Below, piece after piece: positions 1 through 64,000 of a DNA stretch of 64,000 nucleotides. The DNA comes from Hyphomicrobiales bacterium. Lineage in GTDB: Bacteria; Pseudomonadota; Alphaproteobacteria; Rhizobiales; Beijerinckiaceae. The position numbers and the translations under genes are program-made. The stretch covers positions 62,001 through 126,000 of the forward strand of contig UCBZ01000032.1 in assembly GCA_900470775.1 (NCBI GenBank), in the 5' to 3' direction. The notes beneath the pieces are model-generated. The model did no database searches. It saw only the letters and a program-made list of their open reading frames with translations, and was not told the origin of the DNA. How positions within the stretch are numbered: the first letter of the stretch is position 1; every line of letters starts with the position of its first letter.

Positions 1-996
1 ATCGGGCTCGTCGCGTTGCTGCGGCAGCATCTTGCCGTGCATCCGCAGGCGGAGATCGCGGTCGAGATCGATCCGCGCCGGCTCGGAGCCGGCATGACCG
101 CCGCGTTGGCTGAGGCCGGGGTCAATCGCGCCAGCCTCGGCGTGCAGAGCTTCGACCCTGTCGTGCAGAAGGCGATCAACCGCATCCAGGGCGTCGAGCA
201 GACCGCGACGGTCGTCTCGGGGCTGCGCGCCGCCGGCATCGCGGAGGTCAGCTTCGACCTGATCTACGGGCTGCCGAAGCAGACGCTCGAATCCTGCCGC
301 GAAACGATCGAGCAATGCCTTGCCATGCGCCCGGACCGGTTCTCGATCTTCGGCTACGCCCATGTACCGGAGTTCAAGAAGCATCAACGCCGCATCGCGA
401 CATCCGACCTGCCGGACGGCCAGGCGCGGCATGAGCAGGCGGAGACGATGGCGCAGCAGCTCGTCGCAGCTGGCTACGTCCGCGTCGGGCTCGACCATTT
501 CGCCAGGCCCACCGATGCGATGGCGAGGGCGTTGTCGCAGGGCCGGCTCCATCGCAATTTCCAGGGCTACACGACCGATCGCTGCGAGGCGCTGATCGGG
601 CTCGGCGCCTCGGCGATCGGGCGACTGCCGCAAGGCTATGTCCAGAACGACGTGGTGATCGGACGCTATGCCGAGCGCGTCGCCGATGGTGGCCTACCCA
701 CGGGCAAGGGCTATCGCCTGACGGCCGAGGACCGCCTGCGTGCAGAGCTGATCGAGCGGGTGATGTGCGATCTCGCGGTCGACATCGATGCCGTCTGCGA
801 TCAGCATCCAGTCGATCGGCGGGTCCTCGCTTCGTCTCTAGGCAAGCTCGAGGACCTTTCGCGCGCCGGGCTGATCAGCTTCGATGGCAGCCGCGTGCTG
901 CTCCCGGAGAATGCGCGCCTGTTCGTCCGCAAGGTCGCTTCCGCCTTCGATGCGCATCTCGACCAAGCCGGCCGGCAATTCAGCCGGGCAGTCTAG
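1..996 (+). CDS. hemN: Oxygen-independent coproporphyrinogen III oxidase, 5'-truncated by window edge
   Basis: The frame is open from base 1, so about 331 C-terminal residues of a roughly 450-residue protein are visible. HemN is a radical-SAM enzyme that decarboxylates coproporphyrinogen III to protoporphyrinogen IX in heme synthesis without oxygen. Visible family signatures are GVQSFDPVVQKAINRIQ, DLIYGLPKQT, FGYAHVPEFKKHQR, GLDHFARPTDAMARAL, RNFQGYTTD and GLGASAIG. The CxxxCxxC iron-sulfur site would lie upstream of the window. The gene often accompanies denitrification genes in alphaproteobacteria, which fits the nor, nap and pseudoazurin material directly downstream. A paralogue such as hemZ cannot be fully excluded. 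Confidence 0.93.
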   Translation: MGLVALLRQHLAVHPQAEIAVEIDPRRLGAGMTAALAEAGVNRASLGVQSFDPVVQKAINRIQGVEQTATVVSGLRAAGIAEVSFDLIYGLPKQTLESCRETIEQCLAMRPDRFSIFGYAHVPEFKKHQRRIATSDLPDGQARHEQAETMAQQLVAAGYVRVGLDHFARPTDAMARALSQGRLHRNFQGYTTDRCEALIGLGASAIGRLPQGYVQNDVVIGRYAERVADGGLPTGKGYRLTAEDRLRAELIERVMCDLAVDIDAVCDQHPVDRRVLASSLGKLEDLSRAGLISFDGSRVLLPENARLFVRKVASAFDAHLDQAGRQFSRAV

Positions 997-1326
997 CGTC
1001 CGCCCGGGGCCGGTCCACTGGGCTTCGCGGTCGGCTCGAGGGCCATAGCAGCTCCGCCCGGAAAGCCAGGAGAAAGAGCAGGAAGGCGCCGAGCCCGCAT
1101 GCCGCGGCCGGCAGCAGCCAGATGCGGCCTGCGACCTCTGCCATGAGCCTCGCCGGAACCGCCGTGGCGCCGCAGGCCAGTGCCGCTGTCAGCGTCCGGC
1201 CGTCCGAGAAGGGGCGGCGCGTTTGCCGGCGGACCATGCTCGCCATGACAGCAAGGCACATCAGGCCGACCGCTCCGACCGACCAGGCATGGATCGCAGC
1301 GCTTTCGCCGAACGAGCCGAGTCCCC
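980..1326 (-). pseudogene. nnrS-like C-terminal fragment
   Basis: On the minus strand an open frame encodes IHAWSVGAVGLMCLAVM followed by four hydrophobic stretches. It lines up with the C-terminal third of the intact NnrS at 2537-3718, where the matching stretch is IHAWTGGAIGTMTLAVM. The N-terminal two thirds are missing, and a norC start in another frame abuts the fragment near 1326-1330. This reads as the 3' product of a large internal deletion. The tail overlaps the end of hemN by 17 bases. Most likely it is non-functional. Confidence 0.62.
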
Positions 1327-1449
1327 GGTGGACTGCGTCCGCATGAACCAATGGCTGTGGGCGGTCAGCCCCACGAAGATCGCAAAGAAGAAGATCGAGC
1401 CGCCATAGAAAACGTTACGCGCTCCGGTCTTGGTCAGACACTCGGCCAT
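1327..1449 (-). pseudogene. norC N-terminal fragment (nitric oxide reductase subunit C)
   Basis: The first 41 codons, from the ATG at 1449, resemble the N-terminus of NorC: TKTGARNVFYGGSIFFFAIF, then a transmembrane anchor ending VGLTAHSHWF. The cytochrome c part (CxxCH) is absent. The frame runs on into unrelated sequence and stops at 1261, while an nnrS-like C-terminus continues in another frame. NorC anchors a c-type heme subunit of NO reductase in the membrane. This piece cannot bind heme. An FNR/NnrR-like box lies about 110 bp upstream, where a nor promoter would be expected. Confidence 0.65.
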
Positions 1450-1559
1450 GCGCTCATCCTGTTTTCGCGAGTGATCGTTGAATGCCCGGTAGCGCCGGGA
1501 CGACGTCCCCAACGGGCAGGGAGCGTGCGGTTCCTCTATCGCGCCGGAACGGTGCGCTG

Positions 1560-1575
1560 TTTGCGCTTTGACAAA
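1560..1575. promoter_or_regulatory. FNR/NnrR-like box upstream of norC remnant
   Basis: TTTGCGCTTTGACAAA matches the TTG-N8-CAA core used by CRP/FNR-family regulators such as NnrR, DNR and FixK. Its centre is about 118 bp before the norC' ATG, which is read leftward. Motif match only; binding is inferred. Confidence 0.5.
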
Positions 1576-1784
1576 GAGGAGGACGCTCGAAGTGCCGAAT
1601 GCGCTGCGATTTGCGAATGGGCGGCTGCGGCGACCTGGTCGAAGCGCCCGAGCGGGAGGGTCGGCCCGGCAGGGCCGCTCCCGTCGGCCATGGGATGACG
1701 CGCCTCTGCCCCGCGCTCGCCGCCCCGGCTCGCCGCAATGCTAACGGAGCCTGATCGGGCGCTGCGACGGGAAAACCGGCTCTC

Positions 1785-1800
1785 TTTGCGCAAAATCAAA
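1785..1800. promoter_or_regulatory. FNR/NnrR-like box upstream of pseudoazurin gene
   Basis: TTTGCGCAAAATCAAA again has the TTG-N8-CAA core. It lies about 84 bp before the pseudoazurin ATG, a normal distance for activation by an anaerobic or NO-responsive CRP/FNR regulator. Two such boxes within 250 bp, each in front of a denitrification gene, support each other. Confidence 0.55.
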
Positions 1801-1883
1801 CAGCTGACCGAGCCCGGGGCGTATCACGCTCCCCGAGAGCTTCGATGCGGCTCGCCAATTTTGCATCGAAACAGGAGACAGCA

Positions 1884-2339
1884 ATGCGCAAGATGATGAT
1901 GCTTGGAGGCTTCGTGGCGGCCCTTGGAATGGCCGGCCTGGCGCAGGCGGCCGAAGTCGAGGTCAAGATGCTCAACAAGGGAACCGCGGGCGTCATGGTG
2001 TTCGAGCCAGCGCTCGTGAAGATCGCCCCCGGCGACACCGTGAAATTCGTGGCCTCCGACAAGGGGCATAACGTCGAGACCGTTGAGACGATGCTGCCGG
2101 AAGGCGCAAAGGCGTTCGTCGGCAAGATCAACGAAGAGGTCGTCATCGCCTTCGATAAGCCTGGCGTCTACGGCTACAAGTGCAAGCCGCACTATGGAAT
2201 GGGCATGGTCGGCATGGTCGTCGTCGGCGACGCGGGAAACCTCGACCAAGCCAAGGCGGCGACACACCCCGGCAAGGCGAAGCAGGCATTCGCGACACTC
2301 TTCGACAAGCTCGCCACGATGTCCGTTGCATCAAAGTAA
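1884..2339 (+). CDS. Pseudoazurin (type 1 blue copper protein)
   Basis: A 151-residue periplasmic cupredoxin that passes electrons to nitrite reductase or nitrous oxide reductase. The ATG at 1884 was chosen because AGGAGA precedes it and a signal peptide follows (hydrophobic stretch ending AGLAQA-AE). The mature part has the pseudoazurin order: [24 protein letters not shown], the copper ligand His in DKGHNVET, and the C-terminal ligand loop [20 protein letters not shown] (Cys, His and Met). An NnrR-like box sits upstream and a strong hairpin downstream. No nitrite or nitrous oxide reductase is visible here, so the partner must be elsewhere or lost. Confidence 0.93.
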
Positions 2340-2356
2340 CCTTCGCACCTCACATT

Positions 2357-2388
2357 GCGCCGCCGCGACCACCCCGTTGCGGCGGCGC
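2357..2388 (+). terminator. Terminator-like hairpin after pseudoazurin gene
   Basis: A perfect 10-bp stem, GCGCCGCCGC / GCGGCGGCGC, with a 12-base loop, starting 17 bases after the pseudoazurin stop. No clear T-run follows, so it could be an intrinsic terminator or an RNA-stabilising stem. Confidence 0.5.
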
Positions 2389-2536
2389 GCTTCGTCTGGA
2401 GCGCGCCTGTGCCAGGTGAGGAACAAGCTTCGTCCGCAACCTCGTCGCGGTGACGCTGTGGCACAGCCCAGAGGACGGAAAACGGTCGCTCAGCGAGCGC
2501 CGCCGAAGTCTTCTTTCCATCTTATGGAGGATGATG

Positions 2537-3718
2537 ATGGCTCCGATTCCCCGCCTGCGCGACTATGTCGGACCGGCGATCCTCTCCTATGGCTTCCGGC
2601 CGTTCTTCCTCCTGGGCTCGATCTATGCCGGCCTGGCTGTTCTGGCATGGCTGCCGATGTTCCATGGAGAGCTTGAAGTCTCGACCCTCTTCTCGCCACG
2701 CGACTGGCATATCCACGAGATGCTCTACGGCTATCTTCCTGCCGTCGTGACGGGTTTCCTTCTGACGGCGATCCCCAACTGGACGGGACGGTTGCCGCTG
2801 CAGGGCAAGCCGCTGCTCGTCCTCGTCGTCGCCTGGATTCTCGGCCGCCTGGCCGTGACCGGATCCGTCTGGATCGGCTGGCTTCCGGCGGCGGTGATCG
2901 ATCTGTCCTTCCTGCTCCTCGTTGCCGCGGCGGCCGGGCGCGAGATCGTCTACGGGAAGAACTGGCGGAACCTGAAGGTGCTGATCGTGGTGGCGGTGCT
3001 CTTCGGCGGCAACGCGATGTTCCACCTCGAAGCCTACATGCACGGCGCCGCCGACTACGGCATCCGGCTCGGCATCGCGGCGACCATCCTGCTGGTGATG
3101 CTGATCGGCGGCCGCATCGTGCCGAGCTTTACGCGCAATTGGCTGGTCCGGGAGAACCCCGGGCGGCTGCCCGCATCCTCCAGCCATTTCGACATCGCCT
3201 CGATGGTTTGCGCTGGGGCTGCTCTCCTTGCGTGGATCAGCGTTCCGCACGGGGCCGCAACGGGTGCGGCTCTGATCGCCTCGGGGGTCCTTCAGGCCGT
3301 GCGGCTGGCGCGCTGGGCTGGATACCGGACCTGGCGAAAGCGGCTGGTTCTCATCCTCCACGTCGCCTACGCGTTCGTGCCGCTCGGCTTCCTGCTGGTC
3401 GGCCTGGCATCACTTGGTCTGTTGCCTGCGGCCGCCGGCATCCACGCCTGGACAGGCGGCGCCATCGGCACGATGACGCTCGCGGTCATGTCCCGGTCGA
3501 GCCTCGGACATACAGGGCGCCCCCTTGCCGCGAGCGGCCCGGTCCAGGCGATCTATGCCTTGATCGTCCTCTCGGCACTGGCTCGCATCTGCGCCTCGCT
3601 CCATCCGGCGTGGAGCCTGGGTTTGCTGCATGTCGCCGGCCTTGCCTGGGCGGCAGCGTTCCTTGGATTCGCCCTGGCGTATTGGCGTCTCCTGACCCAG
3701 CCGCGCCTGGGGCGTTAG
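2537..3718 (+). CDS. nnrS: NnrS family membrane protein
   Basis: A 393-residue, roughly 12-helix membrane protein of the NnrS family. These heme- and copper-containing proteins occur with denitrification genes and help cells cope with nitric oxide. Family marks are YGFRPFFLLG near the N-terminus, WHIHEMLYGYLPAVVTGFL with its conserved His residues, GRIVPSFTRNWL mid-protein and HAWTGGAIGTMTLAVMSR with LGHTGR near the C-terminus. Three ATGs run in tandem (2531, 2534, 2537). The last is chosen because GGAGG lies six bases upstream. It is downstream of pseudoazurin and probably regulated by the same nitrogen-oxide signals. Confidence 0.93.
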   Translation: MAPIPRLRDYVGPAILSYGFRPFFLLGSIYAGLAVLAWLPMFHGELEVSTLFSPRDWHIHEMLYGYLPAVVTGFLLTAIPNWTGRLPLQGKPLLVLVVAWILGRLAVTGSVWIGWLPAAVIDLSFLLLVAAAAGREIVYGKNWRNLKVLIVVAVLFGGNAMFHLEAYMHGAADYGIRLGIAATILLVMLIGGRIVPSFTRNWLVRENPGRLPASSSHFDIASMVCAGAALLAWISVPHGAATGAALIASGVLQAVRLARWAGYRTWRKRLVLILHVAYAFVPLGFLLVGLASLGLLPAAAGIHAWTGGAIGTMTLAVMSRSSLGHTGRPLAASGPVQAIYALIVLSALARICASLHPAWSLGLLHVAGLAWAAAFLGFALAYWRLLTQPRLGR

Positions 3719-3922
3719 GGCCGCCTGCATGCTGCTGTCTGCGCTAGTGCCATGTGAAATTCGCGTGGCGCTGCATCATGTACTGATCGGGTGCGGCCAT
3801 CAGGGCTTGGCGTTGATCCGGGCTTTGCCGCCCGCAGAGGCCCGTCCTTTGCAGCCGACGCTTTCAGATCAGTGGACGTTTGGGCCGCGCGATCGCTTGG
3901 CGGAGCGGTTCTACGGACATAG

Positions 3923-4057
3923 CCGGCACGACTGGCATTTCTCGTCCTGGCGGTCCTGATCTGGCCGATCATCGCGGTTGGCGTCGTCGGCGGGTATAGC
4001 TTCCTCGTCTGGATGTGGCAGGTCGTCTTCGGACCGCCCGGCCCACCTGTCCATTGA
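3923..4057 (+). pseudogene. napE remnant
   Basis: A frame with no start codon, opening just after a TAG at 3920, reads AFLVLAVLIWPIIAVGVVGG then YSFLVWMWQVVFGPPGPP. This is the single transmembrane segment and tail of NapE, the small membrane protein at the start of alphaproteobacterial nap operons. The usual 10-20 residue N-terminus and initiation codon are gone. Other nap pieces follow in operon order. Confidence 0.68.
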
Positions 4058-4059
4058 GG

Positions 4060-4140
4060 ATGCCAGCCATGACGGCCCGAGACGGCGAGATCAATAGACG
4101 CGACTTCATCAGAGGGCGCATCGCGCCCGGCGCGCCGCCT
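4060..4140 (+). pseudogene. napF N-terminal remnant
   Basis: Three bases after the napE' stop, TGAGG precedes an ATG and the frame reads INRRDFIRGRIAPGAPP. The RRDFIRGRI stretch matches the conserved start of the iron-sulfur protein NapF. No cysteine clusters follow, and after about 27 residues the similarity ends where a napD-like frame takes over. The piece is short, so assignment leans on its place between napE' and napD'. Confidence 0.45.
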
Positions 4141-4147
4141 GACCGGG

Positions 4148-4210
4148 ACCGGCTCGGCGGGCTCCTGGCTCTTCTACATCGCCAGCGCCGTGGTCACGGC
4201 CCGCGCCGGG
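4148..4210 (+). pseudogene. napD N-terminal remnant
   Basis: The frame SAGSWLFYIASAVVTARAG matches the first beta-strand of NapD, the chaperone that binds the NapA signal peptide. The rest of NapD is missing. The same frame runs straight into NapA-like sequence, showing a deletion that fused the two genes. Confidence 0.5.
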
Positions 4211-4288
4211 GTCGCCGCTTTGGCAGCAAACGTCAACTTTCCCGTCGGCACACAGCAGATTCAGTGGTCGAAGGCCCCGACCGCCTGA
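4211..4288 (+). pseudogene. napA N-terminal remnant (periplasmic nitrate reductase)
   Basis: In frame with the napD piece, VAALAANVNFPVGTQQIQWS followed by KAP resembles the end of the NapA Tat signal and the start of mature NapA. In intact NapA, WSKAP is followed at once by the first cysteine of the 4Fe-4S site. Here the reading changes to TA and stops (TGA at 4286). The catalytic molybdenum subunit is therefore lost at this locus. Bases 4289-4536 hold no gene I can recognise. Confidence 0.6.
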
Positions 4289-4536
4289 GCACTCCCTGGC
4301 ACGGGCCAGAGCGAGCCTTGCGGTCCTGTCTCGCCAGTATCCAGGCGCGCTGACCGGGATGACAAGACGGTGCTAGACATAGCCTGACACGGCTTGATCA
4401 GCCGGACGCTGATCCAAATTCATGTTTGAAGACGCCTCGGCGCGATCCGCGCATGCGATGATGTCGTCGCCATCTCGCGATTCCGGACAATTTGGTAAGC
4501 GGTTGCAGCTAAACTTGGCTCGAAGGACGGGCGAAG

Positions 4537-6219
4537 ATGACGACTGATCAAGCGAGCAGGACGGAAAAGCGGCGTGCGGCGTCGGGCTTCCCATCGGGCA
4601 TGATCATCGTCTTTGGAGTCGTCGCCGCCGCCCTGCTGAGCCTGCCGCTGGTTTTGCCTCTCGGCCCCAACAACTGGGACACGCTGGTCTATTACGACGC
4701 CATCCACCGCATTCAGATGGGGCAGACGCCGAGCAGTGACTTCTTCGCGCCGGTGGGGCCGCTCGGCTACTACCTTGCCGCATGGCTGGACAGCATGTTC
4801 CCGCGGGCGCAACCGATGCTTCTGGTCAACTGGGCCCTGTTGCCCGTGCTGTTGCCGGCGATGGCCGTGCTGACCGAACATGTGGCGTCCCGGTCGCGCC
4901 ACCAGGCGCTCGCGCTGCTGCTGCCGTTCCTGCTGTTCGCGTCGGTGCCGATCAACATTCAGTCGATCTACGCCATCTCGGGATTCGACGGCTACGGGCA
5001 TTACAACCGCCATGTCGCATTGCTGCTCTATGTGCTCGTCGCGACGCTGATCTTCGTGAGGGACCGGCGGCTCCTCGTCGGTCTCGTGGCGTGGCTGATG
5101 CTGGCGCTGTTTCTGGTGAAGGTCACCGGGGCCGTCAGCGGGGCGCTGCTGGTCGGCTATGCCGTACTGGCGGGTCGGCTGCGTCTCCGCGATGCCATCC
5201 TGGCTGCAACGCTAATGCTCGTGCCGCTCGTCGCGCTCGATCTGGCCACCGGCATGGTGCGAGCCTATCTCGACGATATCCTGACGCTGCTCCAGCTCAA
5301 CAGCGATTCGCTGTCGAGACGTTTCCTGACGGTCGCCTCCCTCAATTTCGACGTGGTCGCGCCCTGCATGCTGCTCTTGGGCGCCCTGGCCTATGCCGCA
5401 TCGCGCGAGCCCAGTCGCCTGTCGGGATCGGGCATTCGAGCCTTCGCCGATTCGCGGCTCGGCTGGCTCGCAATCGTTCTGGTCGCGATCACGGTGTTCG
5501 AGACCCAGAACACCGGATCGCTCGAATTCATCGGTCTCTGGCCGGTGGTTTTGCTGATCATGGTCGATTGGCAGGCGCGGCGTGACATGCTCGGCCACAT
5601 CGTGCTCCTGCTGTGCTTGGCCGTGGTGCTGCCGAATACGGGCGCCTTCATTCAGCGCAGTGCCAGAGCCACGCTGGCCGCCCCTGTCTATGACCAACTT
5701 GACCTCCGCGATCTCGGCCCCCTTGGTCAGGTCAGCGCCAACGCCGAGATCAGCGAGCGTGCACCGATCATGCTGGAGCATTATGCCGCGCAACAGGCCA
5801 GCTACCGCGATCTCGTGACACGCGGCCAAATGCCCTCGCATCTGCTGCCGTCGCAGATCGACCACCAGGCGACCTGGCTCCTTGAACTCCAGCAGGGACT
5901 GGTCGCGATCCGCGCCTGGGAGGCCTCGGCCGGCCGCCGGCTGAATGGCGTCTTCACGCTGGATGTCGTCGATGCGTTGAACCGGCTTCTCGACCGCGCG
6001 CCTCCGCGCGATGTGGCGATCGGCATCGATCCGATGCGCACGACGCCGCCGCTGACGAAAGAGGCGCTGGCTGCGCTGAACGGTACGGACGCGATCCTCA
6101 AGCCGACATGCCCGCCTACGGTCATCCGGGCGATGGTTGCGGCGCATTTTGCGCCGGCACTGGAGGGGCGCCAGCGTATCGCGCTCTCGCCATGCTGGGA
6201 GATGTATCTGAAGCCGTGA
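4537..6219 (+). CDS. Multi-pass membrane protein, GT-C glycosyltransferase-like
   Basis: A 560-residue protein with a first transmembrane helix at about residues 17-37, then a loop NNWDTLVYYDAIHRIQMGQ and further helices to about residue 390. A soluble C-terminal part of about 170 residues follows. The acidic residues in the first outer loop and the PVGPLGYYLAAWL motif resemble the GT-C fold of lipid-linked sugar transferases, but I see no exact family match. It lies at the left edge of a polysaccharide region and may add sugars or be a polymerase-like component. It points away from the GH2 gene and meets it end to end. Confidence 0.55.
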   Translation: MTTDQASRTEKRRAASGFPSGMIIVFGVVAAALLSLPLVLPLGPNNWDTLVYYDAIHRIQMGQTPSSDFFAPVGPLGYYLAAWLDSMFPRAQPMLLVNWALLPVLLPAMAVLTEHVASRSRHQALALLLPFLLFASVPINIQSIYAISGFDGYGHYNRHVALLLYVLVATLIFVRDRRLLVGLVAWLMLALFLVKVTGAVSGALLVGYAVLAGRLRLRDAILAATLMLVPLVALDLATGMVRAYLDDILTLLQLNSDSLSRRFLTVASLNFDVVAPCMLLLGALAYAASREPSRLSGSGIRAFADSRLGWLAIVLVAITVFETQNTGSLEFIGLWPVVLLIMVDWQARRDMLGHIVLLLCLAVVLPNTGAFIQRSARATLAAPVYDQLDLRDLGPLGQVSANAEISERAPIMLEHYAAQQASYRDLVTRGQMPSHLLPSQIDHQATWLLELQQGLVAIRAWEASAGRRLNGVFTLDVVDALNRLLDRAPPRDVAIGIDPMRTTPPLTKEALAALNGTDAILKPTCPPTVIRAMVAAHFAPALEGRQRIALSPCWEMYLKP

Positions 6220-6244
6220 CGCTCTGCTGTCTTCCGGGAGGATG

Positions 6245-8740
6245 CTACTCGGAGCCGCCATCCACAGGCGCATAGAGGACCCGCTCAACGGCATTTGCAG
6301 CCCGGACCTCGCCGTTCGGCCGCGGCGGGTTCTCGCCACGGGGCTTCAGGCGGACGCGTTTGGTCGCGCCGGGCGCAAGGTGGAACCAGCTCTCTTCGGG
6401 CCGCCAGTCGGCATCGACGATATGGACCGACTGCGCCAGGCGCCGGCAGGAGATCGCAAGGCTCCAGCCCTCTCCATCTCGTTCGAGCGCGGCACGCAGA
6501 CCGAGTTCGTGGCGCTCATGGCCGCGGCCGAGCGGGAAATGGAAGGCTTCGGCCAGAACGGCCCCGGCCTCATCGCGCAGTATGGCGGTCGTCACATCAT
6601 GGCCGGGCGGGCCGAAGCGATAGGCATAGGAGATGTCGAAGAAGCGGCCCAGGAGATCGAAGGCCGACAGGCTCGTGCTGCCATGCGCTTGGAGCGCGAC
6701 CGCGCGCGACACCTTCACGACCGCGACCTGGCCGTCGCGCCAGCAGGTCAGTTCGAGATGCGCCGAGAGCGGGACCGGGCGCTCGTTGATCAGATGAATC
6801 GCCAGCCCGTTGACGCCCTCGTCGGTCATCATGACCTGGACCGGACGGAAGGCCCGCGCGAGCCCGTGCCACGCAGCCTTCGGTTCGCCATCGCTGGCGA
6901 TGACGCCCCAGCCCGCGCCAGGCGCGAGATCCTGCAGCAGCCAGACCAGCGCGCCTGATGTCGGCGAACCCGGCCGGCGCCATTCCGCGAACGTCTGCTC
7001 CATCACCTCCGCGGAGGTCGCGCGAGAGAGCGTCAGATAGCGTTCCGGGTCCTCCCGCCGCAACCGCTCCGGGTCCAGCCCGTAGAGCACGCCGAGATAA
7101 TGGTTGCGCACGTCCTCGAAATCCCAGGATGCGCCGAGATCGCGCGGCACGCCGCGCTTCCAGTCCGGGTGATGCGTCAGCGCTGGCGGGTGGCCCGACG
7201 CCAGGGATACCTCTTCGGGCACATTGGCGAAGGCGAGGCTTTCGGCCGCGAACCGGACATGGGCCCGGCGCGCATCGTCGAGCCCGCGCAGATAGGCGCC
7301 GACGCCATAGTAATGGGTCACACCCTTGTCGGCGACGAATGGCAGGGCTCCGCCCGACGGAGAATTCGGCGCATAGGCGAGGTCGGGCCGCAACCGCGAC
7401 ACGACCTGTGGAAGGATGTCGTCGAAGACAGGGCCCGACCACGCTTCGGGCGGCGCGCCCAGCATCGCCGCCTGCTGGAAGACCTCGCTGCCCCCGCAGA
7501 GAACGACGAGGCTCGGCGCGCCTTGCGTCCGGTCCAGCAGGGCTTCGGCTTCCGCGCGGATTGCGTCGCGGAAAGCGACGTCGCCCTGAGGGTAGTCGAA
7601 ATTGGCCAGCATCATCTCCTGCCAGACCATGATGCCGAGCTCGTCGCAGAGCGCGAAGAAGGCGTCGTCCTCATAGGTCATGACGCCGGGCACGCGGATC
7701 AGGTTCATGCCGGCGTCGCGGGCGAGCCTCAGCCAGGGCTCATAGGCCTCGCGCCCACCGGCGAGCGTGACGATATCGGCGCTGCTCCAGCAGGCGCCGC
7801 GGCAGAAGACGGGCACGCCGTTGACGACGAGGCCGAACCCCTCGCCATCCGCACCGCGATCGACCTCCAGAGAGCGGAAGCCGATGCGGCCGAGATCGAT
7901 GGTTTCATCACCGAGATGGAGGGTCAGCGCATGCAGGGCGGGTTCGCCATGGGTGCGCGGGAACCACGGCGCGATGCCGGGCAGTCGGAGCGTGCCCGAC
8001 AGCGTGTCTGGCGCAGTCGTGTCCAGAGTCGCCTCACCTGCGGCGCATCGCATGACCGCGCGTGACGGAACGTCGCCTGCCTGTGTCGCGAGGCGAACCG
8101 TGAGTGCGACCGTTCCGGCCTCACCGTCATAGGTCGTGCGCAGATCGATGCCTGCGACAACTGCAGCCGCCCCGTCGATCTCGACCCGCTGCACCGGCCG
8201 GAATGGACCGGTCGGCAGCCCCGGCGGGCACCAGCCTGGTACCGAGCCCAAGGCCGTCGTGCGGAACCAGCGCAGTCCGTTCGGTTGGATCATCGCCGGC
8301 CGCCAGCGCGAGCGGCGCGGTGCGGCGGCAAGCTTGGGCGCGAGCGCGCGGAAACAAAGCGCGATCTCGGTCCCTGCCGGCGCCTCGACGGACAGCACCA
8401 GCGGCTGGAACATGGAACGACTCTCGGCAGCGAGCGCGCCGTCGATCCAGATCTCGGTCCAGCTCGCCAACCCGTCGAAACGCAGCTCGCCGTTCAGCGC
8501 CCGGTCGAGCCGGGTCAGGTACCAATGGTCCTGCCCGCCGACAGCCCGCGCCGTCGCATCCGTCAGACGCCCGAGCGCACGCAAGGTGCCGGCGACCGTG
8601 CCGGGGACGACCGCCGGCTGCCAGTCACCGTCGCGCGGCAGATCGGGGGGAGCCGCAACGGCATCGGCCGCCGTTGCCAGCCAGCGCCAGTTCCCGATCG
8701 CCTCGGCGCTCTCGGCCTGGCGCGCGACGATGCGGGCCAT
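6245..8740 (-). CDS. Glycoside hydrolase family 2, beta-mannosidase-like
   Basis: An 831-residue protein built like a beta-mannosidase. It has an N-terminal jelly-roll (QPAVVPGTVAGTLRALG), a mid Ig-like part, a TIM-barrel core (RGACWSSADIV, DAGMNLIRVPGVMTYEDDAF, VWQEMMLANFDYP) and C-terminal Ig-like domains. The general acid is probably Glu419 in LVVLCGGSEV, where the usual motif is WNGNNE. The nucleophile is probably Glu500 in RFAAESLAFANVP. The Trp-Asn-Gly-Asn of the acid motif has become Leu-Cys-Gly-Gly, so substrate choice may differ. No signal peptide is seen. It is the last gene of the carrier-protein operon, starting 6 bp after the DUF1839 gene. Confidence 0.85.
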   Translation of the reverse strand: MARIVARQAESAEAIGNWRWLATAADAVAAPPDLPRDGDWQPAVVPGTVAGTLRALGRLTDATARAVGGQDHWYLTRLDRALNGELRFDGLASWTEIWIDGALAAESRSMFQPLVLSVEAPAGTEIALCFRALAPKLAAAPRRSRWRPAMIQPNGLRWFRTTALGSVPGWCPPGLPTGPFRPVQRVEIDGAAAVVAGIDLRTTYDGEAGTVALTVRLATQAGDVPSRAVMRCAAGEATLDTTAPDTLSGTLRLPGIAPWFPRTHGEPALHALTLHLGDETIDLGRIGFRSLEVDRGADGEGFGLVVNGVPVFCRGACWSSADIVTLAGGREAYEPWLRLARDAGMNLIRVPGVMTYEDDAFFALCDELGIMVWQEMMLANFDYPQGDVAFRDAIRAEAEALLDRTQGAPSLVVLCGGSEVFQQAAMLGAPPEAWSGPVFDDILPQVVSRLRPDLAYAPNSPSGGALPFVADKGVTHYYGVGAYLRGLDDARRAHVRFAAESLAFANVPEEVSLASGHPPALTHHPDWKRGVPRDLGASWDFEDVRNHYLGVLYGLDPERLRREDPERYLTLSRATSAEVMEQTFAEWRRPGSPTSGALVWLLQDLAPGAGWGVIASDGEPKAAWHGLARAFRPVQVMMTDEGVNGLAIHLINERPVPLSAHLELTCWRDGQVAVVKVSRAVALQAHGSTSLSAFDLLGRFFDISYAYRFGPPGHDVTTAILRDEAGAVLAEAFHFPLGRGHERHELGLRAALERDGEGWSLAISCRRLAQSVHIVDADWRPEESWFHLAPGATKRVRLKPRGENPPRPNGEVRAANAVERVLYAPVDGGSE

Positions 8741-8746
8741 CCGCGT

Positions 8747-9766
8747 TCAGGCCGCGAAGCGGCGGGCAAGCGCCTCGCTGACGACGTCATGTTCCAAGGC
8801 GAGAGCCGCCAGGCTCGCATCGAAACGCTCGAAGCGCTTCTGCTTCACCGCCCGCGCCAGGTGGAACTGGGCGATCTTCGCGCCTTCGGCGATCCGAAGC
8901 GCCGCCTCTCTCGCATCGGCCAGCCCGTCCAGCGTGGCACCCAGCCATTCGAGATGGGTCGCCAGCAACTCGAAATTGGCGCCGAGCTGGCGCAGCGTAT
9001 TGAACGCATAGAGATGGAAGGCGTCCCCCGGCCGCTCGGCGAGAGCCTGTGCCTGCGCGGTCGCGACCGCGCGAAAGGCTGAAACCGGGTTGGCTTTCGG
9101 CCGCCTCGCGACATGGCGTGACAGCAGCGCGAGCGCGGTCGCTCGCAGGTCCGCATCGCCAGGCGGATGCTCGGGCAGGCGCACCATCTCCGCATAGGGA
9201 AACAGCGTGTCCTCGCGGATCTGGCCCGGCAGCAGGCGCAGGAGCCCGTCGAAATCCTCGCCCAGGGCGCGGTGCAGCCCATCATTGTGGAAGTAGTCGA
9301 GCGCGCGGCCTGCGCGGTCGAGGCGGTTGACCGCGATCGTGGTCTTGCCGTGGCTGGCGCGATAGGAGACGCCCTGCGTGTCGGGCATGTAGAAGGAATC
9401 AAGCTCGATCAGTACCAAGCGACGCCGAGCGATCTGCTGCTCGAGATGGCCGATCAGGTCGTCATAAAGCGCAAGCTCCGTGACGCGCAGGCCGTAGAGG
9501 GCTTCGAGATCGTCGAGCGGTGGCTTGAAGAATGTGAACTGGTCGCCTTCGAAATCCTGCGCGACGGTGAAGCCGAAGGCGGCCGCAGGCTCGGTGCCAA
9601 GCGCATGAAGGATTTCGATCCAGAGATCGGCATAGCAGTTCGTCTGCGGCCAGTGTCGATCGCCGGAATGCATCGCATGCCGGCGATAAGCCAGCGGATC
9701 GCCCGGCAGAAGCGGCTCCGGACCCGCTGGGACGACGGGGCGGCCCATCGTGGCGTGGACGGTCAT
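8747..9766 (-). CDS. DUF1839 family protein
   Basis: A 339-residue soluble protein of unknown function, recognised as DUF1839 by motifs such as HWPQTNCYADLWIEILHALG near residue 40, DFEGDQFTFFKPPLDDLEAL and LIELDSFYMPDTQGVSYR. The conserved Asp, His and Tyr residues (SYRASHGKT, YFHNDGLHRALGEDF) could form an active site, perhaps a cysteine-protease or transglutaminase-like one with the Cys of TNCYADLW. That is speculation. It lies 5 bp after the amino acid:carrier-protein ligase, so it is an obvious candidate to act on the amino acid once it is on the carrier. Confidence 0.82.
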   Translation of the reverse strand: MTVHATMGRPVVPAGPEPLLPGDPLAYRRHAMHSGDRHWPQTNCYADLWIEILHALGTEPAAAFGFTVAQDFEGDQFTFFKPPLDDLEALYGLRVTELALYDDLIGHLEQQIARRRLVLIELDSFYMPDTQGVSYRASHGKTTIAVNRLDRAGRALDYFHNDGLHRALGEDFDGLLRLLPGQIREDTLFPYAEMVRLPEHPPGDADLRATALALLSRHVARRPKANPVSAFRAVATAQAQALAERPGDAFHLYAFNTLRQLGANFELLATHLEWLGATLDGLADAREAALRIAEGAKIAQFHLARAVKQKRFERFDASLAALALEHDVVSEALARRFAA

Positions 9767-9771
9767 GGTGC

Positions 9772-10692
9772 TTATGGCCAGAGAACGGCGCGCACAGCCG
9801 TCGGCCAGGCCTGGACGTCGAAGCCATGATGCTTGAACAGCGCCAGCGCGACGCGCTCCATGCCGAAGCCGACGCAGGCCGTATGCGCGGTCTCGCCGTC
9901 TTCCGTCTTGATGCCCCAGGTCGTGCCGAAATGGTCCTGGTGGTAATTGAACGAGAGGCAGGCGGTCGGCTTCTCGACGCTTTCGATCGGGATCAGGAGT
10001 TCGAATTTCAGGCGCTGGTCGCGCTGGTTGTTGGCGAGCATGCGCCCCGCGCGGCCAAAGAACGGATCATTGGCGACATCGACATGCAGCGGCATCCCCA
10101 GCGAGGCCATCATCGTCTGGCCACGCTCCAGCCAGGTCGCGCGGAACTCGGTGACCTGGTCGGGTGTTCCGAAGCGCACATACTCGCGCATCCGGAAGAG
10201 CTGCATGCGGGCCGGATCCTTGGAGGGCTCGTGCCTGAAGCAGTACGACTGCAGGTCGAACAGCGCGCCGCCCTTGCCGACCGGGCCGCGCTTGGCGACG
10301 ACGGGGTAGAGCACATAGCAGGCAGCCGGGGTGAGCACGATGTCGGTGGACTTCTGGCCGACCGTCCAGTCCACACCGTCGGTGACGTTGTGAAGCAGTT
10401 CGGCATGAGCCCGCTCGTCACCCTCGAAGGCGTGCACGGTGCCCGCGAGCTGCGGGAAGCTCTTGAGGTAGCCGCTCTTCTCGAAATGCTTGCGGTTCAT
10501 CGCCGGCGGAAAGCGCGCGACCTCGGCCCCGTCCTGGCCGCCATAGCGGGTGATCAGGTCATCGAAGCGGGCCACGACCTCCTCGAACAGGCCGCTACGG
10601 CCATAGAGACCGTCGACGCCGGTATCGATCAGCAGGCCACTGTCGATGAGTTCAGCAAGGAAACCCTGCTGCTGTTCGCAATTCTGGCACAT
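9772..10692 (-). CDS. Amino acid:[carrier protein] ligase (SerRS-like)
   Basis: A 306-residue homologue of the catalytic domain of atypical seryl-tRNA synthetases with no tRNA-binding domain. In Bradyrhizobium and Agrobacterium such proteins load glycine or alanine onto the phosphopantetheine arm of a small carrier protein through an aminoacyl-adenylate. Zinc ligands fit by spacing: Cys125 ([11 protein letters not shown]), Glu170 (RMREYVRFG, class II motif 2) and Cys273 ([11 protein letters not shown], motif 3). The LNN segment ([19 protein letters not shown]) is also typical. A carrier protein gene lies two genes upstream in the same operon, as expected for this family. Confidence 0.93.
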
Positions 10693-10697
10693 TCAGA

Positions 10698-11963
10698 TCA
10701 CCGGGACAGGCTGGAATCGTGCTTGTACACGGCCAGCAAATTGGAAGTATTTCCGAGGATTCGGTCGTTGTTGATCATGATCGGCGCCGAGAGCGCGTCC
10801 CGCATGAGGCGGGCCAGGCTCGACGGGCTGTCGTTGCGATAGCCCTGGATGCCGCAGATCAGGAAGGCCTGGCTGACGATCTCGCCGACGCTCTGCGAGG
10901 CGGCGATCTTGATGCTGTTCATCGCCACGACGAAGCCCATCGAGGAGAGTTCGTCGGCGTCGTCACGGGCGCGCTCATAGCGGTCGAGCCCCGCGACGAC
11001 CAGCGCCTTGAACTGCTGCAGACGGGCGAGCAGCTCGGCCAGGCGCAGGGCACTTGGCGGTGTCGTGCCCGGGCGCTTGCGGGCCTCGCCGCGCACGAAG
11101 CTCTCGGCACGGGCGACGGCCTCGGCGGCAATGCCGTACCAGACGCCGGCCCAAAGCAGATGGGCATGGGCGAGCATGGATTGCGCCGCGATCTCGGCGA
11201 AGGGCGTCGGAATGATCTGTTGCGCGGGGGCGCGGCCGGCAAAGGTGAAATTGTCGGAACAGGTACCGCGCATGCCCATCGTGTCCCAGACGGCGCTGCG
11301 CTCCAGCCGATACTGGTCGCGGGTCACGACCGCCATGACCTGGTCGGAGGGCGGCGCTTCGGGCGTGCGGCGGGCCGTGATCAGGATGGCATCGGCCTGC
11401 GCGCCATAGGAGATCAGGCAGCCCTCCTTTTCGAGGGTGAAGTCCTCGCCGTCGCGCATGACGCCGCAGACGCTGCTGCGCAGGTCACCGCCGACGCCGC
11501 CGCCTTCGGTCGTGGCCGAAGCGAGCAGGAGCTGCTCGTCGGCGATCCGTGCCATGAAGCCGCGATGCCAGGTGTCCGCGCCGCAATGGACCACGAGGCT
11601 CGACACCTTGATCTGGTGCATTGCGTAGATCATGCCGGTCGAGGAGCAGCCCCGGGCCAGGATTGACCCGATCTCGGCGATGGTGGCGAGGCTCGCCTGC
11701 TCGCCGCCATGGGCTGCCGGGATCATGATGCCGAGAAGACGTTGCGTCCGCAGCGCTTCGAAGGCCTCCTGCGGGAAGCGCGCCTTCGCATCGACGTCGG
11801 CGGCATGCTCGGCCGCGATCCTTGCGACAGCACGGGCCCTGGCGATCATGGCCTTTTCGGACTCTGCGCGCGCACCGAGATCGACCAGGACAGGGCGCTG
11901 CCTGCTTTCAATCGACGCCTTCGGCTGCGGTTCGGTCGCCGGACGGCTGGCGGCCGGCGACAT
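10698..11963 (-). CDS. Acyl-CoA dehydrogenase-like flavoprotein
   Basis: A 421-residue protein with the acyl-CoA dehydrogenase fold. An all-helical N-domain (AFEALRTQRLLGIMIPAAHG) is followed by a beta domain (LLLASATTEGGG, YGAQADAILITARR) and a C-terminal helical bundle (SQAFLICGIQGYRNDSPSSLARLMRDALS). The ATG at 11963 overlaps the carrier-protein stop (TGATG), which indicates translational coupling. In known pathways, relatives oxidise amino acids held on a carrier protein, for example prolyl to pyrrolyl. Here it probably acts on the aminoacyl-carrier made by the ligase encoded 5 bp downstream. Confidence 0.88.
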   Translation of the reverse strand: MSPAASRPATEPQPKASIESRQRPVLVDLGARAESEKAMIARARAVARIAAEHAADVDAKARFPQEAFEALRTQRLLGIMIPAAHGGEQASLATIAEIGSILARGCSSTGMIYAMHQIKVSSLVVHCGADTWHRGFMARIADEQLLLASATTEGGGVGGDLRSSVCGVMRDGEDFTLEKEGCLISYGAQADAILITARRTPEAPPSDQVMAVVTRDQYRLERSAVWDTMGMRGTCSDNFTFAGRAPAQQIIPTPFAEIAAQSMLAHAHLLWAGVWYGIAAEAVARAESFVRGEARKRPGTTPPSALRLAELLARLQQFKALVVAGLDRYERARDDADELSSMGFVVAMNSIKIAASQSVGEIVSQAFLICGIQGYRNDSPSSLARLMRDALSAPIMINNDRILGNTSNLLAVYKHDSSLSR

Positions 11964-12208
11964 CAGACGCGCTCGCTCTGGATGCTCTGGATCGCGTTTT
12001 CGATCGCCGCGACGGAAGCGAAGTTGCGGCGGTTCATCATCTTGTCGGGGAACTCGACCTCGAAGGCTTCTTCCAGCGCCATCATCAGCTCGACGGTGCC
12101 GAACGAGGTCAGGCCGGCATTGTAGAGATCGGCGTCGTCGGAGAGGGTGGCGACGTCGACCGGCAGCCGGGCCGTCGTCTTGAGAATGTCCTTGATCCTG
12201 CTCTTCAT
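11963..12208 (-). CDS. Acyl/aminoacyl carrier protein
   Basis: An 81-residue, acidic, four-helix carrier protein. The phosphopantetheine attachment serine is Ser35 in LYNAGLTSFGTVEL, where Thr replaces the Asp of the usual DSL motif. Helix II (ELMMALEEAFEVEFPDKMM) is well conserved. It is the first gene of the operon and its stop overlaps the dehydrogenase start by one base. It is the likely acceptor for the amino acid activated by the SerRS-like ligase. A phosphopantetheinyl transferase is not encoded nearby. Confidence 0.92.
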   Translation of the reverse strand: MKSRIKDILKTTARLPVDVATLSDDADLYNAGLTSFGTVELMMALEEAFEVEFPDKMMNRRNFASVAAIENAIQSIQSERV

Positions 12209-12559
12209 CGTTTGGCCCTGCCCATTTCGTCCGCTGGTAACCTCGGGAAGATGACGTCGCGTGCGAAGACACGACGAGCGCATCACGCGCCCGCCGAGGC
12301 TCCTGCGGGTCTCATCTCTCGCGAAGTCCTGATTTGTAGTGTTCGACGCGGTGTTTTCTTATGGAGCTGGCATACCGCGGAAAATTTAATGGCGCGTTGC
12401 AGATTTCGTCGAAACCTGCATTCGAACATACCGCCGGCGGCATCTTGCAATCTTTGGTAAACGGCAATCGCCTTGCGGTGTTATCCGGCGCGCCCGCCTT
12501 CCGGCCGGTCGCAAGTTCGATCAGGCCGGGCTTTGTCGGTTCTCTCGCCAGGCCGAGGG
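12209..12559. promoter_or_regulatory. Upstream region of the carrier-protein operon
   Basis: This 351-bp stretch between the methyltransferase stop and the carrier-protein ATG has no convincing gene. It is richer in A+T than its right-hand flank around 12360-12420 and should hold the operon promoter. I see no clear operator. Confidence 0.35.
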
Positions 12560-13450
12560 CTAGGCTCGCACTGCCCGGAGCAACATGTGAGGGCGAAAAC
12601 GAGGGAAGAGGGTCTCAAACATTCGGAAAGGCATTTTTTTCAGCGGTTCCGCTGGAGCCTGCCAAAGCATTTCAAACTCAACAAGCTTCAATCCCGCATT
12701 GTTCAAGCAAGACTCCAATTCTGGTCTCGTATACTCGCGCCTATGCACGTACTCGTGCTCAAAGTCGACGTTCGAGAATAGATCGTGAGGCAAGGCAACA
12801 ATCGACCTGTTGAATGCCAATTTCAGTATATTTCTCAATCTGGCAAAATTGTCAGTCGTGATAAAAATTTGTCCAGTTGGTGAGAGAGAGGATATCAATT
12901 TCCGAAATATGTTTGTCGGATCCGCCCGGAGGTGCTCGATATTATCGAACCAGAATACAGCGTCAATTTCGTTTAGCGGAGACAACCAATCCGAATCGGA
13001 AATATCCCCCGGAAACGTTCCGGCAAAATTTTTATATGTATCATTTTCTATAGCAAGTGTTTCAGCAAAATCGACAACATAAACGGCTGCATCAAGTTGT
13101 TTTTGAACGACTTCTTCGACAAACGCGCCGCCGGCACCTAATGAGAGGATACGCGATCTCGGCGCAAGCCGGCTCAAAGCCATGTTCGCTGAGCGATACT
13201 GCCTGTAGAAACTGCTTTCGAAATAGGAATTCATATGGAATTTTCGCTTCTCAAGATCAATAGAAGCGCGAAATTCGGATTGAGTTAAAGAGCGCACAGT
13301 CAAGACCCTCAGCCAACGACGTCGATCGATTACCAAGCGATTATTAATATTCAGGGCTCGGTGAAACGTCGCTTTCCGAGGGTTCGATAGCACTTCGTAA
13401 AGCTCTCTTGCCGCCGAGCTGCGATGGAAAGCTATAATTTCTTCCCTCAA
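12560..13450 (-). CDS. Class I SAM-dependent methyltransferase, AT-rich
   Basis: A 296-residue protein with a Rossmann methyltransferase core. Motif I is SRILSLGAGGAFVEEVV (about residues 96-112), the acidic end of strand 2 is VYVVDFAET, and motif IV is IDAVFWFDNIEHL with the motif V region LSPTGQIFITTDNF. The last 60 residues carry YVHRREYTRPELESCLNNAG, as in methyltransferases that act on sugars or lipids. The gene is clearly richer in A+T than every neighbour, a sign of transfer. It follows the polymerase gene on the same strand, so a role in decorating the polysaccharide is likely. The acceptor is unknown. Confidence 0.78.
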   Translation of the reverse strand: MREEIIAFHRSSAARELYEVLSNPRKATFHRALNINNRLVIDRRRWLRVLTVRSLTQSEFRASIDLEKRKFHMNSYFESSFYRQYRSANMALSRLAPRSRILSLGAGGAFVEEVVQKQLDAAVYVVDFAETLAIENDTYKNFAGTFPGDISDSDWLSPLNEIDAVFWFDNIEHLRADPTNIFRKLISSLSPTGQIFITTDNFARLRNILKLAFNRSIVALPHDLFSNVDFEHEYVHRREYTRPELESCLNNAGLKLVEFEMLWQAPAEPLKKMPFRMFETLFPRFRPHMLLRAVRA

Positions 13451-13520
13451 CCAGTTATGCTAACTCGCTTGATTGATCGAGTCCGCTCTCGGTCGCCAGT
13501 TGACCCGCGCTGTCGCAGGC

Positions 13521-14801
13521 TCAGACGGTCCTGGCGGCCAGGTAACCCGGGCGCGGGTCCGCAGGCTCAGCGGCCAACCTCGCTTTGGCCGCATCGGGAG
13601 CGGCATCGCTCGTGCCCATCAGGAACCACAGCAGCGCGGCGGTCTTGATCGAGTAGACGGAATCGCTGACGAGCATCAGCAGGCAGATATACGCCGCGAC
13701 ACTGGCCTTGAATCGCCAGGCCCGGGGCGAGCGCTCCGGTGTGAAAATGAAAAGGCTCCAGAAGCCGATCACGCCGATCAGGCCGATCTGGTTGAGCGAA
13801 TAGGCGTAACCCGAATCCGAGAGGAAGGGCTTGTCCGGCGAAAGGCCCCATACAGCCGACGGCGACAGCGAAGTTATGAGCCGCGCCGTCCAGAGGAGGC
13901 GGCCGCCGAAGTTGTTCTGCCAGTTCACCTCCGCACTGGTGAAGCCGTATATGGCCAGCCCAGCCAGCGCGAAGAAGGGCGCGGCCAGCCAGACGAAGCG
14001 TGGCGTGCGCGCCGCGAAGAACCAGGCGATCGTCGCGACGATGCAGACATTGGCGCCGAACCGGGAGTCGCTGAGGATGATCGCGCCGATGCCCGTCGCC
14101 ATCGTCAGCCAACGCTTGCTCATCTCTTTCCGGTTCAGGCACCAGATATAGATGATCGCGCCGAAATTTCCGGTCGAGATCGGCTCCAGGAAGACGGATG
14201 AGGCGCGGTGTGGTCCCAGGAAGGGCAGCAGCGTGCGCGCATCGGGCCGTATGCCCGATGCAAAGAGCGCTCCGGTCTCGGCCTTGACGTCGGAGGGCGC
14301 GACCGTGCCGCGCGCGACGTAGTATTTGATGATGTTGAAATATTTGACGTAGACGTCGAGCGCCAGGAATTCAAAAAGGCCGAAGACGACGACGATCAGG
14401 CCGCAGGTCAGGGCTGCACGATCGGCCAGCCGCGGATCCCGGCAGCTCCGCCCGAGCAGGTAGAAGGCGATCGGGATCAGAAAGTCGCGTACCGCCTTCG
14501 GGTCGAGCAACGGGCGCATCGCCATCAGCATGGCGGCGTAGGAGAGGAAGACCGCCAGCACGACATAGGGCGCCGCGCTCCGGCCGAGGCCGAGATAAAG
14601 CGCGGTGGCAACGAGCACGACCTCGGAGCCCATGACCATGGTGTCGTTGACGCCCATGACATTCGTGTTGAGGAAGCACAGTGCAGTGTTGAAGGTGAGC
14701 GCTCCCACCAGCAGCGCGAGCACCAACGGCGCTGGCGGATGCGGGCCATCTGCATCCCCGAGATGATGCCCGGCGACCATCAGGCAGCAGCCCTTGGCCA
14801 C
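13521..14801 (-). CDS. O-antigen/exopolysaccharide polymerase-like (Wzy)
   Basis: A 426-residue protein with about ten transmembrane helices and a large outer loop near residues 170-220 (KYYVARGTVAPSDVKAETG). This is the topology of Wzy and ligase-type polymerases, which join lipid-linked repeat units at the outer face of the inner membrane. Sequence in this family is poorly conserved, so the call rests on topology and on neighbours. Its start overlaps the end of the Wzc-like gene by 22 bases, showing they are co-expressed. Confidence 0.75.
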   Translation of the reverse strand: MAKGCCLMVAGHHLGDADGPHPPAPLVLALLVGALTFNTALCFLNTNVMGVNDTMVMGSEVVLVATALYLGLGRSAAPYVVLAVFLSYAAMLMAMRPLLDPKAVRDFLIPIAFYLLGRSCRDPRLADRAALTCGLIVVVFGLFEFLALDVYVKYFNIIKYYVARGTVAPSDVKAETGALFASGIRPDARTLLPFLGPHRASSVFLEPISTGNFGAIIYIWCLNRKEMSKRWLTMATGIGAIILSDSRFGANVCIVATIAWFFAARTPRFVWLAAPFFALAGLAIYGFTSAEVNWQNNFGGRLLWTARLITSLSPSAVWGLSPDKPFLSDSGYAYSLNQIGLIGVIGFWSLFIFTPERSPRAWRFKASVAAYICLLMLVSDSVYSIKTAALLWFLMGTSDAAPDAAKARLAAEPADPRPGYLAARTV

Positions 14802-16816
14802 CTTCCAAACAGGCGCTCGTCTTCGCCCGGGGTCACGAGCGCGACGACGAGTTCGCCTGTCGGATCGACTTCCGCGGCCGCCTTGATGATGTCGGGCGCC
14901 CCCATCCCCGAGAGATCCGCCGCCAGCACGACCGCATCGGGCGAGACCGCGCGGGGGCTGGCGACCGCACCGGACCGCAGGACGAGTACGAAATTGCTGC
15001 GACGCGACGCAGCTCCCGACGCGCCCGTGCCCGTGTCGAAGCGCCGGATATTGACGTCGTTGCGCCCCGCGCTCTCGCGATAGATCAGGACGCTCTCGCC
15101 GATCTCAGCCAGGGCTTGGGCAAGATGCTGCGCGATATCGGCCTGCGCCGCAGCGTCGAGCGGGCCGGCGATCAGGACGGAAGCCGGCAGGTGCCGCCCG
15201 AACTGCGCCTGGAGCAGTTTTGCGACCGGGACGAGCGCAGCCAGCCGCCCGGCGATGTCCTTGGGTAGCCGCGCCACGCTGGCAACGCCGAGAATTTCTC
15301 CGGCCTGCTTGGGCGTCAATGCGCTCTGCGGCAGCAGTTTGCCGACCCGTGGGGGCAGCAACTCCATGAGATAGGCGACGCCCAATCCGGCGCAGGCTCC
15401 AAACAGCAAAGCGACGGCCAGGACGATGATCGCAGGCGGCTTGGATGCGACCGCGGGCGGAACGGCTTCGGACAGCAGGCGAGAATTGCTCGTCTCGATC
15501 TTCTTCTGCTGATCGAGTTCGCGGGCACGGGTCAACGACGCATTGTAGACGGCCCGGATCGCCTCGGCCTCGCTCTCGAGCTGGCGGAGCCGGATCTGGG
15601 CGACCCCGCTGTTTTCCTGCGACCTCGTCAATTCACCGGCGCGCTTTTGGAGGTTAGCGAGGTTCGACTCTGCCTGGCGGTAGGCCTGCTGTACCGAGGA
15701 GCGGACGCGCCCGAGTTCCGCGGCGAGCAGTTTGCGCGTCTCGGCCAATTCCGCCCGGATCTCGAGCAGTCGCGGATGCTGGGGCATAAGCGTTTGCGCC
15801 AGGCTCGCCGCCTCGCGCGCCGTCTGTGCGTATTGCGTGCGCAGCGAGACGATGCTGGTCGAGGTCAGGGCCTCGGGAATGGTATCGGAGAGCAGCGCAG
15901 TGTCGCGCAGGTTGGCGATGCCGTCGCGACGCGCCGTCTGGCGGGCAAGTTCCGCGTTGGCCTGGCCGATCTGGGTATAGAGATCGCGCAGCTGCTGCGT
16001 CACGACGAGTCCGGTCTCGCCGGTGCTGACGAGGTTGTTCTTGATCCGGAAGGCCTGGATGGCCGCTTCCGCATCGTTGAGCTGCGTCCGCAGTCCGGCG
16101 ATCTGGCTGATCAAAGACTCGTTGGCGCGCTCGACCGCGCCGCGACGCCCGTCATTGCCCTGGCGAAAATAGGCCCTGGCGAGCGAGTTCGCGATATCGG
16201 CCGATTTTTCCGCCTCGGGATGCGACACGATGATGCGGAAGACCAGCGAGTTCTCTACGCGCTGGATGACGATGGCACGGCGCAGCGCATCCATCGTCTG
16301 GGCTGCGCGCTGTTGCGGGGTCGGCATCAAAAGCTTGCCGAAAAGGCGCGCGAGAATCCCGGGCTGAGGCGTGAAGGCAGCGTCCTGCTCGAGGTCGAGA
16401 TCGCTGATCACCTGGCGCAGCACGCCCGACGAGGTCATTACCAGCGACTGGCTGTCGACATTGGCGAAGTCGATCGAGGCCGAGCTGTCGGCGCGCACGA
16501 TATCCTTGCCGACGATCTGCAACGCCTGCGGATCGACCAGCAATTCGGCCGTCGCGCGATAAACCGGCGTCTGGACGGCGAGATAGGCGAGCGCGAGCAG
16601 CAGCGTCAGACCGGCGCTGGCCGCCACCATCCGGCGCCTGCGCTTCAACAGGCCCAGGAGCTCCGGCAAGCTGAATGCCGAGGTCGGCGATGGCGCGTCG
16701 CGTCGTCCGCCGACCTCCAACGCAGCAACCACCTGAAGCCTCCCGAAACGCGGCCTGATGCCCCCGGCCGGTTCTGCTGGCCCGAAGGGCAGATAGCCGA
16801 AGGCGCTGAAATCCAA
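14780..16816 (-). CDS. Polysaccharide co-polymerase (Wzc/GumC-like) with degenerate kinase domain
   Basis: A 678-residue inner-membrane chain-length protein. The Wzz domain lies at about residues 46-200 (SLPELLGLLKRRRR, transmembrane helix 63-83, VYRATAELLVDPQALQIVG). A long coiled-coil region spans about 225-445 and a second transmembrane helix 461-485. A cytoplasmic part (505-678) is shaped like a BY-kinase, but where Walker A should stand it reads SVLIAGPLDAAAQADI (about 546-561), without the GKT lysine. Autokinase activity is therefore unlikely. It controls chain length and export with the polymerase gene just downstream. Confidence 0.88.
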   Translation of the reverse strand: MDFSAFGYLPFGPAEPAGGIRPRFGRLQVVAALEVGGRRDAPSPTSAFSLPELLGLLKRRRRMVAASAGLTLLLALAYLAVQTPVYRATAELLVDPQALQIVGKDIVRADSSASIDFANVDSQSLVMTSSGVLRQVISDLDLEQDAAFTPQPGILARLFGKLLMPTPQQRAAQTMDALRRAIVIQRVENSLVFRIIVSHPEAEKSADIANSLARAYFRQGNDGRRGAVERANESLISQIAGLRTQLNDAEAAIQAFRIKNNLVSTGETGLVVTQQLRDLYTQIGQANAELARQTARRDGIANLRDTALLSDTIPEALTSTSIVSLRTQYAQTAREAASLAQTLMPQHPRLLEIRAELAETRKLLAAELGRVRSSVQQAYRQAESNLANLQKRAGELTRSQENSGVAQIRLRQLESEAEAIRAVYNASLTRARELDQQKKIETSNSRLLSEAVPPAVASKPPAIIVLAVALLFGACAGLGVAYLMELLPPRVGKLLPQSALTPKQAGEILGVASVARLPKDIAGRLAALVPVAKLLQAQFGRHLPASVLIAGPLDAAAQADIAQHLAQALAEIGESVLIYRESAGRNDVNIRRFDTGTGASGAASRRSNFVLVLRSGAVASPRAVSPDAVVLAADLSGMGAPDIIKAAAEVDPTGELVVALVTPGEDERLFGRWPRAAA

Positions 16817-17212
16817 CAGGTATGCTGGCGATCCGTGGTTAAGATTCCCCTAAGTAGACAGCTAAAATTTTATTGATCTGTAGAGATTTATCTAAAATCG
16901 GATTTAACCACGATTGATGCGGAGATAGCTTCGATGTTTATTGTCATTGGCCTTGGTGATAAATAGATATTTAGAGAAATCGTCCGTACTTACAGAGACC
17001 AACGCCGCCGTCCTGGAGACGCGTCCTGGGTGGAGCCGCAGCATTGCCGACCCGCTTCAGACCTCGATCAGGACGCCGCGCCGAATCCCCGGTAACGGCG
17101 TTGCGGCAACCTCAGGCATCATGACCCTTTCCTTCAGCAAGGATCGGGCGACGCGAGCAGCCGTGCGTACCGCTGGGACGATGATGGAAGCGTCCCGGAG
17201 AAAGGGAGCGGC
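16817..17212. promoter_or_regulatory. Divergent promoter region of the polysaccharide cluster
   Basis: A 396-bp intergenic stretch between the divergent Wzc-like and GT4 genes. Bases 16840-16985 are very A+T rich compared with the window (for example TAAAATTTTATTGATCTG and GATAAATAGATATTTAG), as expected for two back-to-back promoters. No regulator site could be assigned. Bases 17000-17200 look like long leader sequence. Confidence 0.5.
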
Positions 17213-18439
17213 ATGCGGATTCTGATGGCCTGTGCGGCATTCCCTCCGTTCATCGATGGCGGCGGGCCGATTTCGGCGATGATCGTGGCGAAGCTGCTGC
17301 TGGCGGCAGGCCACGATATCGAGGTGATCAACGTCGCCGATGAGGACAAGCACGAGATATTCGACGGCGTGCCGGTCCACAGGCTGCGTTCGCTCAATAT
17401 CGACTGGAACTACCGCCTGCCGCGCCCCGCGTGGAAAAAGCTCGCCTGGCATGCGCTGGAGAATTTCAATCCCCGCGCCTTCTTCGCCATGCGCCGCGAG
17501 ATCAGGCGCATCCGACCCGACATCGTGCTCACGGACTCGATCGAGAACGTCAACGTGGCGACCTGGGCAGCGGCCAGAAGCCAGGGCGTGCCCGTCTGCC
17601 ATATCCTGCGGAGCACCTTTCTCCTGTGCTGGAAGGGCAGCATGTGGCGCAACGGCGACAATTGCGCCCGCGCCTGCGGCTCCTGCCGGACGACCTCCTA
17701 TGGCAAGAAGCTGACGTCGCGCTTCGTCGATGCCGTGATCGGCGAGACCGATTTCATCGTGGCGCGGCATCTCGACGAGGGCTATTTCCCTCACGCCACC
17801 TCACATCGCATTCCCGGCGCGATCGCGCCGCACGGTTCAGCCGTGCCTCGCGAGGGTCCGCGCGACGGCCGGCCGTTGCGGTTGGGCTTCATCGGTGTCC
17901 ATGATGCGATCAAGGGACTCGACACGCTGGCTGCGGCCGCCCATCGCCTGAAAGGCCAGCCAGTCGAATTCCTGATCGCCGGAACCGGGAAAGGCGATTA
18001 CGCCGCCGCGCTGCCGGAGCGGTTCCCGAGTGAGAACACACGTTTCCTCGGCTGGGTTCAGCCCGATGCCTTCTTTCCCCAGATCGACGTGCTCGTGGTG
18101 CCCTCCGTCTTCCGGGAACCCTTCGGCCGCGTCGTGATCGAGGCGTTCGTCCATGGTGTTCCGGTGATCGGAGCGCGCTCGGGTGGAATACCCGAGACGA
18201 TCGAGCCCGGCGTGAGCGGCGCGCTGTTCGCGCCCGGAGACGATGGCGCCCTGGCGCAGCAGATCACGGAACTGGTCCAAAACCCGGAGCGCATCGCCAG
18301 CCTGTCCACCGGGGCGCTCGAAGCGGCGCGGCGCTATGCGCCCGAACGGATCGCAGCGTCCTATGAGGCCGTCTTCGCCGAGCTGCTGCGCAATGCGCAG
18401 CGGCGCCGCGTGCCGGCGATACAGGACGCAACGCCGTGA
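17213..18439 (+). CDS. Glycosyltransferase family 4
   Basis: A 408-residue GT-B enzyme that transfers a sugar from a nucleotide donor with retention. The N-domain begins MRILMACAAFPPFIDGGGP. The C-domain contains LRLGFIGVHDAIKGLDTL and the donor-site EX7E motif, Glu to Glu in REPFGRVVIEAFVHGVPVIG. GGAGAAAGGGAG precedes the ATG. An unusual cysteine group, CARACGSC near residue 155, sits in the acceptor domain and could bind a metal. First gene of the rightward operon; its stop overlaps the flippase start (GTGA). Confidence 0.88.
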   Translation: MRILMACAAFPPFIDGGGPISAMIVAKLLLAAGHDIEVINVADEDKHEIFDGVPVHRLRSLNIDWNYRLPRPAWKKLAWHALENFNPRAFFAMRREIRRIRPDIVLTDSIENVNVATWAAARSQGVPVCHILRSTFLLCWKGSMWRNGDNCARACGSCRTTSYGKKLTSRFVDAVIGETDFIVARHLDEGYFPHATSHRIPGAIAPHGSAVPREGPRDGRPLRLGFIGVHDAIKGLDTLAAAAHRLKGQPVEFLIAGTGKGDYAAALPERFPSENTRFLGWVQPDAFFPQIDVLVVPSVFREPFGRVVIEAFVHGVPVIGARSGGIPETIEPGVSGALFAPGDDGALAQQITELVQNPERIASLSTGALEAARRYAPERIAASYEAVFAELLRNAQRRRVPAIQDATP

Positions 18440-19836
18440 AAACCCTGCTGGGATTGTCCAGGCGGACGGAGGCCAGGCGGTTCGCATCCGCATTCTCGTC
18501 GCGATTCAGCAGCACGTTCCTGAGCTTCTTCGTCCTGCTGACGGCGAGCCATTTCCTGTCCACCCAGGAATACGGCCTCTATGTCTTCCTGTTTTCGATC
18601 GGCAGCGCGCTGGGCCTGATCGCGGTTCTGGGTCAGCAGATTCTCGTGGTGAAGCGTTATCAGCGCCATGAGGACGCCGGCCATCGGCTGAATCAGGCGT
18701 TGATCGGCGTTAATGCGCGCTGGCTGGCGCTCGGCTGCGGGCTGCTGATCGTTGCGGCCGTCCTGTTCTTCGTCCTCGCGGACAGGCTGCCGGAGCCCTA
18801 TCGGCATCTCTGGGTCGCCCTGGCCTTTGCGGCGGTCTTTGCCGTCAGCGAGTACCTGCAGAACTATTTCCGTATTCACGGGCGGATCAACCTGTCGCTC
18901 GTGCCCCGCGAGATCATCTGGCGCGGCGCGTCGATCCTGTGCATCGCCGCCGCCGGCCTCATCGGCTATCGCGCCGATGGCGAGGTCGTCATGGCCATCG
19001 TCACCGTCCTGCTGGGGGCCACGACCTTGTATCAGGCCGTCGCGTTCACACGCGGCGAAGGCTGGGGCTGGCTGGCCCCCCACGACGATGTCCCTGCCGA
19101 GACCCGTGGAATCTGGCGCAGGGAAAGCCTGTATTTCATCGCCAACAACATCCTGAACTCGTCGTCGGCCTATCTGGAAACGATCCTGATCGGCGCGGTG
19201 CTGGGGCTGGACAAGGCCGGCTTCTATTTCGTGGCCCTGCGGATCGCGATGCTGCTGACCCTGCCAGTTGCGGCGATCGATACCGTCGGCATCCCCATGA
19301 TCGCCGCCCGCTTCCAGAAATCGGACAATGCCGGGGCGCAGCTCCTGATTGGCCGCCTGTCCTTCGCCAGCTTCTGCATTTCGCTTCTGGGCGCGCTCGT
19401 CTTGGCGATGATCGCGCCCTTCGTCCTGTCGATCTTCAACGCGGATTTCGCACAGCATGCCAATGTCCTGACCGCCTTGTGCGTGCTGTCGGTCTCGCAG
19501 GCCTTTTTCGGGCCCGGCTCCTGGTTGTTGATGATCGGCGGCGGCGAGCGCTTCTTCCTGATCGCGCGCGCGGTGATCTTCGTTTTCTACCTGGGATTGC
19601 TGTACGGGCTGGCCCAGATCGGTGGGCTGATGGGCATCGCGATCGCCGGGCTTTTCATGTCGCTGGCCTCGAATCTGGCCGCCTGGCACTGGATCAAGCG
19701 TAAATATGCGATCGACAACATGGCGACGGCGTTCTTCAGGCCCTTCCTCTTCCAGGGCCCGACAACGCCAGAGCCGATACGGTCCGTGCCCGGCGGCGAT
19801 CCTGCCGAAGCCGCGGCAAAAACAGCCGTTCATTGA
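18436..19836 (+). CDS. Oligosaccharide flippase (Wzx-like, MATE/MOP superfamily)
   Basis: A 466-residue protein with 12-14 predicted helices. It starts SRFSSTFLSFFVLLTASHFL with the typical QEYGLYVFLFSIG stretch. The middle part, NNILNSSSAYLETILIGAVL and KAGFYFVALRIAMLLTLP, matches polysaccharide flippases that move lipid-linked repeat units to the periplasmic face. It starts on GTG and overlaps the GT4 stop by 4 bases. Together with the Wzy-like and Wzc-like genes to the left it completes a Wzx/Wzy-dependent export set. The outer-membrane exporter and initiating transferase are not in the window. Confidence 0.85.
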   Translation: MKTLLGLSRRTEARRFASAFSSRFSSTFLSFFVLLTASHFLSTQEYGLYVFLFSIGSALGLIAVLGQQILVVKRYQRHEDAGHRLNQALIGVNARWLALGCGLLIVAAVLFFVLADRLPEPYRHLWVALAFAAVFAVSEYLQNYFRIHGRINLSLVPREIIWRGASILCIAAAGLIGYRADGEVVMAIVTVLLGATTLYQAVAFTRGEGWGWLAPHDDVPAETRGIWRRESLYFIANNILNSSSAYLETILIGAVLGLDKAGFYFVALRIAMLLTLPVAAIDTVGIPMIAARFQKSDNAGAQLLIGRLSFASFCISLLGALVLAMIAPFVLSIFNADFAQHANVLTALCVLSVSQAFFGPGSWLLMIGGGERFFLIARAVIFVFYLGLLYGLAQIGGLMGIAIAGLFMSLASNLAAWHWIKRKYAIDNMATAFFRPFLFQGPTTPEPIRSVPGGDPAEAAAKTAVH

Positions 19837-21677
19837 CGATGCCGATGCGGAGCAGAGACATGGGAGCGGCGGCTGAACGGACACCGGTCATGGCGCAACG
19901 GCAGGATACGGCGCCCGAGCTTCCGGCGGCGCCGATGGCCGCGCTGTCGAGCCAAGGAATGCCTGTCGCCTTCTCGGGCACCATCGGCATGCTTTATCCC
20001 GGAGCCGCCTCCGTCGCGGTTCTGATGCTGGGCCCCGTCGGCTATGAGGAACTCTGCCTGCGCAGCACCTGGCGCACCCTGGCAGAAGCGCTGTCCCTCG
20101 CCGGCATGGCCTGCCTGCGCTTCGACTATCCCGGTCTCGGCGATGCACTGGATGTCGCCGAGCCATCCGGTCTCGACGACTGGAACGAGACCGTGCGCGC
20201 CGCCGCCGATCTGCTCAGGCAGGCCAGCGGCTGCTCACGCCTGATCCTGCTGGGACAGGGCCTTGGCGGAACGCTCGCCTTGCGTCTGGCGGATTCGTTG
20301 GCTCCGGTCTCCGGCTGCGTCGTCATGGCCCCGGTCGTCAACGGCAAGCGCTATCTGCGCGAGCTATCCGTCTGGACGCGCATCGTTGCCGACCGCATCG
20401 GGATCGGCATGGATCCCGACGATGAGACCGGCTGTGCCGTGGCGGGCCTACGGCTGCCGCCGGAACGCCTCGCCGCCATCGGAAAGCTCGGCTTGCTCGA
20501 CCTCGACAGCCGCCCTTGCGACGAAGTGCTGTTGCTGTCCCGACCCGGCCATGCGGGCGATGCGGCGCTCGCGACGCATCTGACCGAGCGCGGCGCCGTG
20601 GTGACGAGCGCGCCCTATGATGGCTACGAGATCCTGACGACCGATCCGACCGGCGCCAGGCCGCCTTTCCCGACGATCGCGGCCATCGTCGACTGGGTCG
20701 CGCTGCGTGCGAGAGAGCCGGAACGGAGCATTCTCGCGCTCGCGGCTGCCCGGCCCTATGAGGGGCAGGCCGCGAGCCTGCGCGGGCCGGACTTCGTCGA
20801 GAGCCCCGTCCGGTTCGGACCCGGCGGACGCCTCTTCGGCGTCATCTGCGAGCCCGAAAACCGCCCTTCCCGCTCGGCGATCGTCTTCGTCAATGCCGGG
20901 CGCGACTACCATATCGGCTGGGCCCGCGTCACCGTCGCGCAGGCTCGCGCCTTCGCGGCGCGGGGCATCGCGTCGCTGCGCTTCGATACCAGCGGTATCG
21001 GCGACAGCCTGGCCGACGAGAACGGCCCCGAGGAGGTGCTCTACTCCGACGAACAGGTCGCCGACGTCAGCCTCGCCCTCGACCTGATGGAGACGCGCGG
21101 CTACCAGGACCCGATCCTGATCGGGCGCTGCAGCGGCGCCTATGCCGCCTTCAACGCCGCCGTCGCGGATAAGCGGGTCCGGCAGCTCGTGATGGTCAAC
21201 AACGAGCGCTTCGTCTGGGACCCCGACGAAAGCGTCGAGGATGCGATCCGGTACGCCCATCGCAGCGTCGGCGATTTCGGCGCGACCCTGAAGCGCAAGG
21301 GCGGGCTGCGGCGGCTGTTGACGGGCCAGCTGCGCATCGGTCCGGCCGGGCGCTACCTCCTGTTTCGCCTCCTGAAGCAGATGTCGATCCGGCTCGCGCC
21401 TTGGCTGGGCCGCCTGACCAAGCATGGCCGGCTGCGTCGCGAATGCCACCGGCGCTTCGGCGTACTCGCGACCCGCAAGGTCGATGTCGCGTTGATCTAT
21501 GCCGAAGGGGATGTCGGCCTGGCCGAGTTCAACACTTATTTCGGCAAGACCGGCGACGGGATCTCGGCCTATCGCCACGTGTCGTTTTCCACCATTCCCC
21601 GCGCCGACCACAATTTCACCCATCTCGGCGCGGCGCTTCGTCTGCGGGACAGACTGCTGGAGACCGTCAAGCCATGA
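19833..21677 (+). CDS. Tandem alpha/beta-hydrolase protein with altered nucleophiles
   Basis: A 614-residue protein made of two alpha/beta-hydrolase domains, about 45-290 and 325-610. In domain 1 the nucleophile elbow reads LLGQGLGGTL (141-145), with Gly where Ser should be, so it looks inactive. In domain 2 it reads LIGRCSGAY, giving Cys433 as a possible nucleophile, with His in RADHNFTHLG near the end. The layout recalls hydrolases found beside exopolysaccharide genes, but no exosortase is here. The start is uncertain: a TTG at 19833 overlaps the flippase stop, and ATG at 19860 has GGAG seven bases upstream. An acyl or aminoacyl transfer role on the polymer is a guess. Confidence 0.72.
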   Translation: MTMPMRSRDMGAAAERTPVMAQRQDTAPELPAAPMAALSSQGMPVAFSGTIGMLYPGAASVAVLMLGPVGYEELCLRSTWRTLAEALSLAGMACLRFDYPGLGDALDVAEPSGLDDWNETVRAAADLLRQASGCSRLILLGQGLGGTLALRLADSLAPVSGCVVMAPVVNGKRYLRELSVWTRIVADRIGIGMDPDDETGCAVAGLRLPPERLAAIGKLGLLDLDSRPCDEVLLLSRPGHAGDAALATHLTERGAVVTSAPYDGYEILTTDPTGARPPFPTIAAIVDWVALRAREPERSILALAAARPYEGQAASLRGPDFVESPVRFGPGGRLFGVICEPENRPSRSAIVFVNAGRDYHIGWARVTVAQARAFAARGIASLRFDTSGIGDSLADENGPEEVLYSDEQVADVSLALDLMETRGYQDPILIGRCSGAYAAFNAAVADKRVRQLVMVNNERFVWDPDESVEDAIRYAHRSVGDFGATLKRKGGLRRLLTGQLRIGPAGRYLLFRLLKQMSIRLAPWLGRLTKHGRLRRECHRRFGVLATRKVDVALIYAEGDVGLAEFNTYFGKTGDGISAYRHVSFSTIPRADHNFTHLGAALRLRDRLLETVKP

Positions 21678-22738
21678 CTATCGCGACGAGGCGGCGGAGC
21701 GCGGGCCTGCTGCTGGCGGTCACCGGCCTGTTGGGGGTCGCTGTGCCGGCAACGGGCGCGGAAATCTGCCTGCGCGGGGTCAACCTCTCGGGCGCCGAGT
21801 TCGGCACGGTGCCGGGGCGGCCGAACACCGATTATACCTATCCTGCCGAGGCGGCGATCCGCCGGCTGGCGGGGCTGGGCATGACCTCCTTCCGACTGCC
21901 GTTCCGCTGGGAGCGCATCCAGCCCAAGCTCGGCGGGGAGCTCGATGCGGCCGAGCTCACCCGCCTCGACCAGAGCATCGACACGGCCAAGGCCGCCGGC
22001 CTCGTCGCGATCCTCGACCTGCACAATTTCGGCTATTACGCCGGCAAGAAGCTCGGCTCCCCGGCACTGCCAGCCTCGACATTGGGCGATGTCTGGCGGC
22101 GGCTGGCAACGCATTACCGCGACCGGACAAACGTGGTCTTCTCGATCATGAACGAGCCTTACGACATCCACAGCGCCGAATGGGCGAAGATCCAGAACGT
22201 CGCCATCGCCGCGATCCGCAAGGCGGGAGCCAAGCAGATGCTCCTGGTCACCGGGACGGCCTATGGCGGCGCCCATAGCTGGACGGCGGATTTGCCGGTG
22301 GGCAACAACGGCCGCGACCTGCTGGCGATCGAAGACCCGTTGAAACGGTTCGCCTACGACTTCCACCAATATCTCGATGCCGACTATTCCGGCCGCCAGC
22401 CGGAGTGCTCTGCAGCGCAGGGCGCGCTCAAGGCCATCGACGACGTCAGCGCCTGGCTGGAGACCCATGGCCGACAAGGCTTCCTGGGTGAATTCGCGGC
22501 CTCCGACCGGCCCGAATGCGTCAAGGTCTTCAAGGAGATGACCACCCGTCTGGATTCGCGTCCGGAACAATGGATCGGCTGGGCTGCCTGGGGAGCCGGG
22601 CCATGGTGGCCGCCCGACTACGTCTTCAACCTCGAACCCACCGTGGCGGGAGAGCGCCCGCAGATGAAGGCGCTCATCGAGCAACTGAAAACCAAGGCGG
22701 CCAAAAACGCGAGCTGTGGCCGGACGGGACGTCCGTGA
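21674..22738 (+). CDS. Secreted glycoside hydrolase family 5 (endoglucanase-like)
   Basis: A 354-residue secreted enzyme. A signal peptide (residues 1-29, ending VPATGA-E) leads into the TIM barrel. The acid/base is Glu161 in FSIMNEPYD and the nucleophile Glu273 in GFLGEFAASD. LDLHNFGYY, FRLPFRWERI and HQYLDAD are further GH5 cellulase marks. The ATG at 21674 overlaps the previous stop (ATGA). Such enzymes in export clusters trim or release beta-linked polymer. Probably it acts in the periplasm on the polysaccharide made here, which suggests a beta-glucan-like backbone. Confidence 0.9.
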   Translation: MTIATRRRSAGLLLAVTGLLGVAVPATGAEICLRGVNLSGAEFGTVPGRPNTDYTYPAEAAIRRLAGLGMTSFRLPFRWERIQPKLGGELDAAELTRLDQSIDTAKAAGLVAILDLHNFGYYAGKKLGSPALPASTLGDVWRRLATHYRDRTNVVFSIMNEPYDIHSAEWAKIQNVAIAAIRKAGAKQMLLVTGTAYGGAHSWTADLPVGNNGRDLLAIEDPLKRFAYDFHQYLDADYSGRQPECSAAQGALKAIDDVSAWLETHGRQGFLGEFAASDRPECVKVFKEMTTRLDSRPEQWIGWAAWGAGPWWPPDYVFNLEPTVAGERPQMKALIEQLKTKAAKNASCGRTGRP

Positions 22739-23955
22739 ACGCGCCGCTCACAGGCGTGCGTGAGGGCATGGGCGTGCGTGAAGGAATGCGGATCGTCCAT
22801 GTGGTCCGGCAGTTTCTGCCGAATCGCGGGGGGTTGGAAGATGTTGTCGCCAACCTTTGCAGGGCGCAGCTGCGTATGGGGCTCAAGCCCTCGGTCGTGA
22901 CACTCGACCGGCTGTTTGCCGATCCGGGCCGGCGGCTGGAGCGGGAAGAGGTCATCGACGGCATCCCGGTCCGGCGCATTCCCTATCTCGGCTCCTCGCG
23001 CTATCCCGTCGCACCGTCGGTCTTCGCGCATCTGTCGCGTGCCGACCTCGTCCATGTCCACGCCATCGACTTCTTTTTCGATGCTCTCGCGCTGGGCTGG
23101 ATGTTTCATCGCAAGCCGCTGGTCGCGACGACGCATGGCGGCTTCTTCCACACGCGCGACTTTTCCGGCCTGAAGACGATCTGGATGAACGGTCCGACAC
23201 GGCTGTCGTCTCTGGCCTATCGCGGGATCGCGGGCTGCAGCGCCAATGATGCGCGGATGCTCGAGACGGTGGCGCCCGGAAAGGTCCGCGTGATCGAGAA
23301 CGGCGTCGATCTCGACAAATTCCGCGGCGCGTCCAGCCCCGAACCGGTTCGACGTCTCGTCAGCATCGGGCGCTTCTCCAAGAACAAGCGTCCCGAGAAC
23401 CTGATCGCGACCATGATAGAATTGCTGCGCTCGGGCGCCGACTGGCATCTCGACATGATCGGCGTCGAATCCGACTGGTCCGAAGCCGCGCTGCGCGACG
23501 CCGTCGCTCGGGCCGGCCTGGCGGACCGGATCGACATCCATCTCGGCCTGGACGATGCAGGCGCCCGGGCCTTGATGCGTCGCGCCTCGCTCTTCGTCTC
23601 GGCCTCGGATTACGAAGGATTTGGCCTTGCGCTGATCGAGGCGATGAGCGCGGGGCTGATCCCCGTCGTCCAGCCCAATGCCGCTTTCGTCGCTTTGGCG
23701 GAGGCCTATCCCGTGATCCGTCTCGCCGATTTCGCCGCTCCCGCGGACGCGGCAGACATCATCGTCGAGGCATTCGCGGCTTTGGAAGCTTCGCGCGGGG
23801 CCTTGAAGCCCGACGTCGACGCCCTCGCCCCCTATTCCTGGCAGCAGGTCGCCTTGAATTATCGGGCGTTCTACGAAGACGCGCTTCAGGGACGGCTCGA
23901 TCGCGAGCGACATCAGCGGGAGGACCCACCCCTCCCTAGGCCCGGACAGTCCTGA
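22735..23955 (+). CDS. Glycosyltransferase family 4
   Basis: About 406 residues, GT-B fold. The N-domain has MRIVHVVRQFLPNRGGLEDVV and the C-domain RLVSIGRFSKNKRPENLIA, with the EX7E motif in YEGFGLALIEAMSAGLIPVV. The GTG at 22735 overlaps the GH5 stop (GTGA). ATGs at 22768 and 22786 lie at the ends of an 18-base near-exact tandem repeat, and the last gives the normal GT4 beginning MRIVHVV. Last gene of the rightward polysaccharide operon. Donor and acceptor are unknown. Confidence 0.87.
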   Translation: MNAPLTGVREGMGVREGMRIVHVVRQFLPNRGGLEDVVANLCRAQLRMGLKPSVVTLDRLFADPGRRLEREEVIDGIPVRRIPYLGSSRYPVAPSVFAHLSRADLVHVHAIDFFFDALALGWMFHRKPLVATTHGGFFHTRDFSGLKTIWMNGPTRLSSLAYRGIAGCSANDARMLETVAPGKVRVIENGVDLDKFRGASSPEPVRRLVSIGRFSKNKRPENLIATMIELLRSGADWHLDMIGVESDWSEAALRDAVARAGLADRIDIHLGLDDAGARALMRRASLFVSASDYEGFGLALIEAMSAGLIPVVQPNAAFVALAEAYPVIRLADFAAPADAADIIVEAFAALEASRGALKPDVDALAPYSWQQVALNYRAFYEDALQGRLDRERHQREDPPLPRPGQS

Positions 23956-24124
23956 TCATTACGGCTTTGTGTCGCCGCCGAAGGAGCGAGGCAGCGACAC
24001 GCGCCCTGTCAGCCAGCCTCGCTGGTCCTCCACGGCGTGCCAGTCGACGCATCGCCGTTGACTGCCGTGCCCTACACTTCATACTGACCTGCATGTCAGT
24101 CGGGATTGCGGCTCGGGCGAGGCG

Positions 24125-24690
24125 GTATTTGACGTGATCGTTGTCGGGGGCGGCGCCGGACTGATGAGCGCCCCTGCCGCGGCCAGGCATGGGCGTCCGG
24201 CGCGGCTGACGGAGACGGGATCCCGGCTCGGCGATATGATCTGCCTCGGCATCGCCCTCACGGGCCCGCGGCCGGAGCCGCCGCACAACAAGCCACGTCT
24301 CCGTGCCATCACCCCTCGCACGCGGCTTTATCTGGCGCCTCGAAAAAGCCTGGCTAAGAAGCGGCGTCACAATCCAATCCAAGGCGCCCATTCGCCAATT
24401 GATATATGAAGGCACCCGTTGCAAGGTGTCGGCATTGCTACGTCTTCACCCAAAAAGCCACGAGGATTCAGGCAATTTCAGCTTGGCGCGATCTTTGCCT
24501 CAGGCAAATTCGGCGTCGCGGCGTTGGAAGGCCGGCGCCGATATATGAGCAGGCAGACTGTTCGATATCGGTAGCAACAATCCTCGCGTGCCAGCGGCGG
24601 ACAGATGATGGTCGAGGCGGAGGGCGCCGAAGTCGTGAACGGGAATCTGGCATGGGGACCGGACATTCGCTTTGCCGTACCAGCGCATCC
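24125..24690 (+). pseudogene. Decayed FAD-binding oxidoreductase gene
   Basis: Three frames carry pieces in order. First is an FAD-binding start, FDVIVVGGGAGLMSAPAAAR (24128 on). Next comes a middle piece RGFIWRLEKAWLRSGVTIQS, then APIRQLIYEG, like the stretch before the flavin-domain strand. Last is LFDIGSNNPRVPAADR with GAEVVNGNLAWGPDIRF. This is the general plan of KstD/fumarate-reductase-type flavoproteins. Frameshifts and deletions make it non-functional. It sits directly upstream of a TRAP transporter operon and may once have belonged to it. The rest of 23956-24883 holds nothing I can name. Confidence 0.45.
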
Positions 24691-24883
24691 CTGTGCGATC
24701 GCGCCCTGGACTGGCAGCGAGCAACACCGGCGTCACGCCCATGACCTCGCTTTGGCCTCATCCAGCCGGCCCGCCCGCAATGCCGCTCTCGCGGCTCCTC
24801 CCGACCGAGCATCAGGCGATGCCGGACGGGGCACCGCAACGAGACATCTGCCAGAAATCAAAACAGAGGGAAGGGGAATAACC

Positions 24884-25945
24884 ATGACCAAACTCAAGAG
24901 CCTGATCACGACCGCCGCTTTCGTCGGCGGCCTTGCCCTGACGACGCAGGGTGCGCTTGCCCAGAACAAGCTCGAACTCAACATGGCGACGCCGTGGGCG
25001 GGCGGGCACTGGCTCGACATCGGCGCCAAGAAATATGCCGAGAACGTCGAGAAGATGACCGAGGGGCGCATCAAGATCAACGTCTTCCCGGCCGGCGCGC
25101 TCGGCCCGGCGCTGAAGGTCACGGAGACCGTGCAGAAGGGCGTCGCCGATATGGGCCATTCCTGGCCGGGCTATGACTGGGCGGTCGACCGCACCGGCGC
25201 AATCTTCTCCGGCTGGTCGGCGGGGCCGAACCCGGAAGAGATGATGATGTGGCTCTACAATGGCGGCGGCGCGGACCTCTGGAAGCAGTGGCGCAAGGAG
25301 AAGTTCGACGTCGTCGCCTTCCCCTGCGGCGTGCTCGAGACCGAGTTCTTCATGCACTCGCACAAGCCGATCCGCACCGCCGAGGACATGAAGGGCCTGA
25401 AGCTGCGGACCTCATCCTCCTGGGCCGAGATCGCGCCGATGCTCGGCGCCTCCACCGTCGTTCTGCCGGGCTCGGAAGTGTTCAGCGCGCTCGAGCGCAA
25501 GGTCGTCGACGCGATCGAATGGGGCGGCCCCGGCAGCAACCTGTCGGAAGGTTTCCACAAGGTTGCCAAATACATCATCATGCCAGGCCTGCACGCCCCG
25601 TCCGGGGCGCATGACTGCATCTTCAACAACGCGACCTGGGCCAAGATCGGCGACAAGGACAAGCAGTTGCTCGAACTCGCCGGCCGCCTGACGGTGCTCG
25701 ACACCTATCTCGGCTACGCCAAGAGCGACCTCGACGCCTACAAGATCATCAAGGCTACGCCGGGCCTCGAAGTCGTCCAGGTCGATCCGAGCCTGACCGC
25801 CGCGGTGGTCAAGGCCTCGGGCGAGTGGGCTGAGAAGCAGTCGGCGACGAATCCCTGGTTCAAGAAAGTCTATGAGAACCAGAAGGCCTTCATGGCGAGC
25901 GTGAAGCCGATGGCCGAATTCCGCTTCGCGACCGGCAGCCGCTGA
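24884..25945 (+). CDS. TRAP transporter substrate-binding protein (DctP type)
   Basis: A 353-residue periplasmic protein with a signal peptide ending TQGALA-Q. It has the DctP pattern: LELNMATPWAGGHWLDIGAK, GRIKINVFPAGALGPALKV, AEDMKGLKLRTSSSWAEI and GSEVFSALERKVVDAIEWGG. The start is fixed by AAGGGGA before the ATG. It binds a small acid, mono- or dicarboxylate, and hands it to the DctQ/DctM permease. The DHDPS-family enzyme downstream hints at a keto acid or hydroxy-amino-acid substrate. Confidence 0.93.
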   Translation: MTKLKSLITTAAFVGGLALTTQGALAQNKLELNMATPWAGGHWLDIGAKKYAENVEKMTEGRIKINVFPAGALGPALKVTETVQKGVADMGHSWPGYDWAVDRTGAIFSGWSAGPNPEEMMMWLYNGGGADLWKQWRKEKFDVVAFPCGVLETEFFMHSHKPIRTAEDMKGLKLRTSSSWAEIAPMLGASTVVLPGSEVFSALERKVVDAIEWGGPGSNLSEGFHKVAKYIIMPGLHAPSGAHDCIFNNATWAKIGDKDKQLLELAGRLTVLDTYLGYAKSDLDAYKIIKATPGLEVVQVDPSLTAAVVKASGEWAEKQSATNPWFKKVYENQKAFMASVKPMAEFRFATGSR

Positions 25946-25950
25946 TCTCC

Positions 25951-25987
25951 CGCGAGCCGGCATCTAAAAAGCAGACGCCGGCTCGCG
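25951..25987 (+). promoter_or_regulatory. Intercistronic hairpin between dctP-like and dctQ-like genes
   Basis: CGCGAGCCGGC pairs perfectly with GCCGGCTCGCG around a 15-base loop, 6 bases after the binding-protein stop. Such stems after the binding-protein gene usually keep that part of the mRNA stable and lower expression of the permease genes. Confidence 0.6.
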
Positions 25988-26009
25988 CCGTCCCCATCCG
26001 AGGTTCTTC

Positions 26010-26522
26010 ATGCCCATCGTCAGATTCATCGGCCTGGTCTCGCTCTGGTCGGGCCGGCTGGGAGCGGTCGTCGTGCTCCCGCTCGTCCTCGCCATGGTCT
26101 TCGAGGTTGTCAGCCGCTACGCCTTTTCGGCGCCGACCTCCTGGGCCTTCGAGCTCAGCTATATGATGATGGGCACGATCTTCCTGCTCGGCCTCTCCTA
26201 CGCGCTCCGGGAGGGTCAGCACGTCAATGTCGACTTCATCCATCAGGCGCTGCCCAGGCGCGGCGTCGCCGCGATCGACAGCGTCGGTTACATCCTGATG
26301 GCCGGCATGTTGTTCTGGCTGACGAATGTGCTGATCAGCAATTTCGTCGGCGTCTATCACAGCGGCGAAGGCTCCGGCCTGTCGGCCTGGAACCCGCCGA
26401 TCTGGCCTTATCGCTTCATCTATGCGCTCGGCTTCGGGCTGTTCGCGTTGCAATGCCTGGGCAAGGCGATCGAGAACCTGCTGGTCCTGTTCGGCCGCGA
26501 GACTGAAGGACCGGCCCGATGA
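26010..26522 (+). CDS. TRAP transporter small permease (DctQ type)
   Basis: A 170-residue protein with four transmembrane helices. Family motifs are VVLPLVLAMVFEVVSRYAF, SWAFELSYMMMG and REGQHVNVDFIHQALPRR. It pairs with the large permease to form the sodium-coupled membrane unit. Its TGA overlaps the ATG of the next gene. Confidence 0.93.
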   Translation: MPIVRFIGLVSLWSGRLGAVVVLPLVLAMVFEVVSRYAFSAPTSWAFELSYMMMGTIFLLGLSYALREGQHVNVDFIHQALPRRGVAAIDSVGYILMAGMLFWLTNVLISNFVGVYHSGEGSGLSAWNPPIWPYRFIYALGFGLFALQCLGKAIENLLVLFGRETEGPAR

Positions 26523-27835
26523 CCTCGCAGACCGTCATGTGGATGTTCCCGGTTCTGCTGGGACTGATCTTCCTCGGCTTCCCCGTCGCCTTCTCGATGA
26601 TGCTGGCAGCGCTCGGTTTCGGGCTGCTGCGCTTCGGCGGCACGCTCGTCCACCAGTTCGCCCAGCGCGTCGACGATCTCTCGACAAATTACGTGCTCGG
26701 CGCGATCCCGCTCTTCATCTTCATGGGCTCGATCCTCGAGCGCGCGGGCATCGCCGAGAAGCTGTTCGACGCGCTCTATATGTGGACGCGGCGGCTGCCC
26801 GGCGGGCTCGCGGTGGCGGCGCTTCTGATGTGCACGATCTTCGCGGCGGCCAGCGGCGTCGTCGGCGCGACCGAGACGCTGGTCGGCATGCTCGCCATCC
26901 CAGCCATGCTCAAGCGCAACTACAACAACTCGCTGATCGCAGGCACGATCTGCGGCGGCGGCTCGCTCGGTACGATCATCCCGCCTTCGGTCCCGGTCGT
27001 CGTGCTGGCGCCGATCGCGGCGATGTCGATCGGCGACCTGCTCGCCGGCATCCTGATCCCCGGCTTGCTGATGTCGAGCCTGTTCATCGTCTACATCCTG
27101 ATCGTCTGCGCCATCAAACCGTCGCTGGCGCCGCCGGAAACCGAGCCCGATCCGCGCAGCTTCGGCGAGAAGATCAGGTTTACGCTGAGTGCCCTGATCC
27201 CGCCGGCCTTCCTGATCTTCACCGTGCTCGGCACCCTGTTCATGGGGCTGGCGACGCCTACGGAAGCGGCGGCCTGCGGCTCGCTCGGCGTACTGATCCT
27301 GGCGATCATCTACCGGCGGATGAGCTGGAGCCTGCTGTTCCAGGCCGCGCTGCAGACCGTCTCGCTGACGGCGATGATCCTGGCGATCATCCTGGCCGGC
27401 GGCATGTTCTCCGGCGTGTTCTTCGCATCGGGCGGCATGACCGCGACCAAGGCCGTCCTCGACGCCTTCGGGCTCTCGCCCTGGTCGGTGATCGCGGTGA
27501 TCCTGTTCGTCGCCTTCATCCTCGGCTTCCTGATCGACTCGATCTCGATCATCCTGATCATCGTCCCGATCGCGATCCCGCTGGTGAAGAGCTTCGGCAT
27601 CGATCCGCTCTGGTTCGCGGTCGTGCTGCTGGTGATGCTTCAGACGGCCTACCTCACCCCGCCGATGGCGCCCTCGATCTTCTATCTGCGGGCGATCGCG
27701 CCGCCGAGCATGAAGCTCAAGGACATGTATTGGGGCGTGATCCCGTTCATCTGCTGCCAATTGCTGGTGCTGGCGCTGCTGATCGTCTTCCCAGGGCTGG
27801 CGACGTGGATGCCGAAGGTCATGTACGGCAACTGA
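26519..27835 (+). CDS. TRAP transporter large permease (DctM type)
   Basis: A 438-residue, about 12-helix transport subunit. Typical motifs are LIFLGFPVAFSMMLAALGFG, GAIPLFIFMGSILERAGIAE, GGSLGTIIPPSVPVVVLAPI, ATPTEAAACGSLGVLIL and QTAYLTPPMAPSIFYLRAI. It moves the substrate inward with sodium. Start overlaps dctQ by four bases (ATGA). Confidence 0.95.
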   Translation: MTSQTVMWMFPVLLGLIFLGFPVAFSMMLAALGFGLLRFGGTLVHQFAQRVDDLSTNYVLGAIPLFIFMGSILERAGIAEKLFDALYMWTRRLPGGLAVAALLMCTIFAAASGVVGATETLVGMLAIPAMLKRNYNNSLIAGTICGGGSLGTIIPPSVPVVVLAPIAAMSIGDLLAGILIPGLLMSSLFIVYILIVCAIKPSLAPPETEPDPRSFGEKIRFTLSALIPPAFLIFTVLGTLFMGLATPTEAAACGSLGVLILAIIYRRMSWSLLFQAALQTVSLTAMILAIILAGGMFSGVFFASGGMTATKAVLDAFGLSPWSVIAVILFVAFILGFLIDSISIILIIVPIAIPLVKSFGIDPLWFAVVLLVMLQTAYLTPPMAPSIFYLRAIAPPSMKLKDMYWGVIPFICCQLLVLALLIVFPGLATWMPKVMYGN

Positions 27836-27906
27836 GCTGTGCGGGCGGGCTTCGGAACGCCTGAGTGCCGACCCGCCCAGTTGGCAAACCCCGGAAGGAG
27901 ATGCCC

Positions 27907-28869
27907 ATGCCTCGTTTCAAGGATTTCCGCCCCGCAGGGGTCATTCCCGCGACGTTGCTGGCGCTGAACGAGGATATGAGCATCGACGAACGCCAAACGC
28001 GCAAGCACCTGCGCGATTGCGCGCTGGTCGACGGCATCTCGGCGGTCACGGTCAACGGCCACGCCTCGGAGGTTCACGCCTGCAGCTTTCCGGAGCAGCA
28101 GCAGATCCTGGCGGCCTCGATGGCCGAGGTCGGCGATCGGGTTCCGGTGATCAACGGCATCTACGCCGACGGCTCGATCGAGGCTGCCCGTCTCGCTGCG
28201 ATGGCTGACAAGGAGGGGGCCTCGGCGCTGCTGGTCTTCCCGCCCAACAGCATGGCGATGGGCGGGCATCTGCGGCCGGACATGGCAATCGCGCATTACC
28301 GCCGCATCGCCGATGCGACCGATCTGCCGATCATCGCGTTCCAGTATCCGATGGCGAGCCATCTCGGCTACGCCTTCGACACCCTGCTTGCCCTGTTCGA
28401 CAAGGTTCCCAGCATCGCCGCGATCAAGGACTGGTCGAACGATGCGATGCTGCATGAGAAGCATATCCGCACCTTCCAGAACCTGCCGCGGCCCGTGAAC
28501 GTGCTGACGACCCATTCCTCCTGGCTGATGGCCTCGCTGACGCTGGGCTGCAACGGCCTGCTCTCCGGCTCCGGCAGCGTCATCGCCGATCTGCAGGTCG
28601 CGCTGTTTCGCGCCGTGCAGGCGGGTGACCTCAAGGCGGCGCAGGCCGTGAACGACCGCATCCATCCGCTCTCGCAGGCCTTCTACGCGCCGCCCTTCCT
28701 CGACATGCACAACCGCATGAAGGAGGCCCTGGTGCTGCTCGGACGGATCGACAAGGCCGTAGTGCGCCCCCCGCTGATGAAGATCGGCGACGCCGAGATC
28801 GCGCGGATCAAGACGGCGCTCGATCAGGCCGGCATTACCCGCGACGGCGCGCTCAAGCTCGCAGCCTGA
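27907..28869 (+). CDS. Dihydrodipicolinate synthase family aldolase/dehydratase
   Basis: A 320-residue class I aldolase of the DHDPS/NAL superfamily. The Schiff-base lysine is Lys174 in IAAIKDWSND and the partner tyrosine is Tyr147 in AFQYPMA. The ATG at 27907 lies six bases after GGAAGGAG; an ATG at 27901 directly abuts the Shine-Dalgarno and is less likely. It is unlike lysine-pathway DapA and, together with the TRAP genes, probably cleaves or dehydrates the imported acid to a 2-keto acid such as pyruvate. Confidence 0.88.
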   Translation: MPRFKDFRPAGVIPATLLALNEDMSIDERQTRKHLRDCALVDGISAVTVNGHASEVHACSFPEQQQILAASMAEVGDRVPVINGIYADGSIEAARLAAMADKEGASALLVFPPNSMAMGGHLRPDMAIAHYRRIADATDLPIIAFQYPMASHLGYAFDTLLALFDKVPSIAAIKDWSNDAMLHEKHIRTFQNLPRPVNVLTTHSSWLMASLTLGCNGLLSGSGSVIADLQVALFRAVQAGDLKAAQAVNDRIHPLSQAFYAPPFLDMHNRMKEALVLLGRIDKAVVRPPLMKIGDAEIARIKTALDQAGITRDGALKLAA

Positions 28870-29185
28870 GGCCCCCGAGGCCGCCATCATGCTGGGGAGG
28901 GCACGAGCTTGGCCGTTCGAGTCGGGCCGAGGGATCATCCGCTTCAGCGCATCGCCACGGTGCGATGCCGCAGCCGCCCACATTCCCTCTATTCCAGCAC
29001 AGGAAGCGAGGCACACGGAACCCTTTCCTGGAACGGCTCTAAATCATTGGTGTTGTGAGATAATTTTGCTTTGTATAGGGAGTGTGGGGTGCAGTCGCGC
29101 CATAGTGCGTCCGAGACCGCACAAGCGCCCTGCAAAGCGCGGAAGGCCCTCAAGATCGCGTTCAGCCTTGCACCAGGTCCCGTCG
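28870..29185. other. Intergenic region before fhuC
   Basis: No gene was found in these 316 bases. A+T-rich sequence at 29042-29085 (around GTGAGATAATTTTGC) is a plausible promoter for the ABC ATPase. A Fur/Irr box could not be assigned with confidence. Confidence 0.35.
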
Positions 29186-30043
29186 ATGAAGCCGCTGTCC
29201 AAGACCCTCTCCCAAGCCGAAACCGCATCGCCGGACCGCTCCGCTTTCGCGGCGGATGCCGCCGGTCGCGAAGACCTGTTCGCCCTGCGAGCGGTGTCCT
29301 TTTCGATTCCAGCGCGAGTCCTTCTGGAGCCGCTAACGCTGACGCTGCCGGCGCGGCGCGTGGTCGGCCTGATCGGCCATAACGGCTCGGGCAAGTCGAC
29401 CCTGCTGAATATCCTCGCCCGCCAGCAGCCCGCCAGCACAGGCGCGGTGCAGTTCGAGGACAAGCTGCTTGGTGATTGGGGGGACCGGCCCTTCGCCCGC
29501 AAGGTCGCCTATCTGCCCCAGCAGACGCCGCCTGCGGCCGGCATGCTGGTCAGGGAACTCGTCGCGCTCGGCCGCTATCCCTGGCACGGCGCACTCGGCC
29601 GCTTCGGCCAGGGCGATCGCGAGAAGGTCGCCGAGGCGATGGCACTGACCGATGTCGCGGGGTTCGCTGACCGTCTGGTCGATACATTGTCGGGCGGCGA
29701 ACGCCAGCGCGTCTGGCTCGCCATGCTGGTCGCCCAGGACGCCGAATGTCTGCTGCTCGACGAGCCGATCTCGGCGCTCGACATCTCGCATCAGGTCGAG
29801 GTCCTGACGCTGATCCGCCGCCTTGCCGAAGAGCGCGGTCTCGGCGTGGTCGTGGTGCTGCACGACGTCAACATGGCAGCGCGCTTCTGCGATGAGATCA
29901 TCGCGTTGCATTCGGGCCGGATGATCGCCCGCGGGACGCCCGACGAGATCCTGACGCCCGAGCGGCTCCAATGGATCTACGGCGTGAACATGGGGGTGAT
30001 GCGCCATCCCGATACGGCACGTCCGCTCGCCTTCGTCCGATAG
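29186..30043 (+). CDS. fhuC: Iron(III)-siderophore ABC transporter ATPase (FhuC/FecE type)
   Basis: A 285-residue ATPase with Walker A GHNGSGKST, Q-loop in YLPQQTP, signature LSGGERQRV, Walker B CLLLDEP and H-loop VVVLHDVNMAARFCD. RYPWHGALGRF and the ending YGVNMGVMRHP are typical of siderophore importers. The ATG at 29186 gives a normal N-terminus. It powers import with the FhuB permease, but sits alone on the opposite strand, ending 98 bp from the fhuB stop. Confidence 0.9.
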   Translation: MKPLSKTLSQAETASPDRSAFAADAAGREDLFALRAVSFSIPARVLLEPLTLTLPARRVVGLIGHNGSGKSTLLNILARQQPASTGAVQFEDKLLGDWGDRPFARKVAYLPQQTPPAAGMLVRELVALGRYPWHGALGRFGQGDREKVAEAMALTDVAGFADRLVDTLSGGERQRVWLAMLVAQDAECLLLDEPISALDISHQVEVLTLIRRLAEERGLGVVVVLHDVNMAARFCDEIIALHSGRMIARGTPDEILTPERLQWIYGVNMGVMRHPDTARPLAFVR

Positions 30044-30141
30044 GCCGTCTGCCATGCTCGGCGAAATGCTCGCAGAGCCTGTCCAGCATCGCAGCGGGAT
30101 CGGCGAGCGGGACGGTTGTCGCGGCGACGATCCTATCAGGT

Positions 30142-32127
30142 TCAGCCATTGCGGTCCGCTCCTCGGCTCAAGAGCCAGATCAGATAGGGGCCGCCGATCA
30201 GGGCGGCGAAGAGCCCGACCGGGACCTGATAGGGAAAGGCGACGATCCGCGACAGCCAGTCCGCCAGCACCATGACGGCGGCGCCCAGCATCGCCGAGGC
30301 GGCGAGTTGATGCCGGCCCTGGACGAAGCCCGACAGCCGCGCCAGATGCGGGCCGACGAGCCCGACCAGGCTGAGCGGGCCTATCAACAGCGAGGCGATG
30401 CCGGTCAGCAGCGCCGCGGAAGCTGCCGGCAACAGCCGGCTGGCGATGCGCGGCAGACCAATCGCGCGGCTGACACCGTCCCCGAGCGGCAGGATGTCGA
30501 GCCAGCGCGAGAACAGGAACAGCGGCGCGACCAGCAGCAGGCAGGCGACGAGGCCTGTCCAGGCCTCGAAGGCGCCGACGCGGTTGGTCGAGCCTGAGAG
30601 CCAGAGCAGCAGGGCATAAGAGCGCATGTCGCCCTGCGCCAGCACGGTCGAGACGATCGCCATGCACAGCGCGCCCATGGCAATGCCGGCGAGCAGGAGC
30701 CGCGTCGGGCCATAGCCGGGGCGCGCCGCGATCAGCAGCATGACCAGCAGCACAGCGAAGGAACCGCCGGCGGCGCCCGCAAGCATCGTCAGCGGGCCGA
30801 TCGCCGGCACGAGCAGCAGCATCACGGCGAGGCCGAGACCGCCGCCGGCGCTGACGCCGAGCACTTCGGGCCCGGCGAGCGGATTGCCCGTCAGCCGCTG
30901 CATCAGCGTGCCGGCCGCCGCGAGCATCGCTCCTGCTGTCCCGGCGACGATGATGCGCGGCGCGCGGAAGGGCAGCAGGTCGGCGAAGAGCGCGCCGGTC
31001 GCCAGGCTCCAGCCGCCGGGACCGCGGCCGAGCACCAGGGCGATCACGCTCAGCAGCGCGAGGCCGCAGCCGATGGTCGCGATTGCGAGCCATGGACGGC
31101 GAAGCCGGGCCATTCCCTGCCGGGTGCCATCCAACTGGGGCGGGACGGTCTGGACCATACGCCGCGACATCCAGAGCAGCAGCGGGCCGCCGATCAGGGC
31201 CGTGGCCGCCCCGGTCGGCGCGAGATCGGCGGTGGCCGAGCCCAGGAGCTGCACGGCACTGTCTGTCACGGACAGCAGGAGCGCGCCGGCAAAAGGTGCG
31301 GCGATGAGGAGGTCGCGCAGACGTCGCGCGCCGGCGGCGCGTGCGATCATGGGCGCGGCCAGCCCGACGAAGCCGATCACGCCGACCTCGGCGGTGACGG
31401 TCGCCGCCAGCCAGACGGCGACGAGCAGGACGAGGATGCGCGCGCCATGAAGGGCGAGGCCGAGACTGCGGGCGCTGTCGTCATCCAGCGCCAGCAAGGT
31501 GAGCGGGCGCAGCAGCAGCGCTGCCGCGACGCAACCCAGAACGAGGCGCGGCACCAGCATCAGCGGCGCATCCCAGCTCTGCTGGTTGAGCGAGCCGGCG
31601 CCCCAGATGAACAGCGAGAGCACATACTCGCCCTTGGCGAGCACGATCGTGGCGCTGAGCGCCGCAGCGATCAGCGAGATCACCATGCCCGAGAGCACCA
31701 CCGTCACGGGGTCGAGCTTTCGCCGCCAGGCCAGCGCCAGCACGATCGCCACCGCAACGAGGCCGCCCGCCAGCGCTGTCGTCTCGCGCGAGGCGGCGAT
31801 CAGAGCGGGCGCATAGACCGTCGCCACGGTCAGCGCGAGTTGGGCGCCGGACGCGATGCCGAGCGTCGAGGCGTCGGCGATCGGGTTGCGCAGCACCTGC
31901 TGGAACAGCAGGCCCGAGAGGCCGAGGGCCGCGCCTGAGATCAGCGCGGTGACGAAGCGCGGCATCAGGCTGTGCCAGAGCAGGATGCGTTCGAGCGCGG
32001 CGTTGACCGCAGGGTCGCCCGGCAAGGGCGCGCGGCTGGCGATCACCGCGACGATGAGCACAAGTGCAAGCGCCGCCGGCAAGAGCCAGCGCAGCGCAGG
32101 GCGTTGGAGGACCCTTCCCCTAGCCAC
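30142..32127 (-). CDS. fhuB: Fe(3+)-hydroxamate ABC transporter permease (fused two-half FhuB)
   Basis: About 661 residues made of two homologous FecCD halves in one chain (about 20 helices), as in FhuB. The first half has RFVTALISGAALGLSGLLFQ and NPIADASTLGI; the second has RIIVAGTAGAMLAAAGTLMQ and NPLAGPEVLGVSAGG. A GTG at 32127, overlapping the fhuD stop by 8 bases, gives the usual length; longer in-frame starts exist upstream. It carries the iron-hydroxamate through the inner membrane. Confidence 0.9.
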   Translation of the reverse strand: MARGRVLQRPALRWLLPAALALVLIVAVIASRAPLPGDPAVNAALERILLWHSLMPRFVTALISGAALGLSGLLFQQVLRNPIADASTLGIASGAQLALTVATVYAPALIAASRETTALAGGLVAVAIVLALAWRRKLDPVTVVLSGMVISLIAAALSATIVLAKGEYVLSLFIWGAGSLNQQSWDAPLMLVPRLVLGCVAAALLLRPLTLLALDDDSARSLGLALHGARILVLLVAVWLAATVTAEVGVIGFVGLAAPMIARAAGARRLRDLLIAAPFAGALLLSVTDSAVQLLGSATADLAPTGAATALIGGPLLLWMSRRMVQTVPPQLDGTRQGMARLRRPWLAIATIGCGLALLSVIALVLGRGPGGWSLATGALFADLLPFRAPRIIVAGTAGAMLAAAGTLMQRLTGNPLAGPEVLGVSAGGGLGLAVMLLLVPAIGPLTMLAGAAGGSFAVLLVMLLIAARPGYGPTRLLLAGIAMGALCMAIVSTVLAQGDMRSYALLLWLSGSTNRVGAFEAWTGLVACLLLVAPLFLFSRWLDILPLGDGVSRAIGLPRIASRLLPAASAALLTGIASLLIGPLSLVGLVGPHLARLSGFVQGRHQLAASAMLGAAVMVLADWLSRIVAFPYQVPVGLFAALIGGPYLIWLLSRGADRNG

Positions 32128-33100
32128 GCGACGCGGCTCCGCGATGGTCGAGCGCCGCAACGAGCTGCCTGGCAAAGCGCCGGGCTGCCGGCAGGGCGCC
32201 ATAGGGGTTGATCGCATCCAGCGTCAGGACGCGCCGCGCCGCAATATTCGGCAGCGCGTTCCAGAAGGCGCTGCGGCCCAGGATGCGCATCGCGTCGGGA
32301 GGCGTCGGCGGGATCAGCGCGATCCAGGCTTCGGGAACGCGGGCGAGCGCTTCGAGCCCGATCGGCGCCATGGCGGAATAGCTCGTGCTCTCCGTCCAGG
32401 CATTGGCGATGCCGAGCCGGGCCAGCGCCTCGCCGAACATGCTGTCGGCGCCGAAGACGCGGAAATGCCGGGCATCGCCGAGATTGATCGGGATGACGGG
32501 GCGCCCCTCCAACGCACCGAGCCTGCCGCGCAGCGCCGCGAACTCGGCGCTTGTCTCGGTGAGATAGCGCTGCGCCGCTTCTTCCGCGCCGAGCCGGCGG
32601 CCGAGCGCCAGCGTCATCTGTTCGGCGGCCGCGAAGGGTTCGACGCCGCGCGCATAGATCGTGAAGCTCTCGACCGGCGCAATCAATCGCAGGCGCGCCT
32701 CAGACGAAGCGTAGAAATTCGAGATGAAGATCAGTTCCGGTCGCACCAGCCGCAGCATCTCGAAATTGACCGTGCCGCGCAGGCCGAGATCGGCGACCGA
32801 GGCAGGCACGGCCGGCTCGACCGCGACCTCGCGGAACTGCAGCAGCTCCGTCGCCGCGACGGGCGTGATTCCGAGCGCCAGCAGCGTTTCCAGCACGGCC
32901 CAGTCCACCGTCGCGACGCTCGGGCCTGCCGCGCTCCTGGCCGGGCCGGCCATGGCCATCGCCGCCGACAAAGCGAGCAGGCCTCGCCGCGTCAATGCGA
33001 CAGGCCTCGATGCAACGAGGTTCGGGGCGACAAGCCTTGTCACGAACGCAGGCCGTGGCGGCTGGAGAGGCGCTTGGTCATGAGATCCTGCAACCCGCAA
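32120..33100 (-). CDS. fhuD: Iron-siderophore periplasmic binding protein (FhuD type)
   Basis: A 326-residue protein with a Tat-like signal (LTRRGLLALSAAMAMAGPA) and the class III binding-protein plan: VATVDWAVLETLLALGITPVA, ADLGLRGTVNFEMLRLVRPE, LIFISNFY and INLGDARHFRVFGADS. These are FhuD marks. The true start may lie a little inside the longest frame, near the RR motif. It receives siderophore from the TonB-dependent receptor encoded just upstream and delivers it to FhuB. Confidence 0.88.
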   Translation of the reverse strand: MRVAGSHDQAPLQPPRPAFVTRLVAPNLVASRPVALTRRGLLALSAAMAMAGPARSAAGPSVATVDWAVLETLLALGITPVAATELLQFREVAVEPAVPASVADLGLRGTVNFEMLRLVRPELIFISNFYASSEARLRLIAPVESFTIYARGVEPFAAAEQMTLALGRRLGAEEAAQRYLTETSAEFAALRGRLGALEGRPVIPINLGDARHFRVFGADSMFGEALARLGIANAWTESTSYSAMAPIGLEALARVPEAWIALIPPTPPDAMRILGRSAFWNALPNIAARRVLTLDAINPYGALPAARRFARQLVAALDHRGAASRG

Positions 33101-33158
33101 GACGAAGAGGCCGTGGCTTGCGCCGTGGCCTCGGCATAGGGCCGGAACGGCCGGCCTG

Positions 33159-35387
33159 CTACCATTTGTAATTGGCCGAGACGGTCACGGTGCGCGCATC
33201 GCCATAACCGCAGCTCGAATAGCCCTGGCAGCTTTTGACGTAGACCTTGTCGAACAGGTTCGTGACGTTGAGCGCCACGCCCCAGTTGCCGATCTTGTAG
33301 CGGATCGCCGCATCGACCAGCGTCACGGCCGGAACCTTCAGCGTGTTCTCATTGTCGACCCAGGAGCTGCCGACATAGCGCAGGCCGGCGCCCAGCCCGA
33401 CGCCCTTCAGCGCGCCGTCCGTGAAGGTGTAGTCGAGCCAGCCCGACGCCGTCACCTCCGGCACGATCTGCGGCGTCTTGCCCACATAGGCGGGCCGTGT
33501 GTCCTTGGTCGTCTTCAGGTCGAAGGCGGTGAAGCTCGCCAGGACCTTGAGGTTCTCGGTCAGGTTGGCCTTGGCCTCGAATTCGACGCCGGTCGAAGTG
33601 ACCTCGCCGAGCTGCTGCTGGCCAAAGGGATTGATGACGGTCGGCGCCGGATTGACGACGTTCTGCTTGACGAGGCGGAAGGCGGAAGCCGTGAACAGCG
33701 CGTCCATGAAGCCCGGCTTGTATTTCAGGCCGGCCTCGTACTGGTGACCTTCTTCCGGCCTGAACGGTGTGCCGGGCCCGCCCGCGAGATTGGGAACCGC
33801 GTCGAAGACCGGGTTGAAGAAGGTCGCGGCGCTGACATAGGGCGTCAGGCCGTTGGCGAACTCATAGGCAAGCCCGGCGCGGCCCGAGAAGGCGGCCTCC
33901 TCCTTGCTGTAGCTCGGCGAGAACAGCAGGCCGGGCGCGCTGACCGACTTCTTCTTCACGAAGTCGTAGCGCCCGTTGAGCGTGGCGAGCCAGCCATCGC
34001 CGAAGCGGATCTGGTCCTGCAAATAGAGGCCCATCTGGTGGTGGCTGAGGTCCTGGTTGAGATAGACGCCGGTCGGGCCCTGCGGCGCGCCATAGACCGG
34101 GTTGGTGACGCTGATCGTGGTCGCGCCACCCGAGGCCTGGGTGTGGTCGATGTTGAAGTATTTGTAGTCGGCGCCGAGCAGCAGCGAATGATCGAGCGCG
34201 CCGGTGCGGAGGCCGCGCTCGAGGCGGTTGTCGATCAGGAAGGTGTCGACCGAGGTGCGCTCCTGGAAGCCGATGCGGTAGAGCCGGTAATCCGGGGCCA
34301 GCGGCTGGAAGCGATCGCCGAAGGGCGCATCGGGGCCGGCATAGCCAAAGCCATAGGGTCCGAGCTGCGAGCCCTTCATCCGGCCGTAGCGCGCGTTCTG
34401 GCTGAAGGTCCAGCCGTCGAACTGATGCTGGAACTCGTAGCCGACCATCGCCTGGGTGCGCTTCTGGCTGTCGATATCGGGCTCGCCGAGGAAGGCCTTG
34501 CGCGCGATCCGGCCGAAGGGCGCATTCACCACGGTGCCGACATAGGGCAGGAAGCCGCCGCCGACATGGATCTGGTCGAGCGCCGCGTAGGAAGCATAGG
34601 CGGTGATGCGGGTCGCACCGGTCGGCTGATAGGTGATCTGCGGCAGGATGAAGCCGCGGAAGTCCTTTGAGACATCCGTGTACTGGTCGCCGCCGCTGAG
34701 GCGCCCGGTCAGGCGGGTGCTCCAGACGCCCTGCTTGTCGCTGACGCCGATGTCGATGTTGGTATAGGCGTTGCCGAAATTGTTGATGCCGGCCTCGACC
34801 AGGCCGAAATTCCGGCCGTTGGGCCGCTTGCTGACGAGATTGACGATGCCGCCGGGATTGCCGCCGCCATAGAGCACGGAGGCCGGCCCCTTGAGCACCT
34901 CGACGCGCTCGAGCTGGAACGGATCGATCTGGAAACCGCCGAAGCCATAGGAATAATTCGACAGGCCATCGAGGAAGACGCCGGTCTGCGTCGCCTGGAA
35001 GCCGCGGATGAAGACCCAGTCGGTGTCCGGATCGGGCCCGAAGGGTTGCGCGGTGACGCCCGAGGTGTAGCGCAGCACCTCGTCGACCTTCTGGGCGTTG
35101 CGGTCCTCGATCTCCTCGCGGCCGATGACGGAGACCGATTGCGGGATCGCGGTGATTGGCGTGTTCGACTTGGACCCCGTGGCCGAGCGCTGGGCGACAT
35201 AGCCGCGCACCGGGCCGCTCACCGTCTCGGTCTGGCCTTCGACGACGACCGGGTCGAGCTGGATCGTCGGCCCAGGGGCGGCGGCCGATTGGGCGAAAGC
35301 CGCCGGGCCATAGAGCAGCGCCGCAAGCGACACGGCCGAAGCGAGAATAGATCTGATATTCTTAGATCTATGATAGTTCATCTGCAT
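33159..35387 (-). CDS. TonB-dependent siderophore receptor (FhuA/FhuE-like)
   Basis: A 742-residue outer-membrane barrel. The signal peptide ends GPAAFA-Q. A TonB box-like LDPVVVEG and a plug domain (NTPITAIPQSVSVIGREEIE, VRGF-like FIRGFQATQTGVF, EVLKGPASVLYGGGNPGGIV) come next. The barrel ends with TVSANYKW, the terminal aromatic residue needed for insertion. Family and neighbours indicate ferric hydroxamate-type siderophore uptake. It is divergent from an AraC-type regulator 211 bp away. Confidence 0.94.
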   Translation of the reverse strand: MQMNYHRSKNIRSILASAVSLAALLYGPAAFAQSAAAPGPTIQLDPVVVEGQTETVSGPVRGYVAQRSATGSKSNTPITAIPQSVSVIGREEIEDRNAQKVDEVLRYTSGVTAQPFGPDPDTDWVFIRGFQATQTGVFLDGLSNYSYGFGGFQIDPFQLERVEVLKGPASVLYGGGNPGGIVNLVSKRPNGRNFGLVEAGINNFGNAYTNIDIGVSDKQGVWSTRLTGRLSGGDQYTDVSKDFRGFILPQITYQPTGATRITAYASYAALDQIHVGGGFLPYVGTVVNAPFGRIARKAFLGEPDIDSQKRTQAMVGYEFQHQFDGWTFSQNARYGRMKGSQLGPYGFGYAGPDAPFGDRFQPLAPDYRLYRIGFQERTSVDTFLIDNRLERGLRTGALDHSLLLGADYKYFNIDHTQASGGATTISVTNPVYGAPQGPTGVYLNQDLSHHQMGLYLQDQIRFGDGWLATLNGRYDFVKKKSVSAPGLLFSPSYSKEEAAFSGRAGLAYEFANGLTPYVSAATFFNPVFDAVPNLAGGPGTPFRPEEGHQYEAGLKYKPGFMDALFTASAFRLVKQNVVNPAPTVINPFGQQQLGEVTSTGVEFEAKANLTENLKVLASFTAFDLKTTKDTRPAYVGKTPQIVPEVTASGWLDYTFTDGALKGVGLGAGLRYVGSSWVDNENTLKVPAVTLVDAAIRYKIGNWGVALNVTNLFDKVYVKSCQGYSSCGYGDARTVTVSANYKW

Positions 35388-35598
35388 ATTCCATTCGGTC
35401 TAATTTCGGTTCCGTCGAACTATTCGTATTTAGAATTGTTCAAAACAGCGCCCGCCTGAAGCTAATCCTCCGTAACAGCTAAACCACCAAGCGGATTGAT
35501 CGTTTCTGTTGTGCATTGAACGATCATGGGCGTCGATCTACAATAAGGCGGAATAGTTGTATTTTGGCCGCTTGCCGTCATCAGTTCGGGATGAAGCG
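35388..35598. promoter_or_regulatory. Divergent control region, siderophore receptor / AraC regulator
   Basis: A 211-bp A+T-richer gap between the receptor and the regulator. It should carry both promoters and the AraC-type binding sites. A perfect inverted repeat TAGATCT-N9-AGATCTA lies just inside the receptor coding start (35348-35370). Confidence 0.45.
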
Positions 35599-36486
35599 AT
35601 GTCTTTCCAGCCTCAGATGAAGTCGGTCCGGCAGGGCGTGACGGTCGTCGACGCGCTCAAATGCCGGGCGTTCAACGGGGTGATCGCCGATCTCTGGCGG
35701 GCGCAATGCGAACCGGGGGCGCGCGGCGAGTATATCTCGCCCTATCCGCGGCTCTTCATCGTGCTGGACAAGGCCGGGGGCGATTTCGAGACCTGGCTCG
35801 ACCCGCAGCGCGACGACAGGATGAGGACGTCACGGCAGGGCTCGATCAGCTATCTGCCGGCCGATGTCCCCGTCTGGGGCCGAACGCGCGAGAGCATGCG
35901 GATCCGGCATCTCGACCTGCATTTCAATCCCGACGAAATCGCCGAGCGCCTGTCGGAGCGCCTCGACGTCGCCCTGCTGGCCCAGCCGCGCATCATGTTC
36001 GAGGATGAGCGCATCATGGCGCTGGCCCGTATGATCGCGGCCGAATGCGCCGCATCAGACGGCCGGCACGATCTCTATGGCGACAGTCTCGCTCTGGCGC
36101 TGCTGATCGACCTGTTCCAGGTTCGCCGCGGCCAGCCCCGCAAGCGGTCCTCGCTGACGGCCGGGCAATTGCGCCGCGTCACCGACTACATCTGCGCCCA
36201 TAGCGGCGCCAACATCCGGCTGCAGGATCTGGCCGCGCTGGTGGACCTCTCGCAATCCCATTTCAGCCACGCCTTCAAGGCCGCGACCGGCCTGCCGCCG
36301 CATCAGTTCCAGTTGCAGGAGCGCGTCAGGCGGGGGCAGGCCATGCTGGCCGCCGGCGCGCATTCGCTGACGGACATCGCCGTCGAATCCGGCTTCGCCG
36401 ACCAGGCCCATTTCACCCGCGTGTTTCGACGGATCGTCGGAGAAACGCCCGCGGCCTGGCAGCGCTCAAGGCGGCTGGTCGGATGA
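35599..36486 (+). CDS. AraC-family transcriptional regulator
   Basis: A 295-residue regulator. The C-terminal 100 residues form two helix-turn-helix units: IRLQDLAALVDLSQSHFSHA with FKAATGLPPHQFQLQERV, and SLTDIAVESGFADQAHFTRV with FRRIVGETPAAW. The N-terminal half is a ligand-sensing domain. The divergent siderophore receptor is the likely target, with ferric siderophore as a probable inducer, as for PchR-type regulators. ATG at 35599 preferred over a TTG at 35557. Confidence 0.88.
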   Translation: MSFQPQMKSVRQGVTVVDALKCRAFNGVIADLWRAQCEPGARGEYISPYPRLFIVLDKAGGDFETWLDPQRDDRMRTSRQGSISYLPADVPVWGRTRESMRIRHLDLHFNPDEIAERLSERLDVALLAQPRIMFEDERIMALARMIAAECAASDGRHDLYGDSLALALLIDLFQVRRGQPRKRSSLTAGQLRRVTDYICAHSGANIRLQDLAALVDLSQSHFSHAFKAATGLPPHQFQLQERVRRGQAMLAAGAHSLTDIAVESGFADQAHFTRVFRRIVGETPAAWQRSRRLVG

Positions 36487-36542
36487 GCTGAAGCTGCATG
36501 CGGGGAACCGGTCTCGTATGAAACTTCTCGCGAGAGACGGAT

Positions 36543-38624
36543 TCAGCGCCACATCCCGCGCATCTGGGCGCGGATGTCGATCCTTGGGCCCTGGCTTGCT
36601 GCCCGTGCCGGCTCCGGGGCGGCGATCGGCCAGGCGGTGCGCTCGAACAGGCCGAGCAGCGTATTGGGGATGAAGCGCGTGCGCGCGGCGTAGACATGGC
36701 GATCGCCGGTCGCGCTCTGGCCATGGGTGAAGAAGCGCTGCGGCACCATCAGGTGCAGATCGTCCTTCGCCCGCGTCATCGCGACATAGAGCAGGCGGCG
36801 CTCCTCCTCGATCTCGTCGCTGCTGCCGACGCCGAGATCGGAGGGAATGCAGCCATCGACGACGTTCATGACGAAGACCGATTTCCACTCCTGGCCCTTG
36901 GCCGAATGGATCGTCGAGAGGATCAGGTAATCCTCGTCGAGCAGCGGCACGCCGGCCTGGTCGCTGGTCGCGTCGGGCGGGTCCAGCGTCAGCTCGGTCA
37001 GGAAGCGCTCGCGCGAGGGATAGCCGCCGGCGATCTGTTCGAGTTGGACGAGGTCGGCCTGCCGCGTCGCGGCGTCCTCGTGGATGCGTTCCAGATGCGG
37101 CTCGTACCAGAGCCGCGCCCGCTCGATCTCGGCCGGCCAGCCGGACCGGCCTGAGCGCAATTCCTCGACGGCGCCCAGGAACGCCACCCAGTCGTCGCCG
37201 GCCCGTGGCGGCGCGGGAGCGGTGGCCAGCGCCTCCATCGAATCGGCTGCGGCCGCGATATGCTCGAGCACGCGCTGCGCCGTCGTCGGGCCTACCCCGG
37301 GCAGGAGCTGCATCAGCCGGAAGCCGGCGACCTTGTCGCGCGGGTTCTCGACGAAGCGCAGCAGCGCCAGCACATCCTTGATATGCGCGGCATCGAGGAA
37401 TTTCAGCCCGCCGAACTTGACGAAGGGGATGTTGCGGCGGGTCAATTCGACCTCCAGCGGGCCGCTGTGGTGCGACGCCCGAAACAGCACCGCCTGCTGC
37501 TTCAGGCTCGAGCCGGCCTCGCGGTTTTCCAGCACACGCCCCGCGATGAAGCGGGCCTGGTCGGCCTCGTCGCGGACGTTGACGAGTTGCGGCAGCGCGC
37601 CGGTGGCGCGGTCGGTCCAGAGGTTCTTGGTGAAGCGCTCGCTGGCGAGGTCGATCACGCCATTGGCGGCGCCGAGGATGGCCTGCGTCGAGCGGTAGTT
37701 CTGGTCGAGCGTGATGATCTCTGCGGGCGGCGAGAAGGCTGCGGGAAAATCGAGGATGTTGCGGATCGTCGCGGCGCGGAAGGCGTAGATCGACTGCGCG
37801 TCGTCGCCGACCACGGTGAGGCCGCGGCCATCAGGCTTCAGCGCCAACAGGATCGAGGATTGCAGCCGGTTGGTGTCCTGGTACTCGTCGACCATGACGT
37901 GATCGAAGCGCGCGCCGATATCGGCGGCGAGATCGGGGTCGCACATGGTCTGCGCCCAGTAGAGCAGCAGGTCGTCGTAATCGAGCACGTTCTGGCGCTG
38001 CTTGGCCTCGACATAACCAGCGAACAGCTCGCGCAACTCGGCCGCCCAGGCGACGCACCAGGGATAGGACCGGGTCAGCACGGTCTCGATCGGCGTCTCG
38101 GCGTTGACGCAGCGCGAGTAGATCGCCAGGCAGGTGCCTTTCGCGGGAAAGCGCGTCTCGGTCTTCGAGAAGCCGAGCTCGTGCCGCACCAGATTCATCA
38201 GATCGGCCGCGTCCTCACGGTCATGGATGGTGAAGGCGGGATCGAGGCCGATCTGGTCGGCATGGTCGCGAAGCAGCCTTGCGCCGAGACCGTGGAAGGT
38301 GCCGGCCCAGCTTAGCGCGTCGTTCATCACGCTCGCGCCCTCGCCCATGACCTTGCGGGCGATGCGCTCGACACGCCTCGTCATCTCGGCAGCGGCGCGC
38401 CGCGAGAAGGTCATCAGCAGAATCCGGCGCGGATCGGCGCCGGTGACGATCAGATGCGCGACGCGATGCGCCAGCGTGTTGGTCTTGCCCGAGCCCGCGC
38501 CCGCGATAACCAGCAGGGGCGACGCGAGATCACAACCGACACCATGGGTCACGGCGCGGCGCTGCGCCGGATTCAGCGCGTCGAGATAGGGCGTGGCGAG
38601 GACTGGCGAATCGATGGCGAGCAT
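36543..38624 (-). CDS. UvrD/PcrA-like ATP-dependent DNA helicase
   Basis: A 693-residue SF1A helicase. Walker A is AGAGSGKTNTLAHRV, motif Ia LMTFSRRAAAEM, motif II MVDEYQDTN, motif III GDDAQSIYAFR, motif IV LDQNYRSTQ, motif V TIHSAKGQEW and motif VI LLYVAMTRAKDDL. It unwinds DNA 3' to 5' in repair or restart. It is shorter than housekeeping UvrD and lacks the usual extended C-terminus, so probably an accessory paralogue. ATG at 38624 chosen; a start 12 codons upstream is possible. Confidence 0.9.
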   Translation of the reverse strand: MLAIDSPVLATPYLDALNPAQRRAVTHGVGCDLASPLLVIAGAGSGKTNTLAHRVAHLIVTGADPRRILLMTFSRRAAAEMTRRVERIARKVMGEGASVMNDALSWAGTFHGLGARLLRDHADQIGLDPAFTIHDREDAADLMNLVRHELGFSKTETRFPAKGTCLAIYSRCVNAETPIETVLTRSYPWCVAWAAELRELFAGYVEAKQRQNVLDYDDLLLYWAQTMCDPDLAADIGARFDHVMVDEYQDTNRLQSSILLALKPDGRGLTVVGDDAQSIYAFRAATIRNILDFPAAFSPPAEIITLDQNYRSTQAILGAANGVIDLASERFTKNLWTDRATGALPQLVNVRDEADQARFIAGRVLENREAGSSLKQQAVLFRASHHSGPLEVELTRRNIPFVKFGGLKFLDAAHIKDVLALLRFVENPRDKVAGFRLMQLLPGVGPTTAQRVLEHIAAAADSMEALATAPAPPRAGDDWVAFLGAVEELRSGRSGWPAEIERARLWYEPHLERIHEDAATRQADLVQLEQIAGGYPSRERFLTELTLDPPDATSDQAGVPLLDEDYLILSTIHSAKGQEWKSVFVMNVVDGCIPSDLGVGSSDEIEEERRLLYVAMTRAKDDLHLMVPQRFFTHGQSATGDRHVYAARTRFIPNTLLGLFERTAWPIAAPEPARAASQGPRIDIRAQMRGMWR

Positions 38625-38694
38625 GAGCCGGATTCGACCAGTTTCCGGTTTTGTTCGCAATCACGCATCGTGCCGCAAGGCAGTCGGATTTTCC

Positions 38695-39129
38695 TTACGG
38701 GACGACGTAGCCCCGCGTTCGGATCTTGCCCGGCGTAAGGCAGGAGCATCCCGCTTCGAGAGGCGCGGCATTGGTGAGAACGCAGACCCGCCGAGGTGTC
38801 TGGCAGTGCCAGCCTATCGTCGCGTAGGTTCCACGACGGGCCTCGCCTGGGGTCGGCGCGCGGCCATAAGCGCGCTGTCCGACGCCGTAGTCGACAGGCG
38901 GCCCCGCCCCCGGTATCCCGCCGCCATCCGAGCGCAGCCGCAGATCGGGCACGTTGTCGGTGATCGAGGGCGGGCCAAGGCCCTGCCTCGGGCCGCCGGG
39001 CGTCAGCGGGCCATTGCCCGGAGTACCCCCAAACTGGGCGTCTGCGGACGACGCGAAGAGCAGCGCCGGCGCCAGCACGCAGGCCGCCAGAATGTCGCGC
39101 ATGACCGCAGATTTCGATGAGAGATGCAT
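38695..39129 (-). CDS. Hypothetical secreted protein
   Basis: 144 residues with a signal peptide ending FASSADA-Q, then a Gly/Pro-rich part (GGTPGNGPLTPGGPRQGLGP). The C-terminal 45 residues hold four cysteines (WHCQTPRRVCVLTN, GCSCLTP), which could form two disulfides. A shorter start at 39102 fits the signal peptide equally well. No family recognised. Confidence 0.6.
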   Translation of the reverse strand: MHLSSKSAVMRDILAACVLAPALLFASSADAQFGGTPGNGPLTPGGPRQGLGPPSITDNVPDLRLRSDGGGIPGAGPPVDYGVGQRAYGRAPTPGEARRGTYATIGWHCQTPRRVCVLTNAAPLEAGCSCLTPGKIRTRGYVVP

Positions 39130-39132
39130 CGA

Positions 39133-39408
39133 CTAAGTCTTGTGATGGCTCAGATCGACGACCTCAATGCCATTCCCTCTCGCCTTCTCGGCTTTTGGCT
39201 CATGGCTAGGGGCAAGCTCGCGGATGTGCTTCTCGGCAGCAAGCCCGTTCGGGTCATCGGCCTCGTAGGGCGCGTGAGGCCCGGTCGGATTGGCCGAGCG
39301 CGGATTGGGGCCGGCGCGATGCTCGGTCTCCTCCCCGGATTGACCGGGGCGTCTGGCGGTCTTGAGAACCCCGGGTGCATCGGTGAGGTGATGTGAATTG
39401 TTCGTCAT
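39133..39408 (-). CDS. Small hypothetical protein, polar
   Basis: 91 residues, very hydrophilic and rich in Pro, His, Glu and Arg, with no transmembrane or signal segment. AGGAGGAAC lies at good distance before the ATG at 39408, which is strong support for translation. It ends 3 bases before the secreted-protein gene on the same strand, suggesting a two-gene unit. Function unknown. Confidence 0.6.
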   Translation of the reverse strand: MTNNSHHLTDAPGVLKTARRPGQSGEETEHRAGPNPRSANPTGPHAPYEADDPNGLAAEKHIRELAPSHEPKAEKARGNGIEVVDLSHHKT

Positions 39409-39541
39409 GGTTCGTTCCTCCTGCCATGACGAACCAGCCAGCGTCGTATCCGTTCCTTGAGGGCTCGCCCTGTCCTTGCGGAACATCTGCCCGATCCAGC
39501 GGTATAGCTCCCGCGACCGCCGCAGGTCGCTGGAGACCACC

Positions 39542-40540
39542 ATGAACACCGTGAACCCGCGCAAGACCGGCCTCCGCATCGTCCTTTTGGCAACGGCGCT
39601 GGCGGCGCTGGCATCGCCCGCCTTCGCGCTCACGGCCGACGAGGTGAACGCAGCCACCTTTATCGACCGCAAGAAGCAGGCCGCGCCCGGCCCCAATCCG
39701 TTCGTGGTCAAGGCGCAGGTGCTGCTGAGCCGCCGCAGCATTTCGCCGGGGGTGATCGACGGTGTCGACGGCGAGAATTTTCGCAAGGCGGTGGCGCAGT
39801 TCCGGCGACAGGCGCAGCTTCCCGAGGGCGACCAGATCGACGAGGCAGCCTGGCTGAACCTTGGCGGCGACACCGCCAATGACGTGATCGCCGAATATAC
39901 CCTGACCGAGAAGGACGCGGCCTACGACTTCGCCGACAACATCCCACGCGACTATGCCAAGCAGGCCAAGATGAAGCGACTGTCCTACACGAGCCCGGAG
40001 GAAATGCTGGGCGAGCGCTTCCATATGAGCGAGACGCTGCTCGGCGCGCTCAATCCCAAACAGGCATTCTCGGAAGCCGGTGCGCGCCTGCTCGTGGCCT
40101 CTGGGCGGCGCTCGCCTGAAAAGGGCGCCGCGCTGCGAATCGACGCGGTCAAGAGCACGGGAATGGTCATCGTCTTCGGCGCGCAGGACAAGGTGCTGGC
40201 GAGCTATCCGGCCACCATCGGCAGCGAAGACATGCCGTCGCCGTCGGGCGATTACACGATCGAGCGCGTCGCGCGGAACCCGAACTACACCTACGATCCC
40301 GAGAAGAACTTCCAGCAGGGCAAGAACACCGAGACGCTCGTCCTGCCGCCGGGCCCCAACGGCCCGGTCGGCACCGTCTGGATCGCGCTGTCGAAGCCGA
40401 CCTTCGGCATCCATGGCACGCCCGAGCCGGGCAAGGTCAGCAAGACCAACTCGCATGGCTGCATCCGGCTGACGAACTGGGACGCGGAGGAACTCGCCGA
40501 TCTCGTCAAACCTGGCGTGCCGGTGCGTTTCGTCGATTGA
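39542..40540 (+). CDS. L,D-transpeptidase (YkuD domain), secreted
   Basis: A 332-residue periplasmic enzyme with signal peptide (ending LASPAFA-L) and a peptidoglycan-binding-like segment (about 52-110: AQVLLSRRSISPGVIDGVDG). The YkuD domain lies at about 195-332. The catalytic motif has His in FGIHGTPEPG and Cys307 in SHGCIRLTNWD. It forms 3-3 cross-links in peptidoglycan or anchors proteins to it. GGAG precedes the ATG. Its stop overlaps the next gene's start (TTGA). Confidence 0.93.
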   Translation: MNTVNPRKTGLRIVLLATALAALASPAFALTADEVNAATFIDRKKQAAPGPNPFVVKAQVLLSRRSISPGVIDGVDGENFRKAVAQFRRQAQLPEGDQIDEAAWLNLGGDTANDVIAEYTLTEKDAAYDFADNIPRDYAKQAKMKRLSYTSPEEMLGERFHMSETLLGALNPKQAFSEAGARLLVASGRRSPEKGAALRIDAVKSTGMVIVFGAQDKVLASYPATIGSEDMPSPSGDYTIERVARNPNYTYDPEKNFQQGKNTETLVLPPGPNGPVGTVWIALSKPTFGIHGTPEPGKVSKTNSHGCIRLTNWDAEELADLVKPGVPVRFVD

Positions 40541-41334
40541 TCGGCGTGCGCAATCGCCCGCAGCGGCGATACGCCTGCGTGATCACGGCTGGGCTTTGCG
40601 CCTTCCAGCTTTGCTCGCCAGCCGCCGCCGAGGCGCGCCAGCCTACGGGCGGCAAGAAGCCGTTGGTGCGTCCGAGCATCATGGCGCCTTTGCCACCGCG
40701 GCGACCAGCCGATCTGACGCCAGTCCCAGCAACCGCCAGCCAGACGACCCCTGCCCCCGAAGCCGAGAAGCCGGCGGGGCCTTCGGTGTGTCTCGCGACC
40801 TTCGCGGAACGCGGCGGCATCGCGCTTCCGTCTTCGCCCGAAAGCAGCAGCGGCGCATGCGCCATCGAAGACCCCGTCACGTTCAGCAGCGTCGCCATGC
40901 CCGATGGCTCCAAGGTCGAATTCGACAGCGCGATCACGGTCCGCTGTGCCTTCGCGCTGGAGGTCTTGGGCTGGGTGCGCGATGATCTGCCGGGGATCAT
41001 GACCAGCGCGAACGGCAAGCTCACCAAGCTGGTCGGGGTCGGCGGGCATGCCTGCCGGCCGCGCAACGGCGTCGCGGGAGCCCCTATCAGCGAGCATGCG
41101 AGCGGGAACGCGCTCGATCTCGGCGGGTTGCGCCTGCAGGATGGCCGAACCATCGGTCTGACCGACCGCGACGGGACAACGCACACGTTACGCGAAGCCC
41201 TGCAAAAGAGCGCCTGTGCCCGCTTCACCACGGTGCTGGGTCCGGGCTCGGACAGCTCCCACAAGGATCATCTCCATCTCGACATGCGCAAGCGGCCGCG
41301 CGACTTCAAGCTCTGCCAGTGGGCGGTCGAGTAA
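40537..41334 (+). CDS. Extensin-like C-terminal domain protein
   Basis: A 265-residue, probably secreted protein. A Pro/Ala-rich linker (PSIMAPLPPRRPADLTP) precedes a domain with CLATFAERGGIALP, VGGHACRPRNG, ISEHASGNALDLGGL and VLGPGSDSSHKDHLHLDM. The last two are the His/Asp motifs of the extensin-like_C family, related to D-Ala-D-Ala metallopeptidases. Likely acts on cell wall with the L,D-transpeptidase gene it overlaps. Start is TTG 40537 or GTG 40546. Confidence 0.85.
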   Translation: MIGVRNRPQRRYACVITAGLCAFQLCSPAAAEARQPTGGKKPLVRPSIMAPLPPRRPADLTPVPATASQTTPAPEAEKPAGPSVCLATFAERGGIALPSSPESSSGACAIEDPVTFSSVAMPDGSKVEFDSAITVRCAFALEVLGWVRDDLPGIMTSANGKLTKLVGVGGHACRPRNGVAGAPISEHASGNALDLGGLRLQDGRTIGLTDRDGTTHTLREALQKSACARFTTVLGPGSDSSHKDHLHLDMRKRPRDFKLCQWAVE

Positions 41335-41381
41335 GCCCCATCCGAGGCAAGCAGCGGCAAGGGAGCCGATGATCCATCGCT

Positions 41382-41774
41382 TCAGCGCGGCTTGAGCAGG
41401 GCGATGCCGAGGGCCTCGACCTTGCGCCGCCGCAGATGGCCGGGCATTTCCGTGACGATCACCTCCAGCGTCGGCCGTACCGTGGCCTTGAGCAGATGCC
41501 CGCCTTTGGTGCTTCCATCCCGAAGACCGAGCACCACATGGAGATGAAGGCTGGCGCGGCCGTCGTCGCCCTCCGCGATGTCGCCGATCAGGCTCAAAAC
41601 CTCCGATTGTTCGTCGACGGAAATTTCCTCGTAGGATTTCGTCTCGACATCGAAGAAGCCGGCCGTCGCGGTTTGGAAGGCGCCGATCGCGGTGACCGAG
41701 GCCGCCGAGATGGCATGATCATTGGCGAAGCGGCTGATGCAGGCGAAGGCCTTGTCGCCGGCGTCGAGAACCAC
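41382..41774 (-). CDS. PPC/DUF296-domain protein with doubtful start
   Basis: 130 residues of a PPC (DUF296) domain: SVTAIGAFQTATAGFFDVET, LSLIGDIAEGDDGRASLHLH and the conserved HLHVVLGLRDGSTKGGHLL with metal-site histidines. Family-like sequence continues upstream of the first usual start (GTG 41774), reading TLLAENEGKRVFAV. Between it and the upstream in-frame TGA there is no ATG, GTG or TTG. Either a CTG (about 41870) starts it, or the 5' end was lost and the gene is decaying. Confidence 0.65.
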   Translation of the reverse strand: MVLDAGDKAFACISRFANDHAISAASVTAIGAFQTATAGFFDVETKSYEEISVDEQSEVLSLIGDIAEGDDGRASLHLHVVLGLRDGSTKGGHLLKATVRPTLEVIVTEMPGHLRRRKVEALGIALLKPR

Positions 41775-41925
41775 CGCGAAAACCCGCTTGCCTTCATTCT
41801 CTGCGAGAAGGGTGTTGTGCGTGGCTCGATCCTTCCGCGTAAGTGCCCTGCCCGCCGGGAGCCCCGGCAGGCCGTCCCCTCACTCGTCCAGCCGCCCATC
41901 CCGTCGCATCGGCATTGGCCCGCGA

Positions 41926-42075
41926 TCATCGCTTAGCCCCGGTGTGTTCGCTGGCGCGCGACCGCGATGGCTCCGCATCGAGGGGCGGCCCGACCAGGCA
42001 TTGCGTTGCGAGGCATATGAGGATGCCGGCGATGACAACCCAAATCCAGAACTCGAGCGAGGGACGCCTCTTCAT
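41926..42075 (-). CDS. Possible small membrane protein (49 aa)
   Basis: An ATG at 42075 opens a 49-codon frame. It has a basic start (MKRRPSLEF), one transmembrane segment (WIWVVIAGILICLATQCLVG) and a polar tail ending TGAKR. The positive-inside layout looks natural, but the ribosome site (GAGTGGGG directly before ATG) is poor. No homologue recognised. Confidence 0.4.
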   Translation of the reverse strand: MKRRPSLEFWIWVVIAGILICLATQCLVGPPLDAEPSRSRASEHTGAKR

Positions 42076-42291
42076 CCCCACTCAAGCCGTAGGGCGGGCT
42101 ATGGTTCCTCAAGGCAATGCGATTGCCGCCTGGAGATGGAGGCGCGTGAAAGTCGGTTCCCAGGAAGGGTGATAAGGCAAGATGCCACGGGCGATCGCGG
42201 TGTTTTCACCCTTGTCGCGCCCCCCCGCGCGGGAAGGGTGTCGTTGCGGCAAACCCAGCCCGCCGACGCCGGAGTTGGTACTTCTTACGAC

Positions 42292-42729
42292 CTACGCCGA
42301 GCGCTGATTTAAGGCCGGCTCCATACTCAGCGTGAAAAAACCGGCCGGGACCGGTTGAGACGTTATGAAGCTGTTGGAGCGGAGTTCCCATGCCACGGAC
42401 AGCGCTTTGGCAAGAGCATCGAGACTGACCGGCTTCTGAATAAAGCCCTCGCCATCGGCTTTCGTCAGAACCCGGGCCAGGGGCTCCCCGGACAGATAAA
42501 GAATTGCCGGCCTCGACGTGCGGGGCAGCTGGCGGATGATCTCTGTCCCCAAATCACTGCCCATCCGATAATCAACCACAGCGACATCAGGTTGATGCGA
42601 GATCGCCAGATCGACAGCATCCCCAACAGTTCGTGCGACGCCAACGACATTGAACCCAACCTCGTTCAAGTAGTCCTCGAAGAGGTCTCCCAGCATTTCG
42701 TTATCTTCGGCAATCAGGATTTTGAGCAT
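42292..42729 (-). CDS. Single-domain response regulator
   Basis: 145 residues: one receiver domain and a 20-residue tail, no output domain. The phospho-acceptor is Asp53 in VAVVDYRMGS, with acidic pocket Glu8-Asp9 (LIAEDNEML) and the lysine in GFIQKPVSLDAL. Such stand-alone receivers pass phosphate between proteins. It is divergent from the hybrid histidine kinase at 43153 and may be its partner. Confidence 0.9.
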   Translation of the reverse strand: MLKILIAEDNEMLGDLFEDYLNEVGFNVVGVARTVGDAVDLAISHQPDVAVVDYRMGSDLGTEIIRQLPRTSRPAILYLSGEPLARVLTKADGEGFIQKPVSLDALAKALSVAWELRSNSFITSQPVPAGFFTLSMEPALNQRSA

Positions 42730-43152
42730 CGTCCCGCTCCGTCTTCGACGCGGATTAAGATCAATATTCCCCCCGACGCGAATCACATACTATCGCGCTC
42801 GTTGTCAGATGTCGTGCCGTCATCGCCTAGAACGATCAGCCAGTAGTGTGCAAAGCACGGCCATTGCCACTCGGTATTTGCCAGGCCGCTGTCGTTTCGC
42901 TCCGCTTCGTCACGGTACGACCGGCTTTCGACTTCCGCGGCGGCGCCGGAAATTGCCGTTCCAATCGTCATCGCGGCCGAGCGCATGGCATACCCCTGAC
43001 GACAGCATCACCGCCTGGACGCAAATGTGCTCCATGCCCGCAGCGGTCCTCATCGCCATTGTGAAACACGGCCGGCAACTCGCCGCGAGATGGAGATGGA
43101 CGGAAAGCGTGCTACTGCCTTGATGCATGAGTCATGCAGACGAGCCACGCGG
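42730..43152. other. Intergenic region between response regulator and hybrid kinase
   Basis: A 423-bp gap, less G+C rich than its flanks. Short open frames occur on both strands, but none has a good start or recognisable product. It probably holds two divergent promoters and a leader. Confidence 0.35.
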
Positions 43153-45879
43153 ATGACCACGGCTAAATCAAAGATCGTTTGGCGTTCGACAGCTGGAATA
43201 CCGTCTCGGCTCATCGCTCTTGCGCTCGTTGCGATCATACTCGTCCCGGCGGTCCTCTTTGCGCTGGTGGTGATCAAGCGGTTTTCCGCTGCAGAGCGCG
43301 CCCGCTACGAACAGGACGCGCTTGAGGTCGCCAGGAACGCCACTTCGATCCTGGACCGCCAGTTGCTCGGCTGGAGGACTGCGCTGCAGACGCTGGCGAC
43401 GTCCGACAATCTTCGCTCCGACGACCTGCCTGCGTTCTATCGCCAGGCCCTCCTCGTCAAATCCTTCATCGGCGGCGACATCGGGCTTCGCACGCTCAGC
43501 GGCGAGCAACTGCTCAGCACAACAGTGCGCCATGGCGAACCGCTGCCGCCATCACGCATCGCAGCAGATCCGGAGGCTGTCTCTGCCGGCAGGCCGTTCG
43601 TCTCCGACGTGTTCGTCGGCGGCATCGTAAACCGCCCTCTCGTGGCGGTGATTGTCCCCGTCACGATCGATGGCGAAGTCAAATATCTTCTCCACGTCAG
43701 CGTTGCGACGACGGTCCTGCATGATGTTCTGAGGGACGCAGTTCCATCCGACTGGATTGTCGGTGTCGGCGATCGGGCCGGGACCTATGTCATCCGTTCA
43801 GATGACGATGAAACCTTCAGAGGCAAGCCGGGCAACCCCGCCTTCCTGGGAAAGGCGATCGGCGAAAGCGGAACCTTCGCCGGCATGAGCGCCACCGGCG
43901 AGGAGGTGCTGGTCGGCTATGTCCGATCAGACGTATCGCGCTGGCTGATCGCAGCAAACATTCGGCAGGCGCTCATCGAACGCCCCCTGCAAGCCGCGCT
44001 GCTGACGCTCGCCGGCTTTGGAGCCCTGATTGTGATCCTTGCCTCAGCTGCGGCCCTGTGGCTGTGGCGGATGATCGAGAGGCCCCTAGCCATCTTGACG
44101 GCTGCCAGCGCGAATCTCGGCAAATCCGATCAGCCCATCGTGTTCAAGACCGGCTTACGCGAATTCGCTGCCTTGCGGGACGCGCTCTCGTCGGTATCCC
44201 ACCATCTCAGGATGGACAGCGAAGCGTTGGAGACGCGCGTCGCCTCGCGGACGCGGGAACTCGAGGAATCCAATGCAAAGCTGACCGCCGAAATCGAGCA
44301 CCGGACCGGGTTGGAGGCCATGCTGGTCCAGTCTCAAAAAATGGAGGCCATCGGCAATCTGACGGGCGGCGTCGCCCACGACTTCAATAACCTGCTTCAG
44401 GTCATCGGCGGGAATCTGCAACTCCTGTCACGCGAGGTCCGTGGCAACGAGAAGGCGCAGGCTCGTGTCGAAAAGGCCATGGCCGGCGTCGCGAGAGGCG
44501 CACATCTGTCGTCGCAACTGCTGTCTTTCGGGCGCAGGCAGCCGCTGGAGCCGAAAGTCGTCAGCGTGGGCCGCCTGATCCGCGGCATGGACGATCTGCT
44601 GCGCCGAACGATCGGCGAAGGCGTACAGATCGAGACCATCGTGGGAGGGGGGCTGTGGAACACCCTGGTCGATCCGACCAACCTCGAGAACGCCATCCTG
44701 AATCTCGCGATCAACGCGCGCGACGCGATGGAGGGCCACGGCCATCTCACGATCGAGGCCGGCAACGCCTTTCTCGATGACGCCTATGCCGACCGGCACG
44801 CCGAAGTGGCGGCCGGGCAATATGTGCAGGTGTCGGTCACCGATACAGGCACCGGCATGGAGCCCAAGATCCTGGCAAAGGCCTTCGAGCCGTTCTTTTC
44901 GACGAAGCCCCAGGGCAAGGGAACCGGTCTGGGCCTGTCGATGGTCTTCGGCTTCGTCAAGCAGTCCGGCGGCCATATCAAGGTCTATAGCGAGCCCGGC
45001 CAGGGCACGACCGTCAAACTCTACCTGCCGCGGTCGAACCATGCCGAAGACGGACCCCATGTGGAGGACACAGGCCCCGTCGTTGGTGGAACGGAAACAG
45101 TTTTCGTCGTTGAAGACGACGATGCCGTGCGCGACACCGTCATCGCAAGTCTGGAGGAATTGGGATATCGCGTCCTGAAGGCTCCGGACGCCCAAAGCGC
45201 ACTCGTCGTCTTCGAAAGCGGCGTGACGGTCGACCTGCTGTTTACCGATGTGGTCATGCCGGGTCCGCTGAAAAGCGCGGAGCTGGCACGGAAGGCCAAG
45301 GAGCTCCTCCCTCAGCTCAGTGTGCTGTTCACCTCCGGCTATACCGAGAATTCGATCGTCCATGGCGGACGGCTCGACGAGGGCGTCAATCTGCTCTCCA
45401 AGCCCTATTCGCGCGATATGCTGGCACGCAAGATCCGGCAGGTCCTGGCCCGGGACGGAAAGATGCCGAAGCATGACGCCCCGCCCCCGGAACCTGAGAT
45501 CGAGCCGGAGAATGTCCTGCAGCCTAGGAATTCACTGATCGTCCTCGTTTGCGAGGACGATCCGCTCATCCGGCTCGATACCGCCGACATGATTCAAGGG
45601 CTTGGTCATACCGTAATCGAAGCGGAAAACGGCCTGGACGCGCTCAAGATCGCAACCGCGCGGGACATCGATGTGCTGTTCACCGATGTCGGCTTGCCCG
45701 ACATCAGCGGCGGCGAACTGGCCGCTCGCGTTCGCACACACAAGCCGCAGGTTGCCATCGTCTTCGCCACGGGCCAGACTCAGGTCGACGGCTTTGAGGG
45801 CGGGCCCCGAACAGCGATTCTCAACAAGCCCTATCAATTTTCGAAGCTGCAGGAGGTTCTGGACGGCCTGCGCCTCTGA
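43153..45879 (+). CDS. Hybrid sensor histidine kinase with two receiver domains
   Basis: 908 residues from the ATG at 43153. Transmembrane helix about 18-41, a periplasmic dCache-like sensor of about 240 residues, second helix about 283-306 and a short coiled coil follow. The HisKA domain has His409 in GGVAHDFNNLL; the ATPase domain has N-box LNLAINARDAM and G-boxes VTDTGTGM and GTGLGLSMVFGF. Two receivers have phospho-Asp699 (LLFTDVVMPG) and Asp845 (LFTDVGLPD). No Hpt domain is present. The ligand is unknown. Confidence 0.92.
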   Translation: MTTAKSKIVWRSTAGIPSRLIALALVAIILVPAVLFALVVIKRFSAAERARYEQDALEVARNATSILDRQLLGWRTALQTLATSDNLRSDDLPAFYRQALLVKSFIGGDIGLRTLSGEQLLSTTVRHGEPLPPSRIAADPEAVSAGRPFVSDVFVGGIVNRPLVAVIVPVTIDGEVKYLLHVSVATTVLHDVLRDAVPSDWIVGVGDRAGTYVIRSDDDETFRGKPGNPAFLGKAIGESGTFAGMSATGEEVLVGYVRSDVSRWLIAANIRQALIERPLQAALLTLAGFGALIVILASAAALWLWRMIERPLAILTAASANLGKSDQPIVFKTGLREFAALRDALSSVSHHLRMDSEALETRVASRTRELEESNAKLTAEIEHRTGLEAMLVQSQKMEAIGNLTGGVAHDFNNLLQVIGGNLQLLSREVRGNEKAQARVEKAMAGVARGAHLSSQLLSFGRRQPLEPKVVSVGRLIRGMDDLLRRTIGEGVQIETIVGGGLWNTLVDPTNLENAILNLAINARDAMEGHGHLTIEAGNAFLDDAYADRHAEVAAGQYVQVSVTDTGTGMEPKILAKAFEPFFSTKPQGKGTGLGLSMVFGFVKQSGGHIKVYSEPGQGTTVKLYLPRSNHAEDGPHVEDTGPVVGGTETVFVVEDDDAVRDTVIASLEELGYRVLKAPDAQSALVVFESGVTVDLLFTDVVMPGPLKSAELARKAKELLPQLSVLFTSGYTENSIVHGGRLDEGVNLLSKPYSRDMLARKIRQVLARDGKMPKHDAPPPEPEIEPENVLQPRNSLIVLVCEDDPLIRLDTADMIQGLGHTVIEAENGLDALKIATARDIDVLFTDVGLPDISGGELAARVRTHKPQVAIVFATGQTQVDGFEGGPRTAILNKPYQFSKLQEVLDGLRL

Positions 45880-45937
45880 ACGGATCACAAATCCCCATTG
45901 CCGCAGGTCACCGGTAGCGGGGAGAGATTTGTCGGGA

Positions 45938-46228
45938 TCACGATCGGGATCGAAGATCAGTGGCAAGACATGTGTTGCGAGCGGCACGCTCGGCCAGCTT
46001 CTCGGCAGCCTGCGACGCGACCAGTCGCCAGAGGCGCCATCTCAGCGCCTGGCTTTCTTCCACCAGGCACAGGCATGCCGCAACGCGTTCAGCCGGCAGC
46101 AGATCCGACTGCTGCTCGGCACAGGACATCAGATCGGCGGGATAGTCCGCCCGGAACACCACCGTTACCGCAACCCATACAAGGGCGGCGCCTGCAAGAA
46201 CCGCCAGCAGGTAGGCCGGGCGCATCAT
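45938..46228 (-). CDS. Small hypothetical membrane-anchored protein
   Basis: 96 residues with an N-terminal transmembrane helix (YLLAVLAGAALVWVAVTVVF), then a polar part with four cysteines (LMSCAEQQ, VAACLCLVEE, NTCLATD). The tail is Arg-rich and amphipathic. No family recognised. It lies alone, convergent with the hybrid kinase. Confidence 0.5.
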   Translation of the reverse strand: MMRPAYLLAVLAGAALVWVAVTVVFRADYPADLMSCAEQQSDLLPAERVAACLCLVEESQALRWRLWRLVASQAAEKLAERAARNTCLATDLRSRS

Positions 46229-46464
46229 GCGGCCATCGCTGGGTTTGCGAGTAATAGGCAAGGCGTCACTTCATGGCTGGCGGGGCTATCAGCAAACGCT
46301 GCCGATCTTAACATTCTGTAATTTCCACCGGCTTCCGAAGGTGGCCCTGGAGCCGGATCGGAACCGCCTCCTGGAGCACACCAACCACATCCTCAGCCAG
46401 CGGAAGCAGCGATCGCGGCCGATGCGGCCGTCTGCTATGATGAAGCCGTGAGGGAGATCGCAGC

Positions 46465-47295
46465 GTGGCCCGGATCGATACCCGAAACAGCTCACGCTAC
46501 TGGGAGGACCCCCATGTCCGGGGCCTGAGCTGTCTCGCCGCCGATTTCACCAGCCATGACTATGCGCCCCACAGCCACGATGCCCTCGTCGTTGCCGTGA
46601 CCGAAGATGGCGGCTCGCAGTTCAAGAGCCGTGGTTCGACGGAGGAGGCCAGCACGTCCCGGCTTTTGGTGTTCAACCCCGCAGAGCCGCATTCCGGGAG
46701 CATGGGCTGGAGCCAGCGCTGGCGCTATCGCGGCCTCTATCTCAGCCAGACCGCCATCGATGCGGTGAGTCATATGCTGGGCATCGCGGCGACGCCCTAT
46801 TTCACCGCCAACGTCTTCAGGGACGAGGCCCTCGTCGGCTCCTTCCTGTCGCTGCATCGGGCTCTCGACGCAGGAGGCGACCCATTCGAGGACAGCGAGC
46901 TTCTGGTGAGCAGTTTCGGCGTGCTGTTCGCTCGTCATGGCAGTGGCGGAACACGCATCCCGGTCGCACCCTGCGACCGGGACCTTGCAGGCCGGGTGCA
47001 GGCACTGATGACCGAGCGCCATGCGGAGGCATTGACCCTCGACGGCATGGGCGCGGCTGTTGGCCTGACACCGTTCCAGCTCATCGGGCTATTCAGGCGG
47101 GCGACAGGGCTGACACCTCACGCCTATCTCACGCAGGTCCGGTTGAGGGCGGCGCTGGGCGAGTTGAGGGCGGGCAGACCCATCGTCGAGGCGGCCCTGG
47201 CCGCCGGGTTCTGCGACCAGAGCGCGCTGAACCGGCACTTCAAGCGCTGCTTCGGCATCACGCCCCTGCAGTGGCAGCGCGCCGCGCGGAGCTGA
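46465..47295 (+). CDS. AraC-family transcriptional regulator with cupin sensor domain
   Basis: 276 residues starting on GTG with GGGAG upstream. The N-terminal cupin (HDYAPHSHDALVVAVTEDGG, FNPAEPHSG) binds a small effector. The C-terminal helix-turn-helix pair is LTLDGMGAAVGLTPFQLIGL and PIVEAALAAGFCDQSALNRH with FKRCFGITPLQWQRAA. It likely controls the alaX-eamA pair immediately downstream, as related regulators do for adjacent amino-acid exporters. Confidence 0.88.
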   Translation: MARIDTRNSSRYWEDPHVRGLSCLAADFTSHDYAPHSHDALVVAVTEDGGSQFKSRGSTEEASTSRLLVFNPAEPHSGSMGWSQRWRYRGLYLSQTAIDAVSHMLGIAATPYFTANVFRDEALVGSFLSLHRALDAGGDPFEDSELLVSSFGVLFARHGSGGTRIPVAPCDRDLAGRVQALMTERHAEALTLDGMGAAVGLTPFQLIGLFRRATGLTPHAYLTQVRLRAALGELRAGRPIVEAALAAGFCDQSALNRHFKRCFGITPLQWQRAARS

Positions 47296-47395
47296 GGCGT
47301 CGCGCAATTCCAGCCAATAACGGCCGGCGCAACTCTGCCACTCTCTCCTGAACACGGGGCCGTCAGCGCCCGCAGGCGTCAGGATAATTTTTGGC

Positions 47396-48136
47396 ATGGG
47401 CCGGTATTACTGTCTCGACAACCCCGACACGCTGACGCTTTCGACCATCGTCACCGCCTCGGCGCCCGGCCGGCTGCTTCTGCGCGAGAGCCCGTTCTAC
47501 CCCGGCGGCGGCGGACAGCTGCCCGATCGCGGCCTGCTGCGCTGGGCGGGCGGCGAGAGCGCGATCATCGGCTTCGATCTGCAGGACGGCGACGTCTGGC
47601 ATCTGTTGGCCGACGCGATCGAACTCCCCGCCGGGCCGGTCGAGGCTGCGATCGATCCGGTCTTCCGGCAGCTGATGCGCGAGCTTCATACCGGTCTGCA
47701 CATCGTCAACGCGCTGGTCTACCAATCCTGCGATGGCGCGCTCGTCACCGGCGTCCAGATGAATGAGGATGGCACCGCGCGGATCGATTTCGATCTGCCC
47801 GAGGCCGACAATGATCGCCTGAGAGCGCTCGAGCCTGAGATCAACGACGTCATTCGGCGGGATCTCGCGGTCCGCGCCAGCCTCGTGTCGCAAGCGCAGG
47901 CCAGCGCCGAGCCTGGACTGATCCGGTCGCGATCGGTCGCGCCGCCACCCGCCCCCGACGGGCTGGTCCGGATCGTCGAGATCGTCGGTCTCGATCGCCA
48001 GGCCTGCGGCGGGACGCATCTCGCCTCGACCGGCGCCTCGCGTCCGCTGCGGATCCTCAAGATCGACAACAAGGGCCGCCACAACCGGCGCCTGCGCCTC
48101 GGCCTCGAAGGCAGCCCACGTGAAGGCATGGCATGA
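47396..48136 (+). CDS. Alanyl-tRNA editing protein (AlaX)
   Basis: A 246-residue free-standing editing domain that hydrolyses mischarged Ser- or Gly-tRNA(Ala). Zinc site: His98 and His102 in ELHTGLHIVN, Cys204 and His208 in ACGGTHLAS. ESPFYPGGGGQLPDRG is the classic N-terminal motif. The stop overlaps the EamA start (ATGA), so editing and export of an amino acid may be linked. Confidence 0.92.
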   Translation: MGRYYCLDNPDTLTLSTIVTASAPGRLLLRESPFYPGGGGQLPDRGLLRWAGGESAIIGFDLQDGDVWHLLADAIELPAGPVEAAIDPVFRQLMRELHTGLHIVNALVYQSCDGALVTGVQMNEDGTARIDFDLPEADNDRLRALEPEINDVIRRDLAVRASLVSQAQASAEPGLIRSRSVAPPPAPDGLVRIVEIVGLDRQACGGTHLASTGASRPLRILKIDNKGRHNRRLRLGLEGSPREGMA

Positions 48137-49071
48137 GGCCACTTCTCCTGAAGCCGCTTCTCCTGGCGCTGTGGGCGCGACCCGTTCTGCTGCTCTGGCT
48201 GCCGCCATTGTTCTGGGCTGGCAACCTCGTGCTCGGCCGTGCGCTCGCTCCGAGCTTTCCGCCGGTCTCGCTCGCCGTCGGGCGCTGGCTGGTGGCGCTG
48301 GCCGTGCTCGCACCCTTCGTGGCGCGCCGCGCCTACGAGCAGCGGCACCTGCTGCGCCGGCATGCCAGGCTCGTCCTCGGCTGCGGTGCCTTCGGCATCG
48401 CCGGCTACAATGCACTCGGCTATCTCGCCTTGCAGACCGTGCCGGCTGCGAGCGTCGCCTTCCTGAACTCGACCCTGCCGTTGATGGTGCCGCTGGCAGC
48501 CTTCGCGCTCGGTATCGAGCGGGTCGCACTGCGCACGCTCTGCGGCATCATCCTGTCCTTCGTCGGCGTCGCCTGGATCGTGTCGCGCGGCGAGGTCGGC
48601 AGCCTGCGGCAGCTTTCGCTCGGCGGCGGCGAGCTTCTCGTCCTCGTCGCCGTCGCCAACTACGCGCTCTACTCAGTGCTGCTTCGGCGCAAGCCCACCG
48701 AGCTCGACCCGCTCGTCTTTCTAGCCGCGACGATGGTGGCCGGCCTTTTCGTGCTGATACCCTTCTGGGCCGTGGAGATCGGCCATGGTGCGGTGATCCC
48801 GCGCGACGCGGGCTCGCTCGCCGCCGTGCTCTATATCGGCATCTTCGCCTCGCTCGCGGCCTTCGTGCTCTGGAACCGCTGCGTCGCCACGCTCGGCGCG
48901 ACCGTCACCGGCGCCTCGTTCCATCTCGTCGCGCTCTTCACCGCCGCGCTCGCCTTCCTGGTGCTCGGCGAGCCGGTGCGAGCGTTCCACCTCATCGGCA
49001 TCGCGCTGATCCTGGCGGGCTTCGCGCTCGCGACCTTTCGCCGAACCGCCCGATCTATAGCTGGGTCCTGA
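48133..49071 (+). CDS. EamA-family (DMT) transporter
   Basis: 312 residues, ten transmembrane helices in two EamA repeats (WLPPLFWAGNLVLGRALAP; ELLVLVAVANYALYSVLLRR). Members export amino acids and other small metabolites. Co-translated with alaX and behind an AraC-type regulator. Confidence 0.9.
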   Translation: MRPLLLKPLLLALWARPVLLLWLPPLFWAGNLVLGRALAPSFPPVSLAVGRWLVALAVLAPFVARRAYEQRHLLRRHARLVLGCGAFGIAGYNALGYLALQTVPAASVAFLNSTLPLMVPLAAFALGIERVALRTLCGIILSFVGVAWIVSRGEVGSLRQLSLGGGELLVLVAVANYALYSVLLRRKPTELDPLVFLAATMVAGLFVLIPFWAVEIGHGAVIPRDAGSLAAVLYIGIFASLAAFVLWNRCVATLGATVTGASFHLVALFTAALAFLVLGEPVRAFHLIGIALILAGFALATFRRTARSIAGS

Positions 49072-49146
49072 GCGAGGCCTCGGCGCGAGATCGGCCAGAT
49101 AGCTGCGTTCGGCGTTAGAACGTGAAGCCAAGCGACAGCGTCGCCT

Positions 49147-51492
49147 CTAGCCAGCCTGGCCAGCGTTGAAGCGCAGCAATCTTAGCGCGTTGGCCGTGAC
49201 GATGACCGTTGCGCCGGTATCGGCCAGGATTGCGACCCAGAGCCCGGTGTAGCCGAAGACCGTGGTCACGAGGAACACCGCCTTGAGCCCGAGCGCGATC
49301 GCGATGTTGACGCGGATGTTGCTCATCGTCGCCCGCGCCAGCCGGATCATGGCGGCGACATCGCGGACACGGCTCTTCAGGATCGCGGCATCCGCCGTCT
49401 CCAGCGCGACATCGGTGCCCGAGCCCATCGCGACGCCGATGCCGGCGGCGGCGAGCGCCGGCGCATCGTTGATGCCGTCACCGACCATCATGACCGAGGC
49501 CCCGGTGGAGAGCGCCTTGATCGCCGTGACCTTGTCCTGCGGCATCAATTCGGCCTTGTGCTCCATGCCCAGCGAGCCGGCGATGGCGGCACCCGTGCAC
49601 GCGTTGTCGCCAGTCAGCATCAGCGAGCGAACGCCCAAGGCCTTCAGCTCGGCGATGCCTTGCGCCGCATCCTCGCGCGGCTCGTCGCGCATCGCGATCA
49701 GCCCGGCGAGAATGCCATCGGCGATCACGGCGGCGACGGTCTTGCCGGCGCTTTCCAGTTGCTCGACGGCGACGTTGGCCTGGTCGTCGAAGGCCGCGCG
49801 AGAGAGCGCACGGCGCGGCGCGCCGACGAAGATAGCGACGCCGTCGAGCGTGCCTGTGACGCCCTGGCCGGCGATGGCCTTTGCTTCGATCGCGTTGCGC
49901 AGCGGGATCGTGTCGGCCCTGGCGCGCTCGATGATCGCCAGCGCCAGCGGGTGACTCGACCCGGTCTCGACCGAGGCCGCCAGTTCGACGACCTCGCGCT
50001 CCGAACGTCCCAATGCGACGATTTCGGTCACCCGTGGCAGGCCCTGCGTCAGCGTGCCCGTCTTGTCGAAGGCGACGATGCCGGTGCGGGCGGCGGCCTC
50101 GATGACGACGCCGCCCTTCATCAGCAGGCCCTGGCGCGCGCCGGTCGAGAGCGAGGCGGCGATCGCGGCCGGCACCGAGATCACGAGTGCGCAGGGACAG
50201 CCGATCAGCAGCAGGGTCAGCGCGCGGTAAATCCAGACCGGCCACTCGCCACCGAGCAGCACAGGCGGCACGATCGCGACCAGTACGGCGAGACCGACGA
50301 TGACCGGCATGTAGATGCGCGAGAAACGGTCGATGAAGCGCTCGGTCGGGGCGCGCGCCTCCTGCGCCTCCTCGACCAGCCGAATGATGCGCGAGATGGT
50401 GTTGTCTTCCGCCGCCTTGGTGACGCGCACGCGCAGCGCCGCCTCACTGTTGACCGAGCCGGCAAAGACCGGGTCGCCGACGCCCTTGGTCTTGGGCACG
50501 GATTCGCCGGTGACCGGGCTCTCGTCGATGCCGGAGATGCCGTCGGTGATCTCGCCATCGGCGGGGATGCGGTCGCCGGGGCGCACCAGCACGATCTGGC
50601 CGATCGCGAGGCCTGCCGCATCGACGGTGCGCGTTTCGCCGTTCTCCTCGATGATCGCGGTCTTGGGCACGAGATCGCCCAGTGCCCGGATCGAGGCGCG
50701 GGCACGATCGGCGGCGACGCCCTCCAGAACCTCGCCGACCGCGAACAGGAAGACGACCAGCGCCGCCTCCTCGGCCGCCCCGATGAACAATGCGCCGGTA
50801 GCGGCGATGGTCATCAGCATCTCGATGGTGAAGGGCATGCCGGCGCTGGCCGCCGCAAAGGCCTTGCGCGCAACCGGGACGATGCCGATCAGGCAGGCGG
50901 CGACAAAGGCCCAGTGCGCCGCCGCCGGCCAGGCGAGGCTCGCCGCCCAGGCCGCAGCGAGGCAAGCGCCGGTGACCAGCACCAGCCGGCCCTTGCCGGT
51001 CTGGGACCAGGACATGCCATCAGGCGTCGCCTCATGGACATGGCCAGGTATGCCGTGCCCGGCATCGGCTGCCTGCTTTGGGCTGGCGGCAGGCGCATGA
51101 TCGTGACCGTCATACGCGTGGTCGTGTCTATGGTGACCATGATCGTGGTGGTCGTGATCGTGAGAGCCGTGGTCATGCCCGCAGCAGCCGCAGCCATCCT
51201 CTGCCACCTTCGCAGGAATCGGCTGCGGGACCGCCTTCGGGGTGAGCGCGGCGGTGGTGTAGCCGAGGCTGGCGACGCGCTTTTCGATGGCGTCGCGGCC
51301 GGTCCGGCTCTCGTCGAGCGCCAGCGTCATGGTTTCGCTCATCACGGAAAGCTTGACCTCGCTGACGCCGGGCAGGCGCTCGACCGCGCCGCGGATCGTC
51401 GCCGCGCAGTTCGCGCAGTCCATGCCGCCGATCTTCCAGCTCAAACTCTGCGAGTTCACGGTCTCGCCGCTCGAATCCGGGGTCGTCGTCAT
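49147..51492 (-). CDS. Zn/Cd/Pb-translocating P1B-type ATPase (ZntA-like)
   Basis: 781 residues from the ATG at 51492. The HMA domain has Cys26 and Cys29 (GGMDCANCAATI). A His-rich linker (about 108-150, GCGCCGHDHGSHDHDHHDHG) probably binds zinc. Channel motif GCPCALVIS, phosphorylation motif DKTGTLTQG and ATP-hinge MMVGDGINDAPAL are present. Helix 7 Lys (GLKAVFL) and helix 8 Asp (LADTGATVIV) mark the Zn/Cd/Pb subgroup. It exports the metal to the periplasm. A divergent MerR regulator and its 19-bp-spacer promoter lie upstream. Confidence 0.94.
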   Translation of the reverse strand: MTTTPDSSGETVNSQSLSWKIGGMDCANCAATIRGAVERLPGVSEVKLSVMSETMTLALDESRTGRDAIEKRVASLGYTTAALTPKAVPQPIPAKVAEDGCGCCGHDHGSHDHDHHDHGHHRHDHAYDGHDHAPAASPKQAADAGHGIPGHVHEATPDGMSWSQTGKGRLVLVTGACLAAAWAASLAWPAAAHWAFVAACLIGIVPVARKAFAAASAGMPFTIEMLMTIAATGALFIGAAEEAALVVFLFAVGEVLEGVAADRARASIRALGDLVPKTAIIEENGETRTVDAAGLAIGQIVLVRPGDRIPADGEITDGISGIDESPVTGESVPKTKGVGDPVFAGSVNSEAALRVRVTKAAEDNTISRIIRLVEEAQEARAPTERFIDRFSRIYMPVIVGLAVLVAIVPPVLLGGEWPVWIYRALTLLLIGCPCALVISVPAAIAASLSTGARQGLLMKGGVVIEAAARTGIVAFDKTGTLTQGLPRVTEIVALGRSEREVVELAASVETGSSHPLALAIIERARADTIPLRNAIEAKAIAGQGVTGTLDGVAIFVGAPRRALSRAAFDDQANVAVEQLESAGKTVAAVIADGILAGLIAMRDEPREDAAQGIAELKALGVRSLMLTGDNACTGAAIAGSLGMEHKAELMPQDKVTAIKALSTGASVMMVGDGINDAPALAAAGIGVAMGSGTDVALETADAAILKSRVRDVAAMIRLARATMSNIRVNIAIALGLKAVFLVTTVFGYTGLWVAILADTGATVIVTANALRLLRFNAGQAG

Positions 51493-51526
51493 GGTCGTCT
51501 CCGCTTGCAAGGCTTGCGAGACACCC

Positions 51527-51557
51527 TAGATACGACCTCTAGCCACTTCAGGTTCAA
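51527..51557 (-). promoter_or_regulatory. MerR-type promoter of the metal ATPase gene
   Basis: Read leftward: -35 TTGAAC (51557-51552), a 19-bp spacer, and -10 TATCTA (51532-51527). The overlong spacer holds an imperfect dyad, ACCT-N11-AGGT. This is the standard layout activated by ZntR/CadR/CueR proteins through DNA twisting. Confidence 0.78.
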
Positions 51558-51565
51558 GAGGTAAA

Positions 51566-52015
51566 ATGACGATGGACGCGAAAATCGCCAAGCGCGTCAT
51601 GCCGATCGGCTCGCTGTCGGACCGGACCGGCGTCAAGGTCGAGACGATCCGCTATTACGAGCAGGTCGGGCTTTTGCCGCAGCCGGAACGCTCCGAGGGC
51701 AACCAGCGCCGCTATGGCCGCGTTCATGTCGAGCGGCTCGCCTTCATCAAGCACGCGCGCGATCTCGGATTTCCGGTCGACGGCATCCGCACCTTGCTCC
51801 GGCTCTCCGACAATCCCGGCATGGCCTGCGACGAGGCCCATGCGATCTCGGTCGCCCATCTCGACGAGGTCCGGCACAAGATCGCGCGGCTGCGCTCGCT
51901 GGAGAAAGAGCTGGAGCGCATTGCCGCGACCTGCTCGGGCGGCGTCGCGGCCTGCGATTGCGCGATCATCGAGGCGCTGGCGGACCACAGCCAATGCCGG
52001 CACGAGCGACACTAG
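51566..52015 (+). CDS. MerR-family metal-responsive regulator (ZntR/CadR-like)
   Basis: 149 residues. The helix-turn-helix begins IGSLSDRTGVKVETIRYYEQ and the wing includes GLLPQPERSEGNQRRYG. A dimerisation helix leads to a metal site: Cys88 (GMACDEAH) and Cys123/Cys130/Cys132 (TCSGGVAACDCA) plus Cys144. The cysteine at the start of the long helix and the CxxG-type loop match Zn/Cd/Pb sensors. It should activate the divergent ATPase gene. Start at 51566 or 51572. Confidence 0.92.
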   Translation: MTMDAKIAKRVMPIGSLSDRTGVKVETIRYYEQVGLLPQPERSEGNQRRYGRVHVERLAFIKHARDLGFPVDGIRTLLRLSDNPGMACDEAHAISVAHLDEVRHKIARLRSLEKELERIAATCSGGVAACDCAIIEALADHSQCRHERH

Positions 52016-52047
52016 ACGCACTCGGACATGACGAAGAGGAGCGCGCG

Positions 52048-53502
52048 ATGAGCATCGCGTTCGACAACAGCTACGCAAGGCTGCCGGAGCGCTTCCATGC
52101 GCCGACGATTCCGACCGTGGTGCCGCAGCCACGTCTGGTGCGGCTCAACCTCGGTTTGGCGGCAGAGCTCGGGCTCGATCCGGACTGGCTGGCGAGCCCC
52201 GAGGGGGTCGAGGTGCTGGCGGGCAATGCGGTGGCGGAGGGTTCGACGCCGATCGCGACAGCCTATGCCGGGCATCAGTTCGGGCAGTTCACGCCGCAGC
52301 TCGGCGACGGGCGCGCCATCCTGCTGGGCGAGGTGATCGATCGCAGCGGCACGCGCCGAGACATCCAGCTCAAGGGCGCCGGGCGGACGCGCTTCTCGCG
52401 CGGCGGCGACGGGCGCGCGGCGCTGGGGCCGGTGATGCGCGAATACATCGTCAGCGAGGCGATGGCAGCACTCGGCATTCCCACCACGCGCTCGCTCGCC
52501 TTCGTCCTGACCGGCGGCGTGGTGATGCGCGAGGAACCGCTGCCGGGCGCGGTGCTGACGCGCGTCGCAGCGAGCCATATCCGGGTGGGCACCTTCCAGT
52601 TCTTCGCCGCAAGGCAGGATATCGAGGCGCTGCGGCTGCTGGCCGACCATGTGATCGCGAGGCATTATCCGCAGGCCGGCAGCGCGGCGAGCCCGTACCT
52701 GGCATTGCTCGATGCGGTGATCGCAGCCCAGGCCGATCTGGTCGCGCGCTGGCTCCTGGTCGGCTTCATCCATGGCGTGATGAACACCGACAATGTCTCG
52801 ATCGCCGGCGAGACGATCGATTACGGCCCCTGCGCCTTCCTCGACGCCTATGACACCTCGACCGTGTTCAGCTCGATCGACAGCGGCGGGCGTTATGCCT
52901 ATGGCAACCAGCCGAGCATTGCGCTGTGGAACCTGACGCGGCTGGCCGAGACCCTGTTGCCGCTGCTGGCGCCGGATACCGACCAGGCAGTCAAAATCGC
53001 TCAGAACGCGCTCGGGGCTTTCGCGCCGCGCTTCCAGGCCGCCTATGATGCCGGGATCGCGCGCAAGCTCGGCCTGCCCGGCAACAGCGAGGCCGATACG
53101 GTTCTCGGCGCCGAATTCCTGGGCCTGCTCGCGGCGCACCGGGCTGATTTCACCCTGAGTTTCCGCCATCTCAGCCGGTTGCACGCGGGTCTTGCGGACG
53201 AAGAACCGCTGCGCGCGGCGCTTGAGAACGATCCGGCGCTGGATGGCTGGCTGGCGCGCTGGCGAGAGCGCAGCGCCGGCATAGCGCCGGGTGCGATGCT
53301 CGCGGTCAATCCCGCCTATATTCCTCGCAACCACCGGATCGAGGCCGCGATCGCGGCGGCGCAGGAGCATGACGACTTCGCGCCCTTTGAGACGCTTCTT
53401 GCGGTGCTGGAACGGCCCTTCGAGGAGCGGCCTGAATTGTCCGATTATGAGGCCCCACCGCAGCCGCATGAGCGGGTGATCGCGACCTTCTGCGGCACCT
53501 GA
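52048..53502 (+). CDS. selO: SelO family protein AMPylase (YdiU)
   Basis: A 484-residue pseudokinase-fold enzyme that attaches AMP to proteins in redox stress. Hallmarks: YAGHQFGQFTPQLGDGRAIL, DIQLKGAGRTRFSRGGDGRA, REYIVSEAMAALGIPTTR, GFIHGVMNTDNVSIAGETID and YGPCAFLDAYD. The second Cys/Sec site at the C-terminus of eukaryotic SelO is replaced by FCGT-end. The ATG at 52048 lies behind GAAGAGGAG. Confidence 0.94.
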   Translation: MSIAFDNSYARLPERFHAPTIPTVVPQPRLVRLNLGLAAELGLDPDWLASPEGVEVLAGNAVAEGSTPIATAYAGHQFGQFTPQLGDGRAILLGEVIDRSGTRRDIQLKGAGRTRFSRGGDGRAALGPVMREYIVSEAMAALGIPTTRSLAFVLTGGVVMREEPLPGAVLTRVAASHIRVGTFQFFAARQDIEALRLLADHVIARHYPQAGSAASPYLALLDAVIAAQADLVARWLLVGFIHGVMNTDNVSIAGETIDYGPCAFLDAYDTSTVFSSIDSGGRYAYGNQPSIALWNLTRLAETLLPLLAPDTDQAVKIAQNALGAFAPRFQAAYDAGIARKLGLPGNSEADTVLGAEFLGLLAAHRADFTLSFRHLSRLHAGLADEEPLRAALENDPALDGWLARWRERSAGIAPGAMLAVNPAYIPRNHRIEAAIAAAQEHDDFAPFETLLAVLERPFEERPELSDYEAPPQPHERVIATFCGT

Positions 53503-53743
53503 GTCGCGCGGCGACCACCTCCCAAACGACGATGTACCGGGCGCGCCGCCGTTACCGGACCAAAAGGTCCGGAGGGGTTTGGCGATATCAAGGTGCTCAA
53601 AGGTATCGATCTCGCCCAGCGCCCGCCATGCGCGGGGCGCCAGCAGCCGCGCCAAAAATGTCGCGACGACGGCCTTCCCCAGCCGGCGAATTGTGCTCTG
53701 ATCTCGCCAGCCTAACGACGCCCGAATGCAAGGACGACTGACG
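53503..53743. other. Intergenic region with possible ABC ATPase scrap
   Basis: 241 bases with no intact gene. From 53578 a short frame reads FGDIKVLKGIDLAQ, like the first strand of an amino-acid-type ABC ATPase, then loses similarity before Walker A. Too short to be sure. Confidence 0.3.
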
Positions 53744-55342
53744 ATGCATGGCCGCCGCCCGACGATCCAATCCCGCCACGGCATGGTCGCCGCCGCCCAT
53801 CCGCTCGCCGCGCAGGCAGGGGCGCGGCTGCTGATCCAGGGCGGCAACGCGTTTGATGCCATCGCGGCGACGGCCGCGGCGCTGAACGTGGTCGAGCCGT
53901 TCATGTCGAGCCTGTCGGGCATGGGCTCGGCGACCTTGTGGTCTGCCACTGAGCGCCGCGTGCGCGTGCTCGATTTCGTTCCGCCGATCCCGAAGAGCTT
54001 CCCGTCAGACCGCTTCTCGCAACGCTCCGACCTCGAACGCGGCGCGCATGCGGTGGCAGCGCCCGGCAACCTCGCCGGCTGGTGCGAGCTGGCCTCGCGC
54101 TATGGCCGAAAGCCCCTAGCCGAGATCCTGGCGCCGGCGATCGCGCTGGCGCGGGACGGCTTCGCGCTCTCCGAATTCGGCGTCGCCGAGTTCAACGAGC
54201 AGGCGCCGCTGCTTGAGGCCTGGCCGGAGATTTATCCCAGCTTCGCCGCGACCTATCTGCCCGAGGGCGGGCCGGTGAAGATCGGCCAGGTACTGCGCCA
54301 GCCCGATCTGGCGCGGACCTTCAGCGAGATCGCCGCCAAGGGTCCGGACCATCTCTATCGCGGCGAGCTCGGGCAGCGCGTCGTCAGCCATCTCCAGTCG
54401 CTCGGTGGGTTGATGACGATGGAGGACCTGGCCGCCGTGGCGCCGCGCTGGCGCGAGCCGCTAGCGGTGTCCTATCGTGGGCTCGACATCCATGTGCCGC
54501 CGCCGGCCTGCGAGGCCTTCCAGTTCCTGCTCAGCCTGAAGCTGCTCGAAGGCTTCGATCTCGCAGGGCTACCGAAGGACGGGCCGGAGCATCTCGACCT
54601 GGTCTACCGCGCGATCAGGCTCGCGGCGGGCGTGCGGATCGCCTCGAACAACCCCTCACCCGAAACGCTGGCCGCGATTTTCTCCGAGGCTTCGCTGGCA
54701 AAGCTTCGGGCACGCCTGGGCGACGGCGTCCCGGTCGCGGGGCCGACAGAGCAATGGACACCGCAGGTCGGCGAGGACCCGGCGCACACCACCTCCTTCT
54801 CGGTGGCGGATGCCGAGGGCAATCTGGTCTGCATCACCAACAGCCTCGGCAGCCCCTTCGGCAGCGGCGTCGTGGTGCCGGGCACGGGGCTTTGCCTCAA
54901 CAACTTCCTGTACTGGTCGGACGTCCAGCCCGGCAGCCCGAACCGCTCGAAGCCCGGCGACGAATTGCCGATGTGCATGTCGCCGAGCATCTCGACGCGT
55001 GCCGGCAAGCCCGTGCTCGCGCTCGGCACGCCCGGCAGCTACGGCATCATGCAGACGCAAGTTCAGGCCATGGTGCAGCATCTCGATTTCGGATTGCCGC
55101 TGCAGGAGGCGATCGAGGCGCCGCGGTCGCGGCTCTGGGATGGGCGCGCGATCGAGGCGGAGAACCGGATCGCGCCGGAGACCCTCGCCGGGCTGCGCAA
55201 GCGTGGCCACGACATCACGGCCTTCGATGTCGGCTGGACGATGAAGTGCGGCGGCATGCAGGCGGTCGCGGTCGATCCCGCGACCGGCGTGATGACCGGC
55301 GCGGCAGACCCGCGCCGGGATGGGTATGTCGTGGCGGTGTGA
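53744..55342 (+). CDS. Gamma-glutamyltransferase family protein
   Basis: 532 residues from the ATG at 53744, which has AAGGA upstream; an ATG at 53726 is in frame. Ntn-hydrolase fold, cut by itself before the nucleophile Thr350 in EDPAHTTSFSVADAEGN. HPLAAQAGARLLIQGGNAFD, DSGLG-like FMSSLSGMGSAT and GSPFGSGVVVPGTGLCLNN are family motifs. It takes gamma-glutamyl groups off glutathione or similar amides. No signal peptide is seen, so it may act in the cytoplasm on an imported gamma-glutamyl compound. Convergent with the oxidase operon. Confidence 0.88.
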   Translation: MHGRRPTIQSRHGMVAAAHPLAAQAGARLLIQGGNAFDAIAATAAALNVVEPFMSSLSGMGSATLWSATERRVRVLDFVPPIPKSFPSDRFSQRSDLERGAHAVAAPGNLAGWCELASRYGRKPLAEILAPAIALARDGFALSEFGVAEFNEQAPLLEAWPEIYPSFAATYLPEGGPVKIGQVLRQPDLARTFSEIAAKGPDHLYRGELGQRVVSHLQSLGGLMTMEDLAAVAPRWREPLAVSYRGLDIHVPPPACEAFQFLLSLKLLEGFDLAGLPKDGPEHLDLVYRAIRLAAGVRIASNNPSPETLAAIFSEASLAKLRARLGDGVPVAGPTEQWTPQVGEDPAHTTSFSVADAEGNLVCITNSLGSPFGSGVVVPGTGLCLNNFLYWSDVQPGSPNRSKPGDELPMCMSPSISTRAGKPVLALGTPGSYGIMQTQVQAMVQHLDFGLPLQEAIEAPRSRLWDGRAIEAENRIAPETLAGLRKRGHDITAFDVGWTMKCGGMQAVAVDPATGVMTGAADPRRDGYVVAV

Positions 55343-55385
55343 GAAAGCGCATTTGGCCGGACTCCGCCGTGTTGGGATGTAACAC

Positions 55386-55496
55386 GCCGTCATCCTGGGC
55401 GACCGCAGGTCGTCCCGGGATCCATCATAGGGCTGGACGGCGCCCTATGATGGATCCCGGAGCTGCGCGGCTGCGCCGCTTGTCCAGGATGACGGC
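55386..55496. repeat. REP-like palindromic repeat, copy 1
   Basis: Outer arms GCCGTCATCCTGG / CCAGGATGACGGC and inner arms GATCCATCATAGGGC / GCCCTATGATGGATC make a long cruciform. The same plan recurs at 60838 and 62925. It lies between the GGT gene and ridA, which converge, so it may also stop transcription. Confidence 0.8.
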
Positions 55497-55539
55497 GCGC
55501 TTCTGGCTGACGTCAGCGCCATCCCGTGTCGTCAAAGGC

Positions 55540-55884
55540 TCAGCCGCGGCTGGCGGTGACCACGATCTCGATCAGCGCGCCGCCGAGATCGGCAACGCCC
55601 ACCGTCGCGCGCGTCGGGAGCGCATCGCCGAAGAACGCGGTCCAGACCGGATCCATTTCCTTCTTGGCGGGCAAATCGGTGACGAAGATCGTCGCGGCGA
55701 CGATCGCCTTGCGGTCCATCCCGACCTCGCCGAGATAGCCCTCGATTTTGGTCAGGATGTTCTGCGTCTGCGGGCCCATCGACTGGGTGATGTCGTCGGC
55801 GATGCAGCCGCCGACGAAGACGAGATTGCCGGCCTCGACGACGCGGTTCTGGATCGGGGTCTTGATGCTGCGCTTGATGGTCAT
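55540..55884 (-). CDS. RidA-family reactive imine/enamine deaminase
   Basis: 114 residues, complete RidA fold. Key marks: LVFVGGCIADD, QTQNILTKIEGYLGEVGM, VAATIFVTDL and the conserved Arg of LPTRATVGVADLGG with the C-terminal acidic residue in ALIEIVVTA. RidA hydrolyses 2-imino acids. It is the last gene of an operon of amino-acid oxidase type enzymes that make such imines, which explains its place. AAGGAGAGAAC precedes the ATG. Confidence 0.93.
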   Translation of the reverse strand: MTIKRSIKTPIQNRVVEAGNLVFVGGCIADDITQSMGPQTQNILTKIEGYLGEVGMDRKAIVAATIFVTDLPAKKEMDPVWTAFFGDALPTRATVGVADLGGALIEIVVTASRG

Positions 55885-55930
55885 GGTGTTCTCTCCTTGG
55901 GTGAACGGTAAATCCGGTGGGGCCCGCGAG

Positions 55931-55980
55931 CCCTCATCCTGAGGAGCAAGCCTGCAGGCTTGCGTCTCGAAGGATGAGGG
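55931..55980. repeat. Second type of palindromic repeat
   Basis: Outer arms CCCTCATCCT / AGGATGAGGG enclose a perfect 18-bp palindrome GCAAGCCTGCAGGCTTGC. It sits between the DAO-type gene and ridA and is not like the three CATCC(C/T)GG repeats. Confidence 0.75.
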
Positions 55981-56002
55981 CTGGGGGGTGCGGACGGGGC
56001 GA

Positions 56003-57136
56003 TCACGGCTGCGCCGACGGCGCGAACCGCGCAATGCCGAGCCCGTCGATGGGGACATTGCTCGAGCCGGTGGCGATGATCTCGGCCATGACGGCCCCGG
56101 CGCCGGGGCCGAGCTGGAAGCCATGGGCCGAGAAGCCGAACTGGTGGTAGACGCCCTCATGCTTGGCACTCCTCCCGAAGACGGGCAGATCGTCGGGCAT
56201 GCGCGCCTCGATGCCGGCCCAGGCGCGCAGGATCGGCGCAGCCCGCATGATCGGGAACAGATCCCAGACGGTCTTGGCGTTGGTGGCGAGCTTGCCCCAG
56301 TCGAGCACGGTGCGGTTTTCGGCGCGGATGGCGCGCCCGAGATAGCCTCCGCCGATCAGCACGGTGCCGTTCTCGAACTGCTTGAAGGAGAGCTTGCGTT
56401 TGCGCAGGATCACCACCGGCTTGATGAAGGCCGGCATCCGGGCCGTGATCATCAGCATCGGCGCGATCACCTCGAGCGGCACCGGCTCAGCCAGATCGGC
56501 GGCGATGCGATCGGCCCAGGCTCCGGCGGCATTGACGATACGGGGGCTGAGGAAGGCGCCGTGATCGGTCTCGACACGCCAGTTGGCGCCATCGCGGGCA
56601 ACGCGCGTGACACGCACCCCCTCGCGGATGTCGGCGCCCAGCGCTACCGCCTTGCGCTTGAAGGCCTGCGTCGCACGCAAGGGGATAGCGGCGCCGTCGC
56701 GGCGAGAGACGACGCCGCCGGGGCAGCTGTCCGAAACGGCAGGGACGAGGCGGCGCAATTCGGCAGCGTCGATCAGCTCCTCGTGATGGAAGCCACGCAG
56801 GGTCAGGTCGTCGACGCGGGCGCGGCAATTGCCGAGATCCTCGTCGTCCTCCGCGACCAGCACCTGGCCGTCGCAGGTGAAGCCGCAATCGTCGTCGACG
56901 AGGTCCGTGATGCGGTGCCAGAGCGCCATCGACGTGTTGGAGAGCGGAATCTCCGCGACGTGGCGCGCAAGCTGGCGCACGCCGCCGGCATTGACGCCCG
57001 AGGCGTGCCGGCCGGCATGATCCTTCTCGATCAGGATGACCGAGAGCCCGCGCATCGCGCAATGCAGCGCCGTCGAGCAGCCATGGATGCCGCCGCCGAT
57101 GACAATGACGTCGGCGCTGCGGTCGCTTGCGCTCAC
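56003..57136 (-). CDS. FAD-dependent amino-acid/opine oxidase, DAO type (first of two)
   Basis: 377 residues. FAD-binding VIVIGGGIHGCSTALHCAMR, the conserved Glu in LIEKDHAGRHASGVNAGGVR, and C-terminal GIEARMPDDLPVFG with GAGAVMAEI. It belongs with DadA/HcnC/opine oxidase catalytic subunits, which oxidise the C-N bond of an amino acid or N-substituted amino acid. GTG start overlaps the preceding gene (GTGA). A second DAO-type gene stands at the head of the enzyme set. Confidence 0.88.
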   Translation of the reverse strand: MSASDRSADVIVIGGGIHGCSTALHCAMRGLSVILIEKDHAGRHASGVNAGGVRQLARHVAEIPLSNTSMALWHRITDLVDDDCGFTCDGQVLVAEDDEDLGNCRARVDDLTLRGFHHEELIDAAELRRLVPAVSDSCPGGVVSRRDGAAIPLRATQAFKRKAVALGADIREGVRVTRVARDGANWRVETDHGAFLSPRIVNAAGAWADRIAADLAEPVPLEVIAPMLMITARMPAFIKPVVILRKRKLSFKQFENGTVLIGGGYLGRAIRAENRTVLDWGKLATNAKTVWDLFPIMRAAPILRAWAGIEARMPDDLPVFGRSAKHEGVYHQFGFSAHGFQLGPGAGAVMAEIIATGSSNVPIDGLGIARFAPSAQP

Positions 57137-58581
57137 CGCACCACCGCTTTGACGGCCGCTTCCGTGGGCGGCAGGGCGGCAAGCTCGCCCAGCGTGATCG
57201 GCTTCACGGGTGGGCGCAGGCGGTAGTAGCCGACCTCGGCAGGTGACACCTTGTGCGCCTGCGCGATCAGTTCGACCACCGTCGGTCCGCAGAGTCGGCC
57301 CTGGCAGGGACCCATGCCGCAGCGCAGGAAGGCCTTCATCTGGTTCGGGCCGGTGACGCCGAGGCGGCTGGCGGTGTCGCGGATCTGGCCGGCAGTGACC
57401 TCCTCGCAGCGGCAGACGATGGTCTCGTCGACTGGGGGGGCGAGGAAGGTCTCAGCCGGGCGATAGAGCAGATCGAGGAAGCGACGGCCGCGCAGGCTGC
57501 GCGCGAGTTCGGCCTGCGTGGGGGCGGCCTTCGCGTTGCGCTGCGCTTCCGAGATCCGGCCGAGCCGACACGCCGCATCGAGCGCCGCGATCTCGCCGCG
57601 CAGCGCCGCGCTCTCGGCGCCGCCGATCCCCGCCCCGTCGCCGGCAATCGCGATGCCCGGGATCGAGGAGGCGAACCAGTCGTCCACCGTCGGCGTCCAG
57701 CAATGCTGGACCGCATCGAAATGCTGCGCGCAGCCGGCGGCATTCGAGAGGTTGATGCCGGGGATGACGCCCTGATGCAGCAGGAGCGCGTCGCAAGCGA
57801 TGGTTTCGGTTCGGCCGCCGTGCGTGACGCTGATGCTGGTGACCTTGTCTGTCCCCTCGGCGGCCAGCGCCGTGACGCCGGTCCTGAACGGCAGCTTGCG
57901 GCGCGCCTGCAGCATCAGTTTCAGACCCTTGGCGAGATAGGGCGAGAGCAGGAAATCCGGCAGGGAAGCCAGCGCGAACAGCCAGTTGCGGCGTGGCGTC
58001 GTGTCCAAAACCGCGACGATGTTCGCGCCCGCCGCCGCAAGCTGTCCCGCCAGCAGATAGAGCAAGGGGCCGCAGCCGGCGATCACGGTGCGCCCGCTCG
58101 GCACGAGGCCGGAGCTCTTCAGCGCGATCTGCGCGGCGCCGGCCGTCATCACGCCGGGCAACGTCCAGCCGGGGATCGGGAAGGGCCGCTCCTGCGCGCC
58201 CGTCGCCAGGATGATCTGGCCGGCGGAAACCAGCCGCGCCTGCCCGCCGAGCGACAGGCCGAGTTCGAAGCCGCCGGTCTCGTCGGGCGCGACCGACCAG
58301 ACCGTGCAGCCCGGCGCATAGGCCGCGGCGGTGCGCTCCAGCCTCGTGACGAGCGCCCCGCCCTTCCAGTAATCCTCGCCGAGCACGCATTTGTCCGCGA
58401 CCGGGGTCGTGGTGATGGCGCGGTAGATCTGCCCGCCGGGCGCCGGGTTCTCGTCGGCCAGCAGCACGGAGAGCCCGAGTTCAGCCGCACTCGCAGCGGC
58501 AGAGAGGCCGGCCGGACCGGCGCCGACGATGGCGATGTCGTAATGCTCGGCCAGCTGGCCGATCTCGCGAAGCGTGTTCAT
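57133..58581 (-). CDS. NAD(P)/FAD-dependent oxidoreductase subunit (HcnB/OoxA-like) with BFD-like domain
   Basis: 482 residues. Two dinucleotide folds: IAIVGAGPAGLSAAASAAEL at the N-terminus and VIAGCGPLLYLLAGQLAAAG mid-protein. Near the C-terminus a BFD-like 2Fe-2S site CRCEEVTAGQI and CGMGPCQGRLCGP gives four cysteines. This is the large subunit of opine oxidase, hydrogen cyanide synthase and proline/hydroxyproline dehydrogenase complexes. The start overlaps the stop of the small iron-sulfur gene (ATGA). Confidence 0.9.
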   Translation of the reverse strand: MNTLREIGQLAEHYDIAIVGAGPAGLSAAASAAELGLSVLLADENPAPGGQIYRAITTTPVADKCVLGEDYWKGGALVTRLERTAAAYAPGCTVWSVAPDETGGFELGLSLGGQARLVSAGQIILATGAQERPFPIPGWTLPGVMTAGAAQIALKSSGLVPSGRTVIAGCGPLLYLLAGQLAAAGANIVAVLDTTPRRNWLFALASLPDFLLSPYLAKGLKLMLQARRKLPFRTGVTALAAEGTDKVTSISVTHGGRTETIACDALLLHQGVIPGINLSNAAGCAQHFDAVQHCWTPTVDDWFASSIPGIAIAGDGAGIGGAESAALRGEIAALDAACRLGRISEAQRNAKAAPTQAELARSLRGRRFLDLLYRPAETFLAPPVDETIVCRCEEVTAGQIRDTASRLGVTGPNQMKAFLRCGMGPCQGRLCGPTVVELIAQAHKVSPAEVGYYRLRPPVKPITLGELAALPPTEAAVKAVVR

Positions 58582-58886
58582 GCGCGCACCGCGTCAGGCT
58601 GGCGCCGCCCGGCCTGCGTCTCGATCCGCATGCCCTGCTGCAGCGGGATCAGGCAGCCTTGCCGATTGCCGACGCCGTCGATGACGACGAGGCATTCGAA
58701 GCAGATTCCCATCATGCAGTACGGGCCACGCGGCGCACCCGAGACCGGCGTCTGGCGGCAGGCCTCGACGCCGTTGGCGAGCAGCGCGGCTGCGACCGTG
58801 TCGCCGGCGCGCGCCGTCATGGCACGCCCGTCGAGGGTGAAGCCGAGCGCATCGGCCGCCTTCAGCTCATGCATGGGCCGGAACAT
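58578..58886 (-). CDS. Small 2Fe-2S protein subunit (HcnA-like)
   Basis: 102 residues. Ligand cysteines Cys57, Cys62, Cys65 and Cys78 (PYCMMGICFECLVVIDG and RQGCLIP) fit a plant-type 2Fe-2S domain, and the first part (FTLDGRAMTARAGDTVAAAL) is typical for the small subunit of opine oxidases and HCN synthase. GGAGG sits 4 bases before the ATG at 58886. It overlaps the end of the upstream DAO gene by 20 bases. Confidence 0.9.
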   Translation of the reverse strand: MFRPMHELKAADALGFTLDGRAMTARAGDTVAAALLANGVEACRQTPVSGAPRGPYCMMGICFECLVVIDGVGNRQGCLIPLQQGMRIETQAGRRQPDAVRA

Positions 58887-60000
58887 GGAACCTCCGTGCG
58901 GAAAAGGCATCGAGCGTGTCGGGCAAGCCACCCGAGAGAATGGCAGGCGCCAGCGTCAGGACGTGGTTGGCGGCGAGCGTGACGCCGGAATGGCAGGTGA
59001 CGAGGAAGGCGCCGGGATGGCTGAGCGACTGGTCGTAGATCGGGAAGCCGTCCGGGCTCATCACGCGCAAAGCCGACCAGGTGCGCACGACGTTGAGGCC
59101 GGCGAGGCGCGGGAACATCCGGACCGCGCGCTCGGCCATCACGGAGAGGATCGGCTGGCGCACGACCGTGTCGAAGTCGCGATCCTCCTGGCTGTCGCCG
59201 ATCATAACACCGCCCTCGTCGGTCTGGCGCACCGTGACCATCGGGTTGTGCAGGAAGGGCGCGGTCTTCTCGGTGACGATGATCTGGCCCTTGCTCGGCT
59301 TCACCGGCGCGTCGAGACCGACCATGGGAGCAAGCCTTGCATTGCCGAGCCCTGCCGCCAGCACGACCTTCCCGGCAGCGATCTCGCCGAAGGCCCCGCG
59401 CAGGAGAAAGCCGCCATCGCGCGGGGTGATGGTATCCACCGTGCAGTTGGGCCGGTAATCGACGCCGCGCCGTTGCGTCGCGTCGCGGAGCGCGCGGAAC
59501 AGCTTGAGCGAATTCACATGGCCGTCGAGCGGGCTGTAGACCGAGCCGACCACGTCGGGCCCGATATCGGGCAGACGGCGTTTCGTCTCGCCATGGTCGA
59601 GGATTTCATAGGGGAAATCGGCCAGCGACATCTGGTTGTGCAGGCGCTGCATCACCTGCCGGCGCTGTTCCAGTTCGGCCTCCGACAGGCAGAGCATGAA
59701 GCCGCCGGGCTGGCTGTGGGCGACGTCGATGCCGGCCTCCTCGCTCAGCACGCCCGAAAGCTGGTGCCATTGCTCGGCCGAGCGGCGCGACCACATCGCG
59801 TATTCCGGCATGCCCAGCCCCTTGGACTGGACCCAGACCAGCGCGAAATTGCCGCGCGAGGCGCGAAACGCGACGTCGCCCTCGTCGAGGATGGTGACGC
59901 GGGCGCCGCTACGCGCCAGGCCGAGCGCGATCGCTCCGCCGACGACGCCACCGCCGACCACGACGATATCGGCTTCCGATATGGATTTCTGCGCAGTCAC
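58867..60000 (-). CDS. FAD-dependent amino-acid/opine oxidase, DAO type (second)
   Basis: 377 residues with IVVVGGGVVGGAIALGLARS, acidic ILDEGDVAFRASRGNFALVW and C-terminal CHSGVTLAANHVLTLAPAI. Similar to HcnC/OoxB. It directly follows the permease gene by 6 bp and overlaps the iron-sulfur gene, so with them it most likely forms the main oxidase complex. The other DAO gene (56003) may be an extra enzyme or second catalytic subunit. Confidence 0.9.
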   Translation of the reverse strand: MTAQKSISEADIVVVGGGVVGGAIALGLARSGARVTILDEGDVAFRASRGNFALVWVQSKGLGMPEYAMWSRRSAEQWHQLSGVLSEEAGIDVAHSQPGGFMLCLSEAELEQRRQVMQRLHNQMSLADFPYEILDHGETKRRLPDIGPDVVGSVYSPLDGHVNSLKLFRALRDATQRRGVDYRPNCTVDTITPRDGGFLLRGAFGEIAAGKVVLAAGLGNARLAPMVGLDAPVKPSKGQIIVTEKTAPFLHNPMVTVRQTDEGGVMIGDSQEDRDFDTVVRQPILSVMAERAVRMFPRLAGLNVVRTWSALRVMSPDGFPIYDQSLSHPGAFLVTCHSGVTLAANHVLTLAPAILSGGLPDTLDAFSARRFHVPAHA

Positions 60001-60006
60001 GGCCTG

Positions 60007-60816
60007 TCAGCCCTTTCCGGATCCGACGAAGAGACGGTCGAGCCCGAACAGCCGGTCGAGCGCGAAGAGCAGCGCCGCGGTCATGGCGATGAGGCAGGCG
60101 GAGACCGCGGCGATGAGGGGGTCGATATTGTCCTGGATGTAGAGGAACATCCGCACCGGCAGCGTCACCGTCGCCGGCGAGGCGATGAACACCGTCATCG
60201 TGACCTCGTCGAAGGAGTTGATCGCCGCCAGCAGCCAGCCCGAGACGACGCCGGGCAGGATCAAAGGCAGCGTCACCCGCCGGAAGACCGTGCTCGTGCC
60301 GGCGCCGAGCGAGATCGCGGCATGCTCGATGCGGCGGTCGATGCCGTAGGACGCCGCCAGCACGAGCCGCAGCGCAAACGGGATCACCACGATGATGTGG
60401 CTCAGCACGAGACCAACGAAGGTGCCGGAGATGCCGATCTGGGTGAAGAAGCGCAGGAAGGCGATGCCGAGTACGACATGCGGCACCATCAACGGCGACA
60501 TGAACAAGGTCGTCATCGCCTCCCGACCGGGGAAGCGGTAGCGCGCAATGGCAAGCGCGGCCGGCACCGCCAGCATGATCGCGATGGTGGAAGACAAGGC
60601 CGCCAGCCAGAGCGAGTCGCGGAAGGCACGGATGAACTCGGGATAGTCGAAGATCGCCTTGAACCAGCGCAGGCTCGGGCCGCGCGTCGGCAGCGAGAGA
60701 TAGCCCTCGGGCGTGAAGGCGACGACGCAGACGATCAGCAGCGGCGCCAGCATGAAGACGACGAAGAGGCCGTGGAAGATCAGCGCGGGCGGGCTGTTGC
60801 GCCTCATGTGAAGCAC
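60007..60816 (-). CDS. ABC transporter permease (PotC-like)
   Basis: 269 residues, six helices. EAA loop: EHAAISLGAGTSTVFRRVTL and PLILPGVVSGWLLAAINSF. It belongs to the spermidine/putrescine/opine-type importer group and pairs with the permease at 60977. A REP-like repeat separates the two genes. Confidence 0.92.
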   Translation of the reverse strand: MLHMRRNSPPALIFHGLFVVFMLAPLLIVCVVAFTPEGYLSLPTRGPSLRWFKAIFDYPEFIRAFRDSLWLAALSSTIAIMLAVPAALAIARYRFPGREAMTTLFMSPLMVPHVVLGIAFLRFFTQIGISGTFVGLVLSHIIVVIPFALRLVLAASYGIDRRIEHAAISLGAGTSTVFRRVTLPLILPGVVSGWLLAAINSFDEVTMTVFIASPATVTLPVRMFLYIQDNIDPLIAAVSACLIAMTAALLFALDRLFGLDRLFVGSGKG

Positions 60817-60837
60817 CTCCCGCCTTCAGCGGAAAAA

Positions 60838-60952
60838 GCGCCGTCATCCCGGGCGACCGAAGGGAGACCCGGGATCCATTCCCGAACCTCAGCGGTAAAC
60901 GCTCCGGAATGGATCCCGGGTCTGCGCTGCGCTCCGCCCGGGATGACGGCGC
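60838..60952. repeat. REP-like palindromic repeat, copy 2
   Basis: GCGCCGTCATCCCGGGC and its exact inverse complement frame a second inverted pair around GGATCCATTC / GAATGGATCC. It lies between two permease genes of one operon. Confidence 0.82.
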
Positions 60953-60976
60953 GCTTGAGGTTTGTGGTCTTGCGCC

Positions 60977-61843
60977 TCATTCGAACACCTGTGCGTAGCG
61001 GCGCTCGATCAGGCGATTGGAGCCGACCGTAATCAGCACGAGCGCGAGCAGCAGCAGGCTCGCCACGGCCGCGCCGAGCGGCCAGTTCAGCGTGTTGAGG
61101 AACTCGTCATAGGCCAGCGTCGCCGCGACCTTGAGCCGGCGGCCGCCGATGATCGCGGGCGAGGCGAAGGCACTGGCCGCCAGCGAGAAGACGATGATCG
61201 AGCCCGAGAGGATGCCCGGCACGATCTGCGGCAGGATCACGCGCCGCCAGATCGTGAGCCGGCTTGCACCGAGCGATAGCGCCGCATTCTCGATCTGCGG
61301 ATCGAGCCGCTGCAGCGAGGCCCAGACGGCCAGGATCATGAAGGGGATCAGCACATGGATCAGCACGATGACCACGCCGGTCTCGGTGAACATGAATTCG
61401 AGCGGGGTCGTGATCAGCCCGAGCGCGATCAGGCCCTGGTTGACGAGCCCGGTCGAGCCCAGCAGCAGCGCCCAGCCGAGCGTCCGCGCCACAACCGAGA
61501 CCAGAAGCGGCCCGATCACCACCAGCAGGAAGGCGCTGCGCCAGGCCGGGGCCATCCGGTTGAGGATATAGGCCTCCGGCACGCCGATGAGGATCGAGGC
61601 CAGCGTGACCAGGATGGCGATGCGGAAGGTGCGCAGGAAAATCTCGAAGAAATAGCTGTCGGTGAAGACCTCGACCCAGTTCTTCAGGGTGAACTCCGGC
61701 ACGATGCCCTTGTACTGGCCCCAATCGTAGAAGGAGAGCAGCACGGTCATGCCGAGCGGGATGATCACCAGCCCGAGGAAGACCAGCAAAGCCGGCCCGG
61801 TCAGCAGGAAGGGCGAATTGCGCTCGGTGACGGCGAGGCTCAT
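60977..61843 (-). CDS. ABC transporter permease (PotB-like)
   Basis: 288 residues with six helices. EAA loop: ENAALSLGASRLTIWRRVIL and PQIVPGILSGSIIVFSLAAS. Its ATG overlaps the ATPase stop. Typical of polyamine- and opine-type importers. Confidence 0.92.
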   Translation of the reverse strand: MSLAVTERNSPFLLTGPALLVFLGLVIIPLGMTVLLSFYDWGQYKGIVPEFTLKNWVEVFTDSYFFEIFLRTFRIAILVTLASILIGVPEAYILNRMAPAWRSAFLLVVIGPLLVSVVARTLGWALLLGSTGLVNQGLIALGLITTPLEFMFTETGVVIVLIHVLIPFMILAVWASLQRLDPQIENAALSLGASRLTIWRRVILPQIVPGILSGSIIVFSLAASAFASPAIIGGRRLKVAATLAYDEFLNTLNWPLGAAVASLLLLALVLITVGSNRLIERRYAQVFE

Positions 61844-62883
61844 GGCGCCGCCCCGCCGGGCAGGAGCGCCGCATCGGCAGCATTGAAGCGCAGGCGGACG
61901 GTCTCGCCTTCGGTTGGAACCGCCGCGCCATCATTGCCGCGCATCAGCGTCAGCGCGCCGGCCGCGCTCTGCGCGCTGAGCAGCCAATGCGTGCCCTGGA
62001 AGACGCGGCCCAGGATGCGGGCCTCGAGGCCGGGTTCGCCCGCCGCCGCGATCGACAGCCGCTCCGGCCGCACCGCCAGTTGCAGCGGGCCTTTGCCGGC
62101 GCCGGGAAGCGGCAGGACGAGATCGCCGATCGCAACCGAGCCCTGCCCGTCGCCGGTGCCGGCGAGCACATTGGTCTTGCCGAGGAAGCTCGCGACGAAA
62201 GCGCTGGCGGGACGGTCATAGACCTGGTCGGGCGCGCCGATCTGCTCGATGCGGCCCTGGTTCATCACAACGATGCGGTCCGACAGCGCCATCGCCTCAT
62301 GCTGGTCATGGGTAACGAGGATGGTGGTGGTGCCGACCGAGCGCTGGATCTGGCGCAATTCGCCCTGCATCTCCTCGCGCAGCTTGGCGTCGAGATTGGA
62401 GAGCGGCTCGTCGAGCAGGAGCAGCGCCGGCTTGATGACGAGTGCACGGGCGAGCGCGACGCGCTGCTGCTGGCCGCCCGACATGCGGCGCGGGTAGCGG
62501 TCGGCAAAGCCTTTCAGCCCGACGAGTTCCATCGCGGCCAGCGTGCGCTTGTCGCGATCGGGCTTGGAGACATCGCGCATCTCCAGCCCGAAGGCGATGT
62601 TTTCAGCCACCGTCATATGCGGGAACAGCGCGTAGCTCTGAAAGACGATGCCGAGCCCGCGCTTGTTGGGCGCGACGGAGACGAGGTCGGCGCCATCCAG
62701 CCTGATGCCGCCCCGATCGACATCGACGAAGCCGGCGATCATCTGCAGCGTCGTGGTCTTGCCGCAGCCCGAGGGGCCAAGCAGCGAGACGAACTCGCCG
62801 CGCTCAACCGACAGGTTCATCGCATCGACGGCAGTGAAGCCGCCGAAGCGCTTGGTCAGGCCATCGAGGACGAGATGCGACAT
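61840..62883 (-). CDS. ABC transporter ATPase (PotA-like)
   Basis: 347 residues: Walker A GPSGCGKTT, signature MSGGQQQRVALARAL, Walker B LLLLDEPLSNLD, H-loop LVTHDQHEAM, and a C-terminal TOBE regulatory domain (about 275-345). ATG at 62883 chosen for the usual MSHLVLDGLTKRFGG start. Drives uptake with the two downstream permeases. Confidence 0.93.
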   Translation of the reverse strand: MSHLVLDGLTKRFGGFTAVDAMNLSVERGEFVSLLGPSGCGKTTTLQMIAGFVDVDRGGIRLDGADLVSVAPNKRGLGIVFQSYALFPHMTVAENIAFGLEMRDVSKPDRDKRTLAAMELVGLKGFADRYPRRMSGGQQQRVALARALVIKPALLLLDEPLSNLDAKLREEMQGELRQIQRSVGTTTILVTHDQHEAMALSDRIVVMNQGRIEQIGAPDQVYDRPASAFVASFLGKTNVLAGTGDGQGSVAIGDLVLPLPGAGKGPLQLAVRPERLSIAAAGEPGLEARILGRVFQGTHWLLSAQSAAGALTLMRGNDGAAVPTEGETVRLRFNAADAALLPGGAAP

Positions 62884-62924
62884 GGGTGTCTTGCTGATTT
62901 CGTGAAAGAGGGCACGGAAGCACA

Positions 62925-63026
62925 CCCGTCATCCCGGGCTTGCCCCGGGATCCATCATAGAACACGACGGTGCCCTACGATGGATCCCGGATCGGCGCGG
63001 CTTCGCCGCTTGTCCGGGATGACGGG
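62925..63026. repeat. REP-like palindromic repeat, copy 3
   Basis: Arms CCCGTCATCCCGG / CCGGGATGACGGG, inner pair GGATCCATCATAG against TACGATGGATCC. It fills the gap between the binding-protein and ATPase genes and could, like the TRAP hairpin, set the level of binding-protein mRNA. Confidence 0.82.
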
Positions 63027-63048
63027 GGGTGGTTCGCAGGCTGGACGA

Positions 63049-64000
63049 TTACCGCTCGACCTCGCGGTTCCAGCGCCGCGTCCACTCCTCGCGCTTGGCG
63101 TTGGCGACGTCCCAGTCGACCGCCTTGAGTTTCTTCACGTCCTCGCCATAGGGCAGGCCCTTCTGCTCGTCGGTGGTCAGCGTCACGGTCGTGTTGGCGG
63201 GGCCGAAGCCGGCGCCGGTCGCCATCACCTTCTGGATCGGGGCTGAAAGCATGAACTGGATGAAGGCGTTGGCCTCGGCCGCGTTCTTCGAGCCCTCGAT
63301 CGGGCAGGCGGCGACGCCGAGCGCATAGCCGCCTTCCTTCGGATAGACGAACGCGACCGGGAAGCCGGTATCGGCGAAGGCCTTGACGCGGCCCGAGCCC
63401 CAGACGCCGAGCACGGCCTGGCCGTTCTGGAACAGCTCAGTCATCTTCGCCGGGGACGGCTCATAGGCGATGATGTTGGGGTTGATGTCCTTCTTGAAGG
63501 CCTCGAAGCCGGGCTCGATGTTGTTCTCGCCGCCGCCGCCCATCTGGGCGAAGGCGATCAGGGCATGCAGGCCGTAGGTGTTGTTGATCGGCGGCGTGAC
63601 GATCTTCTTGCCATAGGTCTTGGACTTCAGGTCGTTCCAGGAGGTCGGAGCCGGCCATTTGTTCTCGGCGAAGACCTTGGTGTTGTAGAACAGCCCGGTG
63701 CCGACGAGGCCGAGGCCGACGCCCTTGTTCGACTTGAACCTCATCACCGGCGCGACGTCCTTGTAGACGGGGCCGTCGGTCAGCGTGCCGCAGAAGCCGA
63801 GCGCCACCGCCTGATAGGCCGGGCCGTCATCGACGATGGCGACATCGATCTGCTGGTTGCCCTTCTGCGCCTGCAACTTGGCGAGGGTGTCGGTCGAGTT
63901 GCCGGCAACGTATTCGATCTTGACGTTGGCCTGCTTCTCGAAGGCCGGGATCACGTCCTTGCGCATGGTCTGCTCATAGGAGCCGCCATAGCCGGCCACG
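63049..64000 (-). CDS. ABC transporter substrate-binding protein (PotD/opine type), N-terminus beyond window
   Basis: At least 316 residues; the frame runs off the right edge and the signal peptide is not seen. GYGGSYEQTMRKDVIPAFEK with KIEYVAGNSTDTLAKLQAQ is typical of the spermidine/putrescine and iron-type (cluster D) binding proteins. GVWGSGRVKAFADTGFPVAF and YPKEGG follow in the C-lobe. First known gene of the operon that imports the oxidase substrate. Confidence 0.92.
   Translation of the reverse strand, partial: VAGYGGSYEQTMRKDVIPAFEKQANVKIEYVAGNSTDTLAKLQAQKGNQQIDVAIVDDGPAYQAVALGFCGTLTDGPVYKDVAPVMRFKSNKGVGLGLVGTGLFYNTKVFAENKWPAPTSWNDLKSKTYGKKIVTPPINNTYGLHALIAFAQMGGGGENNIEPGFEAFKKDINPNIIAYEPSPAKMTELFQNGQAVLGVWGSGRVKAFADTGFPVAFVYPKEGGYALGVAACPIEGSKNAAEANAFIQFMLSAPIQKVMATGAGFGPANTTVTLTTDEQKGLPYGEDVKKLKAVDWDVANAKREEWTRRWNREVER

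Follow-up and report, generated by a model that had tools for sequence, protein, structure and literature searches.

The window, a stretch of 64,000 nucleotides from a Bosea genome, contains an operon of five closely spaced genes, all on the minus strand, with one overlap of 1 bp and gaps of 5-6 bp (Table 1), and no exporter gene is among them. The first-pass annotation had described this arrangement and had named the products as a carrier protein (CP) with Ser35, an acyl-CoA-dehydrogenase-like (ACAD-like) flavoprotein, a SerRS-like ligase with all three zinc ligands, a DUF1839 protein and a GH2 enzyme, assignments that agree with the family matches and residue counts given below. It had overlooked a sixth gene, approximately 7.6 kb from the operon, encoding a tandem alpha/beta-hydrolase protein (ABH), as well as polysaccharide genes beside the operon.

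Table 1. Genes of the operon, the ABH gene and neighbouring polysaccharide genes in the window
Feature	Position	Strand	Remarks
Carrier protein (CP)	11963-12208	-	81 aa; phosphopantetheine Ser35
ACAD-like flavoprotein	10698-11963	-	PF02771/PF00441 above cut-off; 1-bp overlap with CP gene
SerRS-like amino acid:[carrier protein] ligase, DUF1839-linked type	9772-10692	-	PRK07080; 5-bp gap to flavoprotein gene
DUF1839, papain-like Cys44-Thr142-His160 protein	8747-9766	-	PF08893; 5-bp gap to ligase gene
GH2 protein, beta-mannosidase type	6245-8740	-	Match to 5n6u; 6-bp gap to DUF1839 gene
Wzy-like membrane protein	13521-14801	-	Named from position and look; no Pfam/NCBIfam match
Wzz-type chain-length protein	14780-16816	-	PF02706, PF13807
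GT4 glycosyltransferase, polysaccharide cluster	17213-18439	+	PF13692/PF00534
Wzx-type flippase	18436-19836	+	NCBIfam MOP flippase similarity, below cut-off
ABH, tandem alpha/beta-hydrolase protein	19833-21677	+	Similarity to TIGR03101/TIGR03100 below cut-offs

The CP scores 107.8 bits against NCBIfam PRK07081 (cut-off 72) and matches PF00550 with an E-value of 1.1e-8; its phosphopantetheine serine, Ser35 when counted from the ATG and Ser61 in the longer ORF, is present in 91/91 alignment rows; the residue counts on 91 and 74 rows take a single best copy at each locus and retain near-copies. The ligase, whose gene is two genes away, scores 504.3 bits against NCBIfam PRK07080 (cut-off 357) and matches the structures of Bll0957. 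Alignment to Bll0957, in which we take the zinc-binding residues to be Cys/Glu/Cys, places the ligands at C125, E170 and C273, all kept in 98/98 rows. The ligase has 306 residues and was matched only by residues 311-505 of the type-2 SerRS 3w3s, the tRNA-binding domain being absent. The ligase would probably load an amino acid onto the CP.

The N- and C-terminal ACAD domains of the flavoprotein (PF02771 and PF00441) are above the Pfam cut-offs, and the middle domain (PF02770) is below (28.3 versus 33.3). At the site of the glutamate of the usual (MCAD-type) dehydrogenases, set by profile alignment on the Glu of the IYEGT motif of 8i4p, which is presumably catalytic, Ile or Val is found in 91/91 rows, and no Glu was seen by eye at the alternative helix-G site among 18 rows inspected. 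The same active-site signature is present in the other ligase clade described below and in Priestia. Among solved structures, those matching the flavoprotein best carry dehydrogenase names; group D monooxygenases of the ACAD fold also match, namely DnmZ (4zxv, 1.3e-12) and 4kcf/3m9v (2.9e-11), which we take to be KijD3, more weakly than the dehydrogenases do. The absence of Glu from the usual site makes plain dehydrogenation less likely and suggests oxygenation, without proving it; the best solved match of all, 7p98, is likewise named a dehydrogenase and has Thr, not Glu, at the chosen site, so that a missing Glu alone does not exclude a dehydrogenase, and the case against plain dehydrogenation, although it disfavours that reading, is weakened. 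We regard the flavoprotein as a candidate oxygenase of amino-acyl-CP. The earlier proposal that it oxidises the loaded amino acid is refined accordingly, plain dehydrogenation being the less likely form.

The DUF1839 protein scores 405 bits against PF08893 (cut-off 22.5), a family to which Agrobacterium Atu2574 presumably also belongs. Its C44 is conserved in 90/91 rows (the remaining row has a gap), T/S142 in 91/91 and H160 in 91/91, and the Cys44-Thr142-His160 triad seems catalytic; three genomes have a copy without the Cys, and each of these retains a second copy with an intact triad. No solved structure matched up to an E-value of 5 by sequence, and one matched at 9.2 by profile. In the accessible text of PMC10318531 (2023), DUF1839 is assigned to the papain-like fold. 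Seven of 41 members match BtrH_N (PF14399) at E-values up to 1 (best 0.0069), in a search in which the implausible family IL11 reaches 0.0023 in four members; four members inspected score 15.6-17.1 bits, below the Pfam cut-off of 29.7, and the window protein has no BtrH_N match. The matches in four of 20 proteins have a common register, with residues 69-72 to 126-129 aligned to model positions 67-68 to 123-126, and the four are from Azospirillum or close kin, hence not independent. Homology between DUF1839 and BtrH_N was also sought by hhalign with two single BtrH_N sequences, with a negative outcome, six shuffled and two unrelated controls giving similar results.

The GH2 protein falls slightly under the Pfam GH2 cut-off (25.9 bits versus 27), though it matches the solved beta-mannosidase 5n6u at 9.3e-45. 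E419, placed from alignment to solved beta-mannosidases, and E500 are each conserved in 74/74 rows and would form the catalytic pair; Ser418, which precedes the acid/base Glu, is conserved in 74/74 rows as well, Asn being found there in the aligned 6byg and 6bye. A role in anti-phage defence was considered and rejected: the single PADLOC match was of the GH2 protein to a beta-galactosidase-containing fusion model (6.9e-9), and the other five proteins of the six-gene set had no PADLOC match. The C-terminal half of ABH resembles exosortase A-associated hydrolase 1 (TIGR03100; 99 bits, cut-off 168.45) and the N-terminal half hydrolase 2 (TIGR03101; 74 bits, cut-off 202.75); ABH differs from both in that the two halves are fused in one protein and are under both curated cut-offs. 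The C-terminal half contains Cys433-Asp560-His593 in 26/26 alignment rows, with the Cys in a GxCxG motif, and this triad seems catalytic; in the N-terminal half, Ser is absent from the expected nucleophile column.

The six genes are inherited together in related bacteria. Among 297 genomes of the order, DUF1839 and ABH have identical distributions, both being present in the same 49, which represent 22 of 123 genera, and the ligase is directly upstream of DUF1839 on the same strand in all 49, with 31-455 nt between the matches (in one genome, G421, DUF1839 is split in two pieces). Co-occurrence of ligase and DUF1839 was scored on 64 genomes above the ligase cut-off, six below it being left out. 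Because the ligase precedes DUF1839 in every DUF1839 genome among the 297 searched, the association is beyond chance; the genes do not occur together rarely, in agreement with the first-pass view of one dedicated pathway around an amino-acyl CP. GH2 was searched for in 80 genomes (49 with DUF1839, 15 ligase-only, a further 11 lacking DUF1839, and 5 reached via loci) and was found in 48 of the 49 DUF1839 genomes, the exception (G507) being 83% complete and in approximately 480 contigs, and in none of the 26 tested genomes without DUF1839. All six genes are present, as matches of at least 30 bits in any order, in 53 of the 63 long loci (those of at least 15 kb among the best 80 of 301 loci). Genome-wide searches found ABH elsewhere in 10 of 10 genomes (those of nine of the ten incomplete long loci, and that of L084), GH2 in 5 of 5 genomes whose long locus missed it, and DUF1839 in 2 of 2 whose locus missed it.

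The ligase tree and comparison of loci place the crystallised Bll0957 ligase in a separate clade, the loci of which lack DUF1839. The tree contains 94 of 116 ligases after removal of near-copies (13 from the Bosea group and 9 from relatives), L001, L010, L014, L101-L145 and matches below 200 bits having been excluded beforehand; the window ligase is represented in it by L021 (97% identical). Bll0957 (PDB 3mey and others) shares its ligase family and zinc ligands with the window ligase, and the near-identical L146 locus has an ACAD-like neighbour as the window operon does, but the ligase clade is separate and the CP divergent. DUF1839, GH2 and ABH were absent from the Bll0957-bearing genome (G248) and from the other 14 ligase-only genomes in genome searches. 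We take Gly to be the amino acid of Bll0957, Ala that of the Agrobacterium enzyme, and the helix in the 4h2w chimera to be the Agrobacterium one. The mentions of Bll0957 or Atu2573 that were found, in the accessible portions of the literature, concern expression or networks only. Because the clades split, Bll0957 may be the wrong model for the DUF1839-linked pathway. This split, together with the shared distribution of DUF1839 and ABH and the GH2 partner, indicates which six genes form the set to be deleted and reconstituted as a whole.

The polysaccharide genes of the window have homologues of at least 100 bits in 23 of the 63 long loci among the best 80 of 301 (15 from Bosea and close relatives, 8 from others) and none in the other 40. 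Pannonibacter, Stappia, Chenggangzhangella and G310 have a Wzx homologue near the system, and L039, L089 and L162 have one of the Wzy-like protein there; the GT4 homologue adjoins Wzx in other genera, and blocks of ABH, Wzx and GT4 (with GH5) recur in Bosea, Pannonibacter, Stappia and G310. Nothing obvious marks the records from Azospirillum, R. leguminosarum and Mycetohabitans as glycan clusters. Polysaccharide homologues are present in 2 of 12 further DUF1839 stretches and in 1 of 7 stretches of a second kind (type B), and therefore the glycan link may in part reflect background. A gene for the acceptor sugar shared by the loci was not found; clustering of the flanking genes yielded mostly spurious frames from close relatives and was set aside. 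Agrobacterium Atu2577, 2582, 2583, 2590 and 2592 are members of an uncharacterised glycan cluster according to the accessible text of PMC9790009. This cluster and the 23 long loci uphold some connection of the pathway with sugar, as had been proposed at first pass.

The first-pass annotation had put the operon forward as a candidate undescribed pathway, which does not hold: a note in proof to PMC2922099 had already presented this neighbourhood, with much the same idea, in 2010. The available part of that article describes the neighbourhood of a SerRS paralogue in Agrobacterium, a region that includes Atu2574, with an ACP, a redox enzyme, a conserved ORF, a glycosidase and liposaccharide genes, and predicts ligation of an amino acid to the amino group of a surface sugar, together with a probable monooxygenation. 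The window fits this neighbourhood, having a ligase, an ACP, a redox enzyme, a conserved ORF, a glycosidase and polysaccharide genes, and the agreement with an independent prediction, as far as that part of the article gives it, supports the glycan link; an alpha/beta-hydrolase protein and counts of co-inheritance, both given in the present analysis, are absent from the same part. New here are ABH as the sixth component of the set, the co-inheritance counts, the separate clade of Bll0957, the Ile/Val at the Glu site of the flavoprotein, and the triads of DUF1839 and ABH. Two further known systems are comparable. In Dlt D-alanylation of teichoic acids an amino acid also passes from a carrier protein to a surface polymer, but its ligase, DltA, is of the ANL type and its transferase, DltB, is a membrane protein, and neither is among the five operon genes. 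In butirosin side-chain assembly, an amino acid built on a CP undergoes a flavoprotein step and is moved to a sugar by a papain-like transferase, as proposed here, but the ligase is of another family, and DUF1839 in the window has a Cys-Thr-His triad and a similarity to BtrH_N that is sub-threshold. The accessible text of PMC10318531 gives the role of BtrH as ACP:aminoglycoside acyltransferase.

Gene order, co-inheritance, family identity and conserved candidate catalytic residues were observed directly; from them we infer every chemical step, the identity of the amino acid and of the sugar, a glycan as destination and a location in the cytoplasm for a pathway that we favour by a narrow balance of probability, in which six proteins build an amino-acid-derived acyl group on the CP and attach it to a sugar, most likely one that belongs to a surface or exported glycan. 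The ligase would use ATP to activate a small amino acid (of the Gly or Ala type) and would load it onto the phosphopantetheine of the CP; the flavoprotein would oxygenate the carrier-bound amino acid at N or C-alpha; Cys44 of DUF1839 would accept the acyl group and hand it on to the sugar, at an amino or hydroxyl group, like BtrH in butirosin assembly; and GH2 and the Cys-type ABH would come in at a late stage, before export, to trim the sugar-bound product or transfer it. The cytoplasmic site is based on the lack of any signal peptide by eye. Functional hypotheses are thereby gained for DUF1839 (PF08893) and for the exosortase-hydrolase-like fusion protein ABH. A stricter version appears doubtful: an obligate pathway of six enzymes around a captured tRNA-synthetase core, with N or C-alpha oxygenation on the CP, papain-like Cys-Thr-His transfer onto an exopolysaccharide amino sugar, and cytoplasmic GH2 and Cys-type ABH finishing the sugar. 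If true, such a pathway would be a new class of glycan decoration.

The destination of the product could be otherwise, in that the six genes may make a small diffusible metabolite (for instance a signal or an antimetabolite, either glycosylated or amino-acylated) rather than decorate a polymer, with GH2 and ABH serving in maturation or self-protection. This we consider rather unlikely, although the 40 long loci without a strong polysaccharide-gene homologue are in its favour, as is the reuse of the CP-ACAD-ligase trio in loci that look devoted to small molecules: by eye, the seven type-B stretches include a second ACP-like gene (4), AMP-ligase-like (5), SDR-like (5) and aminotransferase-like (3) genes, and a Priestia plasmid with the trio has genes for alanine racemase, D-Ala-D-Ala ligase, ATP-grasp and AcpS. 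The recurring blocks of ABH, Wzx and GT4, the Agrobacterium glycan cluster (in the accessible text of PMC9790009) and the lack of an exporter gene between the five operon genes argue instead for the polymer.

Within the operon, the chemistry may be divided differently among the proteins. The scheme of the first-pass annotation, in which DUF1839 changes or releases the amino acid and GH2 processes the acceptor sugar, with the oxidation by the flavoprotein read as dehydrogenation of the acyl-CoA-dehydrogenase kind, draws on the dehydrogenase names of the nearest solved relatives, on 7p98, which likewise lacks the Glu, and on the conserved catalytic Glu residues of GH2, but seems quite improbable: besides the Ile/Val and the helix-G observation noted above, the other clade, if it uses Gly as we take Bll0957 to do, would offer no beta carbon to desaturate, yet keeps the signature. 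GH2 is a candidate at most for processing the acceptor sugar, and for DUF1839 a role as acyl transferase from CP to acceptor is more likely than one in modification or release. Many papain-like enzymes are hydrolases, and DUF1839 could serve to clear misloaded CP, as a thioesterase or protease, the true transferase being ABH, with its Cys-Asp-His residues invariant in 26 rows and its phyletic pattern that of DUF1839. This division of labour also appears improbable, since DUF1839 directly follows the ligase in 49/49 genomes, whereas 37 of the 49 have ABH no more than 20 kb from DUF1839.

The pathway to which this operon belongs is real and sharply defined, and the chemistry proposed for it is a prediction from sequence. 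The five tightly packed leftward genes of the first-pass annotation, which follow one another with a 1-bp overlap and then gaps of 5, 5 and 6 bp, were also recognised by family searches, and encode a carrier protein (CP), an ACAD-fold flavoprotein, a SerRS-like amino acid:CP ligase, a DUF1839 protein and a GH2 protein. Newly added here are a sixth member, the tandem alpha/beta-hydrolase protein ABH, the distinction of two kinds of ligase locus, and residue evidence. DUF1839 and the ligase are each encoded once in the genome, and the ligase is patchy within the genus Bosea (10 of 25 members including this genome, among 41 genomes).

Positions of the operon genes and ABH (in the window) and of DUF1839 copies without Cys44 (in fetched loci L020, L153 and L144)
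Feature	Position	Strand	Basis
CP	11963-12208	-	family search
ACAD-fold flavoprotein	10698-11963	-	family search
SerRS-like ligase	9772-10692	-	family search; 97% identical to Bosea vaviloviae ligase
DUF1839	8747-9766	-	family search
GH2 protein	6245-8740	-	just below Pfam cut-off; solved beta-mannosidase match 9e-45
ABH	19833-21677	+	
Cys-less DUF1839 copy	L020:12895-13872	+	
Cys-less DUF1839 copy	L153:8401-9378	+	
Cys-less DUF1839 copy	L144:1465-2448	+	

The gene-neighbourhood survey that the first-pass annotation had proposed found these genes recurring together. The annotated order CP-ACAD-ligase-DUF1839-GH2 is present in records of Azospirillum, R. leguminosarum, Mycetohabitans and Caballeronia. 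All six genes were matched in 53 of the 63 loci of at least 15 kb (out of 80, the best 80 of 301); record L017, from a betaproteobacterium, and a shorter locus of a Myxococcaceae MAG (L070) also have all six. The incomplete long loci comprise five without ABH, three without GH2 and ABH, and two with CP and ligase only. Genome-wide searches covering nine of these ten (all but L095) and L084 found ABH outside the fetched stretch in 10/10 genomes, in L039 just past the stretch end, adjoining a Wzx gene. Both CP-ligase-only genomes carry DUF1839, sharing a contig with an ABH, and the five genomes with no GH2 in the long locus all proved to carry the gene, adjoining ABH in two (G848 and G850).

Of 297 genomes drawn from the order, 64 have the ligase above cut-off and 49 have DUF1839; in 49/49 the ligase is upstream of DUF1839 on the same strand, with 31-455 nt between matches. 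The ABH profile at E <=1e-60 (at most four candidates scored per genome) matched 49 genomes, exactly the DUF1839 set, the weakest best match being 1.8e-137, with none listed between that and the limit. The Fisher P values of these associations (4e-43 for the ligase, 3e-57 for ABH) are overstated because the genomes are not independent; by genus, DUF1839 and ABH are each found in 22/123. ABH lies less than 20 kb from DUF1839 in 37 of the 49 genomes, and farther away or on a different contig in 12. The GH2 profile matched 48 of the 49 (in two pieces in G446 and G457), the sole miss being a draft of 83% completeness, and 0/26 tested genomes without DUF1839. In sparser samples, DUF1839 is present in 2/190 genomes of the class and 16/398 of the phylum.

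DUF1839 is absent from 15 of the 64 genomes with the ligase. In stretches from seven of these (L146-L152), the ACAD gene adjoins the ligase in 7/7 and a divergent CP is present in 6/7, with no DUF1839, GH2 or ABH in any of the seven; their ligases form a single clade (B) apart from the rest of the tree (nine rows, two being the same gene; support 100/100), and the Bosea rows L021 and L025 sit outside it, among the remaining rows. Four other rows that lack DUF1839 in the stretch fall outside clade B: a distant Priestia row (L019), one whose stretch stops at the ligase (L042), and two with DUF1839 elsewhere in their genomes (L052 and L062). The crystallised ligase Bll0957 is almost identical to that of L146 over the Bll0957 length (714 bits), and therefore falls in clade B. 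On the Priestia plasmid the CP-ACAD-ligase trio is found in a third setting; thus, the trio is a reusable module, with DUF1839, GH2 and ABH as partners in one pathway. The Priestia cluster (L019:8139-16686) encodes AcpS, CP, ACAD-like, ligase, ATP-grasp, alanine permease and alanine racemase proteins, and resembles a small-molecule cluster centred on an alanyl carrier protein. A second small ACP-like protein, and AMP-ligase-like, SDR-like, GNAT-like and aminotransferase-like proteins (named by eye), occur in 3 to 5 of the 7 clade-B loci, as a candidate for another pathway around Bll0957-type ligases.

The CP serine and the three ligase zinc ligands noted at first pass are kept in 91/91 rows (one best copy per locus) and 98/98 rows, respectively. 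In DUF1839, Cys44 (90/91 rows, one gap), Thr/Ser142 (91/91) and His160 (91/91) agree with the C(T/S)H triad reported in an extract of PMC10318531. Three genomes (that of L020, G781 with L153, and G717 with L129/L144) have two DUF1839 copies, one with the full triad and one with Arg or Gln instead of Cys44, Ser (two copies) or Ala (one) at position 142, and His160 retained. The Cys-less copy, possibly a pseudoenzyme partner, is the operon copy in L020 and L153. In GH2, E419 and E500 are conserved in 74/74 rows, and the residue preceding the acid/base is Ser, not Asn. ABH has Cys433, Asp560 and His593 in 26/26 rows of one alignment and in 57, 56 and 56 of the 59 rows of a larger set, where two truncated rows account for the misses, together with L020 in the case of Asp and His; the expected nucleophile column of its N half holds Arg (35/59) or Gly (24/59).

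In the flavoprotein, numbered from two residues ahead of the start Met, Ile399 aligns by profile with the Glu of the 8i4p IYEGT motif, which we take to be catalytic; this position is Ile in 81/91 rows and Val in 10/91, and His118, His270, Trp273, Trp277 and Arg403 are invariant in the 91 rows. The active-site signature extends, with small changes, to clade B and Priestia. If clade B loads Gly, alpha,beta-desaturation would be impossible there, which would favour oxidation at N or C-alpha. As counter-evidence, the closest solved chains bear dehydrogenase names, including 7p98, the nearest of them, where Thr occupies the Glu-site position.

The operon's neighbours in the window include genes for Wzy-like and Wzz-type proteins, for a glycosyltransferase and a flippase, and for ABH. 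With these, a GH5-like gene and a membrane protein gene as queries, homologues of at least 100 bits were found in 23/63 long loci, of which 15 come from Bosea or its close relatives and the other 8 from Chenggangzhangella, Pannonibacter (two), Breoghania, Stappia (three) and Rhizobium Root482, as well as in 2/12 further DUF1839 stretches and 1/7 clade-B stretches; none at that threshold was near the other 40/63 long loci, which counts against a glycan link. ABH, Wzx, GT4 and GH5-like genes are grouped in Bosea, Pannonibacter, Stappia and G310. An extract of PMC9790009 describes Agrobacterium Atu2577, Atu2582 (UDP-GlcNAc dehydrogenase) and glycosyltransferases Atu2583, 2590 and 2592 as part of an uncharacterised glycan cluster tied to phenazine tolerance, and PMC10318531, as excerpted, suggests glycan processing at the cell wall as a possible role of DUF1839.

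The first-pass description of a candidate undescribed pathway does not hold, its outline having been predicted in 2010: the excerpted text of PMC2922099 associates the SerRS paralogue with an ACP, a 'Rossmann fold monooxygenase/dehydrogenase', the conserved ORF Atu2574, a glycosidase and genes for liposaccharide. Atu2574 was predicted there to form an amide with the amino group of a sugar, and monooxygenation was considered probable. An extract of PMC9437257 states the biological role as unknown, and no later solution of the pathway was among the matches listed in the open-access literature. Near the cluster, the window encodes a HemN-like and a cupredoxin-like protein and an NnrS-like membrane protein (16-3718, named by eye from translations), and 3' of its polysaccharide genes a DctP-type solute-binding protein (24605-25945, +) and a dihydrodipicolinate-synthase-family protein (27865-28869, +).
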